Source of the DNA: Porphyra umbilicalis
Taxonomy: Eukaryota > Rhodophyta > Bangiophyceae > Bangiales > Bangiaceae
NCBI GenBank assembly: GCA_002049455.2
Contig: KV918806.1
Coordinates: 1-64,000 of the forward strand
Direction of reading: 5' to 3'
DNA length: 64,000 bases
Numbering within the stretch: the stretch's first letter is position 1; the number at the start of each line of letters is the position of its first letter. The translations under genes and the position numbers were made by a program. Positions 1 through 64,000 of this stretch are shown here, piece after piece. The notes below the pieces were generated by a model, which did not search any database, was not told the DNA's origin, and saw nothing but the letters and a program-made list of their open reading frames with translations.

Positions 1-638
1 AGTGCGTGTCTTGAAGCTTTGCGCCGCTCCGTAAATTGGTGGCACAGACAACGGGAATTGAGCAGTCGAGTGAAATCACGGATGTCCCACACTGGCACTG
101 CTCGTCCACGGCCCGCTTGCTCTACCAGCGTTCTGGTGTCGCTAAACCGTGCGGGCAGCCGCGCACGGCTCTTTTGGCAGTACACCGGGCGCTGCGACCG
201 CGGGCGCCGTTCGTCTGCTCTTTCCCCCCGTCGCCAGTGTGTCGGCGCGTCACAGCCGGCGCCTTCTTCGCGTGCTGTCTGTGGCTCTGCCGCGAGGCCG
301 CGTCGTCGCAGCAGATTTCGCTGCGTCCGCCCCAGCAGAGCCGCATTGCACTGGGCTGCCGGCCAGGTGGAGCGGTGGGGGATGTGGCAACGTGTGGTGT
401 GCGCGTGAGGAGGGGGGATTGTTCGTACGTGTGGCAAATTCCACGCCCTGGCTCATCGGGAGGGGGGGCGCAGCAGCCGTGGGCGGCGCTGCCGGCTGCA
501 TTGCACTGTCGCGCGCCGTTGGCAGAACAATTGTGTACCCCAACGCTCTCCCTCCGCCGCACCGGCGCCCCCTATCCGCACCTATGCACCCCCGCGCCGC
601 GACATTGACCAGCCTTCTTCCCCACGCTCACCTCGCCG
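1..638. other. GC-rich stretch without a supportable gene
   Basis: Several overlapping open frames exist on both strands, but they have similar length and composition in different frames, as expected of GC-rich non-coding DNA. I see no recognisable domain, repeat or RNA gene. Confidence 0.4.
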
Positions 639-921
639 ATGTCGGCCATCCCCCCTAATCTGCTGATCTCCATCTACTCGGCCGCCCTCGCCGACCGCTG
701 CAGTGCGCGCGTTCTGTTTATTCTATTACTCAACTCGGCGCTCAACGCTGCCTCTCTCCACGCCCTCTGGTCGTGGTCATCCTCTCCGTCTCTCTCTCGA
801 CTTCCACAACGACGTGCTCATCCTCGACTTCCTCGCGGCGGGCAAGACGATCATCCAGTACACGGCGGTGCTTGAGATTAGCAAGTGCATGTGGGGGGGG
901 GGTGGGGCGGACTGTGGGTGA
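639..921 (+). pseudogene. Short hypothetical coding fragment in two frames
   Basis: An ATG at 639 opens a peptide starting MSAIPPNLLISIYSAAL. Its natural-looking part continues in the next frame (about 770-890, LSLDFHNDVLILDFLAAGK) before a G-run and a stop. The two halves look more protein-like than their surroundings, which suggests a broken gene or an exon whose boundary I cannot place. It lies upstream of the tnp2-like frame and could be its 5' part, but no homology was recognised. Confidence 0.2.
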
Positions 922-1232
922 CGCGGGGTGGACAGGGGGCGACGTCGGGCGGACCGGAGGTGACTTCGGGCGGCCTGCGGGTCACCTGGAGCGGACTGTG
1001 ATTGTTTTGACAAGTCGCACGACGGGCATGGGAGGTGGGATTGCATGGTCTCACGTGGCCTTTATGGTAGACATTGCCAGACCTACCGCCACCAAGAACG
1101 TGTGTTCGGGCCACCACACCTCCTCTCTGTGCTTGTGCAACCCAGTCAGGAACGGTTGGCACGTGCCGCTGTGCTCCAAGGCCCAGACGTGTGCGCTGCG
1201 CTGCGGCCGTCTAGGTTCCTCGCTGCAGTATC

Positions 1233-3197
1233 ATGGGTCGCTGGCTGCCACTGTCTCCTGTGACAACGCAGGGGGCTGGCCTGAAGCGGGGTCGCAGGAA
1301 GTGCGTGCCACGCTCACTTTCAACCTCTGCCGTGGCTGGCTCGTTGGCCACACCGGCGAGTGCGCGTGGCGGCGGCGATGGTATGGACCGTCCCCCGCTA
1401 CCACCTATGCCGCCGCTGCTCCGCTCTTTATCTGCACCATTGGCGCCGATGGCCGACAGAGGTCGTCTCAACGAGGTGCTGGCTCGTCCCTCGCCTGCGG
1501 TGCTCGATGCATCGGTCGGCGCTCATTCGGACGACCGTTCTCCCACCGGCCGGGAATTCAACGGCGCATTGAAGCTGGCCGAGAACAACCTGAAGGATGC
1601 AGAGTGCGACGAGGCCCCCCCTCCCTATTTTTTGCGATGGTGGGACGAGGAGGAGTAGGGGTACGGCGTGCCGCACGGGCTCGGCTTTGGGGCCTCGACC
1701 GACAGAGCCTAGGAACAAATTGTTGCTGACCTCGACGGTGACGTCGATGCCGTGTTCTCCGAGGTTGACGGCGAGTCTGGACAGGGGGGGCACACGACTG
1801 AGCCCGCCACGTTCACCTCTTACCTGTTTGGATACACGCCGCTCGCGTCGGATGACGCACCCCGCCCCAGCGCCACGGCCAACATGGCGGCGCTGCGCGC
1901 CCCCTTCCGCCACCCCTTCACGACACCGGAGCAACTGTATGGGTACTTGCTGCTCCGCGGTCAGCGCGACGCGGGCGACAAGCTGTACGAGATTGTGAGG
2001 GATATGCACAACCACCACGTCCCACACGCGCCGTTGCCCTGCCTCTCGACGATGCGTGAAAAGTACGCGGCCAGGGTGGGGGAGGGATGGTCGTTGCCGT
2101 TCTCCTCCTTCTCGGCGCCGACGCGCCGCGGCTCGACTGCGGATCTGCTCGCTGTACTGCCGAGCACGCACCTTGCGCGGGATATGTCGTTCAAGGAGAC
2201 CTACGACCTGTTCAAGGAGTGTGACGAGTGCGCGGCTGCGGACCTGGAGCTCGAACCCGAATTCGTCGACACGCCGTCTTTCCGGCGGCGGTGGTCGGCT
2301 TTGTGCGGCGACTCGACGGTGGGCCATTTCTCCCTGACGGGCGTCGTTTACTCACCTGGCGACACAGTGAACGTGTCCTTGCGCGCGGGCGGCGGCCTGC
2401 GCGGGTACAAGGTTGGCGACTGTCGCTTTGCGTCGACGTCGGCGGGGGTGGCAGACGGTGACGGAGTGCACGCGGGGGACTTCCTCGCCTCCCTCTCCTG
2501 CGAGGGAGAGTACCGCGGTGACTTGCTTCTGCGCCACTGGGGGGTAGGTGACTACCCGACGGTCAACTTCGTGGCGACGGGGGCGCGGGCAGTTCCGGTT
2601 TCCCGGGTGTGCCACGAGCCCGGCGCGGTGGTCGGCTGGACCAATACCGTCCACCCTCCCCCGTTTAAGCTCGAATGCATTGGCGCCGACAAAATCCCCG
2701 TTCTAGTTGTCTGCCTGGCTTTTTATAGCGACGACTTCAATGTCAGACGGCAGCGGAAGGCCTCGCTCGGCGGCGTGTACATGTCGTACATGAGCTGGCT
2801 GCACCGTCGGCGGACGACGCGCCACGCGACGCGAACAATTGGCGTCGTGCCCCCTGATGTCGACTCTGACAACGTCCTGCGGCATATACAGGCCGACCTC
2901 ACAGTCGGCATCCAGGAGAGCTGGGTGGTGTCGGACCCGGACGGCAACCCCATCCGCGTCAAGGTGGACGTAAGCTTCTACGTCGGCGGCTACCCGCACG
3001 TGTCCAGAAGCTGCAAGTTAAAGGGCCACGGTGCCGACGCCCCGTGCACTCTATGCTCTTACGTGCTTCCTGGCGCCGGTGGCAGCCAGTATGCCAAGGC
3101 GGGGTCATCCGCCGACATCTCCCTGGTGCTCACGACGGATCGGTCCGCGGCTGTGTTGGACGCGGTGCGGGATGCATTGGTCGCGTTGGATATATGA
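1233..3197 (+). pseudogene. Transposase_21 (tnp2/CACTA-like) N-terminal half, two in-frame TAG codons
   Basis: One reading frame runs from ATG 1233 to TGA 3195-3197, interrupted only by TAG at 1656 and TAG at 1710. The longest open part, from 1752, has 481 codons. Its C-terminal third resembles the core of tnp2-type transposases: a Phe-Asn turn followed by a conserved Gly-Val-Tyr strand (GGVYMSYMSW), an Ile-Gly-Val-Val-Pro-Pro strand, a segment ending in VDVSFYVGGYP, and a final Cys-x-x-Cys (CTLC) of the Gly-His-Gly-Ala-x-x-Cys type. These features are typical just before the catalytic C-terminal half in CACTA-related and algal tnp2-like proteins. That half is absent downstream on this strand, but a matching one lies on the opposite strand at 3567-4877. 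The start at 1233 is only the first ATG in frame. The class assignment comes from motif reading, so it is moderate. Confidence 0.5.
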
Positions 3198-3566
3198 ATG
3201 AAGACGTCGGTGGGATGGGGCGGCAGTGTGCCGAGAGGGCTTAGCACCGAGGGAGGTCGGGGAGAATGGGGGCGCGGGGGTAGTGGCACCTGCCCCGGGG
3301 CGGTGGGGGTGGCCGCGAGTTGCCACGCGTGGCGGAGAGCGTCTGAGGCGCCAGCTGTAATCGTGATTCTGGGCGGCCTCCGGCCACAGCTGTGGACGAG
3401 GAAGTGTGCGCGTTTGTTTTTGGCCGCTGTATGGAAGACGGCTTGGTGACAGTGCACTGTGCCGTGTAAAATGGGTAGCTTCGGCGCTCTTATTCTTGGC
3501 CGAGTCGTGTTGGACTGTGGCTTGTATAGGATCTGGGGACTGCACAAGAGAAAAAAAGAAGGCGCC
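3198..3566. other. Gap between two convergent transposase halves
   Basis: This gap of about 370 bp separates the + and - tnp2-like frames. Short open frames run into it, but I see no domain, tandem repeat or terminal inverted repeat. Confidence 0.4.
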
Positions 3567-4877
3567 CTATGCACTAATAGCCGGGTAAAGGTCCGAGCGT
3601 GCTATCACATGCCACCAGTTCTCGTCGAGGTGCTCTATCTGCTCACTGTCAGTGACAGGGCATTGAAGCTGACAAGCATGCAACGCGAGCGCTCGCCGCA
3701 CCCCGGAGCCAAACACAACTGCCAAACAGCGGCTCTCTTCTACCACATACACCCCTGCCCCTATCGCTCGGAACGGATTGAGGACTGCCATGGGCTGCCC
3801 GCGGGCACTCAAAAAGAGTGCCCGGATCCGAAAAAACTCAACCTTGCTCCCGTGGGTGCGCGCTGCGTCGCCCGCGGCGACGGGTATCAGGCGCTGAGCG
3901 TGGTGCAGACCGGCACACAAAACGCGTAGGCAATCTCCCAATATAGCAGGGTGAGCATCGCTGCGCGTGGCCGCGGTACGCCACGCCGGATCAAAGTCGT
4001 TAGCACAGAGGTGCTTGGCGAGCGCCACGGCTTGAGCTGGCACCTCTTCGGCCGCCAGACGCTTGCCAACCATCACCCACCCACCCGCCCCTTTGCTCCA
4101 CAGCGGTAGCGCCTCTGACACAGCCTTGCGGATCCCCGCGTGCCGCATCCACTCGGAGGGGACGCGGAACTTGGTGGGCGCCAGTACCAGTCGTGAGAGC
4201 GTCTCCTCGTCGCCCATCCGGTACATGGCTCGCCGCGCGTCATCGTGGCCGTTGCCAGACAGGGCTGCTTTCTTGAGCGGCTGGTGGGCTGCCTCAAAGT
4301 GGAGCTCCCGAGTGTGCTTAAGGTGCAAAAACCAGGGCAAGGAAAAGAAGTATATTTCCCGCACTCGGTGGAGGTTGGGCACGTCCAGCATGGACGTGAA
4401 TCCACTGCACTCGACGCGACGGCAGGCGGCGTCCACAGACGAGAGGAATTCAGAGGTCAGCCGTTGCAGGTCCTCCACCGTCATGGCCGCTTGGCAAGCG
4501 TCGCCACCATCGAGGTCTACCCGCGGGGAGAAGTACGTCTTGCACCTAAGCAGGTGGAACTTCTCAAGGATGCCCAGCAGGACCATCAACGGCGGGGGGC
4601 GCGCCACTGCCGCAGGCGTCGGCGAAGAGAACGGTATGGACCGCTTGATAGCTACAATGGAGGTGGTGAGCACGGCCGCCCACTCGTAGATAAGGAACGA
4701 GTGCACGTCCTTAGAATTGAAGTTGTAGGGACGCGTCCGCCGCAGTCCCGACAGTGCCAGCGCGTCCCGCATCGACGTTGACACCACCACGCGCTGGTCC
4801 TTGGAGAGGACCCAAAACAGCGCCTTGATTAGCCGCCGTGTGATACCGAGCATGAAGACGTGGTCGGGCGCGGGCAC
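3567..4877 (-). pseudogene. Transposase_21 (tnp2-like) C-terminal half, on the opposite strand
   Basis: A 436-codon open frame on the minus strand. Its beginning (APDHVFMLGITRRLIKALF) corresponds to the Asp-x-x-His...Gly-Ile-x-x-x-Leu segment that follows the CxxC region in tnp2-like transposases. Further on, FNSKDVHSFLIYEWAAVL and LHLKHTRELHFEAAHQPLK match the later conserved blocks of that family. The frame continues upstream of the GTG used as start at 4877, back into a T-run (minus strand, about 4926-4935), so this is the tail of a longer protein rather than a gene with its own start. It probably belongs to the same kind of protein as the frame at 1233-3197 but faces it. An inversion of the 3' half, or two independent fragments, would both explain this. 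Confidence 0.45.
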
Positions 4878-4935
4878 GATGCTTCGGAAAGCGTCAAAGC
4901 TGGACGAACCGAAGGCCCGAGACCATGAAAAAAAA

Positions 4936-5714
4936 AACGCTGTCGTCCGTGTCGGCGTTCAATCCCAACCGGCGCAAGCCCTCGTTGAGATTGGCAGTCC
5001 GTGCCGCTGCCATTGGCGGGGTGGTGGTAAGGCGTTTGGATTGAGGTGAGCCGGGCAGCCTGCGTCCGCGCCGCGTCGAGCCTGGAGCGACAGGCGGCTA
5101 CGAGCAAAGCGGCAGTCAGGCTCCGGGGAGCTGGTGGCCGCCACTCCTGGCGAGACGGATTGACGGCAGCGGCGCGTGAGCAGTCTGCCGACATGCCGGC
5201 TTTACGTGGGGGTAACTCGACCGTGTGAGGGCGGCCGCCCAGAAGAAATGGTGACCTTTCCGAGCAGAAAGATGCAGGTTGTACTGGATCATCGAGCCGG
5301 GAGTGACACGTGTATCACACACGACCCATCATTTGAACTCCAGCGAAGGCTTTCAAACGTCTGTCGTCAAATTCAAAGCCCGAGCGGTCCTTGGATGCGC
5401 GGGCTGTGTCGTTCGGCTTGGTTTTGGTTGGCAGGGCCGCGTCTCCAGCACGTGGACAATAGGTGCTGCCTCACTGCCTGCACCCAGGGCCAGGACGTCT
5501 CCTGCCCCGTCCGCTGCGCTGCCCTGGCGTCTCCCCGTCTGTTGGCCTGGCGTCCTCCATCCTCAACCCTCTATTTCTCTGTGGGCTTACCCCACCACCC
5601 CTTTACCCTCAAGTTGTTCTATCCACGCTCCAACTCACTCGATACCCGCCTCACAGCCCCAAGGCACCTGGTGACCCGACCGGATACCGCACTCTGCTGT
5701 TGGGCGGTGCCGAC
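4936..5714. other. Interval without a supportable gene
   Basis: Frames of up to 180 codons overlap here without recognisable domains. The only notable item is the A/T run next to the preceding minus-strand frame. I see no repeat or RNA gene. Confidence 0.35.
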
Positions 5715-6824
5715 ATGAGCGGCGGGGAGCCCCCGGCGCACTCAACGCGCAGTTCCAGTTCCTGTTTCTCCCGTCGGCCGTCGCCGTCCCGGAGAGGAGC
5801 GCCCGGCTCGTCTAGCCACTCAAGCAGCGGCGGCAGCGGGCCGAGCCAACCCCGCCGACACTCTGCCCCGTCTGCAGCGCCGCTGATGGTCGCCGTCGGC
5901 GCCGAGTCGCCGCCGGCCGTCTCTCCATTGCCCGGTGTGGCTGGGGCGGCGCGCTCCGTCTCAGTGAAGGCGGCCGCGTCGGCAGCCAAGCCCCGCCGGA
6001 ACCACACCAACGACATTGACGACATCCAAGTCAAGATGGCGGGGCTGCTCGCGCGCGACGCCGAGCGGGAGGAGCTGGTCGACGCGCTGCGGCGCGAGGC
6101 CAGCGTGGCCCAGTCGCTGCTTGGCAGCTTTCAGAGCATCCGACAGGCCCACGAGCGAGAGGGGGCGGATGCTAGGGGCAAGGACCTGTAGGACTGCCTG
6201 TTGAGTGCTGTTGTGTGCCGACTCCGTCGGTGCCCGCCTTCCCCGCGAGGGGACAAAGACGGGGAGCGGGTCAAGCTTGTCATCACGCACGAATGCTCGC
6301 GGGAGGCTTTTACGCAGTTTGTGCGGCGCGCGGGCTTGCAAATGGTCAACGGTTGGGGCGCTGCGGTGCGTACAACTTGCGTGGTCAGCGTGGACGGCCC
6401 GCTGGCGGTGCTGTCGGCAGTCGGTGTACCCGCCGAGCTGACGTCCGCGTGTCGGACGGCCACGTTTGTTCGTAGAAGCGGCAAAAAGGTGCGGCGCACC
6501 CTGGTGCACCGCCACGTTGACGGCGCCGGGAAGTAGTGGTTTGTTCTGGGTCGCGAGGAAGGTGGCCAGCGTGTGCGCGTCGCCGCACGCGAAACGGAGG
6601 AGTTTGACGCTTCCATCGGTAGCCATTTGTGTGAGCTTGCCGTTCGACTGATGGATGCTGCAGACATGCCAGACGCTCCCACTGACCCCTCTGGTATTGT
6701 GTGGAAGGCCAACAACTCTGCTGGGGTCGTCGATGGCGCTCCCAACAAGATTGGCAAATTCACTCTCACGCTGCCTGTACACACGGAGGAGGGGCACGGG
6801 ACGGGCCTGAGTGCCCTGCTGTAA
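5715..6824 (+). pseudogene. Hypothetical protein, one frame with two TAG codons
   Basis: From ATG 5715 one frame runs to TAA at 6822-6824, broken only by TAG at 6189 and TAG at 6534. The first part (158 codons) is Ser/Pro-rich and then carries a charged helical stretch (LLARDAEREELVDALRREA) that could form a coiled coil. The second and third parts read like ordinary globular protein (VKLVITHECSREAFTQFVRR, then ETEEFDASIGSHLCELAV). Sequence quality stays protein-like on both sides of each TAG, so these are probably nonsense mutations in one gene rather than three genes. I recognise no family. Its position next to the tnp2-like frames leaves open a role as an accessory frame of that element. 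Confidence 0.35.
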
Positions 6825-7935
6825 CGCGTTTGGCTCTCTTCATTTTACCAAAAGTATTACTTGCTTCACAACACGAACGACACCGACTGCCCACCCCTTC
6901 CCTCCCCGCAAGCCGCTACAAGGCCCCCGCTTCCCGGTTGACCAGAAGAGATCGATTTTTCGCTGCCACACTGGCCACGGAGGTGACACCCGCCCACGCT
7001 GCCAGTCACAGCCGCAGCGGCAGCGACCATCGCCTCTTAACTCGGCATCCACGGGCGCGTCGCCGCAACGGCGACCTCCAATGAGAGTCTCACCCCCTCA
7101 TAATGAAACTGTCGGAGAGGCCCACCCATCCCCAGCCGCTCCGCCGCAAAAACCAGCAGATCGGCCAACCCCGAAGCTGCAACCCCGGGGCCCTCCCCGG
7201 GCCGCCGCGTCGACTGTGGGGCCAGGGCGCACCGGGCAACCGCAACGGCGCGGTCGTCACCACGACGAGCGACGCCGACGTGGGCCGCGTGTCGGCGTCG
7301 CCCGCATCGCAGCAGTCAGTCGTCTCGGCGGCGCAGATTTGGGGGCGGAAGGGGTGGAACGCCGTCTGGGTAGGGGGCCAGGGAAGTCGAAGGGGCAGCG
7401 CGGGTCGATGTGGGGGATATTGGAGGGGTGGTGCGACGGTCGGCGGCCGCGGCAGGTCGGCGGCTACGGGGGCGGCGGGCACCGCTGCCGCCGCCATCAG
7501 TTCCATCGACTGTCGCGGCTGCCGCCGCGGCCCCGCGCCACGAGAAAGGGACGAGAATTGGAGAATGTCAAACGCCACAGACGGCGGAAGTATCGTCTCG
7601 CAGGTGAATCAAATGGTCACAAAGCAGCGCGAGAAAGCATCCATCTCTCGCCAACTTTGACCTCTCGCGCAGCTCAGATATTCGGCCTCCAGGCGACATC
7701 GTGATCGCAATTGGATTCTGAACACTCGTCACGCAAAAAATCTACCGCGCTGTGTACTGCATCGGAAGGATGAGGGATCGATCCGCAACCGCTCGGGAAT
7801 GCGAATAGGGTAGTTTATCGTCGGACCTGGCGTACTTCATCGGCCGTGGAACATAGTTCCCGGCGCAACTCTCTCTTACATGATACTTGAGCGAGCAGCC
7901 ACGGGCACCACTTCTGTACTTCACTTTTTTTAGTG
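6825..7935. other. GC-rich interval, only weak open frames
   Basis: A plus frame (7103-7660) and a minus frame (7090-7578) overlap almost completely, and neither has a recognisable domain. The stretch from 7670 to 7935 is less GC-rich and has no useful open frame. Confidence 0.3.
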
Positions 7936-7957
7936 CGTGATTGATACTGAATTCATA

Positions 7958-8240
7958 TGGGCGCTTAAGGCGCTTCAGGGTGCTTTTCGATGCGTTTAGG
8001 GCGCTTTCGGGCGCTTACTGGGGCTGGATGACACCGCGCCCCCAAAATCGGGGCGCGTTTAGCAACCCTACACAGCAGCCACCTGTTGAATCATGTAGAC
8101 CCCCTGGAAACTTTCTCTTCGCGACGCTATTCTGACGCCCTTTTGAGTTGGGGCGTTAGGGGCGCAAGACGCCCAAATGACGCCCTGGTGACGCCCTTCA
8201 TGACTCCCTTAACGACGCCCCGGGCGTTCTGAGCAACCTC
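7958..8240. mobile_element. Degenerate MITE related to the hAT MITE at 10401-10781
   Basis: Positions about 8070-8240 match about 10610-10781 closely in the same orientation, including the repeated GACGCCC words and the ending GAGCAACC. An end-like sequence GCAACCCTA also occurs at 8062-8070. The stretch 7958-8060 repeats GGCGCTT-like words. No clean left end or target duplication was found, so this is probably an older, rearranged copy. It lies just beyond the 3' end of the PDH E2 gene. Confidence 0.5.
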
Positions 8241-8357
8241 AGTCACGACCTTCCCCACAAGAACCGAGCTTGGCTGACAAAAAAATGCTACAACATATCC
8301 GCCTCCCTGTGGACAACCAACCAGCGTCCCGTCGCATCGCCGACGTGAGTCGAAGCC

Positions 8358-10249
8358 CTACAAAATCATTGACACTGGATCCTCAATGTGCGACTTGAAG
8401 GCCTGCAGCCAGCGCGCGCCGACCGCCCCGTCCACGACCCGGTGGTCACATGACAGCGTCACCGACATGACCGTTGTCGTTTGGAAGCCACCCGTGCCGT
8501 CGGGCACGACCTTGGGCAACGACGCGCCGACCGCCAAGATGGCCACCTGCGGCGGGTTGACGATCGCCGAAAAGCTGTTCACGCCAAACATGCCGAGGTT
8601 GGACACACTAAACGTGCCGCCGATAAACTCGTGCGGCTGCAGGGTGCCCTCCCTCGCCTTGCCGGCAAGGGCCTTGACGTCCGCCGAAATCTCGCCGAGG
8701 CCCTTGCGGTCCGCGTCCGTGACGATAGGGGTGATCAGCCCCCGCTCGGTCTGCACCGCCACGCTCACGTCCACATTCTTAAAGCGACGGATGGACGTAT
8801 CGTTCCACTGCGAGTTGACCTCTGACACCTTGCGCAGCGCCGCCGCTGCTGCCTTGATCACAAAGTCATTCACCGACACCTTGGCGGCCGCGCCACCCCG
8901 TGCGGTAGCCGCCGCCAGCGCCGCATTGTGCTTGCTGCGCAGCGTCAGCAGCGTGTCCATCATCACCTCTGTCGACAGGTAATAGTGGGGGATGGTCTGC
9001 TTGGACTGCAGCAGCCGCGCGGCGGTGACCCTTTGGAAGCGGTTCACCTCCACGTCCTCGTACATGCCCACCCCCCCCTCCATGACCGCCACGATGGGGG
9101 ACGGCGCCGGCGACGACGATGACGGCGACGGCGCGCCGCCCGACCTCGAGTCCGTCGACTCCATGGCGCGTAGCACGTCCGCCACGACGATGCGGCCGTC
9201 GGGGCCGCTGCCGTCAATTTCCGGCAAGGAGAGGCCGGTCTCGGCGGCGCGCACGCGGGCGGCCGGGGAAGCCACTATTCTGCCGTCGCCGCCCGGCGCC
9301 GGCTTGGAGGTTGACACGTTGGCCGCCGACGCCTGCACGGCGGCGTCCGTCGACGCTTGTTTGGCGGGCGTCGTGGCGGACTCGAAGTCTTGATCCACTG
9401 GCTGAGCCGCCACGTCGGCCAGCTCCTTGCTCGAAGCCTCCGTCACTAGGGACTCGGACAACGGGTCATAATCCTTGAACGCGGCAATGTCCTTCTCCTC
9501 CTCCACGTAGATCCCAATTAGCTCACCGACCTTGACGTCGCTGGTACCCTCTGGCAACACAATCTACCCCGAGCAACGGACGCGGGGGGGGGCGCCACGT
9601 CAACATGAGTATAAGAGGGCGGAAAACACCACCATCGGAGGCAGCAAGAGGTTCGAGCGGGGCAATGGCACACCCGACGCACGTGAGTTGGTCTACCAAT
9701 GCAACGACCCACGCACACGGCTGGTGCAGGTGGCCACGCAGAAACATGCATCCGAAATGCAACATCAAGAAAGCCAAGCCACAGAAGACCCCAAGCTACA
9801 GCACAGCCACCGAGCCAGACCACAAGGCCACCGCCCGCCTCCCCCACCCCAGACCGCTCACGGCCACCCACCTTGGCCAAGAACCCCACATCCGAGTAGT
9901 TGTACTCCATCGACGCCTTGTCCGTGTCGATCTCGGCGAGCACGTCGTTCTCGTCAATGGCGTCGCCCTCGGCCTTGCGCCAACCAGCAATGGTGCCGAC
10001 CTCCATGGTCGGGCTGAGCTTGGGCATTGTAATGCGCCGGTGCTCCGGGAGAATTTCCGTGCTCATGGCGCGTGCACCCGCGGTGGCCGTCCGGGGGAGG
10101 AAGCCCCAGCTGCCGCTGCCCGTGGCGGGGCCCGCGCGGGGCGGCCGCAGGCAGGGGCCGGCCGCGCCCGCTACGCCGCTGCCCCGCGCGCCATAGACGC
10201 TGCCACGGAGCAGGCGGGCGCCGCTGCCGAGGAATCGTAGGGTATGCAT
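8358..10249 (-). CDS. Dihydrolipoamide acetyltransferase, E2 of mitochondrial pyruvate dehydrogenase
   Basis: E2 transfers acetyl groups from the E1-bound intermediate to CoA through a swinging lipoyl arm, forming the core of the mitochondrial pyruvate dehydrogenase complex. Two exons, 10249-9872 and 9563-8358, give 527 residues. Residues 1 to about 62 are Arg/Ala/Gly-rich without acidic residues, as in a mitochondrial presequence. The lipoyl domain spans about 72-150 with the lipoylated Lys at 111 (DTDKASMEY). An Ala/Pro-rich linker follows, then the E1/E3-binding domain at about 221-260. The catalytic domain ends with HRVVDG (His500, Asp504) and stops with TAG at 8360-8358, at the usual C-terminal position. 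The exon junction joins FLAK to IVLPEGTSDV and restores the lipoyl fold exactly. There is no internal stop codon. DHRVVDGA with a single lipoyl domain suits PDH E2 better than the 2-oxoglutarate or branched-chain E2 enzymes. Confidence 0.93.
9564..9871 (-). other. Intron of the PDH E2 gene
   Basis: This is a 308-bp phase-0 intron. On the minus strand the donor reads AAG|GTGGGT and the acceptor CGGGGTAG|ATTGTG. It interrupts the lipoyl domain 15 residues after the lipoylated lysine. Confidence 0.9.
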
Positions 10250-10364
10250 GCTGCCAAGAGCGCAGAGGGCGATGGAGAGGGGCGGGACGCGGGACAGGAG
10301 CAGGCACGCTGACAGGTGAATGTGCGTGTACGCGGCGGCGACCGCGGCGGCGGGTCGGCCGCCA

Positions 10365-10397
10365 GCATACCCTGTCGGACCGGCGTCCTAGTGTTGC
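10365..10397 (-). repeat. Copy of a 33-bp dispersed repeat next to the E2 start
   Basis: Minus-strand sequence beginning TGGCAACACTAGGACGCCGG and ending GGGTATG. It also occurs, with three or so differences, at 11262-11297, between the tyrosine recombinase frame and the left terminal repeat of the DIRS-like element. It may mark the true left end of that element, later split by the MITE insertion. Confidence 0.5.
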
Positions 10398-10400
10398 CAA

Positions 10401-10781
10401 TAGGGTTGCACACGACGCCCCTATTTCGGGGGCGTCAGGGGCGCGCGACGGATATGACGCCTTACTGACGCCCCATTAGGCAGCCAAAACGCCCTCACGA
10501 CGCCCCAAGTAGCACCCTCAATATTCTGCATATCGTTCAAGTAGCACCCATATCGAGCTCTCATATCTCATTTTGTGTCCAGACTGGGTGCCTGTCCCCA
10601 ACCAAGGTGCACAGCCGCCACCTGCTGAATCATGTGGACCCCCCTGAAAACTTCCTCTTCGCGACGCCTTGTTGACGCCCTTTTGAGTTGGGGCGTTAGG
10701 GGCGCACGACGCCCAAATGACGCCCTGGTGACGCCCTTCATGACGCCCTTAACGACGCCCCGGGCGTTCTGAGCAACCCTA
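10401..10781. mobile_element. hAT-type MITE, 381 bp, with 8-bp target duplication
   Basis: The element starts TAGGGTTGC and ends GCAACCCTA, a perfect 9-bp terminal inverted repeat. It is flanked by direct repeats GTTGCCAA at 10393-10400 and 10782-10789. An 8-bp duplication and TAGGG/CAGGG-type termini are typical of hAT transposons. There is no coding capacity. The inside is made of repeated GACGCCC and GGGGCGT words that can fold back on themselves. It is inserted about 145 bp upstream of the PDH E2 start codon. Confidence 0.75.
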
Positions 10782-10789
10782 GTTGCCAA

Positions 10790-11001
10790 TGAACTGTCAA
10801 TTTAATTACTATGCTAAGCAGCAAGTCAAGTCGTGTCATGCAGGTCGTTGGTCTGCGAGAGCGGTCCCACCGCCCGAGCCCCTCTACTCTGTCGAGGCAC
10901 CCAAAGGGGAACCAGATTGGGAAGGGGGCAGGCGGACGCCAACCCCGACGATCAGGCGAAGAGGAGGGGATCGAGGGGCGCGTGGTGGGGAGGAAGGTCG
11001 G
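10790..11001. other. Spacer between MITE and DIRS left repeat
   Basis: About 210 bp without a gene. It continues the sequence interrupted by the MITE and ends at the GTGAGACT that starts the direct repeat. Confidence 0.35.
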
Positions 11002-11227
11002 GTGAGACTGGGAAGTGCTTACCGGTCTCCCCTCGCGTCCCCTCGGCCGCCGGGCGGGGGAGATATACCCCCGGCCGTCGACCGGCGGCGGGGCGTCCGC
11101 AGGCGCAACGCGGGCAGCTGCCCGAGTGCGCTTCCCGGCGATGCGGGGGGGGGGGAGTAGCCCCCCCCCCCCCGACGTGAGGGAGTGTTGGCGCCCCGCG
11201 CTCGGCCGGTCGGTTTGGCGGCCCTTG
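11002..11227. repeat. Left direct repeat of the DIRS-like element
   Basis: It starts GTGAGACTG and ends GGCGGCCCTTG, and matches 15473-15697 with only a few differences. It contains a run of Gs next to a run of Cs (about 11144-11173) that can form a hairpin or quadruplex. Confidence 0.85.
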
Positions 11228-11261
11228 CGGGGTACCCCGTGGCTCCGCAAGCTCAACTCGG

Positions 11262-11297
11262 CCATACCCCGTCGGGCCGGCGTCCTAGTGTTGCCAC
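11262..11297 (-). repeat. Second copy of the 33-bp repeat, inside the DIRS-like element
   Basis: Matches 10365-10397 in the same orientation and lies between the recombinase stop codon and the left direct repeat. This is where a 'B1' split repeat would be expected. Confidence 0.5.
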
Positions 11298-11315
11298 CAA
11301 TGGAGAAGGCGCCGC

Positions 11316-12272
11316 TCAAAGTCGGGAGACGACGTAGCGGTCGTAGATTTCCCGGCAGGCGTCGTCTGGCTCCGCCAGGGCGTCGACATAATGTGCCGAC
11401 ACCGTGGTAGTGCTCTTGTTTCGCATACCCATCAGCGTCGCGATAGCGTCCAGCTGACAGCCAATAGCGCGGGCGCTGGTCGCGGCGCCCGCGCGGAGGG
11501 AGTGCCCCGAGTAGAGGCATCCCGCTGGCTCTTGCACGTTGAAGAGGTAGAGCGCCTCCCGCATCCACGCCGTGGCCACCTCGGTGGGGAGCGGGGTCTT
11601 GTCGCCGAGCGGGGTAAAAAGGTACTGGTCCGGCGCGGCGCTGGCCAGCGCCATGGTGGCGACGTGGTCATGCACCAGGTCGGACGCCCCGTCTCGCTTT
11701 CCCACCGCGCGCCGGGGCACGCAGATTACCAGGCGCTCGCGATTGGCGCGGGCGCAGTGCTTGTAGTTGGCCACTTGGATTAGTAGCGACGACTGCAGGA
11801 GGGTCACATCTTGACGGCGGAGATTAGCCCCTCCGCCCGGGCGTGCGAACTTCAGGGCCGTTAGGGCCAGGCCAGCCATCCGTCGTCGCAGGGCGACGTC
11901 GGAGGTGGCCTGCCCCACCCCCACCAACCGCAGCAGGACGGCCGCGGGCAGGGCCACGCGCTTGTCTCGGAGCCCGCCGTCGGCGTCGGCGTGCTGGTGC
12001 GCGAAGCCGTGCCGCACCGCCGTTAGCAGAGGCCCGACCGCCGGCTTAGGGAGCTGGAGGAGGGCGTGCATGGAATTGATGGGCGTGAGGTAATTCTGGA
12101 CGGTCCCCGGGGCGACGGTGCCGCGCTCATAGAGCTCGCCGACGTAGCACGAGACCACTTCGGTGGTTGTTGGCAACGAGGGGTAACCGCTGGCTTGACA
12201 AAAGTCGACAAACGCACACCACTTGGTCGCGTAGGCGTCGCGGGTGGACCCGGCAAGCTGGTTGGCCAGCAT
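11316..12272 (-). CDS. Tyrosine recombinase of the DIRS-like element
   Basis: This enzyme integrates the circular cDNA of DIRS elements by strand exchange through a covalent 3'-phosphotyrosine, instead of a DDE integrase. From ATG 12272 the protein has 318 residues. An N-terminal SAM-like region (AGSTRDAYATKWCAFVDFCQ) is followed by a catalytic domain with an Arg-rich strand (GGGANLRRQDV), His-x-x-Arg at 257-260 (GHSLRAG) and the candidate nucleophile Tyr295 (SAHYVDA). The frame is open further upstream to 12827, but that part lies inside the RT frame and looks non-native, so the internal ATG is preferred. The 3' part of the RT frame overlaps it in another frame, as in many DIRS elements. Confidence 0.85.
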   Translation of the reverse strand: MLANQLAGSTRDAYATKWCAFVDFCQASGYPSLPTTTEVVSCYVGELYERGTVAPGTVQNYLTPINSMHALLQLPKPAVGPLLTAVRHGFAHQHADADGGLRDKRVALPAAVLLRLVGVGQATSDVALRRRMAGLALTALKFARPGGGANLRRQDVTLLQSSLLIQVANYKHCARANRERLVICVPRRAVGKRDGASDLVHDHVATMALASAAPDQYLFTPLGDKTPLPTEVATAWMREALYLFNVQEPAGCLYSGHSLRAGAATSARAIGCQLDAIATLMGMRNKSTTTVSAHYVDALAEPDDACREIYDRYVVSRL

Positions 12273-14345
12273 CCCCACGGCAGTGGCCGCGCCGGGGCCG
12301 TGGCCAAAGGTGTGGTGACCAATCGCCGTCGCCGCCCTTGACCAGGCGGCGGCGGCGTGCCCCGCCCGCCGCGTATGAACCGGAGGGCACACACCTGCCA
12401 GTGGGGCCGGAGTCCCGGCGCTGCGGCCGCGCCGGAGAAGTGTAAACCCGCCCACCGCGGCAGGTAGCACACCTCGTGCGCCTGCAGCAACGCCGGGCGC
12501 CACCACGCCTGGGCCCGCCACACCGGGACCACCACCGTCGCCGTGACCCGCTGCTGCTTGATCAGGTTCAGCACCAGCGGGATGGAGGAGAAGCGGGGGT
12601 TGACCCAGTTGTTGACGCGCGCCCACGTGGCGTGCTGGGGGAGCGGGGGGAGGTCCAAGACGGGAGATCCGTCGAAGAGCTGCAGCGCGGTCGGGAACCG
12701 CCCGACGGCGTGCGGCCCGTACAGGGAATCCAGCGCGCTGAAGAATGTCGGGTCCAAGGACCAGTCGGTCGATTCCTTCGTCCGACTCAACCGGTCCGCC
12801 CACACGTTGTCCGCCGTCGGGATCCATTCCGCGTCAAGGGTGACGCCCAGCCGCTGCACGACGGTGTACAGGCGCCGCACCTCGTCGCAGAGGGCGGTCG
12901 ACCGGGAGACGAGCGAGTTGACGACGTAGAGAGCGACACGAGAGTCGGTCACAACCCGGATGACGTCGTGCGGGTCGAACGTCGGGGCGAGCGCCGTCAG
13001 CGTGAAGCGAATGGCCGCCACCTCCTTGAGGTTGATGTGCCAGTCGCACTCGGCGCCGGCAAAAACACCCCGCACCGGGGTCGTGGCGTCGGCGACGCCG
13101 CCCCACCCAAAGTCCGACGCGTCGGTATGGAGGGTGTGGGCGGGGGCGCGCGGCCAAAGCGGGCGGCCGTGACCGGAGCGGCCAAAGTTGGCCCACCAGC
13201 GCACGTCACGCACCGACTGGTGGGATAGCCGACAGTCCGCGTGCGGCCCCCTTGCAGCCGTTGACCGTGCAAGATCGTCGTGAATCGCCCTGGCGAATAA
13301 TCTCGCCTCGGGAATTGCTAGGCTTGCCGCCACGACAATTCCAGCCACACTTTCTAAGGGCCTACGCTTGACCCACCGCCTGTTGGAGGTGGCCGACGCC
13401 ATCACCGCCGCCGCCGTGCCGCGTAGCCGTGCGAGGCGCCCATGCGGCAACCGCACCTGGCTGCGGGCCGTGTCGATGGTGAACCCCAGCAGCGTGAGCT
13501 GCTGGGTGCCGCCGCGCTCGCCCTTTGACGGGTGCAGCGTCAACCCAAGTCGGTCGTAGAGCTGGGTGACGAACCCAAAGCCCTTCACCGCGTCGGCCTT
13601 GCTCGTCGGCCGCGCCCCTGGCGGCGCCGCGCCGTGGTCGTCCACGTAGCCGACGAGGGTGAAGCCCGACTGCCGCAGGTGCTCGAGGACCGGCCTCATG
13701 GTCTTGGTCAAGGCCCAGGGGGCGACCGAAAGACCGAAAGGCATTGTGACGGGCTCAAATGTGCGACCATCAATCGTGAATGTCAGGTACGGGCGGTCGG
13801 CGGGGTGGATGTAGACGTGGTGGTACGCATCCTTGATGTCCCACGATATCAGGTTGTCGTACGGAGCCAGCGCCGCCATAAACTCCGAGAGCGCCTTGTA
13901 TTTGAACTTGATGTCCGCCAGGTGGTCGTTGACCTGCCGAAGGTCCACGACCAGGCGCGGCGTATCCGGCGGCACCCAGCTCACAAAGGCTGGGGACACA
14001 CACGGCGCGGACTTCCGCTCGTTCTCATCGAGCGGGCGGATGAAACCTGCCTTCACCCACCGCTTCAGCTCCGCCGCCACGAAGGCACTGTCCTTCTTGG
14101 TGGTGGGGTAGGGGCGGCTCCGCCGTCGAGGGCGGCCCCGTGGTGTAAGCCACGGGAGCCGCAAGCCAAACTGCAGGGCGCGCCTGACCCAGCGGGATGC
14201 ACCAATCTCTCGCCAGGCGTCGGCCGCAGCCCTGGCTCGCTGCGCCGGTGGCCAACCGGACGCAGCGCCGCTCCTTGGGTTTCCCGTCGCGCCGTCTTGG
14301 GCAGCGGAGGGGGGGAGCGGCACCCCACGGGCATCCTCCTTGTTA
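12023..14345 (-). CDS. Reverse transcriptase-RNase H of the DIRS-like element
   Basis: Copies the element RNA into DNA and degrades the template. The open frame extends from 15790 to 12023, but only the part after the gag overlap reads as protein of this family. It opens with an Ala-Trp-Arg-Glu-Ile-Gly-Ala block typical of DIRS proteins, then the RT core (LVVDLRQVND, SWDIKDAYHH, MPFGLSVAPW, and the catalytic YVDDHG near 13640), followed by RNase H (HTDASDFGWGG, then INLKEVAAI and VTDSRVALY). The region ends near 12400, beyond which the frame overlaps the recombinase and looks random. No stop codon or frameshift is seen. Expression probably requires ribosomal frameshifting or reinitiation from gag. 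Confidence 0.82.
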
Positions 14346-15401
14346 CGCCTTTTGGGGGGCGTCGCCGTCCCCGCGCTTGCGCCCGCCCCCGCGCTTCCCC
14401 CGCCGGCGTCCCTCGACGTTGACCTCCTTGATCTGCGCGGCGACGATGGTTTTGTTGAGGCCGCGGTTGCGGAGGTGCACGGTCTCCACGTCGAGGTTGC
14501 GGCGCGCCAGGGAGGCGTGGGTGTCCTTGGGGGCAAGCATGCGCTCCTGGAGCTGGGCGGCGATAACCGCATCCGGCTCCTTGAGGACGACATAACGGGC
14601 GGCGCAGAGCTCGGCGAGCTGGCCGTGGCAGACCCGAGAGCGGAGGAGGAGAGCTTGTAGCTCATTTGGGTCGTTGTAGCCCGTCGACTTGGTGAAGGCA
14701 AGGATCTCATTGTGGATGTGACTGCTCCACGCGCCGATGATGGTGAGGTGCCTGGCCTCGTCGGCCTCGGCGCAGGGCTCCGAGAGGGGGAAGTCGTCCC
14801 GGTAGCGGAGCGTCTCCATCCGGTAAGGGGAGGGGAAGCTCGTCCGCGCGCACGGGGGAAGCTGAAAGTATTCCAGCGGATCTCCTCGGTGGGCAGCGCG
14901 CCACGCCCCGTGGTCGGTAAAGGTCGCCGCCGCGGAGGGGGATTCATCGTCGTCGTCGCTAGAGGATCCGCCTCGGCCGCGCCGGGCCGCCCGGATGGCA
15001 CGCGCGATACCATCGACCAGGGCTTTGGGAAGGCCGGCGTCGCCGCCGGCCAGGATAGGGACCGGAGGAAGCCCCCCATAGGCGGGGGCGCCGACGCCAC
15101 GAACGCCGTCACCGGCACCGGCGCCAACGACGCCTTCGCCCGCTCCGCCACCGCCACCGAGTCCGCCCAACGAAGCACCTTCCGCGTTGAGCTCGAGGGC
15201 GGCAAGGCGGTCGCCGATGGCCGCCACTCCAGCCACGAGCCCATTAATGGCTGCAGCGAGTTGGGCCGGGTCGCCGGCCGCAGCTGCGGCCGCAAGGGCC
15301 CCGGCTGCTTCCGCGGCATTGGGTTCCGGCAGTTGCTGCTGCAGGAAGGCGGCGGCGTCGGCGTCGGCGGCGGCAGCGGCAGCCGCGGCCGCAGCCTCCA
15401 T
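14343..15401 (-). CDS. Gag-like protein of the DIRS-like element
   Basis: A 352-codon frame from ATG 15401. The N-terminus is Ala-rich, followed by Gly-rich linkers, an acidic Ser/Asp patch (SSSDDDDESP), a helical middle region around GAWSSHIHNEILAF, and a very basic Lys/Arg/Gly-rich tail (GRRRGKRGGGRKRG) suited to binding RNA. This is the usual position and size for a DIRS gag. I see no zinc knuckle. The RT frame overlaps the end of this frame. Confidence 0.7.
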   Translation of the reverse strand: MEAAAAAAAAAADADAAAFLQQQLPEPNAAEAAGALAAAAAAGDPAQLAAAINGLVAGVAAIGDRLAALELNAEGASLGGLGGGGGAGEGVVGAGAGDGVRGVGAPAYGGLPPVPILAGGDAGLPKALVDGIARAIRAARRGRGGSSSDDDDESPSAAATFTDHGAWRAAHRGDPLEYFQLPPCARTSFPSPYRMETLRYRDDFPLSEPCAEADEARHLTIIGAWSSHIHNEILAFTKSTGYNDPNELQALLLRSRVCHGQLAELCAARYVVLKEPDAVIAAQLQERMLAPKDTHASLARRNLDVETVHLRNRGLNKTIVAAQIKEVNVEGRRRGKRGGGRKRGDGDAPQKA

Positions 15402-15472
15402 GTTGACAGTTCAGCGAAACCACGGAGCAGGCCCCCGGGAACCAACCCAGGCTCACGTCGACGTACGTCGGT

Positions 15473-15697
15473 GTGAGACTGAGAAGAGCTTACCGGTCTC
15501 CCCTCGCGTCCTCTCGGCCGCCGGGCGGGAGAGATATACCCCCGGCCGTCGACCGGCGGCGGGGCGTCCGCAGGCGCAACGCGGGCAGCTGCCCGAGTGC
15601 GCTTCCCGGCGATGCGGGGGGGGGGAGTAGCCCCCCCCCCCCCGACGTGAGGGAGTGTTGGCGCCACGCGCTCGGCCGGTCGGTTGGGCGGCCCTTG
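15473..15697. repeat. Right direct repeat of the DIRS-like element
   Basis: Direct copy of 11002-11227. It lies just upstream of gag on the minus strand and so probably holds the element promoter. Confidence 0.85.
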
Positions 15698-16904
15698 AAT
15701 AAAGCGCCACCAGCAAGCGCTTGTCGCACTCCTGTCAAGTACAAGGTTATCCGGCCTCGACGCTGTTTCTCGGGAAATGTTTCCCGTCACAGAGGAACTG
15801 AGGACCTCGGTTTCGCCGTGTGCACTCTTGCCTAAAACGGGAACTGGTCACTGCAGCCCGGGATGCATGCCCGGGAAACGCCGTTGAGGCAGGTGTCGGC
15901 GCAGCGTATATCCCTTATCCGCCGTGGGGTGCCGCACTGAGCGTGCCCGAGCTCGTCTGTCTCCGTCCCCTTCTGTTTCCTTCCAGTTGCTGCTGACTTG
16001 CGACCCGCCCCGCCGCGTCTGTGGCCACCTACTTTCGCGCTTCCTTGCCGCCTCCTCTTCTTTCTCTTTTTCGCCCTCTTTTGTCCTCCTTCGTCTCTCC
16101 CACGAGGACATGGCCGGCATCAGCGGCACTCGTCCCCGCCACGGGTCGGGCGGCTAAGGTGGAGGTCGGGTCGCGGCAAGCGGTCGCCGCCGCCGCCGTC
16201 GCCGGCACCGACGGCGTGGTCGCCGCCGCCGTCGGCGCGGTCGCCGATATTGCTGGCGGCGAATTGGCGGCGCCTGGACCCTCGTATGGCGGACGAGAGG
16301 TGGGGGATGGCGGTGCCGCGGAGCGTGGTGGGGGTAGCCCGGTCACTCGCACCGGTGGGCCCGTCGACGGCAGCGGCGGCCGCCGTCGAGGGCGACAGCA
16401 TGCCCCCGGCGCCGGCGGTGGCGGTGCGGCTCGGCGGTGACGCCCCCCCCCCCCCAACACCCCCACCCCCCTTTTCTTTCATTCGGGACGTTTGAAAATC
16501 GTGGTGGGGTCGCGCCCCCCCCCCCCGGTCTGCCACCACGGGTGGCGGCGGGGGCCGCAAGACGAATTGCGGCCGATGAGCGGGCGCCGCCGCCATTGCC
16601 GTGGTGGTGCGCCACCTCCTCACGGCGGCCGTCATGGCGACGATCCGCGGGGTGGTGGGTCACTGGGCGGCTGCGCGGCTGGGGGGGGGTGGTGTCCCTG
16701 CATCGGGGGGGGTGGTGGCGGCCGGCATGATAGACGCGCGGCTACAATCAGACAGCCGCGCGCTGGGCGTGTGGGCTGCCGAGGCGGTCGCCGCGGTGGC
16801 CGCAGAGACGGCAGCGGCGGCTGTGGCAGCTGGTCGGCGATGAAGTTGGACACCAGGTCGAGGCAGTCGGCGTGGCAGCAGGTCGATGAAGGCGGGGTGG
16901 CAGT

Positions 16905-17345
16905 AGGACTGTGGGGGCGGGGTGGCGGCCGGTCGGTGGGGGTGAGGTGGCCGCCGGTCGGCGCTGTTGGGGAAGCGCCAGGTCTGCGGGCGCAGCGGTG
17001 ACAGCAGGTCGGCACAGGCGGGGTGGCGGTAGGTCGGTGGGGATGGGGTGGCGGCTGGTCAGTGGGGACGGGGTGGCAGCCGGTCGGTGGGGATGGGGTG
17101 GCCGCCGGTCGGCGCTGTTGGGGTGGCAGCCGGTCTGCGGGGGCAGCGGTGACAGCAGGTCGGCTCTGTCGGGGTGGCGGCCAGTCGGTGGGGGCGGGGT
17201 GGCGGCCGGTCGGCGGGGCCGGGGTGGCGGCCAGTCGGTGGGGCCGGGGTGGCGGCCGGTCGGTGGGGGCGGGGTGGCGGCCGGTCGGTGGGGCCGGGGT
17301 GGCGGCCGGTCGGTGGGGGCCGGGTGGAGGCCGGTCCGCGAGGGC
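16905..17345. repeat. 25-bp minisatellite array
   Basis: Tandem copies of a 25-bp unit of the form GGTCGGTGGGGGCGGGGTGG plus CGGCC, variable in the G/C spacer. The period is not a multiple of three, so the peptide repeats seen in every frame (for example PTGRHPGPTDRPPPRPH) are by-products and not evidence of a protein. Confidence 0.85.
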
Positions 17346-20019
17346 TGCGATGACGGCTCACATATCATTAAACTGCCGGGGAGCGCAGCGCAAACTGTTA
17401 GATTGTTCGTTGTTGCGCCGGATGCGTCTCGGGAAACATCCGTATTAATAGGAGAAATGGGCACTATATTGCGCGTGCGGGCTGCCGAGGCGGTCACCGG
17501 CAGCGGCGGCCATCCCCCCGCTGGCCGCTGACCTGCCCGCCGCCTCGGTGCGGGCCGCCACGGACCAAGTCGGGCTGGACGAGAACCCCGCTGTCCCCCT
17601 CGCACCGGGCCTCCCCTGCCACCCCGTGGCACTCCCCGTCGACGCCCACCGCTGCCAGCTGCGGGCGCCACTCCCTCCCCCGTCGACGGCGTGGCGGCGG
17701 CTGGCCGTCACCGCCGCCGCCACAGTCGATGACCATCTCGCCGCCGCCGCCGCCGAAGCAGATGCCGGGCGTGAGGCGGCCACCGCCGCTGCGGCGGCAG
17801 CGGTAACCGACGCCGACAGGCTCGGCGGCACCGTGTTGTGCGCGCAAGCGCGGTACATCGCCGCCGAAATACAATTCCACGGCGGTGGCGGTGGGGGTGG
17901 TGGGGGTGGTGGGGGTGCGGGGGGGGGGGAGAAGAGGCGGAGGGCGTCGCCTGCGACCATGCCGCCGGCTGGCTGATGGCCGCGACCCTCCGCACGCTGT
18001 CGCTCAGGGGGGACATGTCGTGGGGGAAGGGGGGGTCCGCGGATACGGCCGCCGTAGCTGTCGCCGCCGCTGTGGCGGCCGTGGATGGCGGAAGGGCTGC
18101 GCCACCCCCGGTGCTGCCCCCACTCCGCCTGCCGCGTGCGGCGGGGCGGCTGGTGGCAGTAGCGGTGGCGGCAGCGGCGGCGGCCGCTGCCGCCGCCGCC
18201 GCCGCCGTCACCCGCGCGTGGGCGGCCTTCGAGGCAGCGGTGGCGGCGGTGGGCGCGCCGCCGCCGGTCGCCGCCGCCGCCGCTGCGGCACGGACGGTGG
18301 TGGCGCCGGCCGTCGGTACCGAGCGGCTGATAGGCGCCGCCGGGCGGGTGGCGGCGGTGTTCTCTGCTCTTCCACTGCGGGGCGGGCCACGCGACGCTTT
18401 GACCCGGTCGGCGGCGCCGGTCGATTTGGCCACCCTATCAGCTTTCGGCGTGGCGGCGGCGGCGGCGGCGGCCGCTACCACCGCGAGCCGGGCGGTCAAC
18501 GCGCCGCCGCCCGGGACGGCGGCCGCCGCGGCGCTGGCGGCGCCGCAGGCGGTGGCAGTGGTCTTTGCCCTCGCCGCCGCCACCGCGCGCGTCAGGGCGG
18601 GAGGCGCAACGACGGCCGCCACCCCGTCGCTCGCCTGACCGCCGCGACCGACGAGAGCCGCCACCCGCGCGGTGGTGGCGGCGGCGGCAGCGGCAACAGG
18701 CGGTTTCGTCACTGGTGGCGGTATCGAGGCGGTGTATGAAGCCACGGGTGTGCGGGCGTCGTTGGCCACCGCCGCCGTCCCCGTGAAAAGGGGGGGGCGG
18801 CGGGCGTGTGACCGCCGTTGGCGTTCGTCTTTCCGGTTGCCGGCCACGCGGTGGCGCGGGCGGCGCCGCTCGCTGCCACCGCCGCCCGCGTGCCGTGGCG
18901 GTCGGCGGCGAAGGCCGTTGCGGCGGCGGCGGCGCGGATGCTGCGGCACCCACCGTGGCGGCGGCCCTGGGCGGCGACCGCGACGGGGACGGCTGCAGCC
19001 GTGTCCGCTGTCGCCTGGACAGCTTTGACGTCATCGCGGCTCGCTTGGTAGTAGCAGCGGCCGCCGTCGCCGCGCGGCGGGCGGCGGCTGCAGCGGCAGT
19101 CGGGCGGCGAAAGCGCGCGCTTGCGTCCGCGGTCGCGCACTTGGCGGCGGCGTAGGCGACGGTAGCCGCCACCGTTGTGGCCAACCGGTTGCCGTGGACG
19201 TCTGAGGGGGCGGGGGGGGGGGGGAAAACGACCCCGCTGGGCACCTCGGGGTGGCGTCGGTGGCGGTGGGGGGGGGGGGGGGGGGGTGTCGGGAATGACC
19301 GCCCGGCCGGCGGCCATGTGGGGCGTCCGCGCTGCCGGGGGGGGGGGGGAAGCCTCCGTGCGCGCCGTCGGACGTGGTGGCGGTTGCTGTGGCGGCTGCG
19401 GTTCCACCGTCGACGCCCCGGGGGGAGCGGCGCCCGTGGCCGCTTGCGCGCATGCCGGGCCGGCGGGCGCCCGGGTGGGGCGAGCGCGCGGGCAGGGCAG
19501 GTGGGGGGGCGGACCTTAAGCGCCGCTACGCGTAGCTGCCGCCGGCCGGTCTGTAATAACACTTGAAAATACTATGAGAACGACTTTAGGCGTGCCGCCA
19601 AGGCAATCAGCTGGCCGGCGGGCACGCCGCGATCGTGCCCATCGTCCGCCCCCGCCCCGCCCCTGATGGACGGCCGACCGGCCGGAGCGTCGCCCGTGGC
19701 GGCAGGCGCCGCGAGCGAGAGATGACGCTGTGGCCGACGACTACTCCGTCGGTGGCGTTGGGTGGCCGCCGACGGCACTGCCGGCGGCGCCACGCCCAGC
19801 TCGCCACGCGCGCGCAAGGGGGGCTGGGAGGACGCTGCGCCCGTCAGGCGCCACGCGCAGGGAGCGTCGGGGGCCCGCACATCCCCGACATGCGACTGAC
19901 TTCCCGAGGTTGAAGGCAGATTGCGCCGTGGTCGGCCCATACAGGAGAGAGTGCAATACACGGCCGTCGCGCGACCACTGAGGACAAAACATGGTCCAGG
20001 TCGTCGCGGCCGGTCGGCG

Positions 20020-20830
20020 GCAGTGGGGTTGTGGCAGGTCGGTCGGCAGCGGTGGGGTGGCGACAGGTCTGTCGAGACGGGGTGGCGGCTCATCCGCGAT
20101 AGCGAGTTGGCGGCAGGTTGGCGACGGCAGGGTGGCGGCAGGTCGGAGCGGGCGAGGTGGTGGCAGGTTGGAGATGGCGGGGCGGTGACAGGTCGACAGC
20201 GTCGGGGTGGCGGCAGGCAGGCGATTGCGACGTGGCCTCAGGCTGATGATGGCGGGGTGGTGGTAGGTCGGTGGGAGCGTGGTGACGGCAGGCAGGCGAT
20301 GGCGCGGAGGTGGTAGGTCGGAGGGGGCGGGGCGGCGGCTGGTAGGAAATGGCGGCGTCCCCACAGGTCGGCGATGGCGGGGTGGCGGCAGGTCGGCGCT
20401 GGCGGGGGGGTGGCAGGTAGGAGGGGGCGGGGCGGCTGCAGGTAGGCAAAGGCGGCGTCCCGAAAGGTCGGCGATGGCGGGGTGGCGGCAGGTCGGTGGG
20501 GTCGAGGAGATCGCAGGTCGGCCGCGGCGGGGTGACACCAGGTCGGGGCAGGCGACATGGCAGCACGTCGGTGAAGGCGGGGTGGCAGTAGGCCGGTAGG
20601 GGCGGAGTGGCCGCCGGTCGGTGGGGGTGGGGTGGCCGCCGGTCGGTGGGGGCGCGGTGGCCGCCGGTTCGTAGGGGTGGGGTGGCCGCCGGTCGATGGG
20701 GACGGGATGGCGGCCATTCGTTGGGGGCGGGGTGGCCGCCGGTCGGTGGGGGCTGGGTGGCCGCCGGTCGGTGGGGGCGGGGTGGCCGCCGGTCGGTGGG
20801 GGCGGGGTGGGCGGGGCTCTCGTGGTGGCG
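20020..20830. repeat. Second 25-bp minisatellite array, partly degenerate
   Basis: The same unit family as at 16905-17345. It is degenerate at 20020-20580 and regular from about 20590 to 20820. The two arrays bracket about 2.7 kb of low-complexity DNA, and the sequences just beyond each array (about 17360-17425 and 20870-20920) also look weakly related. Confidence 0.8.
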
Positions 20831-21202
20831 GCAGGTCGGCGCATGCTGCGGTGGCAGGTTGCATCTTTTTCAAAAGCGAGGGACCGCAAACTGATAGTTG
20901 ATGAGCCGGATGCGGGGTGTGTTTGCCGGCCGCCAGTCCACCGGAGAAGTCCTCCTTCTAAGCTTATTCCCGAATTCTTTTCAGAGATAGAGCGGTCGGG
21001 CCGGGGAAAGGTGGCTTCCGGCCAGGTGATGAGAACGTGCCCGGGCAACGTCTGTGAAGCACTTCTTAGTTAATCTGGCCTAATCGATGGGGCCAGATGT
21101 TTCCCGGGGCTCAATAATCTGTAGTTATTGTGATGCTTACAAATGCTGGATCCGCAACATTTCCTGGCCTTTAGGACACAGAAAACGCGTTCGCAGAAAT
21201 AC

Positions 21203-21444
21203 CAGGGGTTGTCAGGATAAATATCCGATATCCGGAGCTACTGTAGTTGCAAACAAAACGACTACATCCGACATCATGTTGCCCGAGCAGCCCGGGATAT
21301 TGACTTAGTGGCGTTCAGAGCATTCCATAGATGGTATTTTTTTCTTCAATGGACAATCATGGACGAATATTCTGCGACATATTCTGGATTATGTCCGTAT
21401 TCTGGCCGGGATGCGGCCAAAAAACCGTATTCGGACAACCCCTG
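21203..21444. mobile_element. hAT-type MITE, 242 bp, with 8-bp target duplication
   Basis: Starts CAGGGGTTGTC and ends GACAACCCCTG, giving a perfect 11-bp inverted repeat, flanked by direct repeats AGAAATAC at 21195-21202 and 21445-21452. CAGGG termini plus an 8-bp duplication are diagnostic of hAT. It has no coding capacity and is more AT-rich than its surroundings. It is a different family from the MITE at 10401-10781. Confidence 0.85.
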
Positions 21445-22089
21445 AGAAATACCCTGATCTTGATTGCAACATGCGAAGCAGCCGCCGACGACCAGCCCAC
21501 GCGACCCACCCCCGCCGCCCACGTTGGCGCCGTCACCGCCGCGCCTCCCCCCCCCAGCCACAAGCAGACGAATTACCCTGCACCTCCAGACGTGCACACC
21601 GCCGCCGGCCCGCCGTCGCACCCGTCCCGGTCGCCACGGCCGCTGCAGTTGGGCGCCGCTGCCGGCGCCGCAGGCAGCCCGTCGTCGAGGTCCGGGCCAT
21701 CGTCCCCCGCCGGCGCATCGGCGGCGGTACTGCCCTCCCTCGCCTTCCCCTCGTCCCCGTCATCAACGGGACGGCGTCACTCGCCTGCGCATCTACCCAC
21801 TTCCCTCCCCCGCCCTCCCCACGTGCCCGCCTGCGACGGGGCTGCCGCAACTGCCTGCACTTCCCTCCCCCGCCCTCCTCTCGTGCCCGTCGGCAAGGGG
21901 GCCTCACTCGCCTGTACAGGCTGCCGCACTCGCCTGCACTTCCCTCCCCTGCCCTCCCCTCGTCCCAGTCGGAAAGGTGACGGCCTTACTCGCCGGTTGC
22001 ATCCCGCCCTCCCATCCAGCAGTGGACGCGGCGGCATCGTCTGTTTGTGGGGACGGTGGACGCGGAGGCTCTGGCGGGCAAACCCTTCG

Positions 22090-22640
22090 GCTGGGCACCA
22101 CCGCGTCGTGTCTGTCGGTCGCCATCGGCTGAGGCCGACGAGCACAAGACACACCCCTGTCGTGCCCCTCGGCGGACGCCGGCCGGCCGGCGTCGACGAC
22201 GATCGGGCACGCCCGCGTCGTGCCCCGCGGTTGACCACCGCGTCGTCAACCGCGTCGTCCCTGTCGGTCGCCATCGGCTGTGGCCGACGGAGACGGCCGC
22301 GTCGTGCGCCTCGGTCGACCACCGGGTCGTCCCCGTCGGTCGCCATCGGCTGTGGCCGACGGGGACGGCCGCGTCGTGCCCTTCAGTGGACTGCCACGTC
22401 GTCCACGTCGGTCGCCATCGACTGTGGCCGACGGGCACGCCCGCGTCGTGCCCCTCGGTCGACCACCACGTCGTCCCCGTCGGTCGCCATAGGCTGTGGC
22501 GGACGAGCACACGCACCCGCGTCGTGCCCCTCGGTGGAAGCCGGCCTGCGTCTACGAAGACCGGGCACGCCCGCGTCGTGCCCCTCGGTCGACCACCACG
22601 TCGTCCCCGTCGGCCTACATTGACAGGAGCCGGCGATCGT
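22090..22640. repeat. 72-bp tandem array
   Basis: CGTCGTGCCCCTCGGTCGAC-type units start at 22300, 22372 and 22444, exactly 72 bp apart, with degenerate units on both sides. The period equals 24 codons, so either strand can carry a 24-residue repeat in one long frame (plus 21331-22623, minus 22975-21986). I do not consider either frame proven coding. Confidence 0.75.
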
Positions 22641-22925
22641 CTCACACGACCGCGTCGTGCAAGACGCCTCGCTCCGTCTCTTGAGTCCGTGACGTACTTT
22701 CGCGCATTCTGCAAAGAGGTCGGTTGCGCTAGGGAAGTCGTCGGGGACCGTGTTTCTTGAGAAAGGCCAGGCGTCGGTTGCTGCTCCTGTCCCCTTGGTC
22801 GCTCAAGGGCCCCGCCCGTTGACGCTGCGGCTTGTGGGGGGAGTCGGCTCAGCGAAGAGGCGCTCAACGTCCACCCGCGCGTTCTCGTCACTCTCGGCGG
22901 CTGTGGCCGCTTGCAGCGGGGCGCC

Positions 22926-23960
22926 ATGAACAGCATCGAGGTGCGCTTTGTCGCACTGTCTATGCTACACAACAACGTTCCTCGTGCAACGATCTACAAG
23001 GACATTGGCGTCCGCAAGTCGACGCTGAAGCGCTGGGCGGCCTACTATCGGGATCACGGCTCGCCATGGCGCAATCCCGTCTACCGCAGCATATTTGCTA
23101 GCAGCTGCTGGTTTGACGATCAACTGATGTCTGCGTTGGTGACGCTCGTTCGCGAGAACCCCCGGGCGCTGCTTCGGGAGCACGCGGCCACGCTCAAGGC
23201 CATGCTGGACCATCCCAGCGGGGTGTTTGCGGGTTTCCGATGTTCTCAGAGCACCGTCGACCTGCACATGCGTCAACTTGGCTTTACCCGCAAGGTCGTG
23301 CTTCGACTCTTTGGCGAGTCGTTGGAGCCTGTTCGTATGGCGCACGCCGTTGCGCGACGGCGCATCCCGCGTCGGTGCATCGTCCGCGTCGACGAGACGC
23401 CCACGGATGGTGGAGACGTTTTTCGGCGGTATGGCCGCGCACTTGCACACGAGCGCACCCGTGAGCGTGGTCGGGATCCGAGAACGGTCCCCCGTACGAG
23501 CACAATCATGGCGGTGTCGGCGGACGGCCGCATTGTCGGCTTCCAGTCCGTCATAGTGCGCGGCGGTGGGCTGAAAGCGGCCAACTGGCGTCTCTTCCTG
23601 CAGCTGCTTATCTCGAAGCTGGACGTCTACGTTCCCGGTCATCCATCGCACCTGCAGGCGTCCAACCGTGTTATCATGTTTTAAAATGCCCCTATCCACA
23701 CAGTGGGTGGCGACACGTTCCTTGCGAACAATGGTGTGCCGTTTTTGCGGTTGCCGGCGTACAGCCCCGACTTGTAGCACATTGAAGGTGTTTTCAATGA
23801 TCTCAATGTCATTATTCGAAATCTCGTGTACGTTCAACCTGATCTTGTGGACAATCCACACCTTTTGCAAGCCCGTGCGGCGAGTTTCATCACTCGACGT
23901 CAGGTAATTGGACAATTCGACCGGGTGGACTGGGTCATTGATGCGGTGCTGTCCCAATAA
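22926..23960 (+). pseudogene. Tc1/mariner (IS630-type) DDE transposase, inactivated
   Basis: A cut-and-paste transposase that would excise and insert its element at TA sites. The frame from ATG 22926 has an N-terminal helix-turn-helix (PRATIYKDIGVRKSTLKRW), the first catalytic Asp in IVRVDET, and the region around the second Asp (VIMF-stop-NAPIH). There TAA at 23682 sits exactly where the catalytic Asp is expected. The frame continues through PAYSPDL-stop-HIEGVF, with TAG at 23775 at the residue usually Asn or Gln, and the third acidic residue as Glu. It ends at TAA 23958. Both nonsense codons keep the same frame, and each alone would abolish function. I did not find the terminal inverted repeats. 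Confidence 0.75.
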
Positions 23961-26900
23961 AAATATTGTTGAACCAATCGATCGTCGTCGGAAGACGATT
24001 TGAAGCAGCGGAAAGTTTTCTCCACTGCAGAGCGCCTTGCGCTGCGAGGCACGGTCGAGGCACGCGACTAGCATGCTTTCGGTGCTGTCTCTCTCAACGA
24101 CGCAGTGAGACGGGTCGGGGGAATGGATGATCATCGTTTCCATCCGTGTTCAATTATGTTTCGAGCGATCGGACGGAGCTGTGGCCATGGAGTATGATCG
24201 TCCGCCATCCGTTTTTGATTCCAATCGATCGATCAGCGACGTACCCGTCGAGAAGAACTGCAGAGCCGCCTGGAGTGCAGCTCTCAGCTGGCTCCCGCGT
24301 CCGCCTGGGCCCGTCGTGTATCTACGTGCCTCTTCCACCACGCTCTGGGGCGAAGGGGCCGGCGCCATTTGCTACTTAGCTGTCTGATGCGCGAGGCAGT
24401 TTCGAAATGATGGCCACTGTTTCAGTGGGATGTGATGACGTGCTGGGGGCCCTGCATCAAAGCAGTCAACAGCCATTCAGGGCCAAAACACAGCGGTGAC
24501 AGACTGCTGATGCTGCGCGTGGAACGCGCGCGAGCCCACATCATGCTTCATGATATGGTCTACAGCTTTGTCTCGTACGGGTCGGACACCCTGACAACCC
24601 CGTGACCGTTCTCGACGGCAGAAAGGTGGAACTGGGCACAGAAGCAAGTCGTCATGTCCCAGTGCTGAACACAGGGGGTGGAATGCACCTTTGTTGGCAT
24701 GCGGGGAACGCACCTAGAGGCGCACGCGCGCAGCTGGGTGCACCAACATGCGGCCAAGTCAATCAAGTCGATGCGTCCCAACTTGTTTTTGATGACGTGG
24801 TGGAATTCCGGTGGAAAAAGTAGTTCGAAGCGACCTAAGGCGTTGGGAAGGCCTCCGTTCGTCACAGGATGGACACGCAGGGGTCCAAACCTGGCGCATT
24901 CGGTTCTTACGATCGAGCAGCGTCTCGAAACGAAGAAAATTTGAAGAAAGTGGCCCAGCTCACGCGAGTCGAGCGATGCCTCTCGCGTCGCCGATCCGCC
25001 GCCAGACGTTGTGATGGCTGTCGGTCGCACTGCCGTCGTCGATCTGTCATCGTCCCCATCACCGTCTTCGGCCGCCGTTATCGTCTCGACCACTCTTGTT
25101 CCCCTCGCATGGCCTCGATACTGTCGGTCCAGTCGCAGTCGCTGCCATAGCTTTTCTTCAGGTCACTGCTGTTTCCGTCGCGGCCATCCAGCGGCGTCTT
25201 CTCAACGATGCTTGATGGGTGCGAATTTCTGCGCTACGCTATAGTTATGGGGGTCATTGCATCCAGCCGTGTGTTGCGTTGTTGTGACAAATAAGATAGA
25301 AAGGCGGCACTCGGGCGCGAACTGACGGGGAGCGAGATCTGCAGCGCTACACGCTCTCTTTGCTACAGGCGCATGTGTCGTTCCCCAATGTCTGCCGTCA
25401 ACCTGTACGGGTGAAGAGCACAACACTTTCTCGGTACGTTGCAATGCGGGCAGAATGCGGCATCCAAGACGGACATGGGAAGCGCTCTGGCTTTTGGTCC
25501 TTTTTTCATCCTAACGGGACCTTATTGCTGCCTCTATCGCGTGCTGTGTTTCCTAGTGTCACGTGTGGTGTAGTCTCTCTGTCTCGTTCCCATTTTTCGC
25601 GCCTCAGTCGAGGCGATAATTTTCGTCAGGGCCAGGGTGGATCCTGGGGCGGCCTGGGCCGCAGCAGTCCGCCCCGGCTTTGGTGACGCCCGCGAGGCCG
25701 CGGGAGACGTTGTCCACGGCGCCGCCATGGTGGCGCTTCCCGGGTCCCGCGAGCCGGCACCAGCTCGGGCGCTTGGGCGCCTGGTGTGAAGGCGGGGCTC
25801 ATCCTTAGCAGCGACGCGCGTGGGGGCGCCACGAGCGGTGCGCAGGGGAGCTGGCGTGGGGGAGGAGTCGCTGTCGGAACTCTATGCGTCCACGGCCGCA
25901 GCCGCCCACGGGGGTAAGTGCGGCGGCCACCCACGATCTGCAGTCTGCGACGCGTGGACCTAGTGGTGGGGCAGTACCGGAGCGGCTCGAACAGGCAGTA
26001 GGCGCGACCCGAGTTCCATAGTGATAGTAAAAGTGTGCTTTATTGTCTTGTCTCACGACTCTTTGGTAAAAGGTATTAACCACGGGTAACAAGGGGCACA
26101 GAGGTCACAAGGTTCAGCGCACGTCGAGATGTGACGCGCATTGTCATGCGATATGGAAGCAGTTTCAAGCTTGGGACATTCACGCGCTGGACACCGAGGT
26201 TGTCGGGATAAACGCGCGGTTGTCGAGGTTGCGCCCGTCTCCTGCACTCCGTCACACGCCTCCGGCATCCTTGCCCTGCGGGGTCGGGATCTCCGACAGC
26301 GACAGTTGTGTCCCCCACACCCAACGTTGGTCAAAACTAGGAAGCACCGGTGACGTCTTCGCCGCCCGTCACAGCAAGAGTACGATGTGGACAAGCGGAC
26401 GTGGTCTTGGCCAGCGTTGTAGAAACCCGGGGGGTGGGCGGGGCACCCACCACCTGACGGCTTTTGGTGGCGGCCGTCGCTGTCGTCAGGCAAGTTACGG
26501 TCTGTGGTAATTGGCCAGGGGGGCTGGCTTTGGGACTACCGATGCCAATAGGTTGTCGTGCAAGGGTTTCTGAGAACCTCCCACCAGTCGCCGCCACCGC
26601 CATTTGTGCACGCGGGCCATGCACGCGGACCCCCCACTGGACCTCCGCCTGAGCGGTCATATGCATTGCACTCCCGTACCGCCACTTGCCGAGTCCGCAC
26701 GAAGCGATGCCGGGATATCATGTACATTCAATTTCTTTGAGTCTGCCTGTTGCGCTACTGCTGTCGATGTCAGTAGACCATCTGGCAGGAGCTGCGGCGG
26801 TGCTGTCTGCTCTGTACTGTGCGAGGACCACACTTCAAGTCGGAGTGGCTCCTCGAATCGCAGGGCGGCCTTTGTTCTGGCGCAAGATGCGAGCAGGGAG

Positions 26901-28800
26901 CGGCGGGATGGCTCTGTCGCTCTCCTCACCTCACCAATGGGGGAAGGGAAGACCGCTACTGTGATAGTGGGGAGGCGACAATGGCGAAGAGCGCGTGCTC
27001 CTCGAGCAAGCCAATTCTCTGCGGCGGCGGGCCGGGTCTCGGGCACGACGCAGAAGTATGGAACTACTCCACGCAGCTTGCGCCGTATTATTTAATATCT
27101 CTACCTCCCACCTTTCTCGATCCTGTCGCCGTCGCGGCCTTTACCACGCCATTGCGGCCGCTACCACTCTTTCGCGGTCCTTACCATCATCTCTGAATCC
27201 CCTTCACCTGAGTCGCCGCCGCCAACCAAGGGGACACATGACGATGTGCCATTGTCACGCAGAGAGCGCCGCGTCGGAACCACCCCCAATCGCCATGTTG
27301 CTGGTCACCATCAAAGTGGCTCGAGGCGGTCGGGCTGTTGTTGAGGAACGGAGGTAGCAGGTCTCACCGATATCGACACGACACTAGCGAGAGCGAAAAA
27401 TCAGGTCAGTGATGGGACAACCACAGGGTCGATGAGACAAGAAATGGCCAACCATCTCAAATGTCGCGTCCGTCACGGGCATGCATGAGTGGTACGAAGC
27501 AGTGCTCCAAATCGTACAGTGTATTGGATGGTCTCAACAGCAGTGTCGAAGGCAACCGCCGTCAACCAGCGCGAAGGAAGCAGCAAGTCGAGGGATAACG
27601 TGGTGGGAGCGAGTGACGGTCAAGCGAGTAACGGCGGGACCGGCCCGGGCGACGACGACGAGGGACAGCCAGGGAGCATCATGCCCTTTCAGTGCTGAAA
27701 TGAGGGGCCTGATTCTGACCAATCAAATGGCAGCGTGACCGGCTCGGAGAACCGCCAGGTTCTTGCATGCCGTCCTGGAGGCGAATCTCCTGCGTCGGCT
27801 GGCAGAAAAATTGCGAGAGATGCACTCGGAGCGACGTTTCGGTTGAGTGTTTCGACGATGCCACTTCGAACACATGGACATGTCGTGGGATGCGCCGCCT
27901 GTGCTCGATGGGAACGCACCAAATCCACCATCTCGGAATGCGACGTGTAAGTTTGACACTTGGAATGATATGACTTCACGACCTCAGACTCCGCTCCGCA
28001 CTTGGAGGCCCACATGGGGGCCGGCATGTTCTGGGGCTCGCCAGACTGGGCTGAAGGGAGACAAGCACGACGTTGTGGTGTATTCTTTAATGGGGCAGCG
28101 TAACGCTGCTTGCCGTGTGAAGCAAGTGCACGATACGCGCTATTGACAATCAAGTTGTTTCGTTTGTCGCTCCCTTCATGAATGACGCAAGAGCCAGTTT
28201 CCAAGGTCCACATTCGTGACATGCTGCGGTATCGTGTTGAAATTCAGAGTGTGTACCCATATCACCCGAGCTATGGGAATGGGCAGGGCGGCTTTTTCGT
28301 GCCCCTTTCCCTTTTGAAACATGTCGACGGTCTTGTTACGATCGTTTGGACGTTCCGAGGGTTTGATCAATCGTTTTTGCGTTCCGTTGATTGATGCAGA
28401 GACCATTGCTCACATTTACATAACGATCGGGGACGTATTTAGAGTAATTGTTTTTACATGCGATGAAACATTTTTGTCGAACGTTGGAAGATTTTGAGTC
28501 GAGGAGAACAGTCGAACCATTTCCATCATGCACAGGTGATCGCTGTCTTCGTCTCTTTTTGTGGCGTGCTGCCACAGTCCCCTATGAGCGTTGATGGGCG
28601 TCCTTATGTCGGCGACAGTCTCACTCGGTCCTCCTCTCCCATGCAGGATTGTACCCTCGGCCCCCCTCGTCGACGACTATAACTCGGCACGCTCGTTGCG
28701 GAGGCGGCGATTCCTATCTCAACGACACTGCCTTTGTCCCACACGGCCCACGGGCGAGTTCACGGACTCCTTCACTCCTCTCCCCCTCTGTGCTGTTGGG
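23961..28800. other. Long interval with no supportable gene
   Basis: It is less GC-rich than the rest. The best minus frame is 25093-24560 (177 codons, containing LLFPPEFHHVIKNKLGRIDL), with further weak frames at 26493-26053 and 28222-27689. None shows a domain I recognise. No RNA gene, MITE ends or satellite was seen. Confidence 0.35.
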
Positions 28801-29470
28801 ACGCCCCCCTCGTCCACATGTCTCTGCTGCTGTTCGCGCGCCACACATCCACGCGTTTCTGCCGCCGTTGGGCGCGTCTCTTCCTCCAGAACATATTCCT
28901 CATACGTGCGTCTCCTGCCCCCATCTGTGTTGCGGGTGGGCGCATCTCCTCCCACCGTCATTGCCACACATGTGCGCCAGTCCTCCGATCTTCTGCGCCG
29001 CCGTTGGGCGCGTCTTTTCCCCTCGTCTGTGTGTCTGGTACTCGCGTCTGCTTCCCCCGTCTGTGCTGCGGGTTGGCGCGTCTCCTCCAGTCGTCTTTGA
29101 TGCGGGTAGGCGCCTCTCCTTTAACCGTCTGTGCCGCCGTTGGGCGCGTCTCTTCCCCCCGTCTGTATTTTTGGTACGCGCGTCTCCTCCCCCCGTCTGT
29201 GCTGCGGGTTGGCGCGTCTCCTCCCGTCGTCTTTGTTTCGGGTAGGCGCCTCTCCTCCAACCGTCTGCGCCGCCGTTGGGCGCGTCTCTTCCCCCCGTCT
29301 GTGTTTCTAGTATGCGCATCTCCTCCCTCCGTCTGTGCTGCGGGTTGGCGCGTCTCCTCCAGTCGTCTTTGATGCGGGTAGGCGCCTCTCCTTCAACCGT
29401 CTGCGCCGCCGTTGGGCGCGTCTCTTCCCCCCGTATGTGTGTCCGGTCGGCGCGTCTCCTATCCTCGTTT
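28800..29470. repeat. 136-bp satellite with 34-bp sub-units
   Basis: The word TGGGCGCGTC(T) recurs at 28869, 29005, 29141, 29277 and 29413, exactly 136 bp apart. Each 136-bp unit consists of four diverged 34-bp monomers sharing GGCGCGTCTC, which is a higher-order repeat. Neither period suits a protein-coding repeat in one frame (136 is not divisible by three). Confidence 0.9.
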
Positions 29471-29812
29471 GTACTCTGGTGGGCGTCTCTTATCGAACTG
29501 TGTCTGCTTGCACGGTCGAGGCCGATGCCGTTGACACGGCACCGTGTATTTGTCGGCGGTCATGTGGGGGGGCAGATAGGAAAGAGTCAAGGTTAACGGA
29601 CGCCGCTGTTCGGTCGCAGTTGTCGTCGAGTATTGTCCAGAAAACGGGAAATAGCATGGCATGCGACATCAGAACAGCGTATGCAATGTTTGAAAAAAGC
29701 ATACATCCCCATGAGGCAAGCTACAGGCAACAGCACAGCATAGTAAATTGTCAGCGCACAACAACAGAATGAAGAGCGGGCGGAGCGCACCGGGCACATC
29801 TATCACAGACCA

Positions 29813-30775
29813 TCACGGGGTACAAGCGGGGCTGCAAGTGTGTCGCGCAAAAGCCGACGCCGTGTCAAACAGCCTCTCGCATCGGCGGCACTCAAACAGC
29901 ACGTTGGCTCCTGGCGGCACGACGACGGTAGTGCCGCCGCTGACCTCATCGGCGGGCCCACTACGCCCGCTCAATTGCGTGCGGAAAGCGACGCTCCACC
30001 TGGTCTCTTCTTCATCCGCAGCTGCGACGTGCCGCGACCCGCTGGCCGCTCCGTCCTCCCGACGCCGCTTGCTACTGCTCGAAGGGGCGACAACAGCCGG
30101 CGTTCTACGGGAACGATCGACGGGTCGGCTTCGGCCGTCGTGCTGGCGCCCTGCGGAAGCACGAGCAAGACACGGCTGGCCAGCGCTCGCACCAGGTGGA
30201 GAGGCACGACGACCATCGTCTGCTGCCTTCGTGGCAAAACGAGAGCTGGGCGCCTGCTGGGCGTCGCCTTCGTCCGTCTCGCCGTCCGCTCCGTCCTGAT
30301 GCGGCGCCGACAAGTAGCTGTCGTTCGCCGACTCCTCTACGTTTGCGGCTTCGGCCTTGGCCGCTGCCAGCAGACTAGCAAAGTGCTTGTTTTTGTCGCC
30401 CGTCCGACAAACCTCGTCCAGCGCCGCCCGCAGACGCGGCACCAGAGGGGCGTTCTCGTAAATCCGTCCGGCGCTTCGCAAGCGCTGGACCGCCCGACGA
30501 CGACGATGGCCGCTCACGTGCGAGAAGAGGCGTTTGGCAGTGTCTTTGTGCAGCGCGCACAGAGTGCAGGCCCAGGGTTGGGTGGCAGAGGCGCTTGTAA
30601 GAACCGCCGCAGCTGCCTCCAGACGGCGATGCTCCTTTTTACAGATATACTCAGCGCAGCTCGCCGGCCCCGTGAGCGTCATTGCACACAGACGACACTC
30701 AGTAAATCTCGGGATGCTCGGAATGGAAGGCGGGGAGGGTCCAGGAGGGGGAGGGGGGGGGTGGGAAGCAGCCAT
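29813..30775 (-). CDS. C2H2 zinc-finger protein
   Basis: An intact 320-codon frame from ATG 30775 to TGA 29813. After a Pro-rich N-terminus there is a Cys-rich segment (CRLCAMTLTGPASC), then a classical C2H2 finger (CTLCALHKDTAKRLFSHVSGH: Cys-x2-Cys-x12-His-x3-His), an Ala/Glu-rich and Arg/Ser-rich linker with a basic nuclear-localisation-like patch (SSKRRRED), and a C-terminal finger-like motif (FECRRCERLFDTASAFARH). A DNA- or RNA-binding nuclear protein is likely, but the target is unknown. No frameshift or internal stop is seen, which makes it one of the few intact host-like genes here. A transposon-encoded accessory protein is an alternative. Confidence 0.6.
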   Translation of the reverse strand: MAASHPPPPPPGPSPPSIPSIPRFTECRLCAMTLTGPASCAEYICKKEHRRLEAAAAVLTSASATQPWACTLCALHKDTAKRLFSHVSGHRRRRAVQRLRSAGRIYENAPLVPRLRAALDEVCRTGDKNKHFASLLAAAKAEAANVEESANDSYLSAPHQDGADGETDEGDAQQAPSSRFATKAADDGRRASPPGASAGQPCLARASAGRQHDGRSRPVDRSRRTPAVVAPSSSSKRRREDGAASGSRHVAAADEEETRWSVAFRTQLSGRSGPADEVSGGTTVVVPPGANVLFECRRCERLFDTASAFARHTCSPACTP

Positions 30776-31444
30776 GGTAAGGCGGTGCGCGCAGTGGTGG
30801 GAGATAGGGTGCGGTTAGAGGAGCGGCCAAACGCGGTACCCGGTACGCGCAGATGACCACGATCTCGACGAAGGTTGGCGGTGCGTCGAGGATGCAGCAG
30901 CAGAGTGCAAGGGCCAGATGGGGAGAGTCAGAGCAGATGTGCTGCTGGGCCAGGTCGCTAGCAACACGGCAACACGGCGCCAACACTGGGATTGACCATT
31001 CAGCTTAAAACGGGACACGAAAATGACTGTTGGACCCTTTTTTTCCAATTTCAACGCGATAGACTTAGAGGGCGACAGCCAATAAAAACCGCAAGAACAG
31101 TGCATTTCGTTGGAATGTTCGAATGCAATAGCATGCAATTATTAAATGCAGGAGTACATGCATCCCAACGCGATCATGCGGCATGCGAGCAAGGCGATCG
31201 ACGGGGTCCTCGGCTGAAGCACGGCAGGCCTGGGCCAATCGACGATGCTCAGCAAGGCGCCATTGCGGGTCGCAAATTCGTGCGCGTCACACTGGTCGCT
31301 CGCACGACTCCCTCGGGGCACACTGCTGGATCTTGTTTGTCGTCGCCGCATGGCACGCTTGGTCGCAGCGAGCCCGGGCACCTCTCTGTAACCCGACATC
31401 CTCCCCGCTTGGACCCAGCCTCATCCCCCCTTTGATCTGGCTCC

Positions 31445-33137
31445 ATGTCGTCGGCTCGGCCGGACCGCTTGCCTGGGGTATCTCTATCACGGCTTGCACG
31501 CGATGACGCCTCGTCTTCGCACATTGGTGGCGGCCAGCGCCGGCAACAAAAAGTAATCGACGGCGGGCCTGCATCGAAACGGACGCGTTGTGACCGTACT
31601 CGGGCCGTGCACGGCGGTCAACTTGTCACCATCTCCCCGCCTTCACTCTCACAGTGCCCCCGAACAGCGTCTTTCGAGAGCCTCCCAAGTGGGGTTCGCC
31701 AATTGGTGCTGGACGTGTTGCCCGTCTGCGACCGCCTGGCGATGGATGACGTGTCCAAGGGCTGGCGCGAGGCGTGCACGACCAACACCCTGCACACAGC
31801 CATTGGCTGGGCCGTTTTCGGAGATGACGGGACGTCAGACGAGCGCCGCCTGTTTCACTGGCGTGCCTCAAAGTTTTCGAAAACAAGGGGTCCTGGGAGC
31901 GTGGAGGAAGGGAGAGAGCTGCTGCCGTCCGCGCTACCACTGGCCGCACGGGCTGAGGTGAAGACGCAAGGACGGTTCATCCTCCTCGTGCTGCGCGCCG
32001 TTGCGACTGTGAGCCGCCTGCTGGACGGGCTTGCCGGTGGTACGACGCCTACGCTCGACCTCCAACGGTGCTCGGAGCACGTCGTGGCTACTTCTTCTTC
32101 GCGTGTTTTTCCGTCACCAGCCCGTGTGCATGATCGGTCACCGCGCGACGTGTCCGCTAATGTAGTGTCTTGTGTGGCGGTATTGGGAAAAGGTGAATAT
32201 GGGAGAGTAGGAATCGAACCTGTGACCTCCAAGATAGTAGTTTTGCGCGCTAAACCACTAGGCCACAGGCATTTCATCCATGATCTCAAGCCAAGTTGGG
32301 GGTTCCAAATCCACTCGTATTACGAATACCCACCCCGGGTAAGCCTGCTCCTCCACGACCTTGTGCAGTTCAAGTACCATCCCAGCGGTTGCCGCAACCA
32401 CTACACTTGGGTGTGGGGCAATCAGCTGAGCGCCGATGTGGTGGCGGACGGCAGTGTGCAGGTTCGTTTTGACGCGGGGTCGGTGCTACGCATGGCTATT
32501 TTTGGCGCTCGAGGAGGTCGCGGATGCAGTTCAAGATATGGTCGGTCGCTCGCCGAGCAAGGTGACATTCACCATGCCCGCGAACGAGGCGGCCCGTGTG
32601 GCTCGCTGGGCGGCCATTTCTTTAGTCCTCGTCAAGGTTCGCGTGCGGGTACGGCGCTTGCTCTTCTTGCAGGAGCGGGTGCGCGCGCATGCGACGGGCA
32701 GTGTCCGTCCTCACAAGGCGCCTGTGCCTATTGTACGTCACCACGTGCATCATTGGGTTCGCGCCGCCGTGGCGCTTCGGTCTGGTTTAGTGGCCCAGTT
32801 TGTCGGTGGAATGTATGCCGTGGACGAGAGTCGGGCGGCCGACTTTTTGGCATTCACTGTCGCGGTCAACGACCGGGTAGCGGCTGCATGGCCGACGTTG
32901 ACGCAGCCCAGGCGCTGCATGCACTGGGCGCCCGTCGAGCGGCACATCATCTGGTTTGCGGTGGAAGCGTTTTCATCTGACGCACGGGGCGGTGGTACAA
33001 TGGATGACGTGGCTGCACACGCAGCGTGTTTACGTGTCCGGCAGCTGTGCGTCACGTGGGGGTGGCGTCGTCGCAGCGCATTGTCGAGTCCACCATGTAT
33101 GCCTCCCTTTGACTCTTGTGCGCAGTATCACCCGTGA
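31445..33137 (+). pseudogene. F-box protein gene with tRNA-like insertion and frameshift
   Basis: F-box proteins recruit substrates to SCF ubiquitin ligases through Skp1. From ATG 31445 an F-box is readable at residues about 77-115 (ESLPSGVRQLVLDVLPVCDR, then LAMDDVSKGWREA). The frame stays open for 511 codons, but after about 32490 the protein-like sequence continues in another frame (LALEEVADAVQDMVG onward) to TGA at 33137. A one-base change in the T-run near 32500 would explain the switch. A tRNA-like element at 32195-32272 lies inside the frame without adding a stop. It is either a recent pseudogene or a gene with an unrecognised intron. The substrate-binding part shows no WD or LRR repeats. 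Confidence 0.5.
32195..32272 (-). repeat. Degenerate tRNA-like sequence (SINE-like) with Pol III boxes
   Basis: On the minus strand it has box A (TGGCCTAGTGGTT), box B (GGTTCGATTCC), a 3' acceptor-like TCTCCCA, and TTTT a few bases further. The acceptor strand does not pair with the 5' side and the T-stem has mismatches, so it is not a functional tRNA. A tRNA-derived SINE or tRNA pseudogene inserted in the F-box gene fits best. Confidence 0.6.
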
Positions 33138-33646
33138 CGCCGACGTAAATCGCGCATGACTTTGTTTGATTTGCACCCTGTCGCTGTCCCATGCATGTGG
33201 CCAGCAAGCCGCCACACCGCTCCCCCTGCCCCACACCGTCCATTACAACCGCAGCCGGCCGGCACCGCTAGCCGACCTGCCTTGCCGAGCGCCATCTCCG
33301 CGCGTGGGCAGCTGCACTCGGGTAGTCCCTGCTCCGCCCGCCCTGGTCCGCCCAGCTTGGGCCGCCCGTACTGCCCCCCGCCGCCGCCAACCTCCGCCAG
33401 AGCAAAGGTACGAAGCGCACGTTTGGGGGCCTCGTGAATCATCCTTGTAAAGCGTCTTCTTGCATGCCCGAAATGAGAACGACAAAAAAAAAACCTGCAC
33501 AAAGTGGAGAGCCGACTGATGACTTGCGCCAAAGATGCCATAAGACACCAGGCGTCGTACATTCCGGCACACGCTCCTGGGTCTCCCACGCTCTGTAAAG
33601 GAGCCCCTCGACACTCAACCAGGGCATCTGAATAATGGTTTACGAA

Positions 33647-34431
33647 TCACTCTTGCCAGCCGGTGACCTCGTATCCATAGTAAAAAAAAAGCTCTTCCCC
33701 GGGCACAAGCTCTCTCGCTGCAAACAAGCCAACCCGAATGTAACCGCAAACACTCAACAGCTTCGGAACGAGGTTCGCCCGCGCCCGACTATGGTTCAAT
33801 TACCGCATGCGACTGCCGACGCGAGTGGCGTCGAGTACGACGTCTCGCGTCAAGGTGTACAAGTAGCTGACACCCACCGCGTCGTACAACTGCCCTATTG
33901 CATGCGCCTCATCGCGGGGCACCAGCTCGCCGACGTTCTCCCCCACAAAGTCGCCGGTCCCCGTCGGTTCCGCAGCAAACACTCCAAAGCCGTGCGTATC
34001 AGACCTGCCCAACATAAGCCGAGCGCGCAAGCCAAGCTGAACCTGCACGTTTCGGCAGCGCCTCGTACCACATCCGCCATCGGAAGCAGCCGATGGGGGC
34101 AAGTGCGCGCTACACATCCCACAAGCGTCCAAGTCGCACTCTCGGTCGACCGCGAAGCACGGGCAGTCATCCGTAGCGCAGCGCGAGGGCGCCACGCACG
34201 AGCACCCGACACGACGGGAGCAGAGGCGGGACCCACGCGCCGATGCCGGCCCCGATTGCGATGCAGAGAAGGCCGAGAGAGGTCCGGCCCAGGAGCCGCC
34301 AGCAGTTGTCCGCCCCGCGTTGTCGACAAAATGTCGTCCACCGACCGTAGAAACCAAAGAACCAGACGATGGACTGGAGCCGGTGGCCGCATCAGGTACT
34401 GCCGTTCTCACCCACCGCACCCGGGCGCACC
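33647..34431 (-). pseudogene. E(z)-like histone methyltransferase, 3' part (CXC and SET domains)
   Basis: Enhancer-of-zeste proteins are the catalytic subunit of Polycomb repressive complex 2 and methylate histone H3 Lys27. This part holds the second half of the CXC domain (CSCVAPSRCATDDCPC, then DRECDLDACGMC) and a SET domain: the GFGVFAAEP region, VGENVGELV, LYTLTRDVVLDATR, then NHS, and a C-terminal GEELFFYYGYE. The only visible lesion in SET is TAA at 33802-33800, immediately before LNHS, where family members have Phe or Tyr. The frame then continues correctly to TGA at 33649-33647. About 70 codons between the copia junction and CSCV do not resemble E(z) and may be an intron. A copia element separates this part from the 5' part at 40362-41817. 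Confidence 0.75.
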
Positions 34432-34830
34432 TGTGAAGTGAGCGGTAGTTGGGTGGATGCGTTGCTTCACTCCAGAGCGGTCTGAGGCGCGAGGCCAGCA
34501 GGCTCTTAAACCCTTCGTGTGCCTCTCTCGCCACGTTCTGCCGGCGCGCTTCCCCGCCAGCGCAGTGCTCCCTCCTTTGGAGGGAACATGCTCTCACCAC
34601 CCCACAAATCGCGACGCCCCTCGATGACCCCACGAGAATCTCATCGAGCTCAGTTCCAAAAGAAGCTACCCTCAATATACAAGTACAAGTGATTACATCA
34701 CACACATACAGCAATGCATGATAATGGCACAGCCAAACAAGCCGATGACCGCAGAAGTACTCCCGGAATTAGCCAGGCAGTCCGCGGTAACTCCAATTTA
34801 CCTGCGCGGGCTTGGGGGGCTGCCTCAACA
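34432..34830 (-). repeat. 3' LTR of copia 1
   Basis: 399 bp, same orientation as 39963-40361. On the minus strand it begins TGTTGAGGCAGCC and ends TTCACA. Confidence 0.92.
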
Positions 34831-34969
34831 CTCCTCCAGCGCCCCACAGTCCGCGCCATGGACGCTCTGTCACAGCTACAGTGCGAGATCATCCGCCAAC
34901 ATCCGCGATCGTGAAAACGGTCAAGTCCATCTCATCGACTTGGCCGAAATCGGCTCGACTCGCTGGGAG

Positions 34970-35350
34970 CAGTAGGCCTACAGCTTCTAGCGAGTCGAGC
35001 CGACTTCGGCCAAGTAAAATCGTCCTCCGACAAAATCGGCAAAAATCACCATCGACGTGAAGCAGACGTCGAGGGGAGTACAGCGCACCCGGGTGCGTCT
35101 CGAACGGAGACGATCCGGCGTATCGGCGGCCCGTCAAAGTCTGCTCGATGAGAGCAGTAGGCCTTCTGCTCCCGGCCATAATCGGGGCCCACTACTTCCG
35201 GCCAAAATCGACCAAATTCGACTTACACCAGAATCGATTCGGGCCCGTTGGGAGCGGTAGGCCTACTACTTCCAGCCAAAATCGACCGAAATCGACTTGC
35301 ACCAAAATCGACTCGTGCCCGTCGGGAGCAGTAGGCCTACTGCTCCCGGT
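34970..35350. repeat. Palindromic repeats in the 3' untranslated part of copia 1
   Basis: AGGCCT-centred palindromes occur near 34974, 35159, 35259 and 35333. The last is a perfect 26-bp palindrome at 35323-35348, and the last two are 74 bp apart. Between them AAAATCGAC-type words recur. The block lies between the RNase H stop and the 3' LTR. Confidence 0.75.
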
Positions 35351-35625
35351 TAAAACCGCCCAAAATCGACTTCGGCCAAGTCGAGTCGGGCGATCGCCGC
35401 GAACCCGCGGCTGCGCCGCTGGTCGCCCCCAGTTGCGCCACAGCGCCCCAGGACGGTCCCAACCGGCCGTCCCCCCAAGGCAACAGCGCCCCATGGCCGG
35501 CCCCAAACAAGTGGATGGTAGCGCAACCGTCCACGACTGGCACCGGTCCGCGGCAAGGTCGACGGAGGTCGCTGCCACGAATCCGGGGCCGCGCCACTGG
35601 ACGCCTCCAGTGGCGCCATGGTGCC

Positions 35626-37128
35626 TCAGCACTTCCCCAACAGGGGGTCGCCAGGCCCGGCGCCCCGCTCAGCCGCGCCCAGGTCTTTACCAACCCCCAT
35701 AACAGCCCGGAAAGCCGTGAACGCCGACGACGGCAGCGGCTTGCTGAGCCCATCCGCCGGCATGTCGGCGCTCGGGAGGAAGTAAGAGGACACATCCCCG
35801 CGCGCCTGAGCGTCGCGAACCATGTGGTAGGCGACGTCGACATGCTTGGTCCGCCCCGTCGCCTCGAAGCTGTTGACCAGCGCCAGGCAGGACTGGTTGT
35901 CCTCCCCCATCGCCACGGCTCCACCGTCGACGGCCAGAGCCGACAGCAGCTTGCGTAGCCACAGCGCCTCCTTGGTCGCCATTGCGTCGGCCACGTACTC
36001 GGCCTCGGCCGTAGAGGTAGCCACGGTCGACTGGCGCTTACTTGCCCACGCAATCGCCCCGCCATTGCAGGTGAAGTCGAAGCAGGTTTTTGACCGACGA
36101 CCGTCGATGTCGCCGGCCCAGCCGGCGTCGACAAACCCTTGCAGCGGCTCGCTGCCGCTGTAGACCACACCAAGGCGAGTCGTCCCGCGCAGGTAGCGCA
36201 GAACCCTTTTGGCCGCGCGCATGTGGTCCCCCTCAGGGCAGGACATGAAGCGCGACAGCACCTTCACGGCAAAGGCGATGGCTGGCCTCGTCGTGGCAGA
36301 CAGGTAGAGGAGGGAGCCGACCAAGTCGGCGTCATGGTTGCCCTCTGGCAGCAGGCCCTCCCCTGTCTTGGTCAGCTTGACCCCCGACGACATCGGCGTC
36401 TTGTTTGGCGTCGCCTTGTCCATCCCGAACGCCTCCAGCAGCGTCGCGGTGTGCCCCGGGTTGCTCAACGTCAGAGTCTTTGCCGCCCGGTTGCTCATGA
36501 CCTTCATGCTGTTCAAGTCCTTGGCCTCCCCCATGTCGCGCACCTCAAACTTGGCAGACACGGAGCGCTTGACGGCGTCGACCCCAGCCAGCTTCTCGCC
36601 TGCCACGATAAGGTCGTCGACGTACAAGAGGATAAAGATGCACCCGTGCACGGGGTGATGCCACTCATAGAGGCACGGGTCCACCTTGGACCGGACCGCC
36701 CCCATCTCTTTGAGCTCTTTGTCGAGCTTGATGCCCCACAGCCGCCCCGCCTGCTTTGTCCCGTATAGCGCCAGGTTAAGCCGACACATCTCGTCCAGCC
36801 CCTCCGGTTCGACACCGTCGAAGAGTTTGATGTACATCTTCTTGAACATCTTGGCGTTGAGGAAGGCTGTCTTGACGTCGCCATGGTGAATCTCCCAGCC
36901 CATGGCTGCCGACACAGCGAAGAGAGCACGTGTCGTGACCGCTTTGGCTACCGGAGCCCACGTCTCGTCAAAGTCTCGTCCGGGCACCTGCTTGAACCCT
37001 TGGGCCACGAGTCGAGCCTTGTAGCGCGTGAACTTGCCCTCTGCGTCGTGCTTGATGTCGAACACGAATCGCGTCTTTATGGCCTTGTGATCCTTTGTTG
37101 TTCCCCGTGGTCTTGGACCAGGTGCCAA
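35626..37128 (-). pseudogene. Copia 1 reverse transcriptase-RNase H
   Basis: A 500-codon open frame with the copia RT signature: TRFVFDIKHDAEGKFTRYKA, ARLVAQGFKQVPGRDFDETW, the HHGDVKTAFLN block, YGTKQAGRLW and the catalytic YVDDLIVAG. It is followed by RNase H with GFVDAGWAGD, STAEAEYVA and KHVDVAYHMVRD. The RT-RH part itself has no internal stop, but it lies in a different frame from the upstream gag-integrase frame, so a frameshift near 37115 separates it from the polyprotein. Confidence 0.9.
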
Positions 37129-37177
37129 GGTGCTTGTGTGCCGCCACCTCCTTCTTAATGGCCTGATTCCACAGCGG

Positions 37178-39238
37178 CTAGTCAGGACGAGCGCGCGCCT
37201 CCTTCTCGTTTGCAGGCGGCTTGTGCAAGTCCCAGCCCGCCTCAGCCGCGGAAGCGTTACCGCTTGCCAGGTACGCCTTGGGTTCCTTCTCCCACCATGT
37301 TACCTTGGCAGCTGGCTTGCGCTTCGAGCGACGAGGCCATGGTGTGACGCTGTCACTAGCCGCAGGTGCTTGAGCAGCGGCGGGAGTCGAGCCACCGACG
37401 CCGTCCTCGTCCTCCTCCTGGCTATCGCCAGAAAAGGAAGGAGGACGGACTTCGTTGTCGCTGTCAGAGGTCTCGTCGGGGGAGTACTCGTCCTCTCGCC
37501 CGCCTTTTGCGCCGATCGTCTCCATTGCCCTTTCTGTGGCGCCATCCTTGTCGCCGTCATATTCCGCAGTCAGCCGACGACCAGCGCTTGACCCGACTGC
37601 TGACGTCTTGACCTTCGCCGGGCTCTCCTCTATAAGCACGTCCCGACGCTCGAAGACTTGGTTTGTCTCGTCCTCGAGGATGCGGCAGGACCTGCCACCG
37701 ACAATGTAGCCGACAAAGCGGCCGACGTCGGTCCTCGGCTTCAGCTTGCGCTGCTGCTTTTTCGGCTTGAACGCCCACGCCCGACTCCCCCAATCGCGGA
37801 ATCCCGCGACGTTGAGGCGTCGACCCGTCAGCGCCTCGAGCGGCGTCACATCGAGCCCCGCCTGGGGAGATCGGTCGAGCACATGGACGACGGGGTACAA
37901 AGCCTCGGCCAACAACTCTTCCTCCGCACCGGCGTCAAGTAGGGCAGCCCGCACGCGCTCCATCAGCGTGCGGTTCACCCGCTACGCCTTGCCGTTCTGC
38001 TGCGCCTAGTACGGCGCCGTCATCTCAGACGTGATGCCCTTATCCTCGTATGATGCCTTAAGATCGTTTGTGACGTACTCCTTTGCACCGTCGTGACGAA
38101 CACGCTTCACTTTCACGCCCGTCAGAGTCTCAAGCTGCTTGATGCGCGTCTTGAGCACCTCCGGCGCCATCCCGTTTGTTTTAATAGGCGTAGCCGTGAT
38201 GAACCCCGTCGAGTCCTCCAGCGCCGTCATAAAGTAGAGGGAGCAATTCAGCGACTCAGTGAGTGGGCCACCAATGTCGGTGTGCACAAGTTCGCACTTG
38301 GTTGTCGCTGTCGACGAGCGGGGGCTGGGCGACTGAACCATCTTGCCGTCCTCACACGGCACACACACCGTGCCAATGACGCTCTTGGCGTCTGCCACTG
38401 ACGACGGCATGCCGTCGACCATTGTGGCCGCCCGCTTGAGGTTCTCCAACCACAAGTAATTGAACCTACGATGCCACAGCTCCGTCTCCCCAGCGATGCG
38501 CGTCGATACCGCGCACGCCGAAGCCTTGACCGGCTTGACCGTGAGCGTGTACTGCTCCAGGTCGTTGACCTTGCCGACCACGGTCGCCTTGTCGAGCGCT
38601 CCGCTCCAATGGACAGCATGCCCGTCGCTGAGGATGTAAGAGGCGTTTCCGACGAGCACTACCGCACCACGATTGCGGTCAACCACTCGAACCGAGTGCA
38701 GGTTGCTGGTCAGGTCCGGTACGAGCATGGCCTCCCCGAGCACCATGCGCGTCTTGGTTTTGCCCTTGCCAACGTTCATGGAGACGTGGCCGTGCTCCTT
38801 GATGGGTACCTTTTCGCCGTTGGCCAAGGTGACCTCGGCCCTGCTTCCCGCCGTCCGGACTGTGAAGCCCATATCCCCGGCGGCCATGTGGTTGGTTGCG
38901 CCAGAGTCGAGCACCCAAGTTGATGAACACAGGGAGCTTCCGCGAGCCTTTCTGCTCCCGGTATTAGCAGTAGAAGCAGTATAGGCCAGAGGGGCACCCG
39001 CGTGTGGCCCGCCGCCGTTGCCGCCATCACGGCCACCACCGCCGGGCTTGCGCTTGCTCTTGGCCTCGTCCGCCTTCTTCTTTTGGGAGTCGCGCTGCAT
39101 GTTTCCCTTCTTGTTGCAGTAGCAGCACACGACGGACTTCTTGTCAAACGGCTTCTTAGGCGCCGCTGCCGCAAAGGCTTGTGATTTGACACTGCCAGAA
39201 GGCTTGGAAGTGCCGACAGAAATGCTCCGCTGCTCGAC
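37178..39238 (-). pseudogene. Copia 1 zinc knuckle, protease and integrase region
   Basis: One frame with stop codons at 38006 (TAG), shortly after it (TAG near 37984) and at 37178 (TAG). It shows a zinc knuckle (CCYCNKKGNMQRDS) in which the metal-binding His and last Cys are replaced by Asn and Ser. The protease motif is VLDSGATNHM. The integrase His-Cys domain has its second His lost (HRRFNYLW). Catalytic Asp residues are in VHTDIGGP and VRHDGAKEY. The expected catalytic Glu before RVNRT is a TAG codon. Integration by this copy's own protein is therefore impossible. Confidence 0.85.
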
Positions 39239-39900
39239 TTAAAGCAGCTTAGCTGTCACGTCCGACATGACGAGCTTAGTGTCCTTGTTCTCCAGCACCG
39301 TCCTGAGCATCCCGTACTCTGCCGGGAGCCCTGCCAGGACACGCAGCGCATGCGTGTTGTCGTTCATGGGTCTGCGAGCATGACGAGCTCGTCCCGGAAC
39401 ATCTTGGCGCGCGACGTGAACTTGATGATGTTCTCGTCGCCGCCCTTCTTGAGACTGCTCAGCTCGTCCATGAGTCGCAGCAGCCGCGCGTTGTCTCGCG
39501 CCTCGAACATGACCTTGAGCGCGTCCCACGCCTCTTTGGCCGTGTCCACCGACGTGACCGTGTTGAGGTGCACGGGCTTGACCGACATCTGAATGGTCGC
39601 CACCGCTGCCTCGTTCATGGCGTCCCACGCGTAGACCACCGGGTCGCACTTCTTGTCGTCGGACGAAGATGCCGGTCGGTCCGTCACGACCGCCGCCCAG
39701 AGCTTCTCGTTCTTGAGCTGCGCACGATGGTACGCTGCCCACACCTTGTAGTAGTCGTCCAGCTGCGCAGAACCGCGGGCCGCCGTAGCGGCCGTGGTCT
39801 GCCATGTTGACGACCTCGGCGCCGAACAGCGCCGCGCTAACGACGTAGGGAGCAGAACACGCCCGCCTGACGCCGGAACACACCGCGATCCCAGCGACAT
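39239..39900 (-). pseudogene. Copia 1 gag
   Basis: Begins at ATG 39900, just inside the 5' LTR and PBS. The UBN2-like gag core is readable (YYKVWAAYHRAQLKNEKLW, then DTAKEAWDALKVMFEARDN and DENIIKFTSRAKMFRDELV) up to a stop at 39364. It continues in another frame (DNTHALRVLAGLPAEYGML) to TAA at 39239, after which the zinc-knuckle frame follows. Thus there is one frameshift and one nonsense codon. Confidence 0.8.
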
Positions 39901-39947
39901 CGTCTCACCAGCAACCGCAGGGAAGACGACGGTTACCACCAGCGACA

Positions 39948-39962
39948 GCTGGGCCCATAACC
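39948..39962 (-). other. Primer-binding site of copia 1 (half-tRNA-iMet type)
   Basis: Minus-strand GGTTATGGGCCCAGC directly follows the 5' LTR. It is the exact complement of the anticodon stem-loop of eukaryotic initiator tRNA-Met (GCTGGGCCCATAACC, anticodon CAT). This is the known half-tRNA priming mode of Ty5 and Drosophila copia. Confidence 0.85.
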
Positions 39963-40361
39963 TGTGAATTGAGTGGTAGTTGGGTGGATGCGTTGCTTCA
40001 CTCCAGAGCGGTCTGAGGCGCGAGGCCAGCAGGCTCTTAAACCCTCCGTGTGCCTCTCTTGCCACGTTCTGCCGGCGCGCCCCCCCGCCAGCGCAGTGCT
40101 CCCTCCTTTGGAGGGAACATGCTCTCACCACCCCACAAATCGCGACGCCCCTCGATGACCCCACAAGAATCTCCCCGAGCTCAGCTTTAAACGGAGCTGC
40201 CCTCAATATACAAGTACAAGTGATTACATCACACACATACAGCAATGCATGATAATGGCACAGTCAAACAAGCCGATGACCGCATAAGTACTCCCGATAT
40301 TAGCCAGGCAGTCCGCGGTAACTCCAACGTACCTGCGCGGGCTTGCGGGGCTGCCTCAACA
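39963..40361 (-). repeat. 5' LTR of copia 1
   Basis: 399 bp. Begins on the minus strand at TGTTGAGGCAGCC (40361) and ends TTCACA, directly followed by the primer-binding site. Confidence 0.93.
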
Positions 40362-41817
40362 GCACCCACAATACTTCTCACAGGGGATGTTCACCCGTGC
40401 GCACCTGCAGACCTCAGGACTGCAACGGCCGACATGAAAGCACGGCCGATAGTCCGCAGCACGCCCATCCTCGTCGTTCATGCCGCCAGGGGAGAGGGAG
40501 AGTGTGGTGCCCTGCTGTCGCGGACGTTGCGAAGAAACAGCTTGCGACAAGAACCTCGGCGAACCCGTAGCCCGACGAGGGGAGTCATTCTCGGGCGCGT
40601 CCTAAAGTGGAGGCGTCACATGACGGCGACGCTCCTCAGGCAGCCCCACTGCTGCCATATAGGCCATCACTGTACGACACGTCTGCCCAGGTACGAAGGC
40701 AGCCAGTCGACAGCTGTCGTGCTGCTTCACTATGCCGCTGCCGGCTCGAAGAAGACCAACTTAGTCGGCCGTCCACCCGTCGTCCTCCTCTGGGGTTGCA
40801 CGCGGATGACGGCGGGGATCGAATCCGCAGTCCTGACACGCGTTGGCGGCGACACTGATCGCCCCGTGGGTTGCCGCAGCCAGCAGCGCGAGACGCACTG
40901 ACGACTGCGAAGGCAAAGAGACACCGCCACACACTTAAGCGCTGACCACCGCGCCATGCCCGGCCGCAGGGGGGTTTCCCTCGTGCCCCGCGACGAGATG
41001 GTCCACGCCCGACCTCCTCTGGTGCGCCTCGAGGAAGCCAAGCACATTGAGGTCGGGTGAAAGATGAACAGGTACAAAGCCGGGGGTAGTTGGTTCTGGC
41101 TCTCTGCATGCGGGACCGTGAAGACGGCACGCGTAGCGTAGAAAAAAGGCGTCACAGCAGTCGGGAGAACGTGTCCCGCTCAAGTACCGTCGTGGCCATT
41201 GGGGTTGGCATTGTGGGCACCGCCATAGGCGTACCGGTGGAGACATGTCGAGAAACCGCTTGAAGAAGAGACCCGCCGAGGGACGCTTTCGCTGCCACAA
41301 CACCAGCCCCAGGCGACCGCAACGACGAGCGAATTTCTCGCAGTACGGACACGTCGGCACGAAGACGGAGCCCCTCTTTACACGCAGCTAATGCGGCACA
41401 GGCTTGGCGAACTGCCCAGGCCCGGTTCGAGGGGCCAAGACCGGCAGCCGTGGCGTCGTCCGCGGCACAGCTGCACGCACGTGCGCGATGCACTGGGAGG
41501 GCGCCTAGCACCGGCAGACATGTGGACAGCGGCCGACTGGTCCAGGAAGCGTTGGAGTCTGGACGCGTCCGTGACAATGGTCCGGGATCCGAGGAAGGCG
41601 CACCGCTGCCAAGAACAACAGCGAGACTCACACCACCCGTGAGTTCTGCAAGACACTTAAGGCGGGCTTTTGTCGATGCCTGCTCCACTCTCGCCGTCTC
41701 GTTGTCACGGTCACGTCTCTCAATTAGAGCAATCGTGCGCCTGGCGTTGGCTGCATTGCAGCCGACGAGGGTGGCCAAAGAGTCCACAACCGCCGCCCCA
41801 TCGCCAACCGTCTTCAC
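40362..41817 (-). pseudogene. E(z)-like histone methyltransferase, 5' part (Cys-rich, SANT and CXC start)
   Basis: Upstream continuation of the SET-domain gene. At about 41100-41160 a conserved E(z) segment is visible (CDAFFLRYACRLHG, compared with the family Cys-Arg-Arg-Cys...Cys-Arg-Leu-His). It sits in a different frame from the open frame that reaches it from 41817, so a frameshift lies near 41155. At about 40655-40780 lies a SANT-like domain (HDSCRLAAFVPGQTC, then RTVMAYM). Within it TAA at 40763-40761 replaces the Glu expected four residues after the conserved Trp. At 40550-40362 the CXC domain begins (YRPCFHVGRC, then EVCRCARVNIPCEKYCGC) and is cut by the copia insertion. The N-terminal 200 residues resemble nothing known to me, and the true gene start is not located. 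Confidence 0.65.
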
Positions 41818-42729
41818 GACGGACCAGATGCCACGTCAAGTTGCAGCACTTCGCATCCTGCAAGAGAGGTGGAAGTAGTCCGAGGGACGGCCATCTTCTC
41901 CGTTTTCAGACGCTTCGCTACCGTCGCTGTCATCTCGCCCAGCCCAACGGTCGTGCAGCGTTGCCCTAGCCGCGTCTGCACAGCTTCCAACACGGTCCCC
42001 CATGTGGGGCACAAACCTCTGTGATGGCACATCCTCGACTCGCCGCCACTATTGACGCACAGGTACGTAAAACGTGAACGTCGGAGGCTGCTCCACCGCA
42101 GGCAGGCGCGTGAGACGCACGGCGCCGACTAGAAGTGACAATGGACCAGAGCGCTCAAGCCGCCCGCTGTCCACGGGCCAGTCGGTCCCACGGGAGCATG
42201 ACCTTGCCGCTGTTGACGATTGCGGAACCACGCTACGGTTGCAGCCCGACAAAGAAGACGGACTCGCATCACGCTCCGTTCGCGGCTTCTTTGGCGGAAT
42301 GAGACAGGACGCCCATGTACTGTCGCTATCTTCTTTGTGAAGCTCCGAGGTTGATGACAATGGCAGCTCCGGATGCTCACGGTCCCGAAGCCGCCCCCCA
42401 GCCTCCCCCCTCCCATTCCGCCGCCGGACCCCGCATATGCGGCCGAGGGTATCTTCATTGCCAACGAGGTTAGTTGCACTGTCCAGGGCCGCCCGAGTCC
42501 AGCACTACGCCACTTGGGGAGTACAATCAATGTGCTCAATGGCAACGACGTCGAGCGTTGCTAACACAGGAGTAATGTCGATACCAAAGACCGAACGCCG
42601 TGCCAGCGCCATTTGTCGCGCAACCGCTGCCCGGTTCACGCTGACAGCCGTCTGGACAGCTGCACGGCGGCACCGAAGAGCGTAGCGCCTCGTGCGCTCG
42701 AGCACGAAGACGACGATCCGACCGGCTCC

Positions 42730-43035
42730 AGTTTGACAGGGTGCCCCCGCGCCCGACACGGTATCTCCGCCTGCGTCCGACGGGGCAACACCACCAGCAC
42801 CCGACGCGGCACAACCGCCCGCCCCCAATGGCGCCGCGCCACCCGCAACCGACACAGAACCGCCCCCGGCGCCCGACAGGGCATCACCACCCGCACCCGA
42901 CGCGGCAGCACCACAAGCACCCGACGCGGCACCACCGCCCGCCCCCAATGGCGCCGCACCACCCGCAACCAACACAGCACCGCCCCCCGTGCCCGACAGC
43001 GCAACAGCACCCGCACCCGAGGCGGCACCACGCCC
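42730..43035. repeat. 120-bp repeat of Gly/Ala-rich coding type
   Basis: The word CCCCCAATGGCGCCGC recurs 120 bp apart (42827 and 42947 at AATG). Each unit contains four 30-bp sub-units of the type GCACCCGACGCGGCACCACC. In the minus frame 43146-42505 this reads as a 40-residue Gly/Ala repeat built of four decapeptides. Both periods are multiples of three, so coding is possible but unproven. Confidence 0.7.
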
Positions 43036-43986
43036 GTGGCCGGTCGGCCCGTCATCGGGCCACTCAAGCAGGTGATCCACTGTGACACATTTCATTGCCG
43101 CGTCTTGCAGCGATGGGTGACAGGTCGCGACGGGAAATGGGCGCATGACGGGGCGTCTGCCTCAGTGGAATCTGTCGGTCAGGCAGAAGGAGCGTTGGAC
43201 GACACCCGCAGTGGCTCACGAGACGAATTGTTTCCAATGCAAATTATGCTGTATTTCACTCCGAGAGAGCAGCGACATTGGCCAATCACACGTCGTCGTG
43301 TGGAAAAGACATGCAGTTGGGCGGCCTCAGACGCATTCCGAGTTGCTGGATGGACACAAACTGAACCTGGATCCACCTTGGCGCCCCTTCCCTCATCCGT
43401 CTCGACCCGTCTCGTCTCGCAACTCGAGTGCGCGCCACAACGTCCAGGCGCGCTCTGCCCCCACCGCCTTCTCCGGTACGTGATTATCGCCGCAGGCACG
43501 GACGTCGCATAAACCTGGACTGTGCTCGGTACCGGCACACCTTCTCCGCCGAACGAGGCGCCTTGCGCGCCCACCCCTGCCCGTGCCGTCAGCGTGGCGG
43601 TGGCGTCGGGGAAGCGCGCGGGCGGTACCGTTCACGACGACGGCGGCACGGCAACAGTCGTAGCCACCTGTGCGGACGACGGGCGGCAGCGTCTGCTGCT
43701 GTTGCGCGCGTGTGCGCGCGCCACGCGAGGATGCGGATGGGGTAGGCTCTCCTGGGGGGCAAGAGCAGCGCGACCGCTGTCGTAGCTGGCGGACAACGAG
43801 GCAACACAGCTGTGGTGGCTGCAAAGGTTGCAGATGACGCTACCCTGCCGGCTGTGCGCCGTGTGGCGGCGGTTGAATGGCGAGGCACTGCTGATAAGGG
43901 ATGGGTAGTGGACGTTGTCTGAGGAGAGGTGCCTGGTAAAACGTTGGTGATGCGGCGGCTGAGGGCGACGCGGAAGCGGACACGGC

Positions 43987-44014
43987 GGGGGGGGGGGGGG
44001 GGGGGGGGGGGGGG
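43987..44014 (+). repeat. 28-base G homopolymer
   Basis: An uninterrupted run of 28 Gs, capable of forming G-quadruplexes and a likely site of length polymorphism or assembly error. Confidence 0.9.
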
Positions 44015-44188
44015 AGGCTGACGGAGCCGTCGGGCAAAGCGACTGTGACGGAACGGCATGACACAACACACTCTTACCGACCCCTCGGGATAGCTATCAA
44101 CTACCGCTCGTCATGCCTTCCCTGGTGCCTCTTCCTCATCCCCAGAGTCTCCGTCGTCGTCCTTCCCAGACTCCTCGTCCTCTCAGTC

Positions 44189-45510
44189 TTACTTGTCGTC
44201 GACGTTATTGACGCCGCCCGACCTGGAGCCACCGCGACCACCGACGGGTGGACGGCCCGTCCCCCCCGCCGCCTGGGCTCGGCGGCGAGATTTGAAGCCA
44301 GCAAGCTCGGCGTCCCACGTTGACTCACCCCCCAGTGACACACCGAGTACCCGCGAGGCCGCCACGTTCTCGTCGACGTAAGTCTTCACCCAGACGGACA
44401 CGAGGGACAGCAGGCTGCTATTGGAGACATTGACGCGGCGCGACATGAGTTTCTCAGCCACGTCCGCCAGGGACACCACGCCGCAGGTGATATTCATCCC
44501 GATGGGGAAGTTGTCGTTGGCCGCATCCACAAACTGCTGCTCGACGCGGGGAAAGGCCGCCGCCTGCTCCCGCAGTGCGCACCGAATCACCTTGCGTGCT
44601 AGCTATTCCGCCGTCAGCTCGCTGATAGCAGGACACTCGAAGACAACAGCCTCATCGAACTGAGCCCTCTCCCCCACTTCCCACGACAAATGGAGCGGAG
44701 CCGTCGCTGCAGCGACGGGAGCGCAACGGGAGCAGTCGGCCCTCCGTCCCCGACCCTCCCAAGGAGACTATCAAGAGGAGAAATAGCACGTGGCCCAACG
44801 CCCACCCCGACAGTTGACCCGGCACCGGTTTCCAGCAGGCGCTGGACGCTGTCGGCAGCGCGCATCGCATGGGCGCACATGAGGCCCGTGTGCTTGTGCT
44901 GCAAGTGGACGGCGGACCGCGTCGCAAGGTTCGATCCAGCAGCAACTCCAGACGCCCCCACCCCGTGCCCAGACTGCATTGACGTCGACAATAACGCGCC
45001 TCGGCTGCCCCGGCCCGCGGACCCACCAAGATCGTCGACACGACCGCGGACATCGCGACCCGCTGGTGACGGTGACGCCGACTGCTGTTGAATCTCGTCC
45101 ACGTCAATCGGCCGCCGGCTTGCACCTGCTGCGGCCGCCACACCACCCACACCACCCCGAACCGCACCCGAACCGGCGTCCGAGCCGTCACGACCCCGAC
45201 GAATGCGCCTGTCGTGTCCCCGTGCCCGCGACATCGCAGCGGCTCCCCCTGTTGCTGCGGCCACGGCCGCCCCTACCGCAGTCTCGTTGGGGTTGTCCAT
45301 GGCGCCGACAATCGCGTCAAAGTGCGAGCGGCTCTCCGCGCCGTTGGTCGCAGCCGCAATGCCGTTCGCCTCCATCGTCGGCGGTTCTGCCCACTCGCTT
45401 TTTCGGGTTACTTCTTGGTAACTTTGAGGCGAGACAGGCGCGAGCTGTGTCGCCATGAAGTTGCCAACGGGAGCTGTCAAGAGAGTCATACGGTGGATCC
45501 AAGGTGACAC
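44189..45510 (-). pseudogene. Hypothetical protein with frameshift and in-frame TAG
   Basis: A 299-codon frame from 45510 (possible start MATQLAPVSPQSYQEV) reads as Ala/Gly/Ser-rich protein, then a better ordered segment (HKHTGLMCAHAMRAADSVQRL). Near 44650 the protein-like sequence moves to another frame (FECPAISELTAE), passes a TAG at 44605-44603 and continues as LARKVIRCALREQAAAFPRV, with SSLLSLVSVWVKTYVDENV further on, until a TAA at 44189-44191. That TAA overlaps a GTAAGA and could instead be a splice donor. No family is recognised. It is on the same strand as, and upstream of, the E(z)-like gene. Confidence 0.35.
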
Positions 45511-45519
45511 TTAAGCAAA

Positions 45520-47800
45520 CGTATAGCTAACCGGTTTGTCCGGTTGCAGGCATAATATGCGAAACACGTTTACCACTGATCTTGGGTATATGTTTCAGTA
45601 TTATTTGGCGGATGCAGATTTTTTGATCCAATTTTGTGCCAATCAATGACTGACACGCGACCAACCATATCTGGGGGACATGCTGAGGTGGCGCATCCTG
45701 CCGCCGCCCCCCCGCCGGTGCAGCCCGCCACCTTGCAGCTGGCAACCGCCGCCGTCGCCCCGTTGTCGCCCGACGGCGGCCGGCCGCGCCCAGGCACCCT
45801 CGCAGAGTCGCCGCTGCCTAGTCGCTGCCCCCGTCGGCTGCCACGGCGCCGCCCCTGCGCGGGGTGCCTGTCGCCCGCGGGCGCGAAAACCGCGACAGCC
45901 GCCGCGGCGCCGCCCCCTGCCGCCGCTGGCGCCCGCTTCCCACCCGGGGTCGACGCGGCGCCGGCGACGCCGCCCCCCCCCCGAGCCGCGCGCACCTTCT
46001 TGGCCGCCAAGACCACCGCTGCCGCCGCGTCGCTGTCGCCGCCCACCGCCGCGTCTTGCCGCCGCCGCCGCCGGCACCGCGCACCGCCACAGCACGTCCG
46101 CCCGCTCCCTTGCGCCGACAACGCGGCAGCTGCGGCCGCCGACTGCCGCATCGCCGCCGCCCCTTGCCGCCGCCGCCGCCTTGTGCATTGGTGGCGGCGG
46201 CGGCGACGTGTGGTGGAAGCGGACAACGCCGCCGCAACGCCCGACACCGCCGCGGCTTGGAGCTGCAGCTGCCGACACCGCGCACCCCCCCAGCACGTCC
46301 GCCCCTCCCCCTGCAGCGACAACGCGGAAGCCGCGGCCGTCGACCGCCGCATCGCCGCCGCCCCCTGCCGCCGTCGCTGTCTTGGGCACTAGCAGCGGCG
46401 GCGGCGACGCGAGGCGGCGGCGGCCGACACTTTCGCACCGCCCGACAAAGCCGCGGCTTGCCGCCGCCGCCGTCGACTCCGCGCATCCCCGCCGCACGTC
46501 CGCCCCCCCCCCCGCGCCGACAACGCGGCAGCCGCGGCCCCCGACCGCCGCATCGCCACCGCCTCTTGCCGCCGCCGCGGCCTTGTACATTGGCGGCGGC
46601 GGCGGCCACGCATGGCGGCAGCTGCCGACACCGCCGGAACGCCCGAATCGGCCGCGGCTTACCGCCGCCGCCGCCGACTCCGCGCACCCCCTCCGCACGT
46701 TTGCCCACGACGGCCCCCCCGCGGCGGGAGGCCGCGGACGCGATAACGCTCCTCGTTGCCGCCGCTGCCTGCCGCCAAACCGCAGCCGGCCGCGGACCTT
46801 GCCGGCGCTCCGCTGCCACACGTCACCGCCGAACCGCCGCCGCCCGCGGCCGCCCGCCGCCGCCCTCCCGCCGCCAGAGGCCGGCGCGACCCACCGCCCG
46901 GGCGGGCCGGCCTAACCGCGGCCGACAATGGTGCGCCCTGCCGCCGCCACCTTTCCCGCCAGGCCGACACCGCGCCGCCACAACCCCATCACCATCCCGG
47001 CACCGCTCAGCCATTACTCCGTCACTTCCCCGCCCCTGCCCTGCAGCCAGAGCCCCTTTACCATCCTTTTACCACCCTCCGCCTTGGCCGTTTCTAAACG
47101 GCAACTATCCCGCACTGTAGGCGATGGGTCACGCCACGGCAGGCCGGATGTGACGCCAGAGACTCGTAGAAGAGACAGGTGGCGAGGGAGTGCCGGGGTC
47201 GTGGGTGCGCCCGCGAGGTGGGTGAACTGATCTAGTGGGTAAGCCGGGGGGGTGCATGAACCGGGGGAGTGGGTAAGCCAGCGGGGTGGGTGAACACGGG
47301 GGGCGGGTGAACTAGGGGGGTAAGAGCGAGGCGCCTCGACAGCCAGCCCTTCCGCACAAGGCTGGGAAACGGATGTCAGTCGTGCCTCCAAGAGCGCCGA
47401 AAGCGATGTGAACACCACGCGAACAACTCAGGGCGCGCGCGGGCCAGAACGTGTGCAGACCACGAAAGAGTGGGTCGGTCGCATTCATCAGCGAAAGCGC
47501 GCGCAGAAAGAAGAGCTACAGTGCGCAAACAGTGATCGCATGAAATAGGCCACATGAATCCGCTTCTTGTCAGCTGCCCACGCGTACTGAAGATGGAGCC
47601 AGACAGGGTGCTACTTCAAGTCACGCTCTTTTCAGAAAAACGTTCGAGCGATCCGTCGAGCCATAGTTTTCGTGAAACATTCTTCTTTCGGAGCTTCTCC
47701 AGGTGAGATCCACGAATCGGGCGTGGGGCGAGCACTGTAGAACGGGCTCCGCGCCAGGTGACCGTCCAGGCGCCAGAGATACGTATGTCAAGTACGAGTC
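45520..47800. other. GC-rich repeat interval without a supportable gene
   Basis: Long mirror-image open frames on both strands (plus 45680-46915, minus 46821-45643) are Pro/Arg- or Gly/Ala-rich and coincide with the 201-bp array. From 46970 to 47800 the sequence is unremarkable. Confidence 0.4.
46030..46720. repeat. 201-bp tandem array
   Basis: The word GACAACGCGG occurs at 46117, 46318 and 46519, exactly 201 bp apart, and the surrounding units align over their full length. The array holds about three and a half copies. 201 bp equals 67 codons, so an encoded 67-residue repeat is possible on either strand. Confidence 0.85.
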
Positions 47801-47806
47801 CCCTCA

Positions 47807-48253
47807 ATGTCGGCCACGTTGCACCTCGCCCACGCCGCCACTCTCGCCGCAGGAGAGACCGCGCTCTCGAATACGCTTATGAAGGTCATGCAGCCATTGT
47901 GGGCCAGCTACCTTGGCGAGCGCGCGAGATGCCAGTTGGCCTGGAAGGAACGGAGGCTCGCCGGTGATTGGCCGTTGCTACGCAGCAGGTGCGGAGATGG
48001 TGACGGACATGTCGTGGCGCTTGGGTGGGGGGACGTAGAATCTCGCGCTGGCCTTTTTGTGCGCGGTCGCACGCATTTCTTGTTTGGTGTGCTTCTGCTG
48101 ATTGCACGGCCGCTTGCGATGCGGTGTGCGTGCTATGCACCAGGCGAGCACACTTTTTCCTTGGCTTTCGTTCCTGTGAGCAGGGCGCCTTACTCAGCAC
48201 CAGGGCCTCTTACGCACCGATTCATTGCAGGGAGCATGACACGCCGTCACTAG
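47807..48253 (+). CDS. Weak hypothetical open frame
   Basis: A 148-codon frame starting MSATLHLAHAATLAAGETAL. The first 85 residues look protein-like (MQPLWASYLGERARCQLAWKERR would be a helical segment). The rest is Cys/Arg/Leu-rich and less convincing. No family is recognised. Confidence 0.2.
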   Translation: MSATLHLAHAATLAAGETALSNTLMKVMQPLWASYLGERARCQLAWKERRLAGDWPLLRSRCGDGDGHVVALGWGDVESRAGLFVRGRTHFLFGVLLLIARPLAMRCACYAPGEHTFSLAFVPVSRAPYSAPGPLTHRFIAGSMTRRH

Positions 48254-48744
48254 CTACACGGGAAGCCTACCATGTGCGCAGCAGTCTCTCGGTCTTGACA
48301 TCACGCAGACATCTCTTGGCTACTGGTTTGGATCACTCCCGCACCCGCGTCCCCAGCCCACTACCGCGGGACGTTACCACCAACCCCCCAAGATCCCCGC
48401 ATCTTCCGTGGGTCTGCCATCCTTCTTCTACACTGCCCACCTCTTCGTCATCTGGTGACGACACTGGCAGTGGCGGGAGCCGCCGACCATAAGGACGTGA
48501 CCCTTCTCGGCGCAGTACGCTCGGCCGCCGGCCCTGGCGTGGACGAGGAAGCGGCGGACCGTCAACCAGCTTCTGCAGCCGTCGAGCGGACGCACCGCGT
48601 CCGGCTCAGAGGCTCAAAACAATTCATCGTACACTAGGGGGCGCAGGAGAGAACTGGGGCGGTCCAGAACGATCTTCTGTGACGGCGACGGCAACGGCCC
48701 AGGCGGGATCGAGCACCAACTGCTTCACGCCATTCTCCCGCCTG

Positions 48745-50433
48745 ATGGCAACGGTCTCGTCTTTTCCGCCCGCCACGCGGTCAGCAGTGATGTCGACCGC
48801 CGTCATTGTGCCTCCTTTCCCCCATCCGACACCATCTACCACTCCCGTATACCTCTTGCGCGCCCTGACCGCCGCCCCACTGGCGGTGGACGCCGGTATG
48901 GCGCTGGACCGTGTGCCTATGGCCGCGCTCGTTCCCCGCACACACTCCACTCTCCACGCACCCTGTACCTCCCACCACCCGTCTACAAACTCTCCCCAAG
49001 CCCCCGTGCGCGCCCCGTCTGCCGTTTCGCCGGCGGTGGACGCCGCGATGACGCCGGACGGTGTGCCTATGGCCGGTTTCGCTCCCCGCCCACATCCCAC
49101 TGTCCACCCACCCTCTGTTCCTCACCTCACACCTTCCGCCTCTTCCTCATTCCCCATGCGAGCCTCGACCGCTGCCTTGTCACAGGCCGACGCGGCGGCA
49201 GCGTCGGACGCTGTGCCTCTGGCCTCGTTCGCTCCCGGCACGGGACTTTCTCTCGAATCCCCCTGCTCCACGACTCCCCCCACTCGCAAGCGATTCAATT
49301 CCGTCAAAAGTTCTCGCTCTTGCCCACGCGCTGCGCCGGCAGTAGTCGTTACGACTGCTCCGGCGCTGTCGGCTGAAGGTGCGTCGGCAGCTACGGCACG
49401 CACCGTGGGGGCGCTCACGACAACGGCTGGCGCCAGCGGCAACCGACATGAGCAAACCCGCCCCCGCTCGCGCACCGCGGCGTCGACGGCGGAGGCTGCA
49501 GCAGCGGCGGCAGCGTTCTCTGCGGCGGTGCTCGCGAGGCTGCTACTGGCTACGCTGCGTGGGGCGCCGAGTGCCGGCGCGCAAGACAAAGGCGCTCTTG
49601 GTGAAGCCTTTGCTTCTGCTGGGGCGCTGGCCCGGGCAGCGCCCGACGTGCCCGAGTCTAGCGAAGCGGCCACGTCGGAGGACGAAAACGCCGAGGCGGC
49701 AGGCGTCGAAAGCCAAGAGACGCTGGGAGAGGCTCTTGGCAAGGGCGGGTGCGGATGGGTCCTGATGGCGGATGCTATCCAAGACGAGTGGAGTGCGTTC
49801 ATACGCCGAGGTGCTCGACGCATGTCGGCGCGTACCGCTCAGCCAATCATCAACTTGCAGCTGCTCTTGTTGATGGAGGAGCTTGGCGATGCTGCTGATA
49901 TTGGCCGGCGGCAAGTGCCTGTCCCGAGCGGGGGTGGCGGCCGAGGCGGCCGCAAACGTGCACACATTGCGCGACCGGTCCACCTGGCCCTGGCGACGGT
50001 CGCAGCACGGGAAGGCAATATACTCGACGTCGCTTATGATGAAGTCACCCCGCACGTCCTTATTACGATGCCTCGCACACCTGCTCAACTGGCGCACACT
50101 CATACCGGCTTATATTTCGAGGAGGGTGGGTCCGGGGCGACTCTATTGAGTGTCTACATCTCTTTTGAGGAGGGCAATTTTGTTGATGTGTGGCCTCGTA
50201 CCTTTTGATGCGCTACGGACGGGACAGCGCCTTTTGCGTTGCCACAGCCGGTGCGTGTGGCTATTCCTGTGGGTTCTTGTTTGTTTGTGCGGTCGGACTT
50301 GGTGCACCGCGGGACGGAGAAACTCCGGGCACGAGGACAACTACGGTGCTTTCACGCGTACTTGGCGGTTCACGTCGACGGGGCCCACATGGCCTACGCC
50401 GAGCACATGTCGTTTCTATCTCGGTATCTTTGA
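48745..50433 (+). pseudogene. Possible 2OG-Fe(II) dioxygenase-like protein with in-frame TGA
   Basis: From ATG 48745 one frame runs to the stop after SFLSRYL at 50433, broken only by TGA at 50206-50208. The N-terminal half is Ala/Pro/Ser-rich and contains three imperfect repeats of about 48 residues (VDAGMALDRVPMAALVPR; VDAAMTPDGVPMAGFAPR; ADAAAASDAVPLASFAPG). A basic region and an acidic Ala-rich linker follow. The C-terminal part resembles the end of a cupin-like dioxygenase fold: a strand LLSVYISFEEGNFVDVWP, then after the TGA VAIPVGSCLFVRSDLVHRG and FHAYLAVH, the usual place of the distal His and the 2-oxoglutarate-binding basic residue. I do not see a clear HxD, so enzymatic activity is unproven. 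Reading resumes immediately after the TGA, which suggests a single nonsense mutation. Confidence 0.4.
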
Positions 50434-51780
50434 TAAATTGGATTTTATTTACGCACATCTTTGCCGCCGCCGCCCAAAGGCGCCATATCGGGGCCGTCAT
50501 GGGGCCTGCCGCCGCCGCCTCGTCCATTCCGCCCCCCGTGACTTTTATTTTTCCGGCGCGCGCTCAAAGCTGAGCAACAACGACGACTGGGCAACGGCCG
50601 ATACGAAACGCAGGGTGCTCTGGGCATGCACGCCGCCATACCTGCCGCCGCCCGTCGGCACGGTGGCCACTGCTAGTGCAGCGGGGGCGGCGACAAAGGT
50701 CGACGCGGCGGCGGTGGCCTCTGCCGCCGCCGGCACCGCGCCGCCGGCCGTTGTGATGGAGCGAGGGGGTCTTGCCGCGGCCGCAACGTCATAATCTGAA
50801 TACGCGGACGCAGCAAGCAGGGCACTGCTGAGGGCCGGCGTCGGCGCGCGGCCACGTGGCGGTAGCCGCCGCTGCCGAGAGTCGAAATCGGCGGCCGCCG
50901 CGGCTGAGTGCCTGCGCCGCTCGCTGCATCGGCATCCGCTGCTGCAGTTGTCAGCAGCGACGTCCACGGCGGCTGCCGCCATCCGCAATTGCAGCCACAG
51001 CGTTGTCGGCGAAGGGGACCGCGGAGGCAGGCCCCGCGCTCTCGCAGGCGGTGCCACTCATGAAGACGTACGCGCCAGCAATGCAAGCACCGCGGGCAGC
51101 CGCCTGCTTCCCCCTCACGCACAAAAATGTATTACGTCGCGGCGGTCGCAGCGCCAGCGGCGACCGGCACCACCACCACCGCATCCCAGAAGCCGAAGGT
51201 GCCCGTGACAATTCTTCTAGTCGGCACGATTCTTCAGAGTGCTCTCTCTTCTTGTATGCCTGCCATTCTCGCAACAGACAGTTGCCCGCCCTTTTGGTCC
51301 CGCACTTTGAATCCGACGCAACGGCGCTTCTAGGAGCTCACTAGTCACCGGCGAGCGCCTTGTCAACTGTCGACGCCCATACCCCCACCCTGCGCCCCAC
51401 GGGGCGCCGCCTTCGCGCGCCTCGGTGCACCGAGTTGGCGTGTCTTTCTCGTCGCCGCCACCGGGGGCCACGAGTGGGCGTGCTGTTCTATAATCGGCCG
51501 TACGGTTGAAGGCTGTCAACAGTTCGGTCTGTCCTGCCTCCGCCGCCAAATCGGAGCAGCCGGCAACAAACTCCTCCAGTCCCCGCATTCCCCCCCTTCG
51601 CCCTCTTTGTGCCTTTCCACACCTGTCTTCCTTCCTCTGGACCCCCTTTTTCCACCCCCACACCCCCGCCCGCGGATTTTTTTCCCCGTCGCCTTTTACA
51701 CACGCACACCTCGGTGCGCACGGGCCCTTGGGCGCGACTCGTGGTGCCGCTCGAGGAGCTTCTTTCTTCGCAGCCTACCG
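50434..51780. other. Interval without a supportable gene
   Basis: GCC/GGC-rich mirror-image frames lie at 50545-51122. The rest has short unrelated frames only. No repeat or RNA gene was recognised. Confidence 0.35.
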
Positions 51781-51784
51781 TCCC

Positions 51785-52390
51785 CATGTCGTCCTTTCGC
51801 GCCGAGACCCCTGTGGCCTGCCCGTCGCGTTGCTTGCAGGCCATTTTCTCGGACAGGCTCTGCTGGTGCAGCCGTGCTCCTTCGGGGCTGCCCTTTCCTC
51901 TGCCAGTGCCTCCCGGCGTCGGCGCCCGCCGCTCGTCAGAGATCAACTACCGGCCCGCCCGTTGCTGCTGCGGTTGACGGGGCGCTTGGCGGCGAGGCGT
52001 ATGCTCTTCAAAGGCCAGGGTATCGAGGGCGTGTTCGTCGACGAGCGGTCGGTGTTCATCCACAGGGACTCCCTCACGTACCTGGAGGAGATCCTCTCCA
52101 CCAAGTTCTTCTGGTGTGGGCTGGGGGATTGGCGCTTCAACCTCTCCAACGTTTTTGAGTTCTGGGATGGGGCTTGTTGGACCCGCGACGGGCTCATCGA
52201 CATGTTTGTCGGCGAGTTGTCGGACGCGTTGCCGCCCGTCAGTCCGATGAAGCCATACCGAGTGCGAGCGGCTCGCATGGTCGCGAACTTCTGGGACAAC
52301 CACAAAGCCAGCGAGGTGTTTGCCTCCCAAGAGCATAATTGGAATAAGGGCACGTGCTTTTACGTCCAGTCGCACCCACTGTACTGCTAG
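51785..52390 (+). pseudogene. Hypothetical protein fragment, possibly 5' part of the KDZ-like locus
   Basis: An ATG near 51785 opens MSSFRAETPVACPSRC (frame ending 51977). The protein-like sequence then continues in another frame from about 51985 (RRMLFKGQGIEGVFVDERSV, further TKFFWCGLGDWRFNLSNVFE) to TAG at 52388. Both pieces have ordinary amino-acid composition and look genuine. Short protein-like segments continue downstream (52652-52852, 53116-53400) towards the KDZ-like frame. One interrupted gene or spliced exons are possible. No family was recognised for this part. Confidence 0.35.
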
Positions 52391-53474
52391 TATGCTTGAG
52401 GGCGTGGCTCGGGAGACTGTCAGCTGCCGCGCTCCAATGCACAATTTCGGGCGGTGTTTGTACCCGAGCTTGTAGTACAGACGTGATCCACTCTCCTTGC
52501 TGTTAGCTTTCGTATGTGTCCCTCTGTGGGCTTTCCTTTCCCTTGCTACGTTGCTGTTCTACATCGGTCTTTCTCTGGCTCCCACAGAGCTTTCTTTTTC
52601 CACCTGTATCCACGCCTCAGGTGATTAACCATATTCCTGGTACACGGCAGCGTGAACAGTCATCCAAACACGGTGCCCGCCCCTGTTTCGCGAGGCGACT
52701 GGTTGGGGGCGGATGCAGTTACATTGCGTCATAAGATGGCGCACAGCAGTGAGCGGAAGTTGGAGATGAATATCGAGGGCCATGTTGCAAACGAAGGTAG
52801 GCCACAACATGGACTTTTCTCATCTCAGGGGAGTTTTCTCGCGGCCGAATGATTTGATCTCGAACGGGCGATTGCACGCTCTCTGCCTCCCGCGCCGACA
52901 GCGGTTTCACTGTCGTCGGCGACCGTCGCCCCGTCGTGACGCGGCTCCGCGCGGAGCGCGGCCTCACTGCCGTCCCTCACCGTCACCCTGAACCTGCCTA
53001 ACGTCACAGGTGCAGACCTCTTATCTTCCCTGATCATGTTTGGTGCTTGCCTCCCCCATTGTTTTGAGGCCCACAGGCCATTGTCTCGCCCACAGCGAGG
53101 CGGACTAGCTCCGCCTTGGTCCTCCCTTTACTGGTCTACACACAACGATTGCCTTCGCGTCATGCAAGGTATGTTCACTGTGCTCCCCGCTTTGTTGTTG
53201 ACGTGTGCCGCTTTGGGACGGCGTGGCAGACTCTTCTCAACGATTTTGCACTCGATCCCGCTTCATGTACCCCATTGGACATGCTGATGGAACTGGGTAC
53301 TTACGTGCCTGCTCTCCTCTACGGTGATACAATGCTCATTGTGGAATGTGATCGCTTTCTCTCTTCTTGTACTTCTCGAGTCACGGCATGCACGTTTTGA
53401 GCGCAAGGACATTCTGACGGCAACGACGTTTCGCTGGCAAGAGCCATGGAGCACTACACATTCCCGCCGTCATC

Positions 53475-55322
53475 ATGCTTCGTTTCTCTTCGTGCGGGAC
53501 ATTGCCAAATGGGGATGAGATGCTCCTGGACGAGCCGTCTGACGAGTCAACCGCGCCGCCCATGTCCATGGGCTCCGCGGGCTCCAGCCTGTTGGAGGTT
53601 TATACAGCGGCTGCGGTCGACGCCGTGCCTGACTGTGCAGCAGATGGCGGGGCCGCCCCCCTGCACCCGGCCCTCGACTTTCACTGCATGGAAGAGGATC
53701 CAGAGCCTGCCGAGGTGCCACTCGACGCCAACAGGAGGCGATCTGGTGGCGTCTCGAGGATGGGGGGGCGGCCATTGGGCACGGGATTGAGGACTCGGGA
53801 GAAATTTACTCGTTGTGCGCCGCGCGTCCTGCCCGAAGCGATGCAACAGCTGGGCACCCCATCATGCTCGACGATGCGTTGCTTGGGGATGTTCCTGTCG
53901 CGGCGCGCGATATGTTCGGCTCTCTCCTGCGGTCATGGCTTATTGTCCTGGGTAAGGAGAAGATATTGGCGATTCCGTACCTATGCGGCGTGACGGCATG
54001 CTTCCCCATCTGGGGCAAAACGGACCATGGAAAGCGGAGCAGTCGCTCGACGTGGATCTCGGACAATGATGCCATCTGCTGCACGTGCGTCGGGAGCGAC
54101 ACGAACAACAGTGACGCGAACGTCAACCACGGCAGTACGTGCGAGCACATCGACGTGTTTGCCGACGCCGTCCAGAACATGAGCGAGGCGCTGGCGCGGC
54201 CGGTCGGGATCGTCAAACAGTGGCTCTTTAAAGCCATGGAAAGCTCGTCGCCGTCCGGCAGCGCAGCCGACAGGCAGGCCGAAGACGAGGCGGCTGTTTG
54301 GTGGAACCACAAAGACACTGTCGTGGTGGTCGGCTTGCAGCGTGGCTCGCTGATCACCGTCCCTGTGTATTTCCCAAGAAAGGGCGTCTCTTGCGAATTT
54401 TGCCCGCTTGCCAACCTTGCCGGTTGTTCGCACACTCGGTCAGCGGAGCATTACCGGTCATCTGCGGGCAACCCGGCGATGCCCGTGTCGGTAACAAACT
54501 ACGTGCGCTCCGCCGTGTCTACGAAGCCCATCTAATTGTTCAACTGCCCGGAATCTTCCACCTTTGACCGGCGCGTAGGAGAGTTGGCGCGCCGCGCCCG
54601 GGTTTACGTGCTGGAGGCGCCCGACGTCTGCACTGTCTGTGAGGCGCACATGGCGAGCGCGCCCCGGATCCCGGACAAAGCGCTTGCGGGCATTTTGCAC
54701 TCGTCGCTCGGGCCTTGCAAGATGGAGGCCATGCGTCGCACTTGCGACGCTTGCAAACAGGTGTGCAGCCGCTATGGCAGAGAGAACAAGCTCATACGCC
54801 TGTCGTGGACGTCGGGCTGCACGGTTCTCTGGGGAAGGCGGTGCGCGGAGCTGGTTCGCTCGGAAATCCCTATGTCGGTCGTCATCAACTTCTACATTGG
54901 CGAATGGCGGGGGCTGCGGTCGGCTGGGCTGCTACCCAAGGAGAATAAGTCTCGCGCAGCGGATACTCTACGGGTGCTGATCCTGACGACCATGAGGTTG
55001 TCCGTCGTCGACCCGGACTTCGGGCATCACGACTGCACTGTTTTTCGGTAGCCGTCCGGGCGGTACCTCGTTATCACGGCGGATGGTATCTGCATCGGGT
55101 ACGACGCGGGCTTGACGCCATTCTCATTCAAGCACGTGTGCGAGAGCGCGCCCCTTGTCAACATGAAGACGCGTGACGGCTGCATGGTGTTAGGAGAGAA
55201 GGTTCGTCGCATGTTGCGGCACGTCCTGGTCCCCGACTATCCAGCCGCATTGACGGACCGCACGCTCCCCTCGTCTGAGATGGTGCTGTCCTGCATCTTC
55301 CCATCCGCATTTGGGTCGGCCA
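53475..55322 (+). pseudogene. KDZ-like/HMGXB3-type transposase-derived gene, 5' part
   Basis: From ATG 53475 an acidic N-terminus (DEMLLDEPSDE, then LHPALDFHCMEEDPEPAEV) is read until about 53740. There the frame changes (continuing RLEDGGAAIGHGIEDSGEIY) and is followed without further shift to the copia insertion at 55322. In-frame stops are TAA at 54533 and TAG at 55049. Visible blocks are a Cys/His cluster (CEFCPLANLAGCSHTRSAE), a second cluster (CTVCEAHMASAP, later CDACKQVCSRYG), and a strand VITADGICIGYDAG. These fit the Cys-rich N-terminal and central parts of the transposase-derived family that includes the vertebrate HMGXB3 C-terminus and is related to Kyakuja/Dileera/Zisupton (KDZ) elements. 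Function would be DNA transposition or a domesticated derivative. The family name is my reading of motifs. Confidence 0.5.
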
Positions 55323-55409
55323 TGTTGGGATTCTAAAAATTGTACCACTCAGCTACAGCCACAATACCGGTGTGAATGGTCCTGAGGAGTTCAAACTTAT
55401 GGTCCAACA
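55323..55409 (-). repeat. 3' LTR of copia 2
   Basis: 87 bp, matching 59610-59695 with about five differences. Confidence 0.88.
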
Positions 55410-55496
55410 CTCCTCTTAACTTCACAGGACCTCAAGCCGTCAGGTCTCACTGACGAAGCCAATCCCCAGGCTCCTGCGATTTCAAGTCGCCCTCAG

Positions 55497-55551
55497 GTGA
55501 GATTTGAACCTGCGACCTCCTGCAGAGTCAACCAACTTTAGCTGGAATTTT
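55497..55551 (-). repeat. tRNA-like sequence in the copia 3 fragment
   Basis: On the minus strand a D-arm-like AGCTAAAGTTGGTTGA, then a GAGGTCGCAGGTTCAAATCT stretch including box B, end in CTCACC. The T-stem does not pair properly. It is a tRNA-derived remnant at best. Confidence 0.35.
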
Positions 55552-55565
55552 CTGGGCCCACAACC

Positions 55566-56109
55566 TGTTGAAACGCAGTGGGGATAGGGGATGGGGGACC
55601 ACGGTGAAGTGGTTGAGTGGCCTGAGCTTGTGTGTATGTGTGCGAACGTGCTTTGTTGGTTATCTCTCCAAAGCGCCCCTCTTCCCATCAAGGGCACTCC
55701 TCAAGTAGTCCAAGTCGGAGCACTCAAGCCCGCCACGCAGCCCAAGCAGCTCGCCCGCGCACGCGCCCGCCCACACTCTGAATGAAAACGCTCACCAAAT
55801 CAAAGCATCAGGGATCACAGCAAAGCGCACGCAAATCAAAGCATCAGAAGCGCACGAACAAAAATGTGAAATCGCAAAATTTGAACTCCAAATCGCACGG
55901 GTACAAATGTCGAATGCACCAGCGCTCACCAAACCGCGAAGAAGTCGCATGGGTAGCCTAGTGGGAAGTAAGGCACCGACTCTCATTAGGCGTGACCTTC
56001 GGGTCGCGTCTGGGAGTCTGGGGTTCGAACCCTGTCAATACCTGATTTCTTGAATTTTGCTTTTTACAGCAGCAGGGCTTACAGCGGCGTTGAGCATGAC
56101 GTTCCAACA
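55566..56109 (-). mobile_element. LTR and primer site of a third copia (copia 3), nested in copia 2
   Basis: On the minus strand this 544-bp stretch begins TGTTGGAACG (56109) and ends TTTCAACA, directly followed by GGTTGTGGGCCCAG (55565-55552). That is the same initiator-tRNA anticodon-type PBS as in the other two elements, with one change. It interrupts the copia 2 RT frame right after the KQRGV codons. About 140 bp of internal sequence follows before the copia 2 3' LTR. No second LTR or target duplication is seen, so it is a truncated or recombined insertion. Confidence 0.6.
55955..56045 (+). repeat. tRNA-like sequence with class II features inside the copia 3 LTR
   Basis: Box A (TAGCCTAGTGGG), a strong variable-arm-like hairpin closed by a TTCG loop (GTGACC-TTCG-GGTCGC), and box B (GGGTTCGAACCC). 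The acceptor strands do not pair and the anticodon arm is poor, so this is a SINE-like or tRNA-pseudogene sequence, not a working tRNA. Confidence 0.5.
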
Positions 56110-57094
56110 CGCCCCGTTGCTTGACGCCGCCTGACAGCTGACCGCCCTTGAAGTACTTGTCGAGAAGTAAGTCCGCCTCGAATCTTGACGTCCCAGACTC
56201 GTCGCTCTTCTCCGACTTAGCCAGCTGCAGCCCGACCTCAAACGGAGTCGCGATCGGGTTGCACTCCGCCGTTCCGAATTTTTCGAGCACTTGTCCCGTG
56301 TACTTGCCCTGCGACAGCTTGAGGGTGCCCAACGTCTTGTCACGGCTGATCTTTAGCCCGAGGATGACCTTGGCCTCGCCCAGGTCCTTCATCTCGAAGC
56401 GCTTGCGAAGCGCCTTCTTGATTTTGTTAATCGCCTCCATGCTTCACCCAACCAGAAGAAGATCATCGACGTACACCAGGACGATGATGATCTCACCGTC
56501 ATCCATCTGGAGGTAGAGGCAGGCATCCGGGTCGATGGTGTCGAACCCTTCCAACTTGAGGAAGGCGTCGAGCTTGGCGCACCACATCTTGGGGGCTTGC
56601 TTAAGCCCATACAGCGCTTGGAGAAGACGGCACACCCAGTCCGGATACGTGGGATCGACGTATCCCTCCGGCTGCTCCATGTAGACCTCCTCGTCAAGGT
56701 CGCCGTTAAGAAAGGCCGTCTTGACGTCCATCTGATGCAGCTCCCACCCGTTCGCCGCCGTCATCTCCAGGATGCATCGGATGGTAGTGAACTTGGCCAC
56801 CGGCGCAAACGTCTTGTTGAATTCAAGCCCCTTGATCTGCCGATTGCCCATAAAGCACAGGCGCGTCTTGTGCCGCGTCGTGTTTTTCCCGACCTTGTCC
56901 AGCTCGTCCTTGATCTTGAAAACCCACTTTCCCTTGAGCACGCGTCGGCCCACCGGGCGATCCGTCAAACGCCATGTCTTGTTCTTGCGGATAGAGTCAA
57001 TCTCCTGGTCCCTTGCGGCCCGCCACTTGGTCGACTCTTGTCCTTGAACTGCTTGCCCATACGTCATGGAAGCCTCGTGAGCATTGAGGCTCAC
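56110..57094 (-). pseudogene. Copia 2 reverse transcriptase, truncated before RNase H
   Basis: Copia RT with KWRAARDQEIDSIRKNKTW, LKGKWVFKIKDELDK, FAPVAKFTTIRCILEM, HQMDVKTAFLNGDL, YGLKQAPKMW and YVDDLLLVG. A TGA at about 56443 directly after the YVDD motif interrupts the frame, which then continues with FEMKDLGEAKVILGL until the copia 3 LTR. The RNase H domain that should follow is missing. A frameshift near 57095 separates it from the gag-integrase frame. Confidence 0.88.
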
Positions 57095-59445
57095 TGGACG
57101 CCAGTACTCAACCGGCGGCCGCCGCGATCTGCCGCTCCGACGCAGCGTGTCTTGAGTTGAGATCCGGCAGAACCTTGATCGTCGTCTGCCGATTTGTCCG
57201 AGCCATCATCTTGCAGGTCGTCTTCGCCGTCATCTTCAGCGTCGACGTTTTGGTCGTCGCTGCCGGCATCCAAGCCCGTCTCGCCTTCCACGACTTCGTC
57301 CACGGGTGAGTCCTCTGGAACATTTGCAACCGTGCTTGAGTTCTTCTCGGAGAAAACGACGCTTCGCGCCTTGACGACCTTGCCGTTGTCGAGGATGACC
57401 TTGTACGCCTTGCTGCCGTCGGGATAGCCCACGAAAATGCCCTTTGCCGCCATGTCTCCGAATTTGCCTTCGACGTGGCTCTTGTGCAGTACCACCCAGC
57501 ATGTTGACCCAAACACCCGCATGTGGCTTACGTCGAACTTGTTCCCGGTCCATAGCCCATGGAGCGTCTTGCCTACGGGAAGCGCACGGCTGGTGACGCG
57601 GTTCTTGATGTGGATTGCCGTCTTGATGGCATCCGCCCAAAGGTCCTGATTGACGTCCTTGTGTCGCATCATGGTGCGTGCCATCTCCACGAGAACTCGG
57701 TTGAGTCGCTTAGCAACCCCGTTCTGCTGCGGCGTGTCGGACACCGTCGTCTGGTGCATCGTGCCGTTCTCATCGTGAAGCGCCTTGAATGCGGACGACA
57801 CGTGCTCGCCGCCGTTGTCGGACCGGAGCACCTTGATCTTGTTGCCGGTGTGCAGCAGTGCCTTGGTCAGCCACTTCTTGTACCCCGCGAGAAGATCGCT
57901 CTTCTTGTGCAAGAAAACCACGTCCGTCCAGCGGGAGAAGTCGTCGGTGAACGTGCCGAAGTAGAGCGCTCCGCCACGAGAGGGATCTGACATAGGTCCA
58001 CCGAGGTCCGAGTGCACGAGCTGGAGCCGCCTGGTCACACGAACGCCTCTTGCGCTAGGCAAAGGCGTCATTGCCGCCTTGCCGTACACGCACGGCTCGC
58101 AGATGTCCTTGACCACCATGAAGGTGCACTTGAGTCCGTCTACGGCCTTGTTCTTGATCATCCTCTTGACGTCGGCCACGTTCACGTGGCCCAGACGCTC
58201 ATGCCATAGCTGCAGAGAGGCCACCGCAGCAACATCCGACATAGGGGCCATGTTCATGTGGTAGAGCCCGTTCTTACGCGTGCCGCACGCAGCAATCTTC
58301 TCGTTCATCTTGATGATGGACATACCACGCTTCAACGACGCTTCCGCACCGCGTTCCTTCATCATGCCGACCAACATGAAGATGAAGCCCATAGTAGGAA
58401 CATGGAGCACCTTCTCCAACTTGATCTTGCGCGTCTTGCCTTGAACGATCACTTCGAGGACGACGGGTCCGACGCCCGCGGTGGCCACGGTCCCCTTGTC
58501 ACCCATCGTGACGCTCCATCCTGTGGTCGTCTTGTAGTCATCGAAGCACGCACGCATCCAGCACATGTGTGCAGACGCCGCAGAGTCGACAAGCCACGAC
58601 TTGGAAATGTCATCCTTGTCATCCGCGTTGCCAACGAGAAAGATGGCGTCGTCGCTGTCGCTACCGTAATCAGCCGCAATCGCGGTCACCTTGTCCTGTC
58701 TCTGCTTCTTGGCCTTGAGCTCTGGGCAATCATGAGAGATTTGCTCAAACTTGTGGCAGAAGTAGCACTCGATCTTGGAGAGGTCACCACGGCGGCCTTG
58801 ACCCCGATAGTTGGCGCCGACGAGTGCCATGTCACCAATGCGCTTGATCGCCGGTGACTTGTCCGCCTGACGCCGCTCCTCCTGAGGCAAGCGGCTCTTG
58901 ATAAATTCGAGGCTTAGATCGTCATAGCCCTCGGCGTCAAAAGCCACCAGCAGGTTCTCATACTTTGACGTCAGCCCGTTGAGAACGCTCATGGCGACAT
59001 CCATCTTCTTCAACTCGCCGCCCATGGCCTTGAACTTCTCGCCGAGGTTGCGCACGCGGTTGATATAGCCCAGCATACTCTCGCCGACGTTCATCGAGAC
59101 GGTGTAGAGTTCGCGTCGCGCCTGCATCTTGTTCATCAAACTCTTGCGCTGGAAGACGCCTTGCAGGGTCGACCACATTTCCGCCGTCGTCTTGCACCCC
59201 GACACTTGCTCCAGCTGTTCGGACCCAAGGGTGAGCCCGATGATGGCGCTCGCCTTCGTGTCTCAACGCTTCCACGCCGCCAACCCGCGGTCCTCCGCGT
59301 CCGTCGGCTTGCCGTCTTCGTCAAGCATGTCGTCCAGGTCGCGCAGCGCCAGGATCATCTTGATCCGCTGGCGCCACTCGTGGACGTTCGTCTCCGTCAA
59401 CTTGTCAATCTTAATGCCGCCCATGCCGGCAGCGCCACCGTCCAT
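57091..59445 (-). pseudogene. Copia 2 gag-protease-integrase
   Basis: From ATG 59445 (MDGGAAGMGGIKIDKLTETN) one frame runs to 57091, with a TGA near 59263 inside gag. It then has a 704-codon stretch. A zinc knuckle (CYFCHKFEQISHDC) has its His replaced. The protease motif is LVDSAASAHM, where Gly of the usual Asp-Ser-Gly is Ala. The integrase His-Cys domain is intact (LWHERLGHVN, CEPCVYGK). The DDE triad has both Asp (LVHSDLGGP, LRSDNGGEH), but the catalytic Glu is Lys (NGVAKRLNR). The end is acidic (DAEDDGEDDLQDD). Confidence 0.88.
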
Positions 59446-59594
59446 GATGCCTGCTTGTCGTAGCGCGTCCCGATCTTGCCGAACCTTGCGCCTTGACCGT
59501 CACGTCTTTGAACCACCTTGCACTCGTCTTCTTCGCACTTGTCGCGACCGCCGCGACGCCGTCTGGCACACTTTGCCCTTGTCACAGCCCCGGC

Positions 59595-59609
59595 TCTGGG
59601 CCCCTAACC
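59595..59609 (-). other. Primer-binding site of copia 2
   Basis: Minus-strand GGTTAGGGGCCCAGA follows the 5' LTR directly. It differs from the initiator-tRNA anticodon complement GGTTATGGGCCCAGC at the anticodon T and at the last base. Confidence 0.75.
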
Positions 59610-59695
59610 TGTTGGCATTCGATAATTGTACCACTCAGCTACAGCCACAATACCGGTGTGAATGGTCCTGAGGAGTTCAAACTTATAGTCCAACA
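59610..59695 (-). repeat. 5' LTR of copia 2
   Basis: 86 bp. On the minus strand it begins TGTTGGACTATAAG and ends ATGCCAACA. This is unusually short for a copia LTR. Confidence 0.9.
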
Positions 59696-59700
59696 GGCCA

Positions 59701-61403
59701 CGCCGACCATGGACACATCGCCGGCCGCCAAGAGCGTCCGCCGGCTCCTCGGCTTTGTTTGAAAGATTGAGGCCGCCGCCATCCCCCTCGCTGAGTCGCT
59801 GGTCGCGGCATACAAGGGCACCAAGGTCAAGCGGTTGAAAGAGAAGGAGCGCCGGGCGGCAATGGCAAAGGAGCTTGAGGCATCTTTGGTTCGCTGGCGG
59901 GCGGACGACCGGGATGCTGTGGCCACGCACGCCTGGACTGCTGCTTCTGCGAAGGAGGACGGCAAAGGCGTGGGAGACGATCCTGGCGCTGAGGCTACCG
60001 GCGGGGCGCACGGGCCAAGGGCGAATGGAGTTCTTGGCGACGGCGGCCGTGGGCCGACGTTGACGGTGAAGCCAAGACGCAAGAGGCCTAAGCCCAAGGA
60101 AAACGTCAAACCGGGCGATGTGCCGGCCCTGCTCATCCCGAAGACGCTCTTGCAGCCGCTCATGCGCCCGCTGGACAGCAACGACGTGGATCACATCTGC
60201 CGCATGGCGCTTGCGTTTGGCCTCGACCCTGTGATTGCTGGCCTGAAGCAGCGACATTTTGCTGGCCTCACGGCCATCTGTGAGACGCTGCGCGGGAGCG
60301 AGCCACGGGCGCACATCGAGCGCATGGTGGCTGAGGCCACGGGAAAGTAACAAAGGCGCTTCCCTATGACGCGGGAGGGCCAGTGCCTCGTCGAGCTATG
60401 ACACATCCAGGTTGCGTTGCAAACGGCGGTGCTGGTGTTCGACCGAGTACCAGCCTTTGCGCAGGCAATTGCCGACGTCTTCCAGATTGCCGTGAAGTGC
60501 GCCACCTGCTTCTCTGCGGACTTCTCGGAGGACCTGCAGACGCGACACGAGTACCTGGAGCGCTACCCCAAGCCGGGCGTGTTTGACGACGAGATGATCG
60601 CTGCCTTTCAGATGCGGCACCCGCCCGCGTTGACGAGGACGTCTGCCACGGGCGTCTTCACGCCTGGCCGCATGACGTGACGCGCAGAGGCGTACGAAAA
60701 GGCGGACAAGACGCCCTGCGGCACGTGCGAGAAGGGGTTTTCATCCTCTGAAAGGTTTTCTGACGGGGCGTTGACGTTGTGCTGTGCCTGTGCTCATTCC
60801 AAGATCCTCGATTTTGTGGTAATGGACCGGAAGGAGAGCCCCCGGGTATTGATCAACGTTCTCCTCACCCGTTTTTCCTCTCTACCTCGGTACTTGGTAT
60901 ATGATTTTGCGTGCGGGGTGGTGCGCTGCGCGATAGTCAAGCTCCCCTGGATGCTGCGTGACCTCTCGGTGGTGTCAGAACGTTTCCATGTGAGTAACCA
61001 CACATGTTCTCCTTTCTACAACGCCAACTCGTACGGAGAGCTTGACTACAAGAACACGCTGACCCATGAGCAGCGAAACGCGGCGATTCGCAAGATAGAG
61101 CAGATTTTGAGGGGCGCCGGGCACTACGGCTACATGGCGCTGCTCTTCTATCAGACGAGCGTCCTCAACTCCATTGCCGAGTCGCGGTCGGTCTACCAGC
61201 AGAACGCACTTGCCGACGCTGAGTCCAAGGCAGAGGCGCTCGCGCAGCAGCCACCAGGCAGCAGCAGGCAGCACCAACCTGATCCCCCGCAGCTCAACTT
61301 GCTGCCATCGTTGGACAAGTGCGCGGATTATTTCTCGCATCACGCCTGCCGCTGTCGCGGGTACATGCGGGACGGGTCCGAGACGCGCAGTGCTAGACTG
61401 TAG
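59701..61403 (+). pseudogene. KDZ-like/HMGXB3-type transposase-derived gene, 3' part
   Basis: Resumes after the copia 2 insertion. Removing the element plus one GGCCA copy joins the 5' reading frame exactly to this one. Four in-frame stops (TGA 59760, TAA 60348, TGA 60399, TGA 60678) interrupt it but there is no frameshift. Blocks in order are a basic helical region (TKVKRLKEKERRAAMAKEL), DVPALLIPKTLLQPLMRPLD, FQIAVKCATCFSADF, a CGTCEKGF finger-like motif, and a last open piece of 211 codons. That last piece contains LTLCCACAHSKILDF, LPRYLVYDFACGVVRCAIVK, ERFHVSNHTCSPFYNANSY and THEQRNAAIRKIEQIL. The pattern Tyr-Asp-x-Ala-Cys followed by Arg-Phe-His-x-x-Asn-His is characteristic of the HMGXB3-like transposase family. 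It ends at TAG 61401-61403. Confidence 0.6.
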
Positions 61404-61639
61404 TGGGCGCTGCATTATATTCCTTTGTTGGTTTGCTCGTATGAGGCACGTGGCGTCATAAAACGACATTTTATCAGAGTACCTTTGCATTTTCCACAAG
61501 GAAAAAGTCCTAGGAGACCGTTTCTTTGTACGGAGCTACGTCAAAATAAATGAGCCACAACCAACATCCACAGTGGGAGGATGGGGGAGCAACGACGCTG
61601 CAATTTCTTAGCAGCCCACGTGGGCCCGTCGCGAAGTGG

Positions 61640-62040
61640 CTGGCCAGCAGCGGCTGGCCTAAAGCTGCTCGCCCGTCGTGGCTGGCTGGGAGCGGCTGGC
61701 CGGGAGCGGCTGGTATGGAGCGGCTGCCTGGGAGCGGTTGGCCGGGAGCGACTGGCCGGGAGCGACTGTACGGGGGTAGAGGGACAGGGAGCGGCTGCAC
61801 GGGAGTGGTAGGGGCTGGGCGGCAGGACCGGGGCGGCAGGTCCGGGACGGCAGCGCCAGAGTGGCAGTACAGGGTCGGAAAAGCCGGGTCGGCGGAGCGG
61901 GCTCGGCAGGGCCGGGTCGGCGCGGCGGGGGCAGCAGGGCGGGGGAGGCAGGGCGGGGACGGCAGGGCGGGGACGGCAGGGCGGGGACGTCGAAGCGGGG
62001 GCGGCAGGGCGTGGGCGCCGTGTTGGTACGGACGCGGGCG
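61640..62040. repeat. 15-bp minisatellite
   Basis: Variants of GGGAGCGGCTGGCC(G) in tandem at about 61640-61800, then GGCAGGGCGGGGAC-type units to about 62010. The 15-bp period is coding-compatible (pentapeptide repeats in frame 61550-62293), but no other sign of a gene is present. Confidence 0.75.
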
Positions 62041-62060
62041 GGGTATGACACCCAGCTGTC

Positions 62061-64000
62061 ATAGCCTAAGACGACGCCTCTTTCGATGGTCTCTCGGAGC
62101 GCAGCAGTCGAGCTCTATCGATCGGATCTCAGCTCTATCGATCGGATGCAGACACGGTCGTCAGTGCGGAGAGGTCAACTGTCAGACACGCAGGGCGCAA
62201 GCGTCCCCTATTGTCTGCTATATGTCCGAAAGATGTCTGTGGGTTGTCTGGGGGCTCCATATGTCTGGCCGGACGTTTGATTCGACCGGTTAGGCTAAGC
62301 CTTGAAGTCTTGATCTTGAGTTGCTATTCTGCATATACGCAGAGCACCAATCAAAGCATTTCCTGCGCTTTTTTTGGTACAGTCCGGGTCTCTAATAGTC
62401 CATCCAAGGACAATACCCGACACGGAGAGTGCGCGACAGGGGGGGTTGTGGCAGAGGCGACAAGGTCGGCGGCCACCGCGGTGGCCGCGGCGATGGGAGG
62501 CGGGCAGGCGGCCGCCATAAGGACAGAGGGGAGTGCGGTCCAAAGGAAGCACGCCCGTGTGCCAGTGCCATCCCGCCCACTCCAGGCGACCACCGCTCGG
62601 CGCTGTCCGCAAAGCTCAGGGGTCTTTCTCCCCCTGTCGTTGGCTGGGGGCTGTAGCCCGGCCGCCGGGCCGCGTCTGCGTGGTTGTGGCGGAGGGTACT
62701 GTGTCTGTGGGGCGCGGTCACGCGGGGCGGGTCCGGGGCCGGCGCTGGAAGGCTATAGAGGGGTGCGCGCTCGTCATTTGCTGGCGAGCGCCAATCGCAG
62801 GAGCCGTCAACGTTCGTGCACGGACGAGGCAGTGCACGGGTCAACAGGGAGTGTGCTGCCTGGTATGTTAACGTTTCGTATCCTACAGGTAGCAGCAGAG
62901 CATTCAACATCAGGAGGCACCCACATAAAGGCATAGAGACGCACTCAAAGTTCCTGGATTTCGGTCGGTGCCCTATACTGACCCTTTCTGGCCAAGTTTT
63001 GGCCGTGTTGGGACATTACAGTCCGCGGACCGGGCGGGACAGCGCCTTCGAAACCGCCCTTGTCAGCCTAAGGTGGAACGCACACAGTTAAGTGCCACAT
63101 GCAGACGGCTCAAGGGCCACTCTTTCGCTGAAGTCAGCAGCGTACGATACGGTAGGCGACTATTCGAACGGGATGACTCAGCTTCTGAGGCCTTGCACAA
63201 CACGAGGGGATGCGACCGTATCACACGTCACGCACTCGCGCGGACTCGATCCAAATTGGCACCGAAAGGCCTCCACGTGTCTCGCAGTATTTCATGGACT
63301 TGGGCGATTGGGGCTCCGCTCACACGCTTTTCGTCACATGTTCGGCACGTACCCGACGGAAGCCTCTTCATTTCGATACTTGCGACGACGCTGATACGTT
63401 TCATTCGTTGGCAACGACCGACTGCGGCCAACGATGTCGAGGGCAACGGCGCTAATATCTTCGAAAGGTAGCCCACTCCATCATACCCATTACATTGCAC
63501 GTTGGCAACGCGTTGGCCCGTTGGCAATTGACCACTCGCAGTGCCACACGTAGCGGTTCCATTTCACTGTTTCAGACCGTTGGCCCGACATGGCTGGGAA
63601 TGCTCTAAGGCACGTCGTCACACTGCCCGGCTTTGGCGCACTAAACGGCTTTAGCGCAACCGGCTGGGCGGGCCCGAGCGCCGATTTCAAGATTTCGGGC
63701 TCAAATTTCGCGGCCAGGAAGTCGTTCCGGGGCCGACACGTGGCGCTGCTGCAACCGTGGCGTCGTTGCAACACGTGGTGTCGGTGCAACACGTGGCAAT
63801 GGGGCTCAAGTGCTTTAGCCCCTCTTCCAGTGGTGCCCGACGGACCGAATGAGGTTGTACGGGGACCCGGAAGGGTCGCACGTGGTCGGAACACCAACCT
63901 GGATCTGTGAGGGAATCCCTCTATCCTCTTGTGACGCGATCCCCCCGGAATGGGCCGGGGGAGGGGCCACAAGCACACACGCAATGCCGCCATAGGGAGC
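62061..64000. other. Terminal interval without a supportable gene
   Basis: Only short open frames without domains. Small local repeats occur (ATCGATCGGAT twice near 62115-62145; GTTGGCAACG-type words near 63500; TGCAACACGTGG near 63770). No RNA gene or element ends were recognised. Confidence 0.4.

Follow-up and report, generated by a model that had tools for sequence, protein, structure and literature searches.

The window, a stretch of 64,000 nucleotides from contig KV918806.1 of the red alga Porphyra umbilicalis, contains an E(z)-like methyltransferase gene interrupted by a copia LTR retrotransposon (Table 1). A tblastn search with the relative L027 as the query aligned the gene on the minus strand in three blocks (43095-41146, 41141-40362 and 34429-33650), placing it on both sides of copia as a previous reading of the letters alone (hereafter the sequence-only reading) had proposed. 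The 5′ part comprises the N-terminal region, a Cys-rich motif, a SANT-like region and the first half of the CXC domain, and the 3′ part comprises the second CXC half and the SET domain. Also as proposed, the copia element splits the gene inside the CXC domain, and its GCACC target site duplication falls in the Cys-Gly-Cys codons of EKYCGC. The two LTRs (34429-34830 and 39960-40361) share 94.5% identity over 402 bp, and minus-strand ORFs between them match the Pfam families RVT_2 (3.9e-51) and Pol_BBD above cut-off and rve below cut-off.

The gene has accumulated eight in-frame stops and one frameshift. Seven stops lie in the 5′ part, namely a TAA at 40763 in the SANT-like region and six others at 42507, 42051, 41838, 41154, 40937 and 40604; the eighth, a TAA at 33802, is the only one in the 3′ part. 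The sequence-only reading had correctly noticed a TAA just before NHS in the SET domain and a frameshift near 41155, which sits between 41146 and 41141. It had also placed a TAA at the SANT Glu: the codon exists, but L027 has Gln at this site. Finally, it had given the gene an extent of 33647..41817; the gene is there, but its start lies past 41817 because the tblastn block with L027 reaches 43095.

Table 1. Positions of the annotated features in the window.
Feature	Position	Strand	Basis
Decayed copy of giant DNA transposon	22775..45384	- (as E(z)-like gene)	blastn to C116 copy
IS630/Tc1-type DDE transposase	22887..23957	+	86% identity to C116 copy
C2H2-type zinc-finger gene	30146..30778	-	73% identity to C116 gene
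F-box-like gene, in pieces	31643..33119	+	71-76% identity to C116 gene
E(z)-like gene, 3′ part	33650..34429	-	tblastn, SET and CXC profiles, PDB, stop list
Target site duplication GCACC, copy 1	34427..34431	.	tblastn placement
copia LTR retrotransposon inside CXC region	34432..40361	-	LTR pair and domains
Target site duplication GCACC, copy 2	40362..40366	.	tblastn placement
E(z)-like gene, 5′ part	40362..43095	-	tblastn with relative L027 and stop list
ORF-U, broken second terminal gene	44114..45339	-	74-75% identity to C116 ORF-U, two pieces

Relationship of the window gene to E(z)

Profile searches agreed with the proposed E(z) identity for the CXC domain, positions 33803-34402 matching preSET_CXC at 2.8e-7, above cut-off. 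For the SET domain they did so only when the stop was read through (49.4 bits); the parts flanking it scored 14.4 and 21.5 bits, each below the cut-off of 22.4. No other SET subfamily scored better against PDB proteins: the window piece matched EZH2 at 8e-25, and the highest-scoring protein outside that family, EHMT1, reached 2.6e-9. The open-frame relative L025 gave the same ranking (EZH2 9e-35, EHMT2 1e-16), its EZH2 match covering the SANT-side block, both CXC halves and SET. Judged by similarity, the window gene is E(z)-like and closer to EZH2 than to other SET families. Among its relatives, preSET_CXC scored above cut-off in L025, L021 and L027, at cut-off (23.3) in L010 and below it in L013. 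The SANT-side block aligned only weakly to EZH2 (16.8 bits). Ezh2_MCSS was detected at 0.0075, below cut-off, in one of the five E(z)-like proteins scanned, and a family search with Ezh2_MCSS found no match anywhere, the controls likewise giving none.

Fifteen copies with an open frame of at least 300 aa, selected from 19, were aligned. All 15 keep the SET-core Asn-His, the YGY near the end of SET and the core cysteines of the second CXC half. Between diverged pairs (dS ≥ 0.18), dN/dS of the E(z)-like gene ranges from 0.15 to 0.37, pointing to purifying selection on the enzyme between diverged subfamilies; for the C-terminal 300 codons it is 0.14-0.33 in six pairs. Very close pairs give noisy values (0.13-0.59 for E(z), 0.51-1.32 for the transposase).

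Relic of a larger element around the gene

The E(z)-like gene lies within a stretch of at least 22.8-45.4 kb that aligns by blastn to C116, a copy with paired ends, at 73-84% identity in blocks longer than 150 bp. The C116 transposase matches DDE_3 (7.7e-11, above cut-off), and its counterpart in the window carries one TAG and one TAA. Of the two ORF-U pieces in the window, one contains a TGA, a TAG and a TAA. The F-box-like gene of C116 matches F-box just above cut-off (1.1e-4), and its zinc-finger gene is zf-met-like below cut-off; the corresponding window ORFs matched no Pfam family at 0.001 and 0.1, respectively. A search of the window for an element terminus with up to three mismatches found none, and the left terminal stretch of C116 (L041) had no match within it; both termini of the window element are missing or unrecognisable. 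No VEFS gene was detectable in the window's own subfamily. We infer that the copy in the window is dead, a relic struck later by the copia element.

Ends and architecture of the copies with paired ends

Seven copies have paired inverted ends of ~21-25 bp, TGGCAGATCCCTAAAAAATGG or TGGCACTTCCCTAAAAAATGG, adjoining TA; they measure 19-41 kb, and all seven pairs enclose both the transposase and ORF-U. Searching for the terminus pattern with up to three mismatches returned 49 matches, three of them from one tandem array on C228, against none with a reversed-pattern control. A TA start was present at 47 of the 49, a count biased by the inclusion of TA in the pattern, and at 19 of the 19 ends that were read. 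The flanks of these 19 ends matched none of the other fetched loci and no empty site. Within 5 kb of the 49 termini, a transposase read inward in 16 cases and ORF-U in 14 (30 in all), never both, and neither read outward at any terminus. Within 40 kb, a SET hit occurred inward of 23 termini and outward of one.

Transposase and ORF-U occupy opposite ends of the element, both facing inward, with the E(z)-like gene between them. A second cargo gene differs by subfamily: some have a VEFS gene of Su(z)12-like type, others a zinc-finger gene, and some copies add an F-box gene. The transposase is of the IS630/Tc1 type: DDE_3 scored above cut-off in all three proteins scanned in the right frame (that of C116 and two others at 1.8e-15 and 3.1e-12), the catalytic motif D..D-33-E is present in 7/7, and the NCBIfam IS630 model matched the C116 protein at 1.6e-20, its 73.8 bits falling below the cut-off of 100. 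ORF-U relatives matched no Pfam family above cut-off, and a PDB search with ORF-U returned a single match at 0.089. When relatives were sought in viral contigs, six stretches matched a search pattern, none of which encoded a relative.

E(z)-like copies and their linkage to transposon genes

The 83.8-Mb assembly of the same alga contains 89 E(z)-like loci, fragments counted. Its contig C665 carries phycobiliprotein genes; the allophycocyanin encoded there has its best PDB match in 5tjf, a Gracilaria protein, whereas the high GC of the genome points to Bangiales. The sequence-only reading had recommended a genome search for an intact paralogue; among the 89 loci, 29 have an open frame of at least 900 aa with the matched part free of stops. 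Its idea that the locus reflects loss or duplication of a host PRC2 catalytic subunit was not supported, the gene being one of 89 such loci and 76 of 85 SET hits having a transposase or ORF-U within 25 kb. For the transposase alone the figure is 62 of 85, against about 7% expected per site. Conversely, 50 of 112 transposase rows had no SET hit within 25 kb, or 48 when extra E(z) pieces are counted. E(z) is not required by all transposase relatives, since 18 of the 19 transposases below 50% identity lacked a SET hit within that distance.

Each subfamily repeats its own spacing and orientation, and there is no one-to-one correspondence of offset and strand to transposase identity class. Haplotypes left uncollapsed may account for some of the near-identical copies. 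In one pair (C249/C80) the two copies are homologous over all 9.9 kb, and pairwise comparison gave no boundary; a search for long inverted repeats inside the 10-kb loci led nowhere.

Taken together, these data make it very probable that the gene belongs to giant DNA transposons of 19-41 kb that form a large and diversified family with the gene content described above. Because there are 89 E(z)-like loci, linked to transposase and ORF-U, with inverted ends at TA sites, the copia element in the window is nested in another, older mobile element.

Su(z)12-like genes and other PRC2 components

VEFS-Box matches number 26 in the genome, all above cut-off, and 24 of them have an E(z)-like match no more than 25 kb away. 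Three of the seven copies have one inside their paired ends (C59, C31 and C47, the last a fragment). The VEFS-Box in L025 (7173-7925) scored 4e-10 in a protein of 251 aa, and this short protein returned one irrelevant PDB match (0.33). All nine PDB matches of the C184 VEFS protein are SUZ12 chains, one being an EZH2-SUZ12 fusion; these matches are weak, the best at 0.007. By eye, L057 and L058 show a possible C2H2 finger before the VEFS-Box; in L058 it aligned with SUZ12 at only 0.4 bits, and the L025 protein is too short for a judgement on this point. Among the 150 of 380 WD40 candidates scored, none was an ESC/EED-like gene next to E(z).

Proposed mechanism and alternatives

Polycomb is commonly viewed as a host defence against transposons. 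Here a transposon family itself carries Polycomb genes, in dozens of copies and diverged subfamilies, which suggests that a genomic parasite has appropriated parts of the Polycomb machinery of the cell. The explanation we lean towards is that the transposon encodes a PRC2-type methyltransferase that marks the element's own chromatin. The element's E(z)-like protein would be an active lysine methyltransferase, joining a Su(z)12-like protein of the element or the host and the host's ESC and p55 in a PRC2-type complex. Such a complex would methylate histone H3, probably at K27, on the element's own chromatin, and the element, rather than the host, would thereby set its own level of silencing. The stronger version, in which the transposons encode both E(z) and Su(z)12 as two interacting PRC2 subunits and place heritable H3K27 methylation on their own copies, we put forward only tentatively.

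The first alternative is an anti-silencing decoy, in which the E(z)-like proteins, with or without the Su(z)12-like ones, compete for the host's PRC2 partners and weaken silencing, catalysis being unneeded. Vandal families encode proteins that counter silencing (cited in PMC12730594), and in Arabidopsis Polycomb is antagonised by a domesticated transposase (PMC4671723). The VEFS protein and the SANT-side block, both potential partner binders, are present. The conserved SET residues of the 15 aligned open copies and the low C-terminal dN/dS count against a pure decoy, since a decoy needs neither, and we regard it as unlikely. A little less likely again is that the methyltransferase marks other loci, such as rival transposons or preferred insertion sites, instead of the element. 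The C2H2 zinc-finger gene of many subfamilies, with 44 of its 58 loci within 25 kb of a SET hit, could direct the enzyme to such targets, and repeats are marked by H3K27me3 in Cyanidioschyzon, another red alga (PMC5405695).

A host gene family grown by segmental duplication, with the transposases as passengers or neighbours, would readily give the 97-99.7% identity that some copies show across nearly the whole 10 kb compared, as would haplotypes. We consider it very improbable in the face of seven copies that end in paired inverted ends and TA with unrelated flanks, of transposase and ORF-U at opposite ends, and of spacing and orientation that recur within each subfamily. The reading of the locus as the host's one E(z) gene, inactivated by copia, is, although gene and insertion are both real, ruled out for practical purposes by the 89 loci, 29 of them with a long open frame, and their linkage to transposon genes.

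Comparison with known elements

SET-carrying DNA transposons have been described, namely HarbingerS and MuDR of Phytophthora (Kojima and Jurka 2014, as cited in PMC12730594). They resemble the present family as DNA transposons with a SET histone methyltransferase gene and differ in transposase superfamily and host. The elements described here have an E(z)-type SET with CXC and paired-end copies of 19-41 kb, some with a second PRC2 subunit. Membership in HarbingerS was rejected, the transposase scanned being DDE_3/IS630-like and not Harbinger. Fungal DNA transposons carrying TET/JBP (PMC12730594) are a parallel in that an enzyme modifying chromatin is encoded by transposons of several lineages; its target there is DNA methylation and not histones. 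Algae also have giant EnSpm and KDZ elements with accessory genes (PMC12477816, where a report of EnSpm in red algae is cited); they too are giant DNA transposons, of other superfamilies.

The family shares with IS630-Tc1-mariner elements a DDE_3 transposase, short inverted ends and TA at both ends. Typical members of that superfamily are short and have one gene, whereas the elements here are 19-41 kb long with several genes. With PRC2 (E(z), Su(z)12, ESC and p55) they share E(z)-like and VEFS-Box proteins; unlike those of PRC2, the genes here are tied to a mobile element, and no ESC-like neighbour was seen in the candidates scored. Among the literature matches listed, none described a transposon that carries E(z) or Su(z)12. 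We know of no earlier mobile element encoding a multi-subunit histone-modifying complex, and this one, if the reading is true, would be the first.

Control of a host silencing mark by a parasite becomes testable in this system. A transposon-encoded PRC2, if true, might also be one way in which Polycomb genes have spread or been recruited. Whoever counts E(z) or Su(z)12 genes in genomes of this kind may be counting transposons. On contig C76, at about 53-58 kb, an E(z)-like locus with a low score, included among the 29 with a long open frame, is a possible candidate for the host gene.

A decayed E(z)-like gene in the window

Searching by tblastn with the relative L027 resolved three collinear pieces of an E(z)-like gene, the second and third separated by a copia element with GCACC target duplications on both sides (see table), bearing out the sequence-only reading of a gene split by copia. 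The LTRs of this element are 94.5% identical across 402 bp, and its RVT_2 and Pol_BBD domains scored above the cut-off and rve below it. The two stops and the frameshift claimed by the same reading were recovered, within a total of 8 in-frame stops and 1 frameshift. No other SET subfamily outscored E(z): part of the third piece matched preSET_CXC (2.8e-7) and, in a PDB search, EZH2 at 8e-25 compared to 2.6e-9 for the best other family, EHMT1. ORF-U (the terminal gene opposite the transposase), E(z), F-box and transposase are all broken in the window copy, its ends are unrecognisable and a younger copia lies inside it; this copy is a relic.

Positions and sizes of features (C, contigs of the P. 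umbilicalis assembly; L, fetched loci)
Sequence	Position	Strand	Size	Feature
Window	43095-41146	-		E(z)-like gene, first piece
Window	41141-40362	-		E(z)-like gene, second piece
Window	34429-33650	-		E(z)-like gene, third piece
Window	33803-34402			Part searched for preSET_CXC and against PDB
Window	34432-40361			copia element
Window	21736-22588			Match to C116 tandem repeats
Window	45375-45758			86% repeat shared with L015 (oriented 1-384)
Window	57094-59262	-		Second copia-type polyprotein
Window	12026-15847	-		Long open frame, RVT_1
Window	8361-9563	-		2-oxoacid dehydrogenase acyltransferase
L025	7173-7925		251 aa	VEFS protein
C76	54909-55883			Low-scoring E(z)-like locus
C228	99193, 99807, 100421			Transposase-side terminus
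C116			21.7 kb	Paired-end copy
C228			23.1 kb	Paired-end copy
C310			27.2 kb	Paired-end copy
C178			19.0 kb	Paired-end copy
C31			34.7 kb	Paired-end copy
C59			36.8 kb	Paired-end copy
C47			40.9 kb	Paired-end copy

E(z)-like genes belong to a transposon family

Homology reaches far past E(z): the relatives L027 and L028 are 98.4% identical across 9.4 kb, and the window aligns with L027 to either side of the E(z)-like gene. Read downstream, the C116 copy encodes ORF-U, E(z), an F-box-like protein, a zinc finger and a DDE transposase (DDE_3, 7.7e-11, above the cut-off; IS630 model, 1.6e-20 but short of its own cut-off); zinc finger and F-box characterize the window's subfamily, and D..D-33-E is present in all seven transposases examined.

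The genome (83,822,817 bases, 665 contigs) yielded at least 85 SET matches, other SET families among them, and 135 pieces with an E(z)-like query, which merged into 89 loci, small fragments counted. The sequence-only reading had raised the question of an intact paralogue, and 29 of these 89 loci combine an open frame of at least 900 aa with no stop in the matched part; frames of 950-1290 aa occur in several. Nineteen of 20 10-kb loci examined are E(z)-like, a mix of intact and broken; the other, on C352, looks like another SET type. The match of L025 to EZH2 takes in SET, the two halves of CXC and a block on the SANT side. The C76 locus, one of the 29 (923-aa frame, SET match cut), is a candidate for the host's own E(z) and may contain an intron.

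A transposase (112 matches) lies within 25 kb of 62 of the 85 listed SET matches, against an expectation of about 7% per site, and of 66 of the 89 E(z)-like loci. ORF-U gave 108 rows, or 88 loci once second pieces were dropped, 63 of them near a SET match; for 76 of the 85 listed SET matches, at least one of the two genes, ORF-U or transposase, is no more than 25 kb away. Subfamilies each repeat their own transposase-SET spacing, namely about -5.7 kb on the same strand (C50, C179, C21, C115, C41), about +2.6 kb on the same strand (C313, C482, C5, C177) and about +9.2 kb on the opposite strand (C57, C86, C113, C23, C33), with the exception that the 70-73% identity class contains two arrangements. 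Among transposase rows of at least 50% identity, 61 of 93 are near a SET match (63 counting extra E(z) pieces), compared to 1 of 19 within 25 kb in the more distant group below 50%, which may show the state before capture.

Homology among C116, C498 and C458 stops at one common point, TA|TGGCAGATCCCTAAAAAATGG. Allowing up to 3 mismatches, this pattern had 49 genome matches against 0 for a reversed control; 47 begin with TA, itself part of the pattern. Seven inward-facing pairs each enclose E(z) and transposase. Within 5 kb, reading inward, lie transposase at 16 termini and ORF-U at 14 (both at 0, outward at 0), and neither at the remaining 19; a SET match lies within 40 kb inward at 23 and outward at 1. 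Left and right ends agree closely over only about 21-25 bases, and the flanks of 19 ends matched no other fetched locus. Taken on these independent counts, we are highly confident that the element exists with this gene content.

Three of the 49 termini form one tandem array on C228, a repeated element end in direct order 614 bp apart. The window matches tandem repeats adjoining the C116 transposase, and its longer homology to that copy ends at 22775. The repeat shared with L015 adjoins the upstream edge of the element homology in the window and is likely another insertion that severed the element's left end.

A second Polycomb subunit and the putative enzyme

VEFS-Box, the Su(z)12 signature, had 26 genome matches, all above the cut-off. 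Since 22 have a SET match within 25 kb and those on C233 and C206 adjoin E(z)-like pieces, 24 are near E(z)-like sequence; the other two (C478, C6) are possible host genes. Paired ends enclose VEFS matches on C59, C31 and C47, the last partial (positions 14-87 of 137). A PDB search with the L025 protein (VEFS, 4e-10) found no SUZ12; the larger L058 protein retrieved SUZ12 chains only (9 of 9), weakly (best 0.007). VEFS and zinc-finger genes are nearly mutually exclusive: within 25 kb of the 85 listed SET matches, VEFS occurs at 22, zinc finger at 43 and both at 1 (C113, zinc finger 21 kb away). No VEFS-Box match fell on C46 or C116, of the window's subfamily.

All of 15 aligned E(z)-like copies, picked for open frames, retain the SET Asn-His, a YGY close to the end of SET and the core of CXC's second half. 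Pairwise Nei-Gojobori dN/dS is 0.15-0.37 in 8 pairs with dS of at least 0.18, dS being saturated in the most distant pairs, and scatters in very close pairs (E(z) 0.13-0.59, transposase 0.51-1.32). The element's proteins could act as decoys, competing for host PRC2 partners without needing catalysis; because catalytic residues are conserved, we favour an active enzyme, which would methylate the element's own chromatin. The VEFS gene suggests that this predicted methyltransferase may form a complex with the element's own partner, ESC and p55 being supplied by the host; a WD40 search found no ESC-like gene near E(z) among the 150 of 380 candidates scored.

Among known relatives, the HarbingerS and MuDR transposons of Phytophthora likewise carry SET genes (cited in PMC12730594), and red algae have EnSpm elements that are likewise giant and bear accessory genes (cited in PMC12477816). 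Among the literature matches listed, none reported a transposon carrying E(z) or Su(z)12.

Other features of the window

The second copia-type polyprotein comprises Retrotran_gag_2, Pol_BBD and rve. The long open frame (RVT_1, 1.4e-11) is perhaps a non-LTR element, and the acyltransferase, with its E3-binding domain, is probably part of a host gene.
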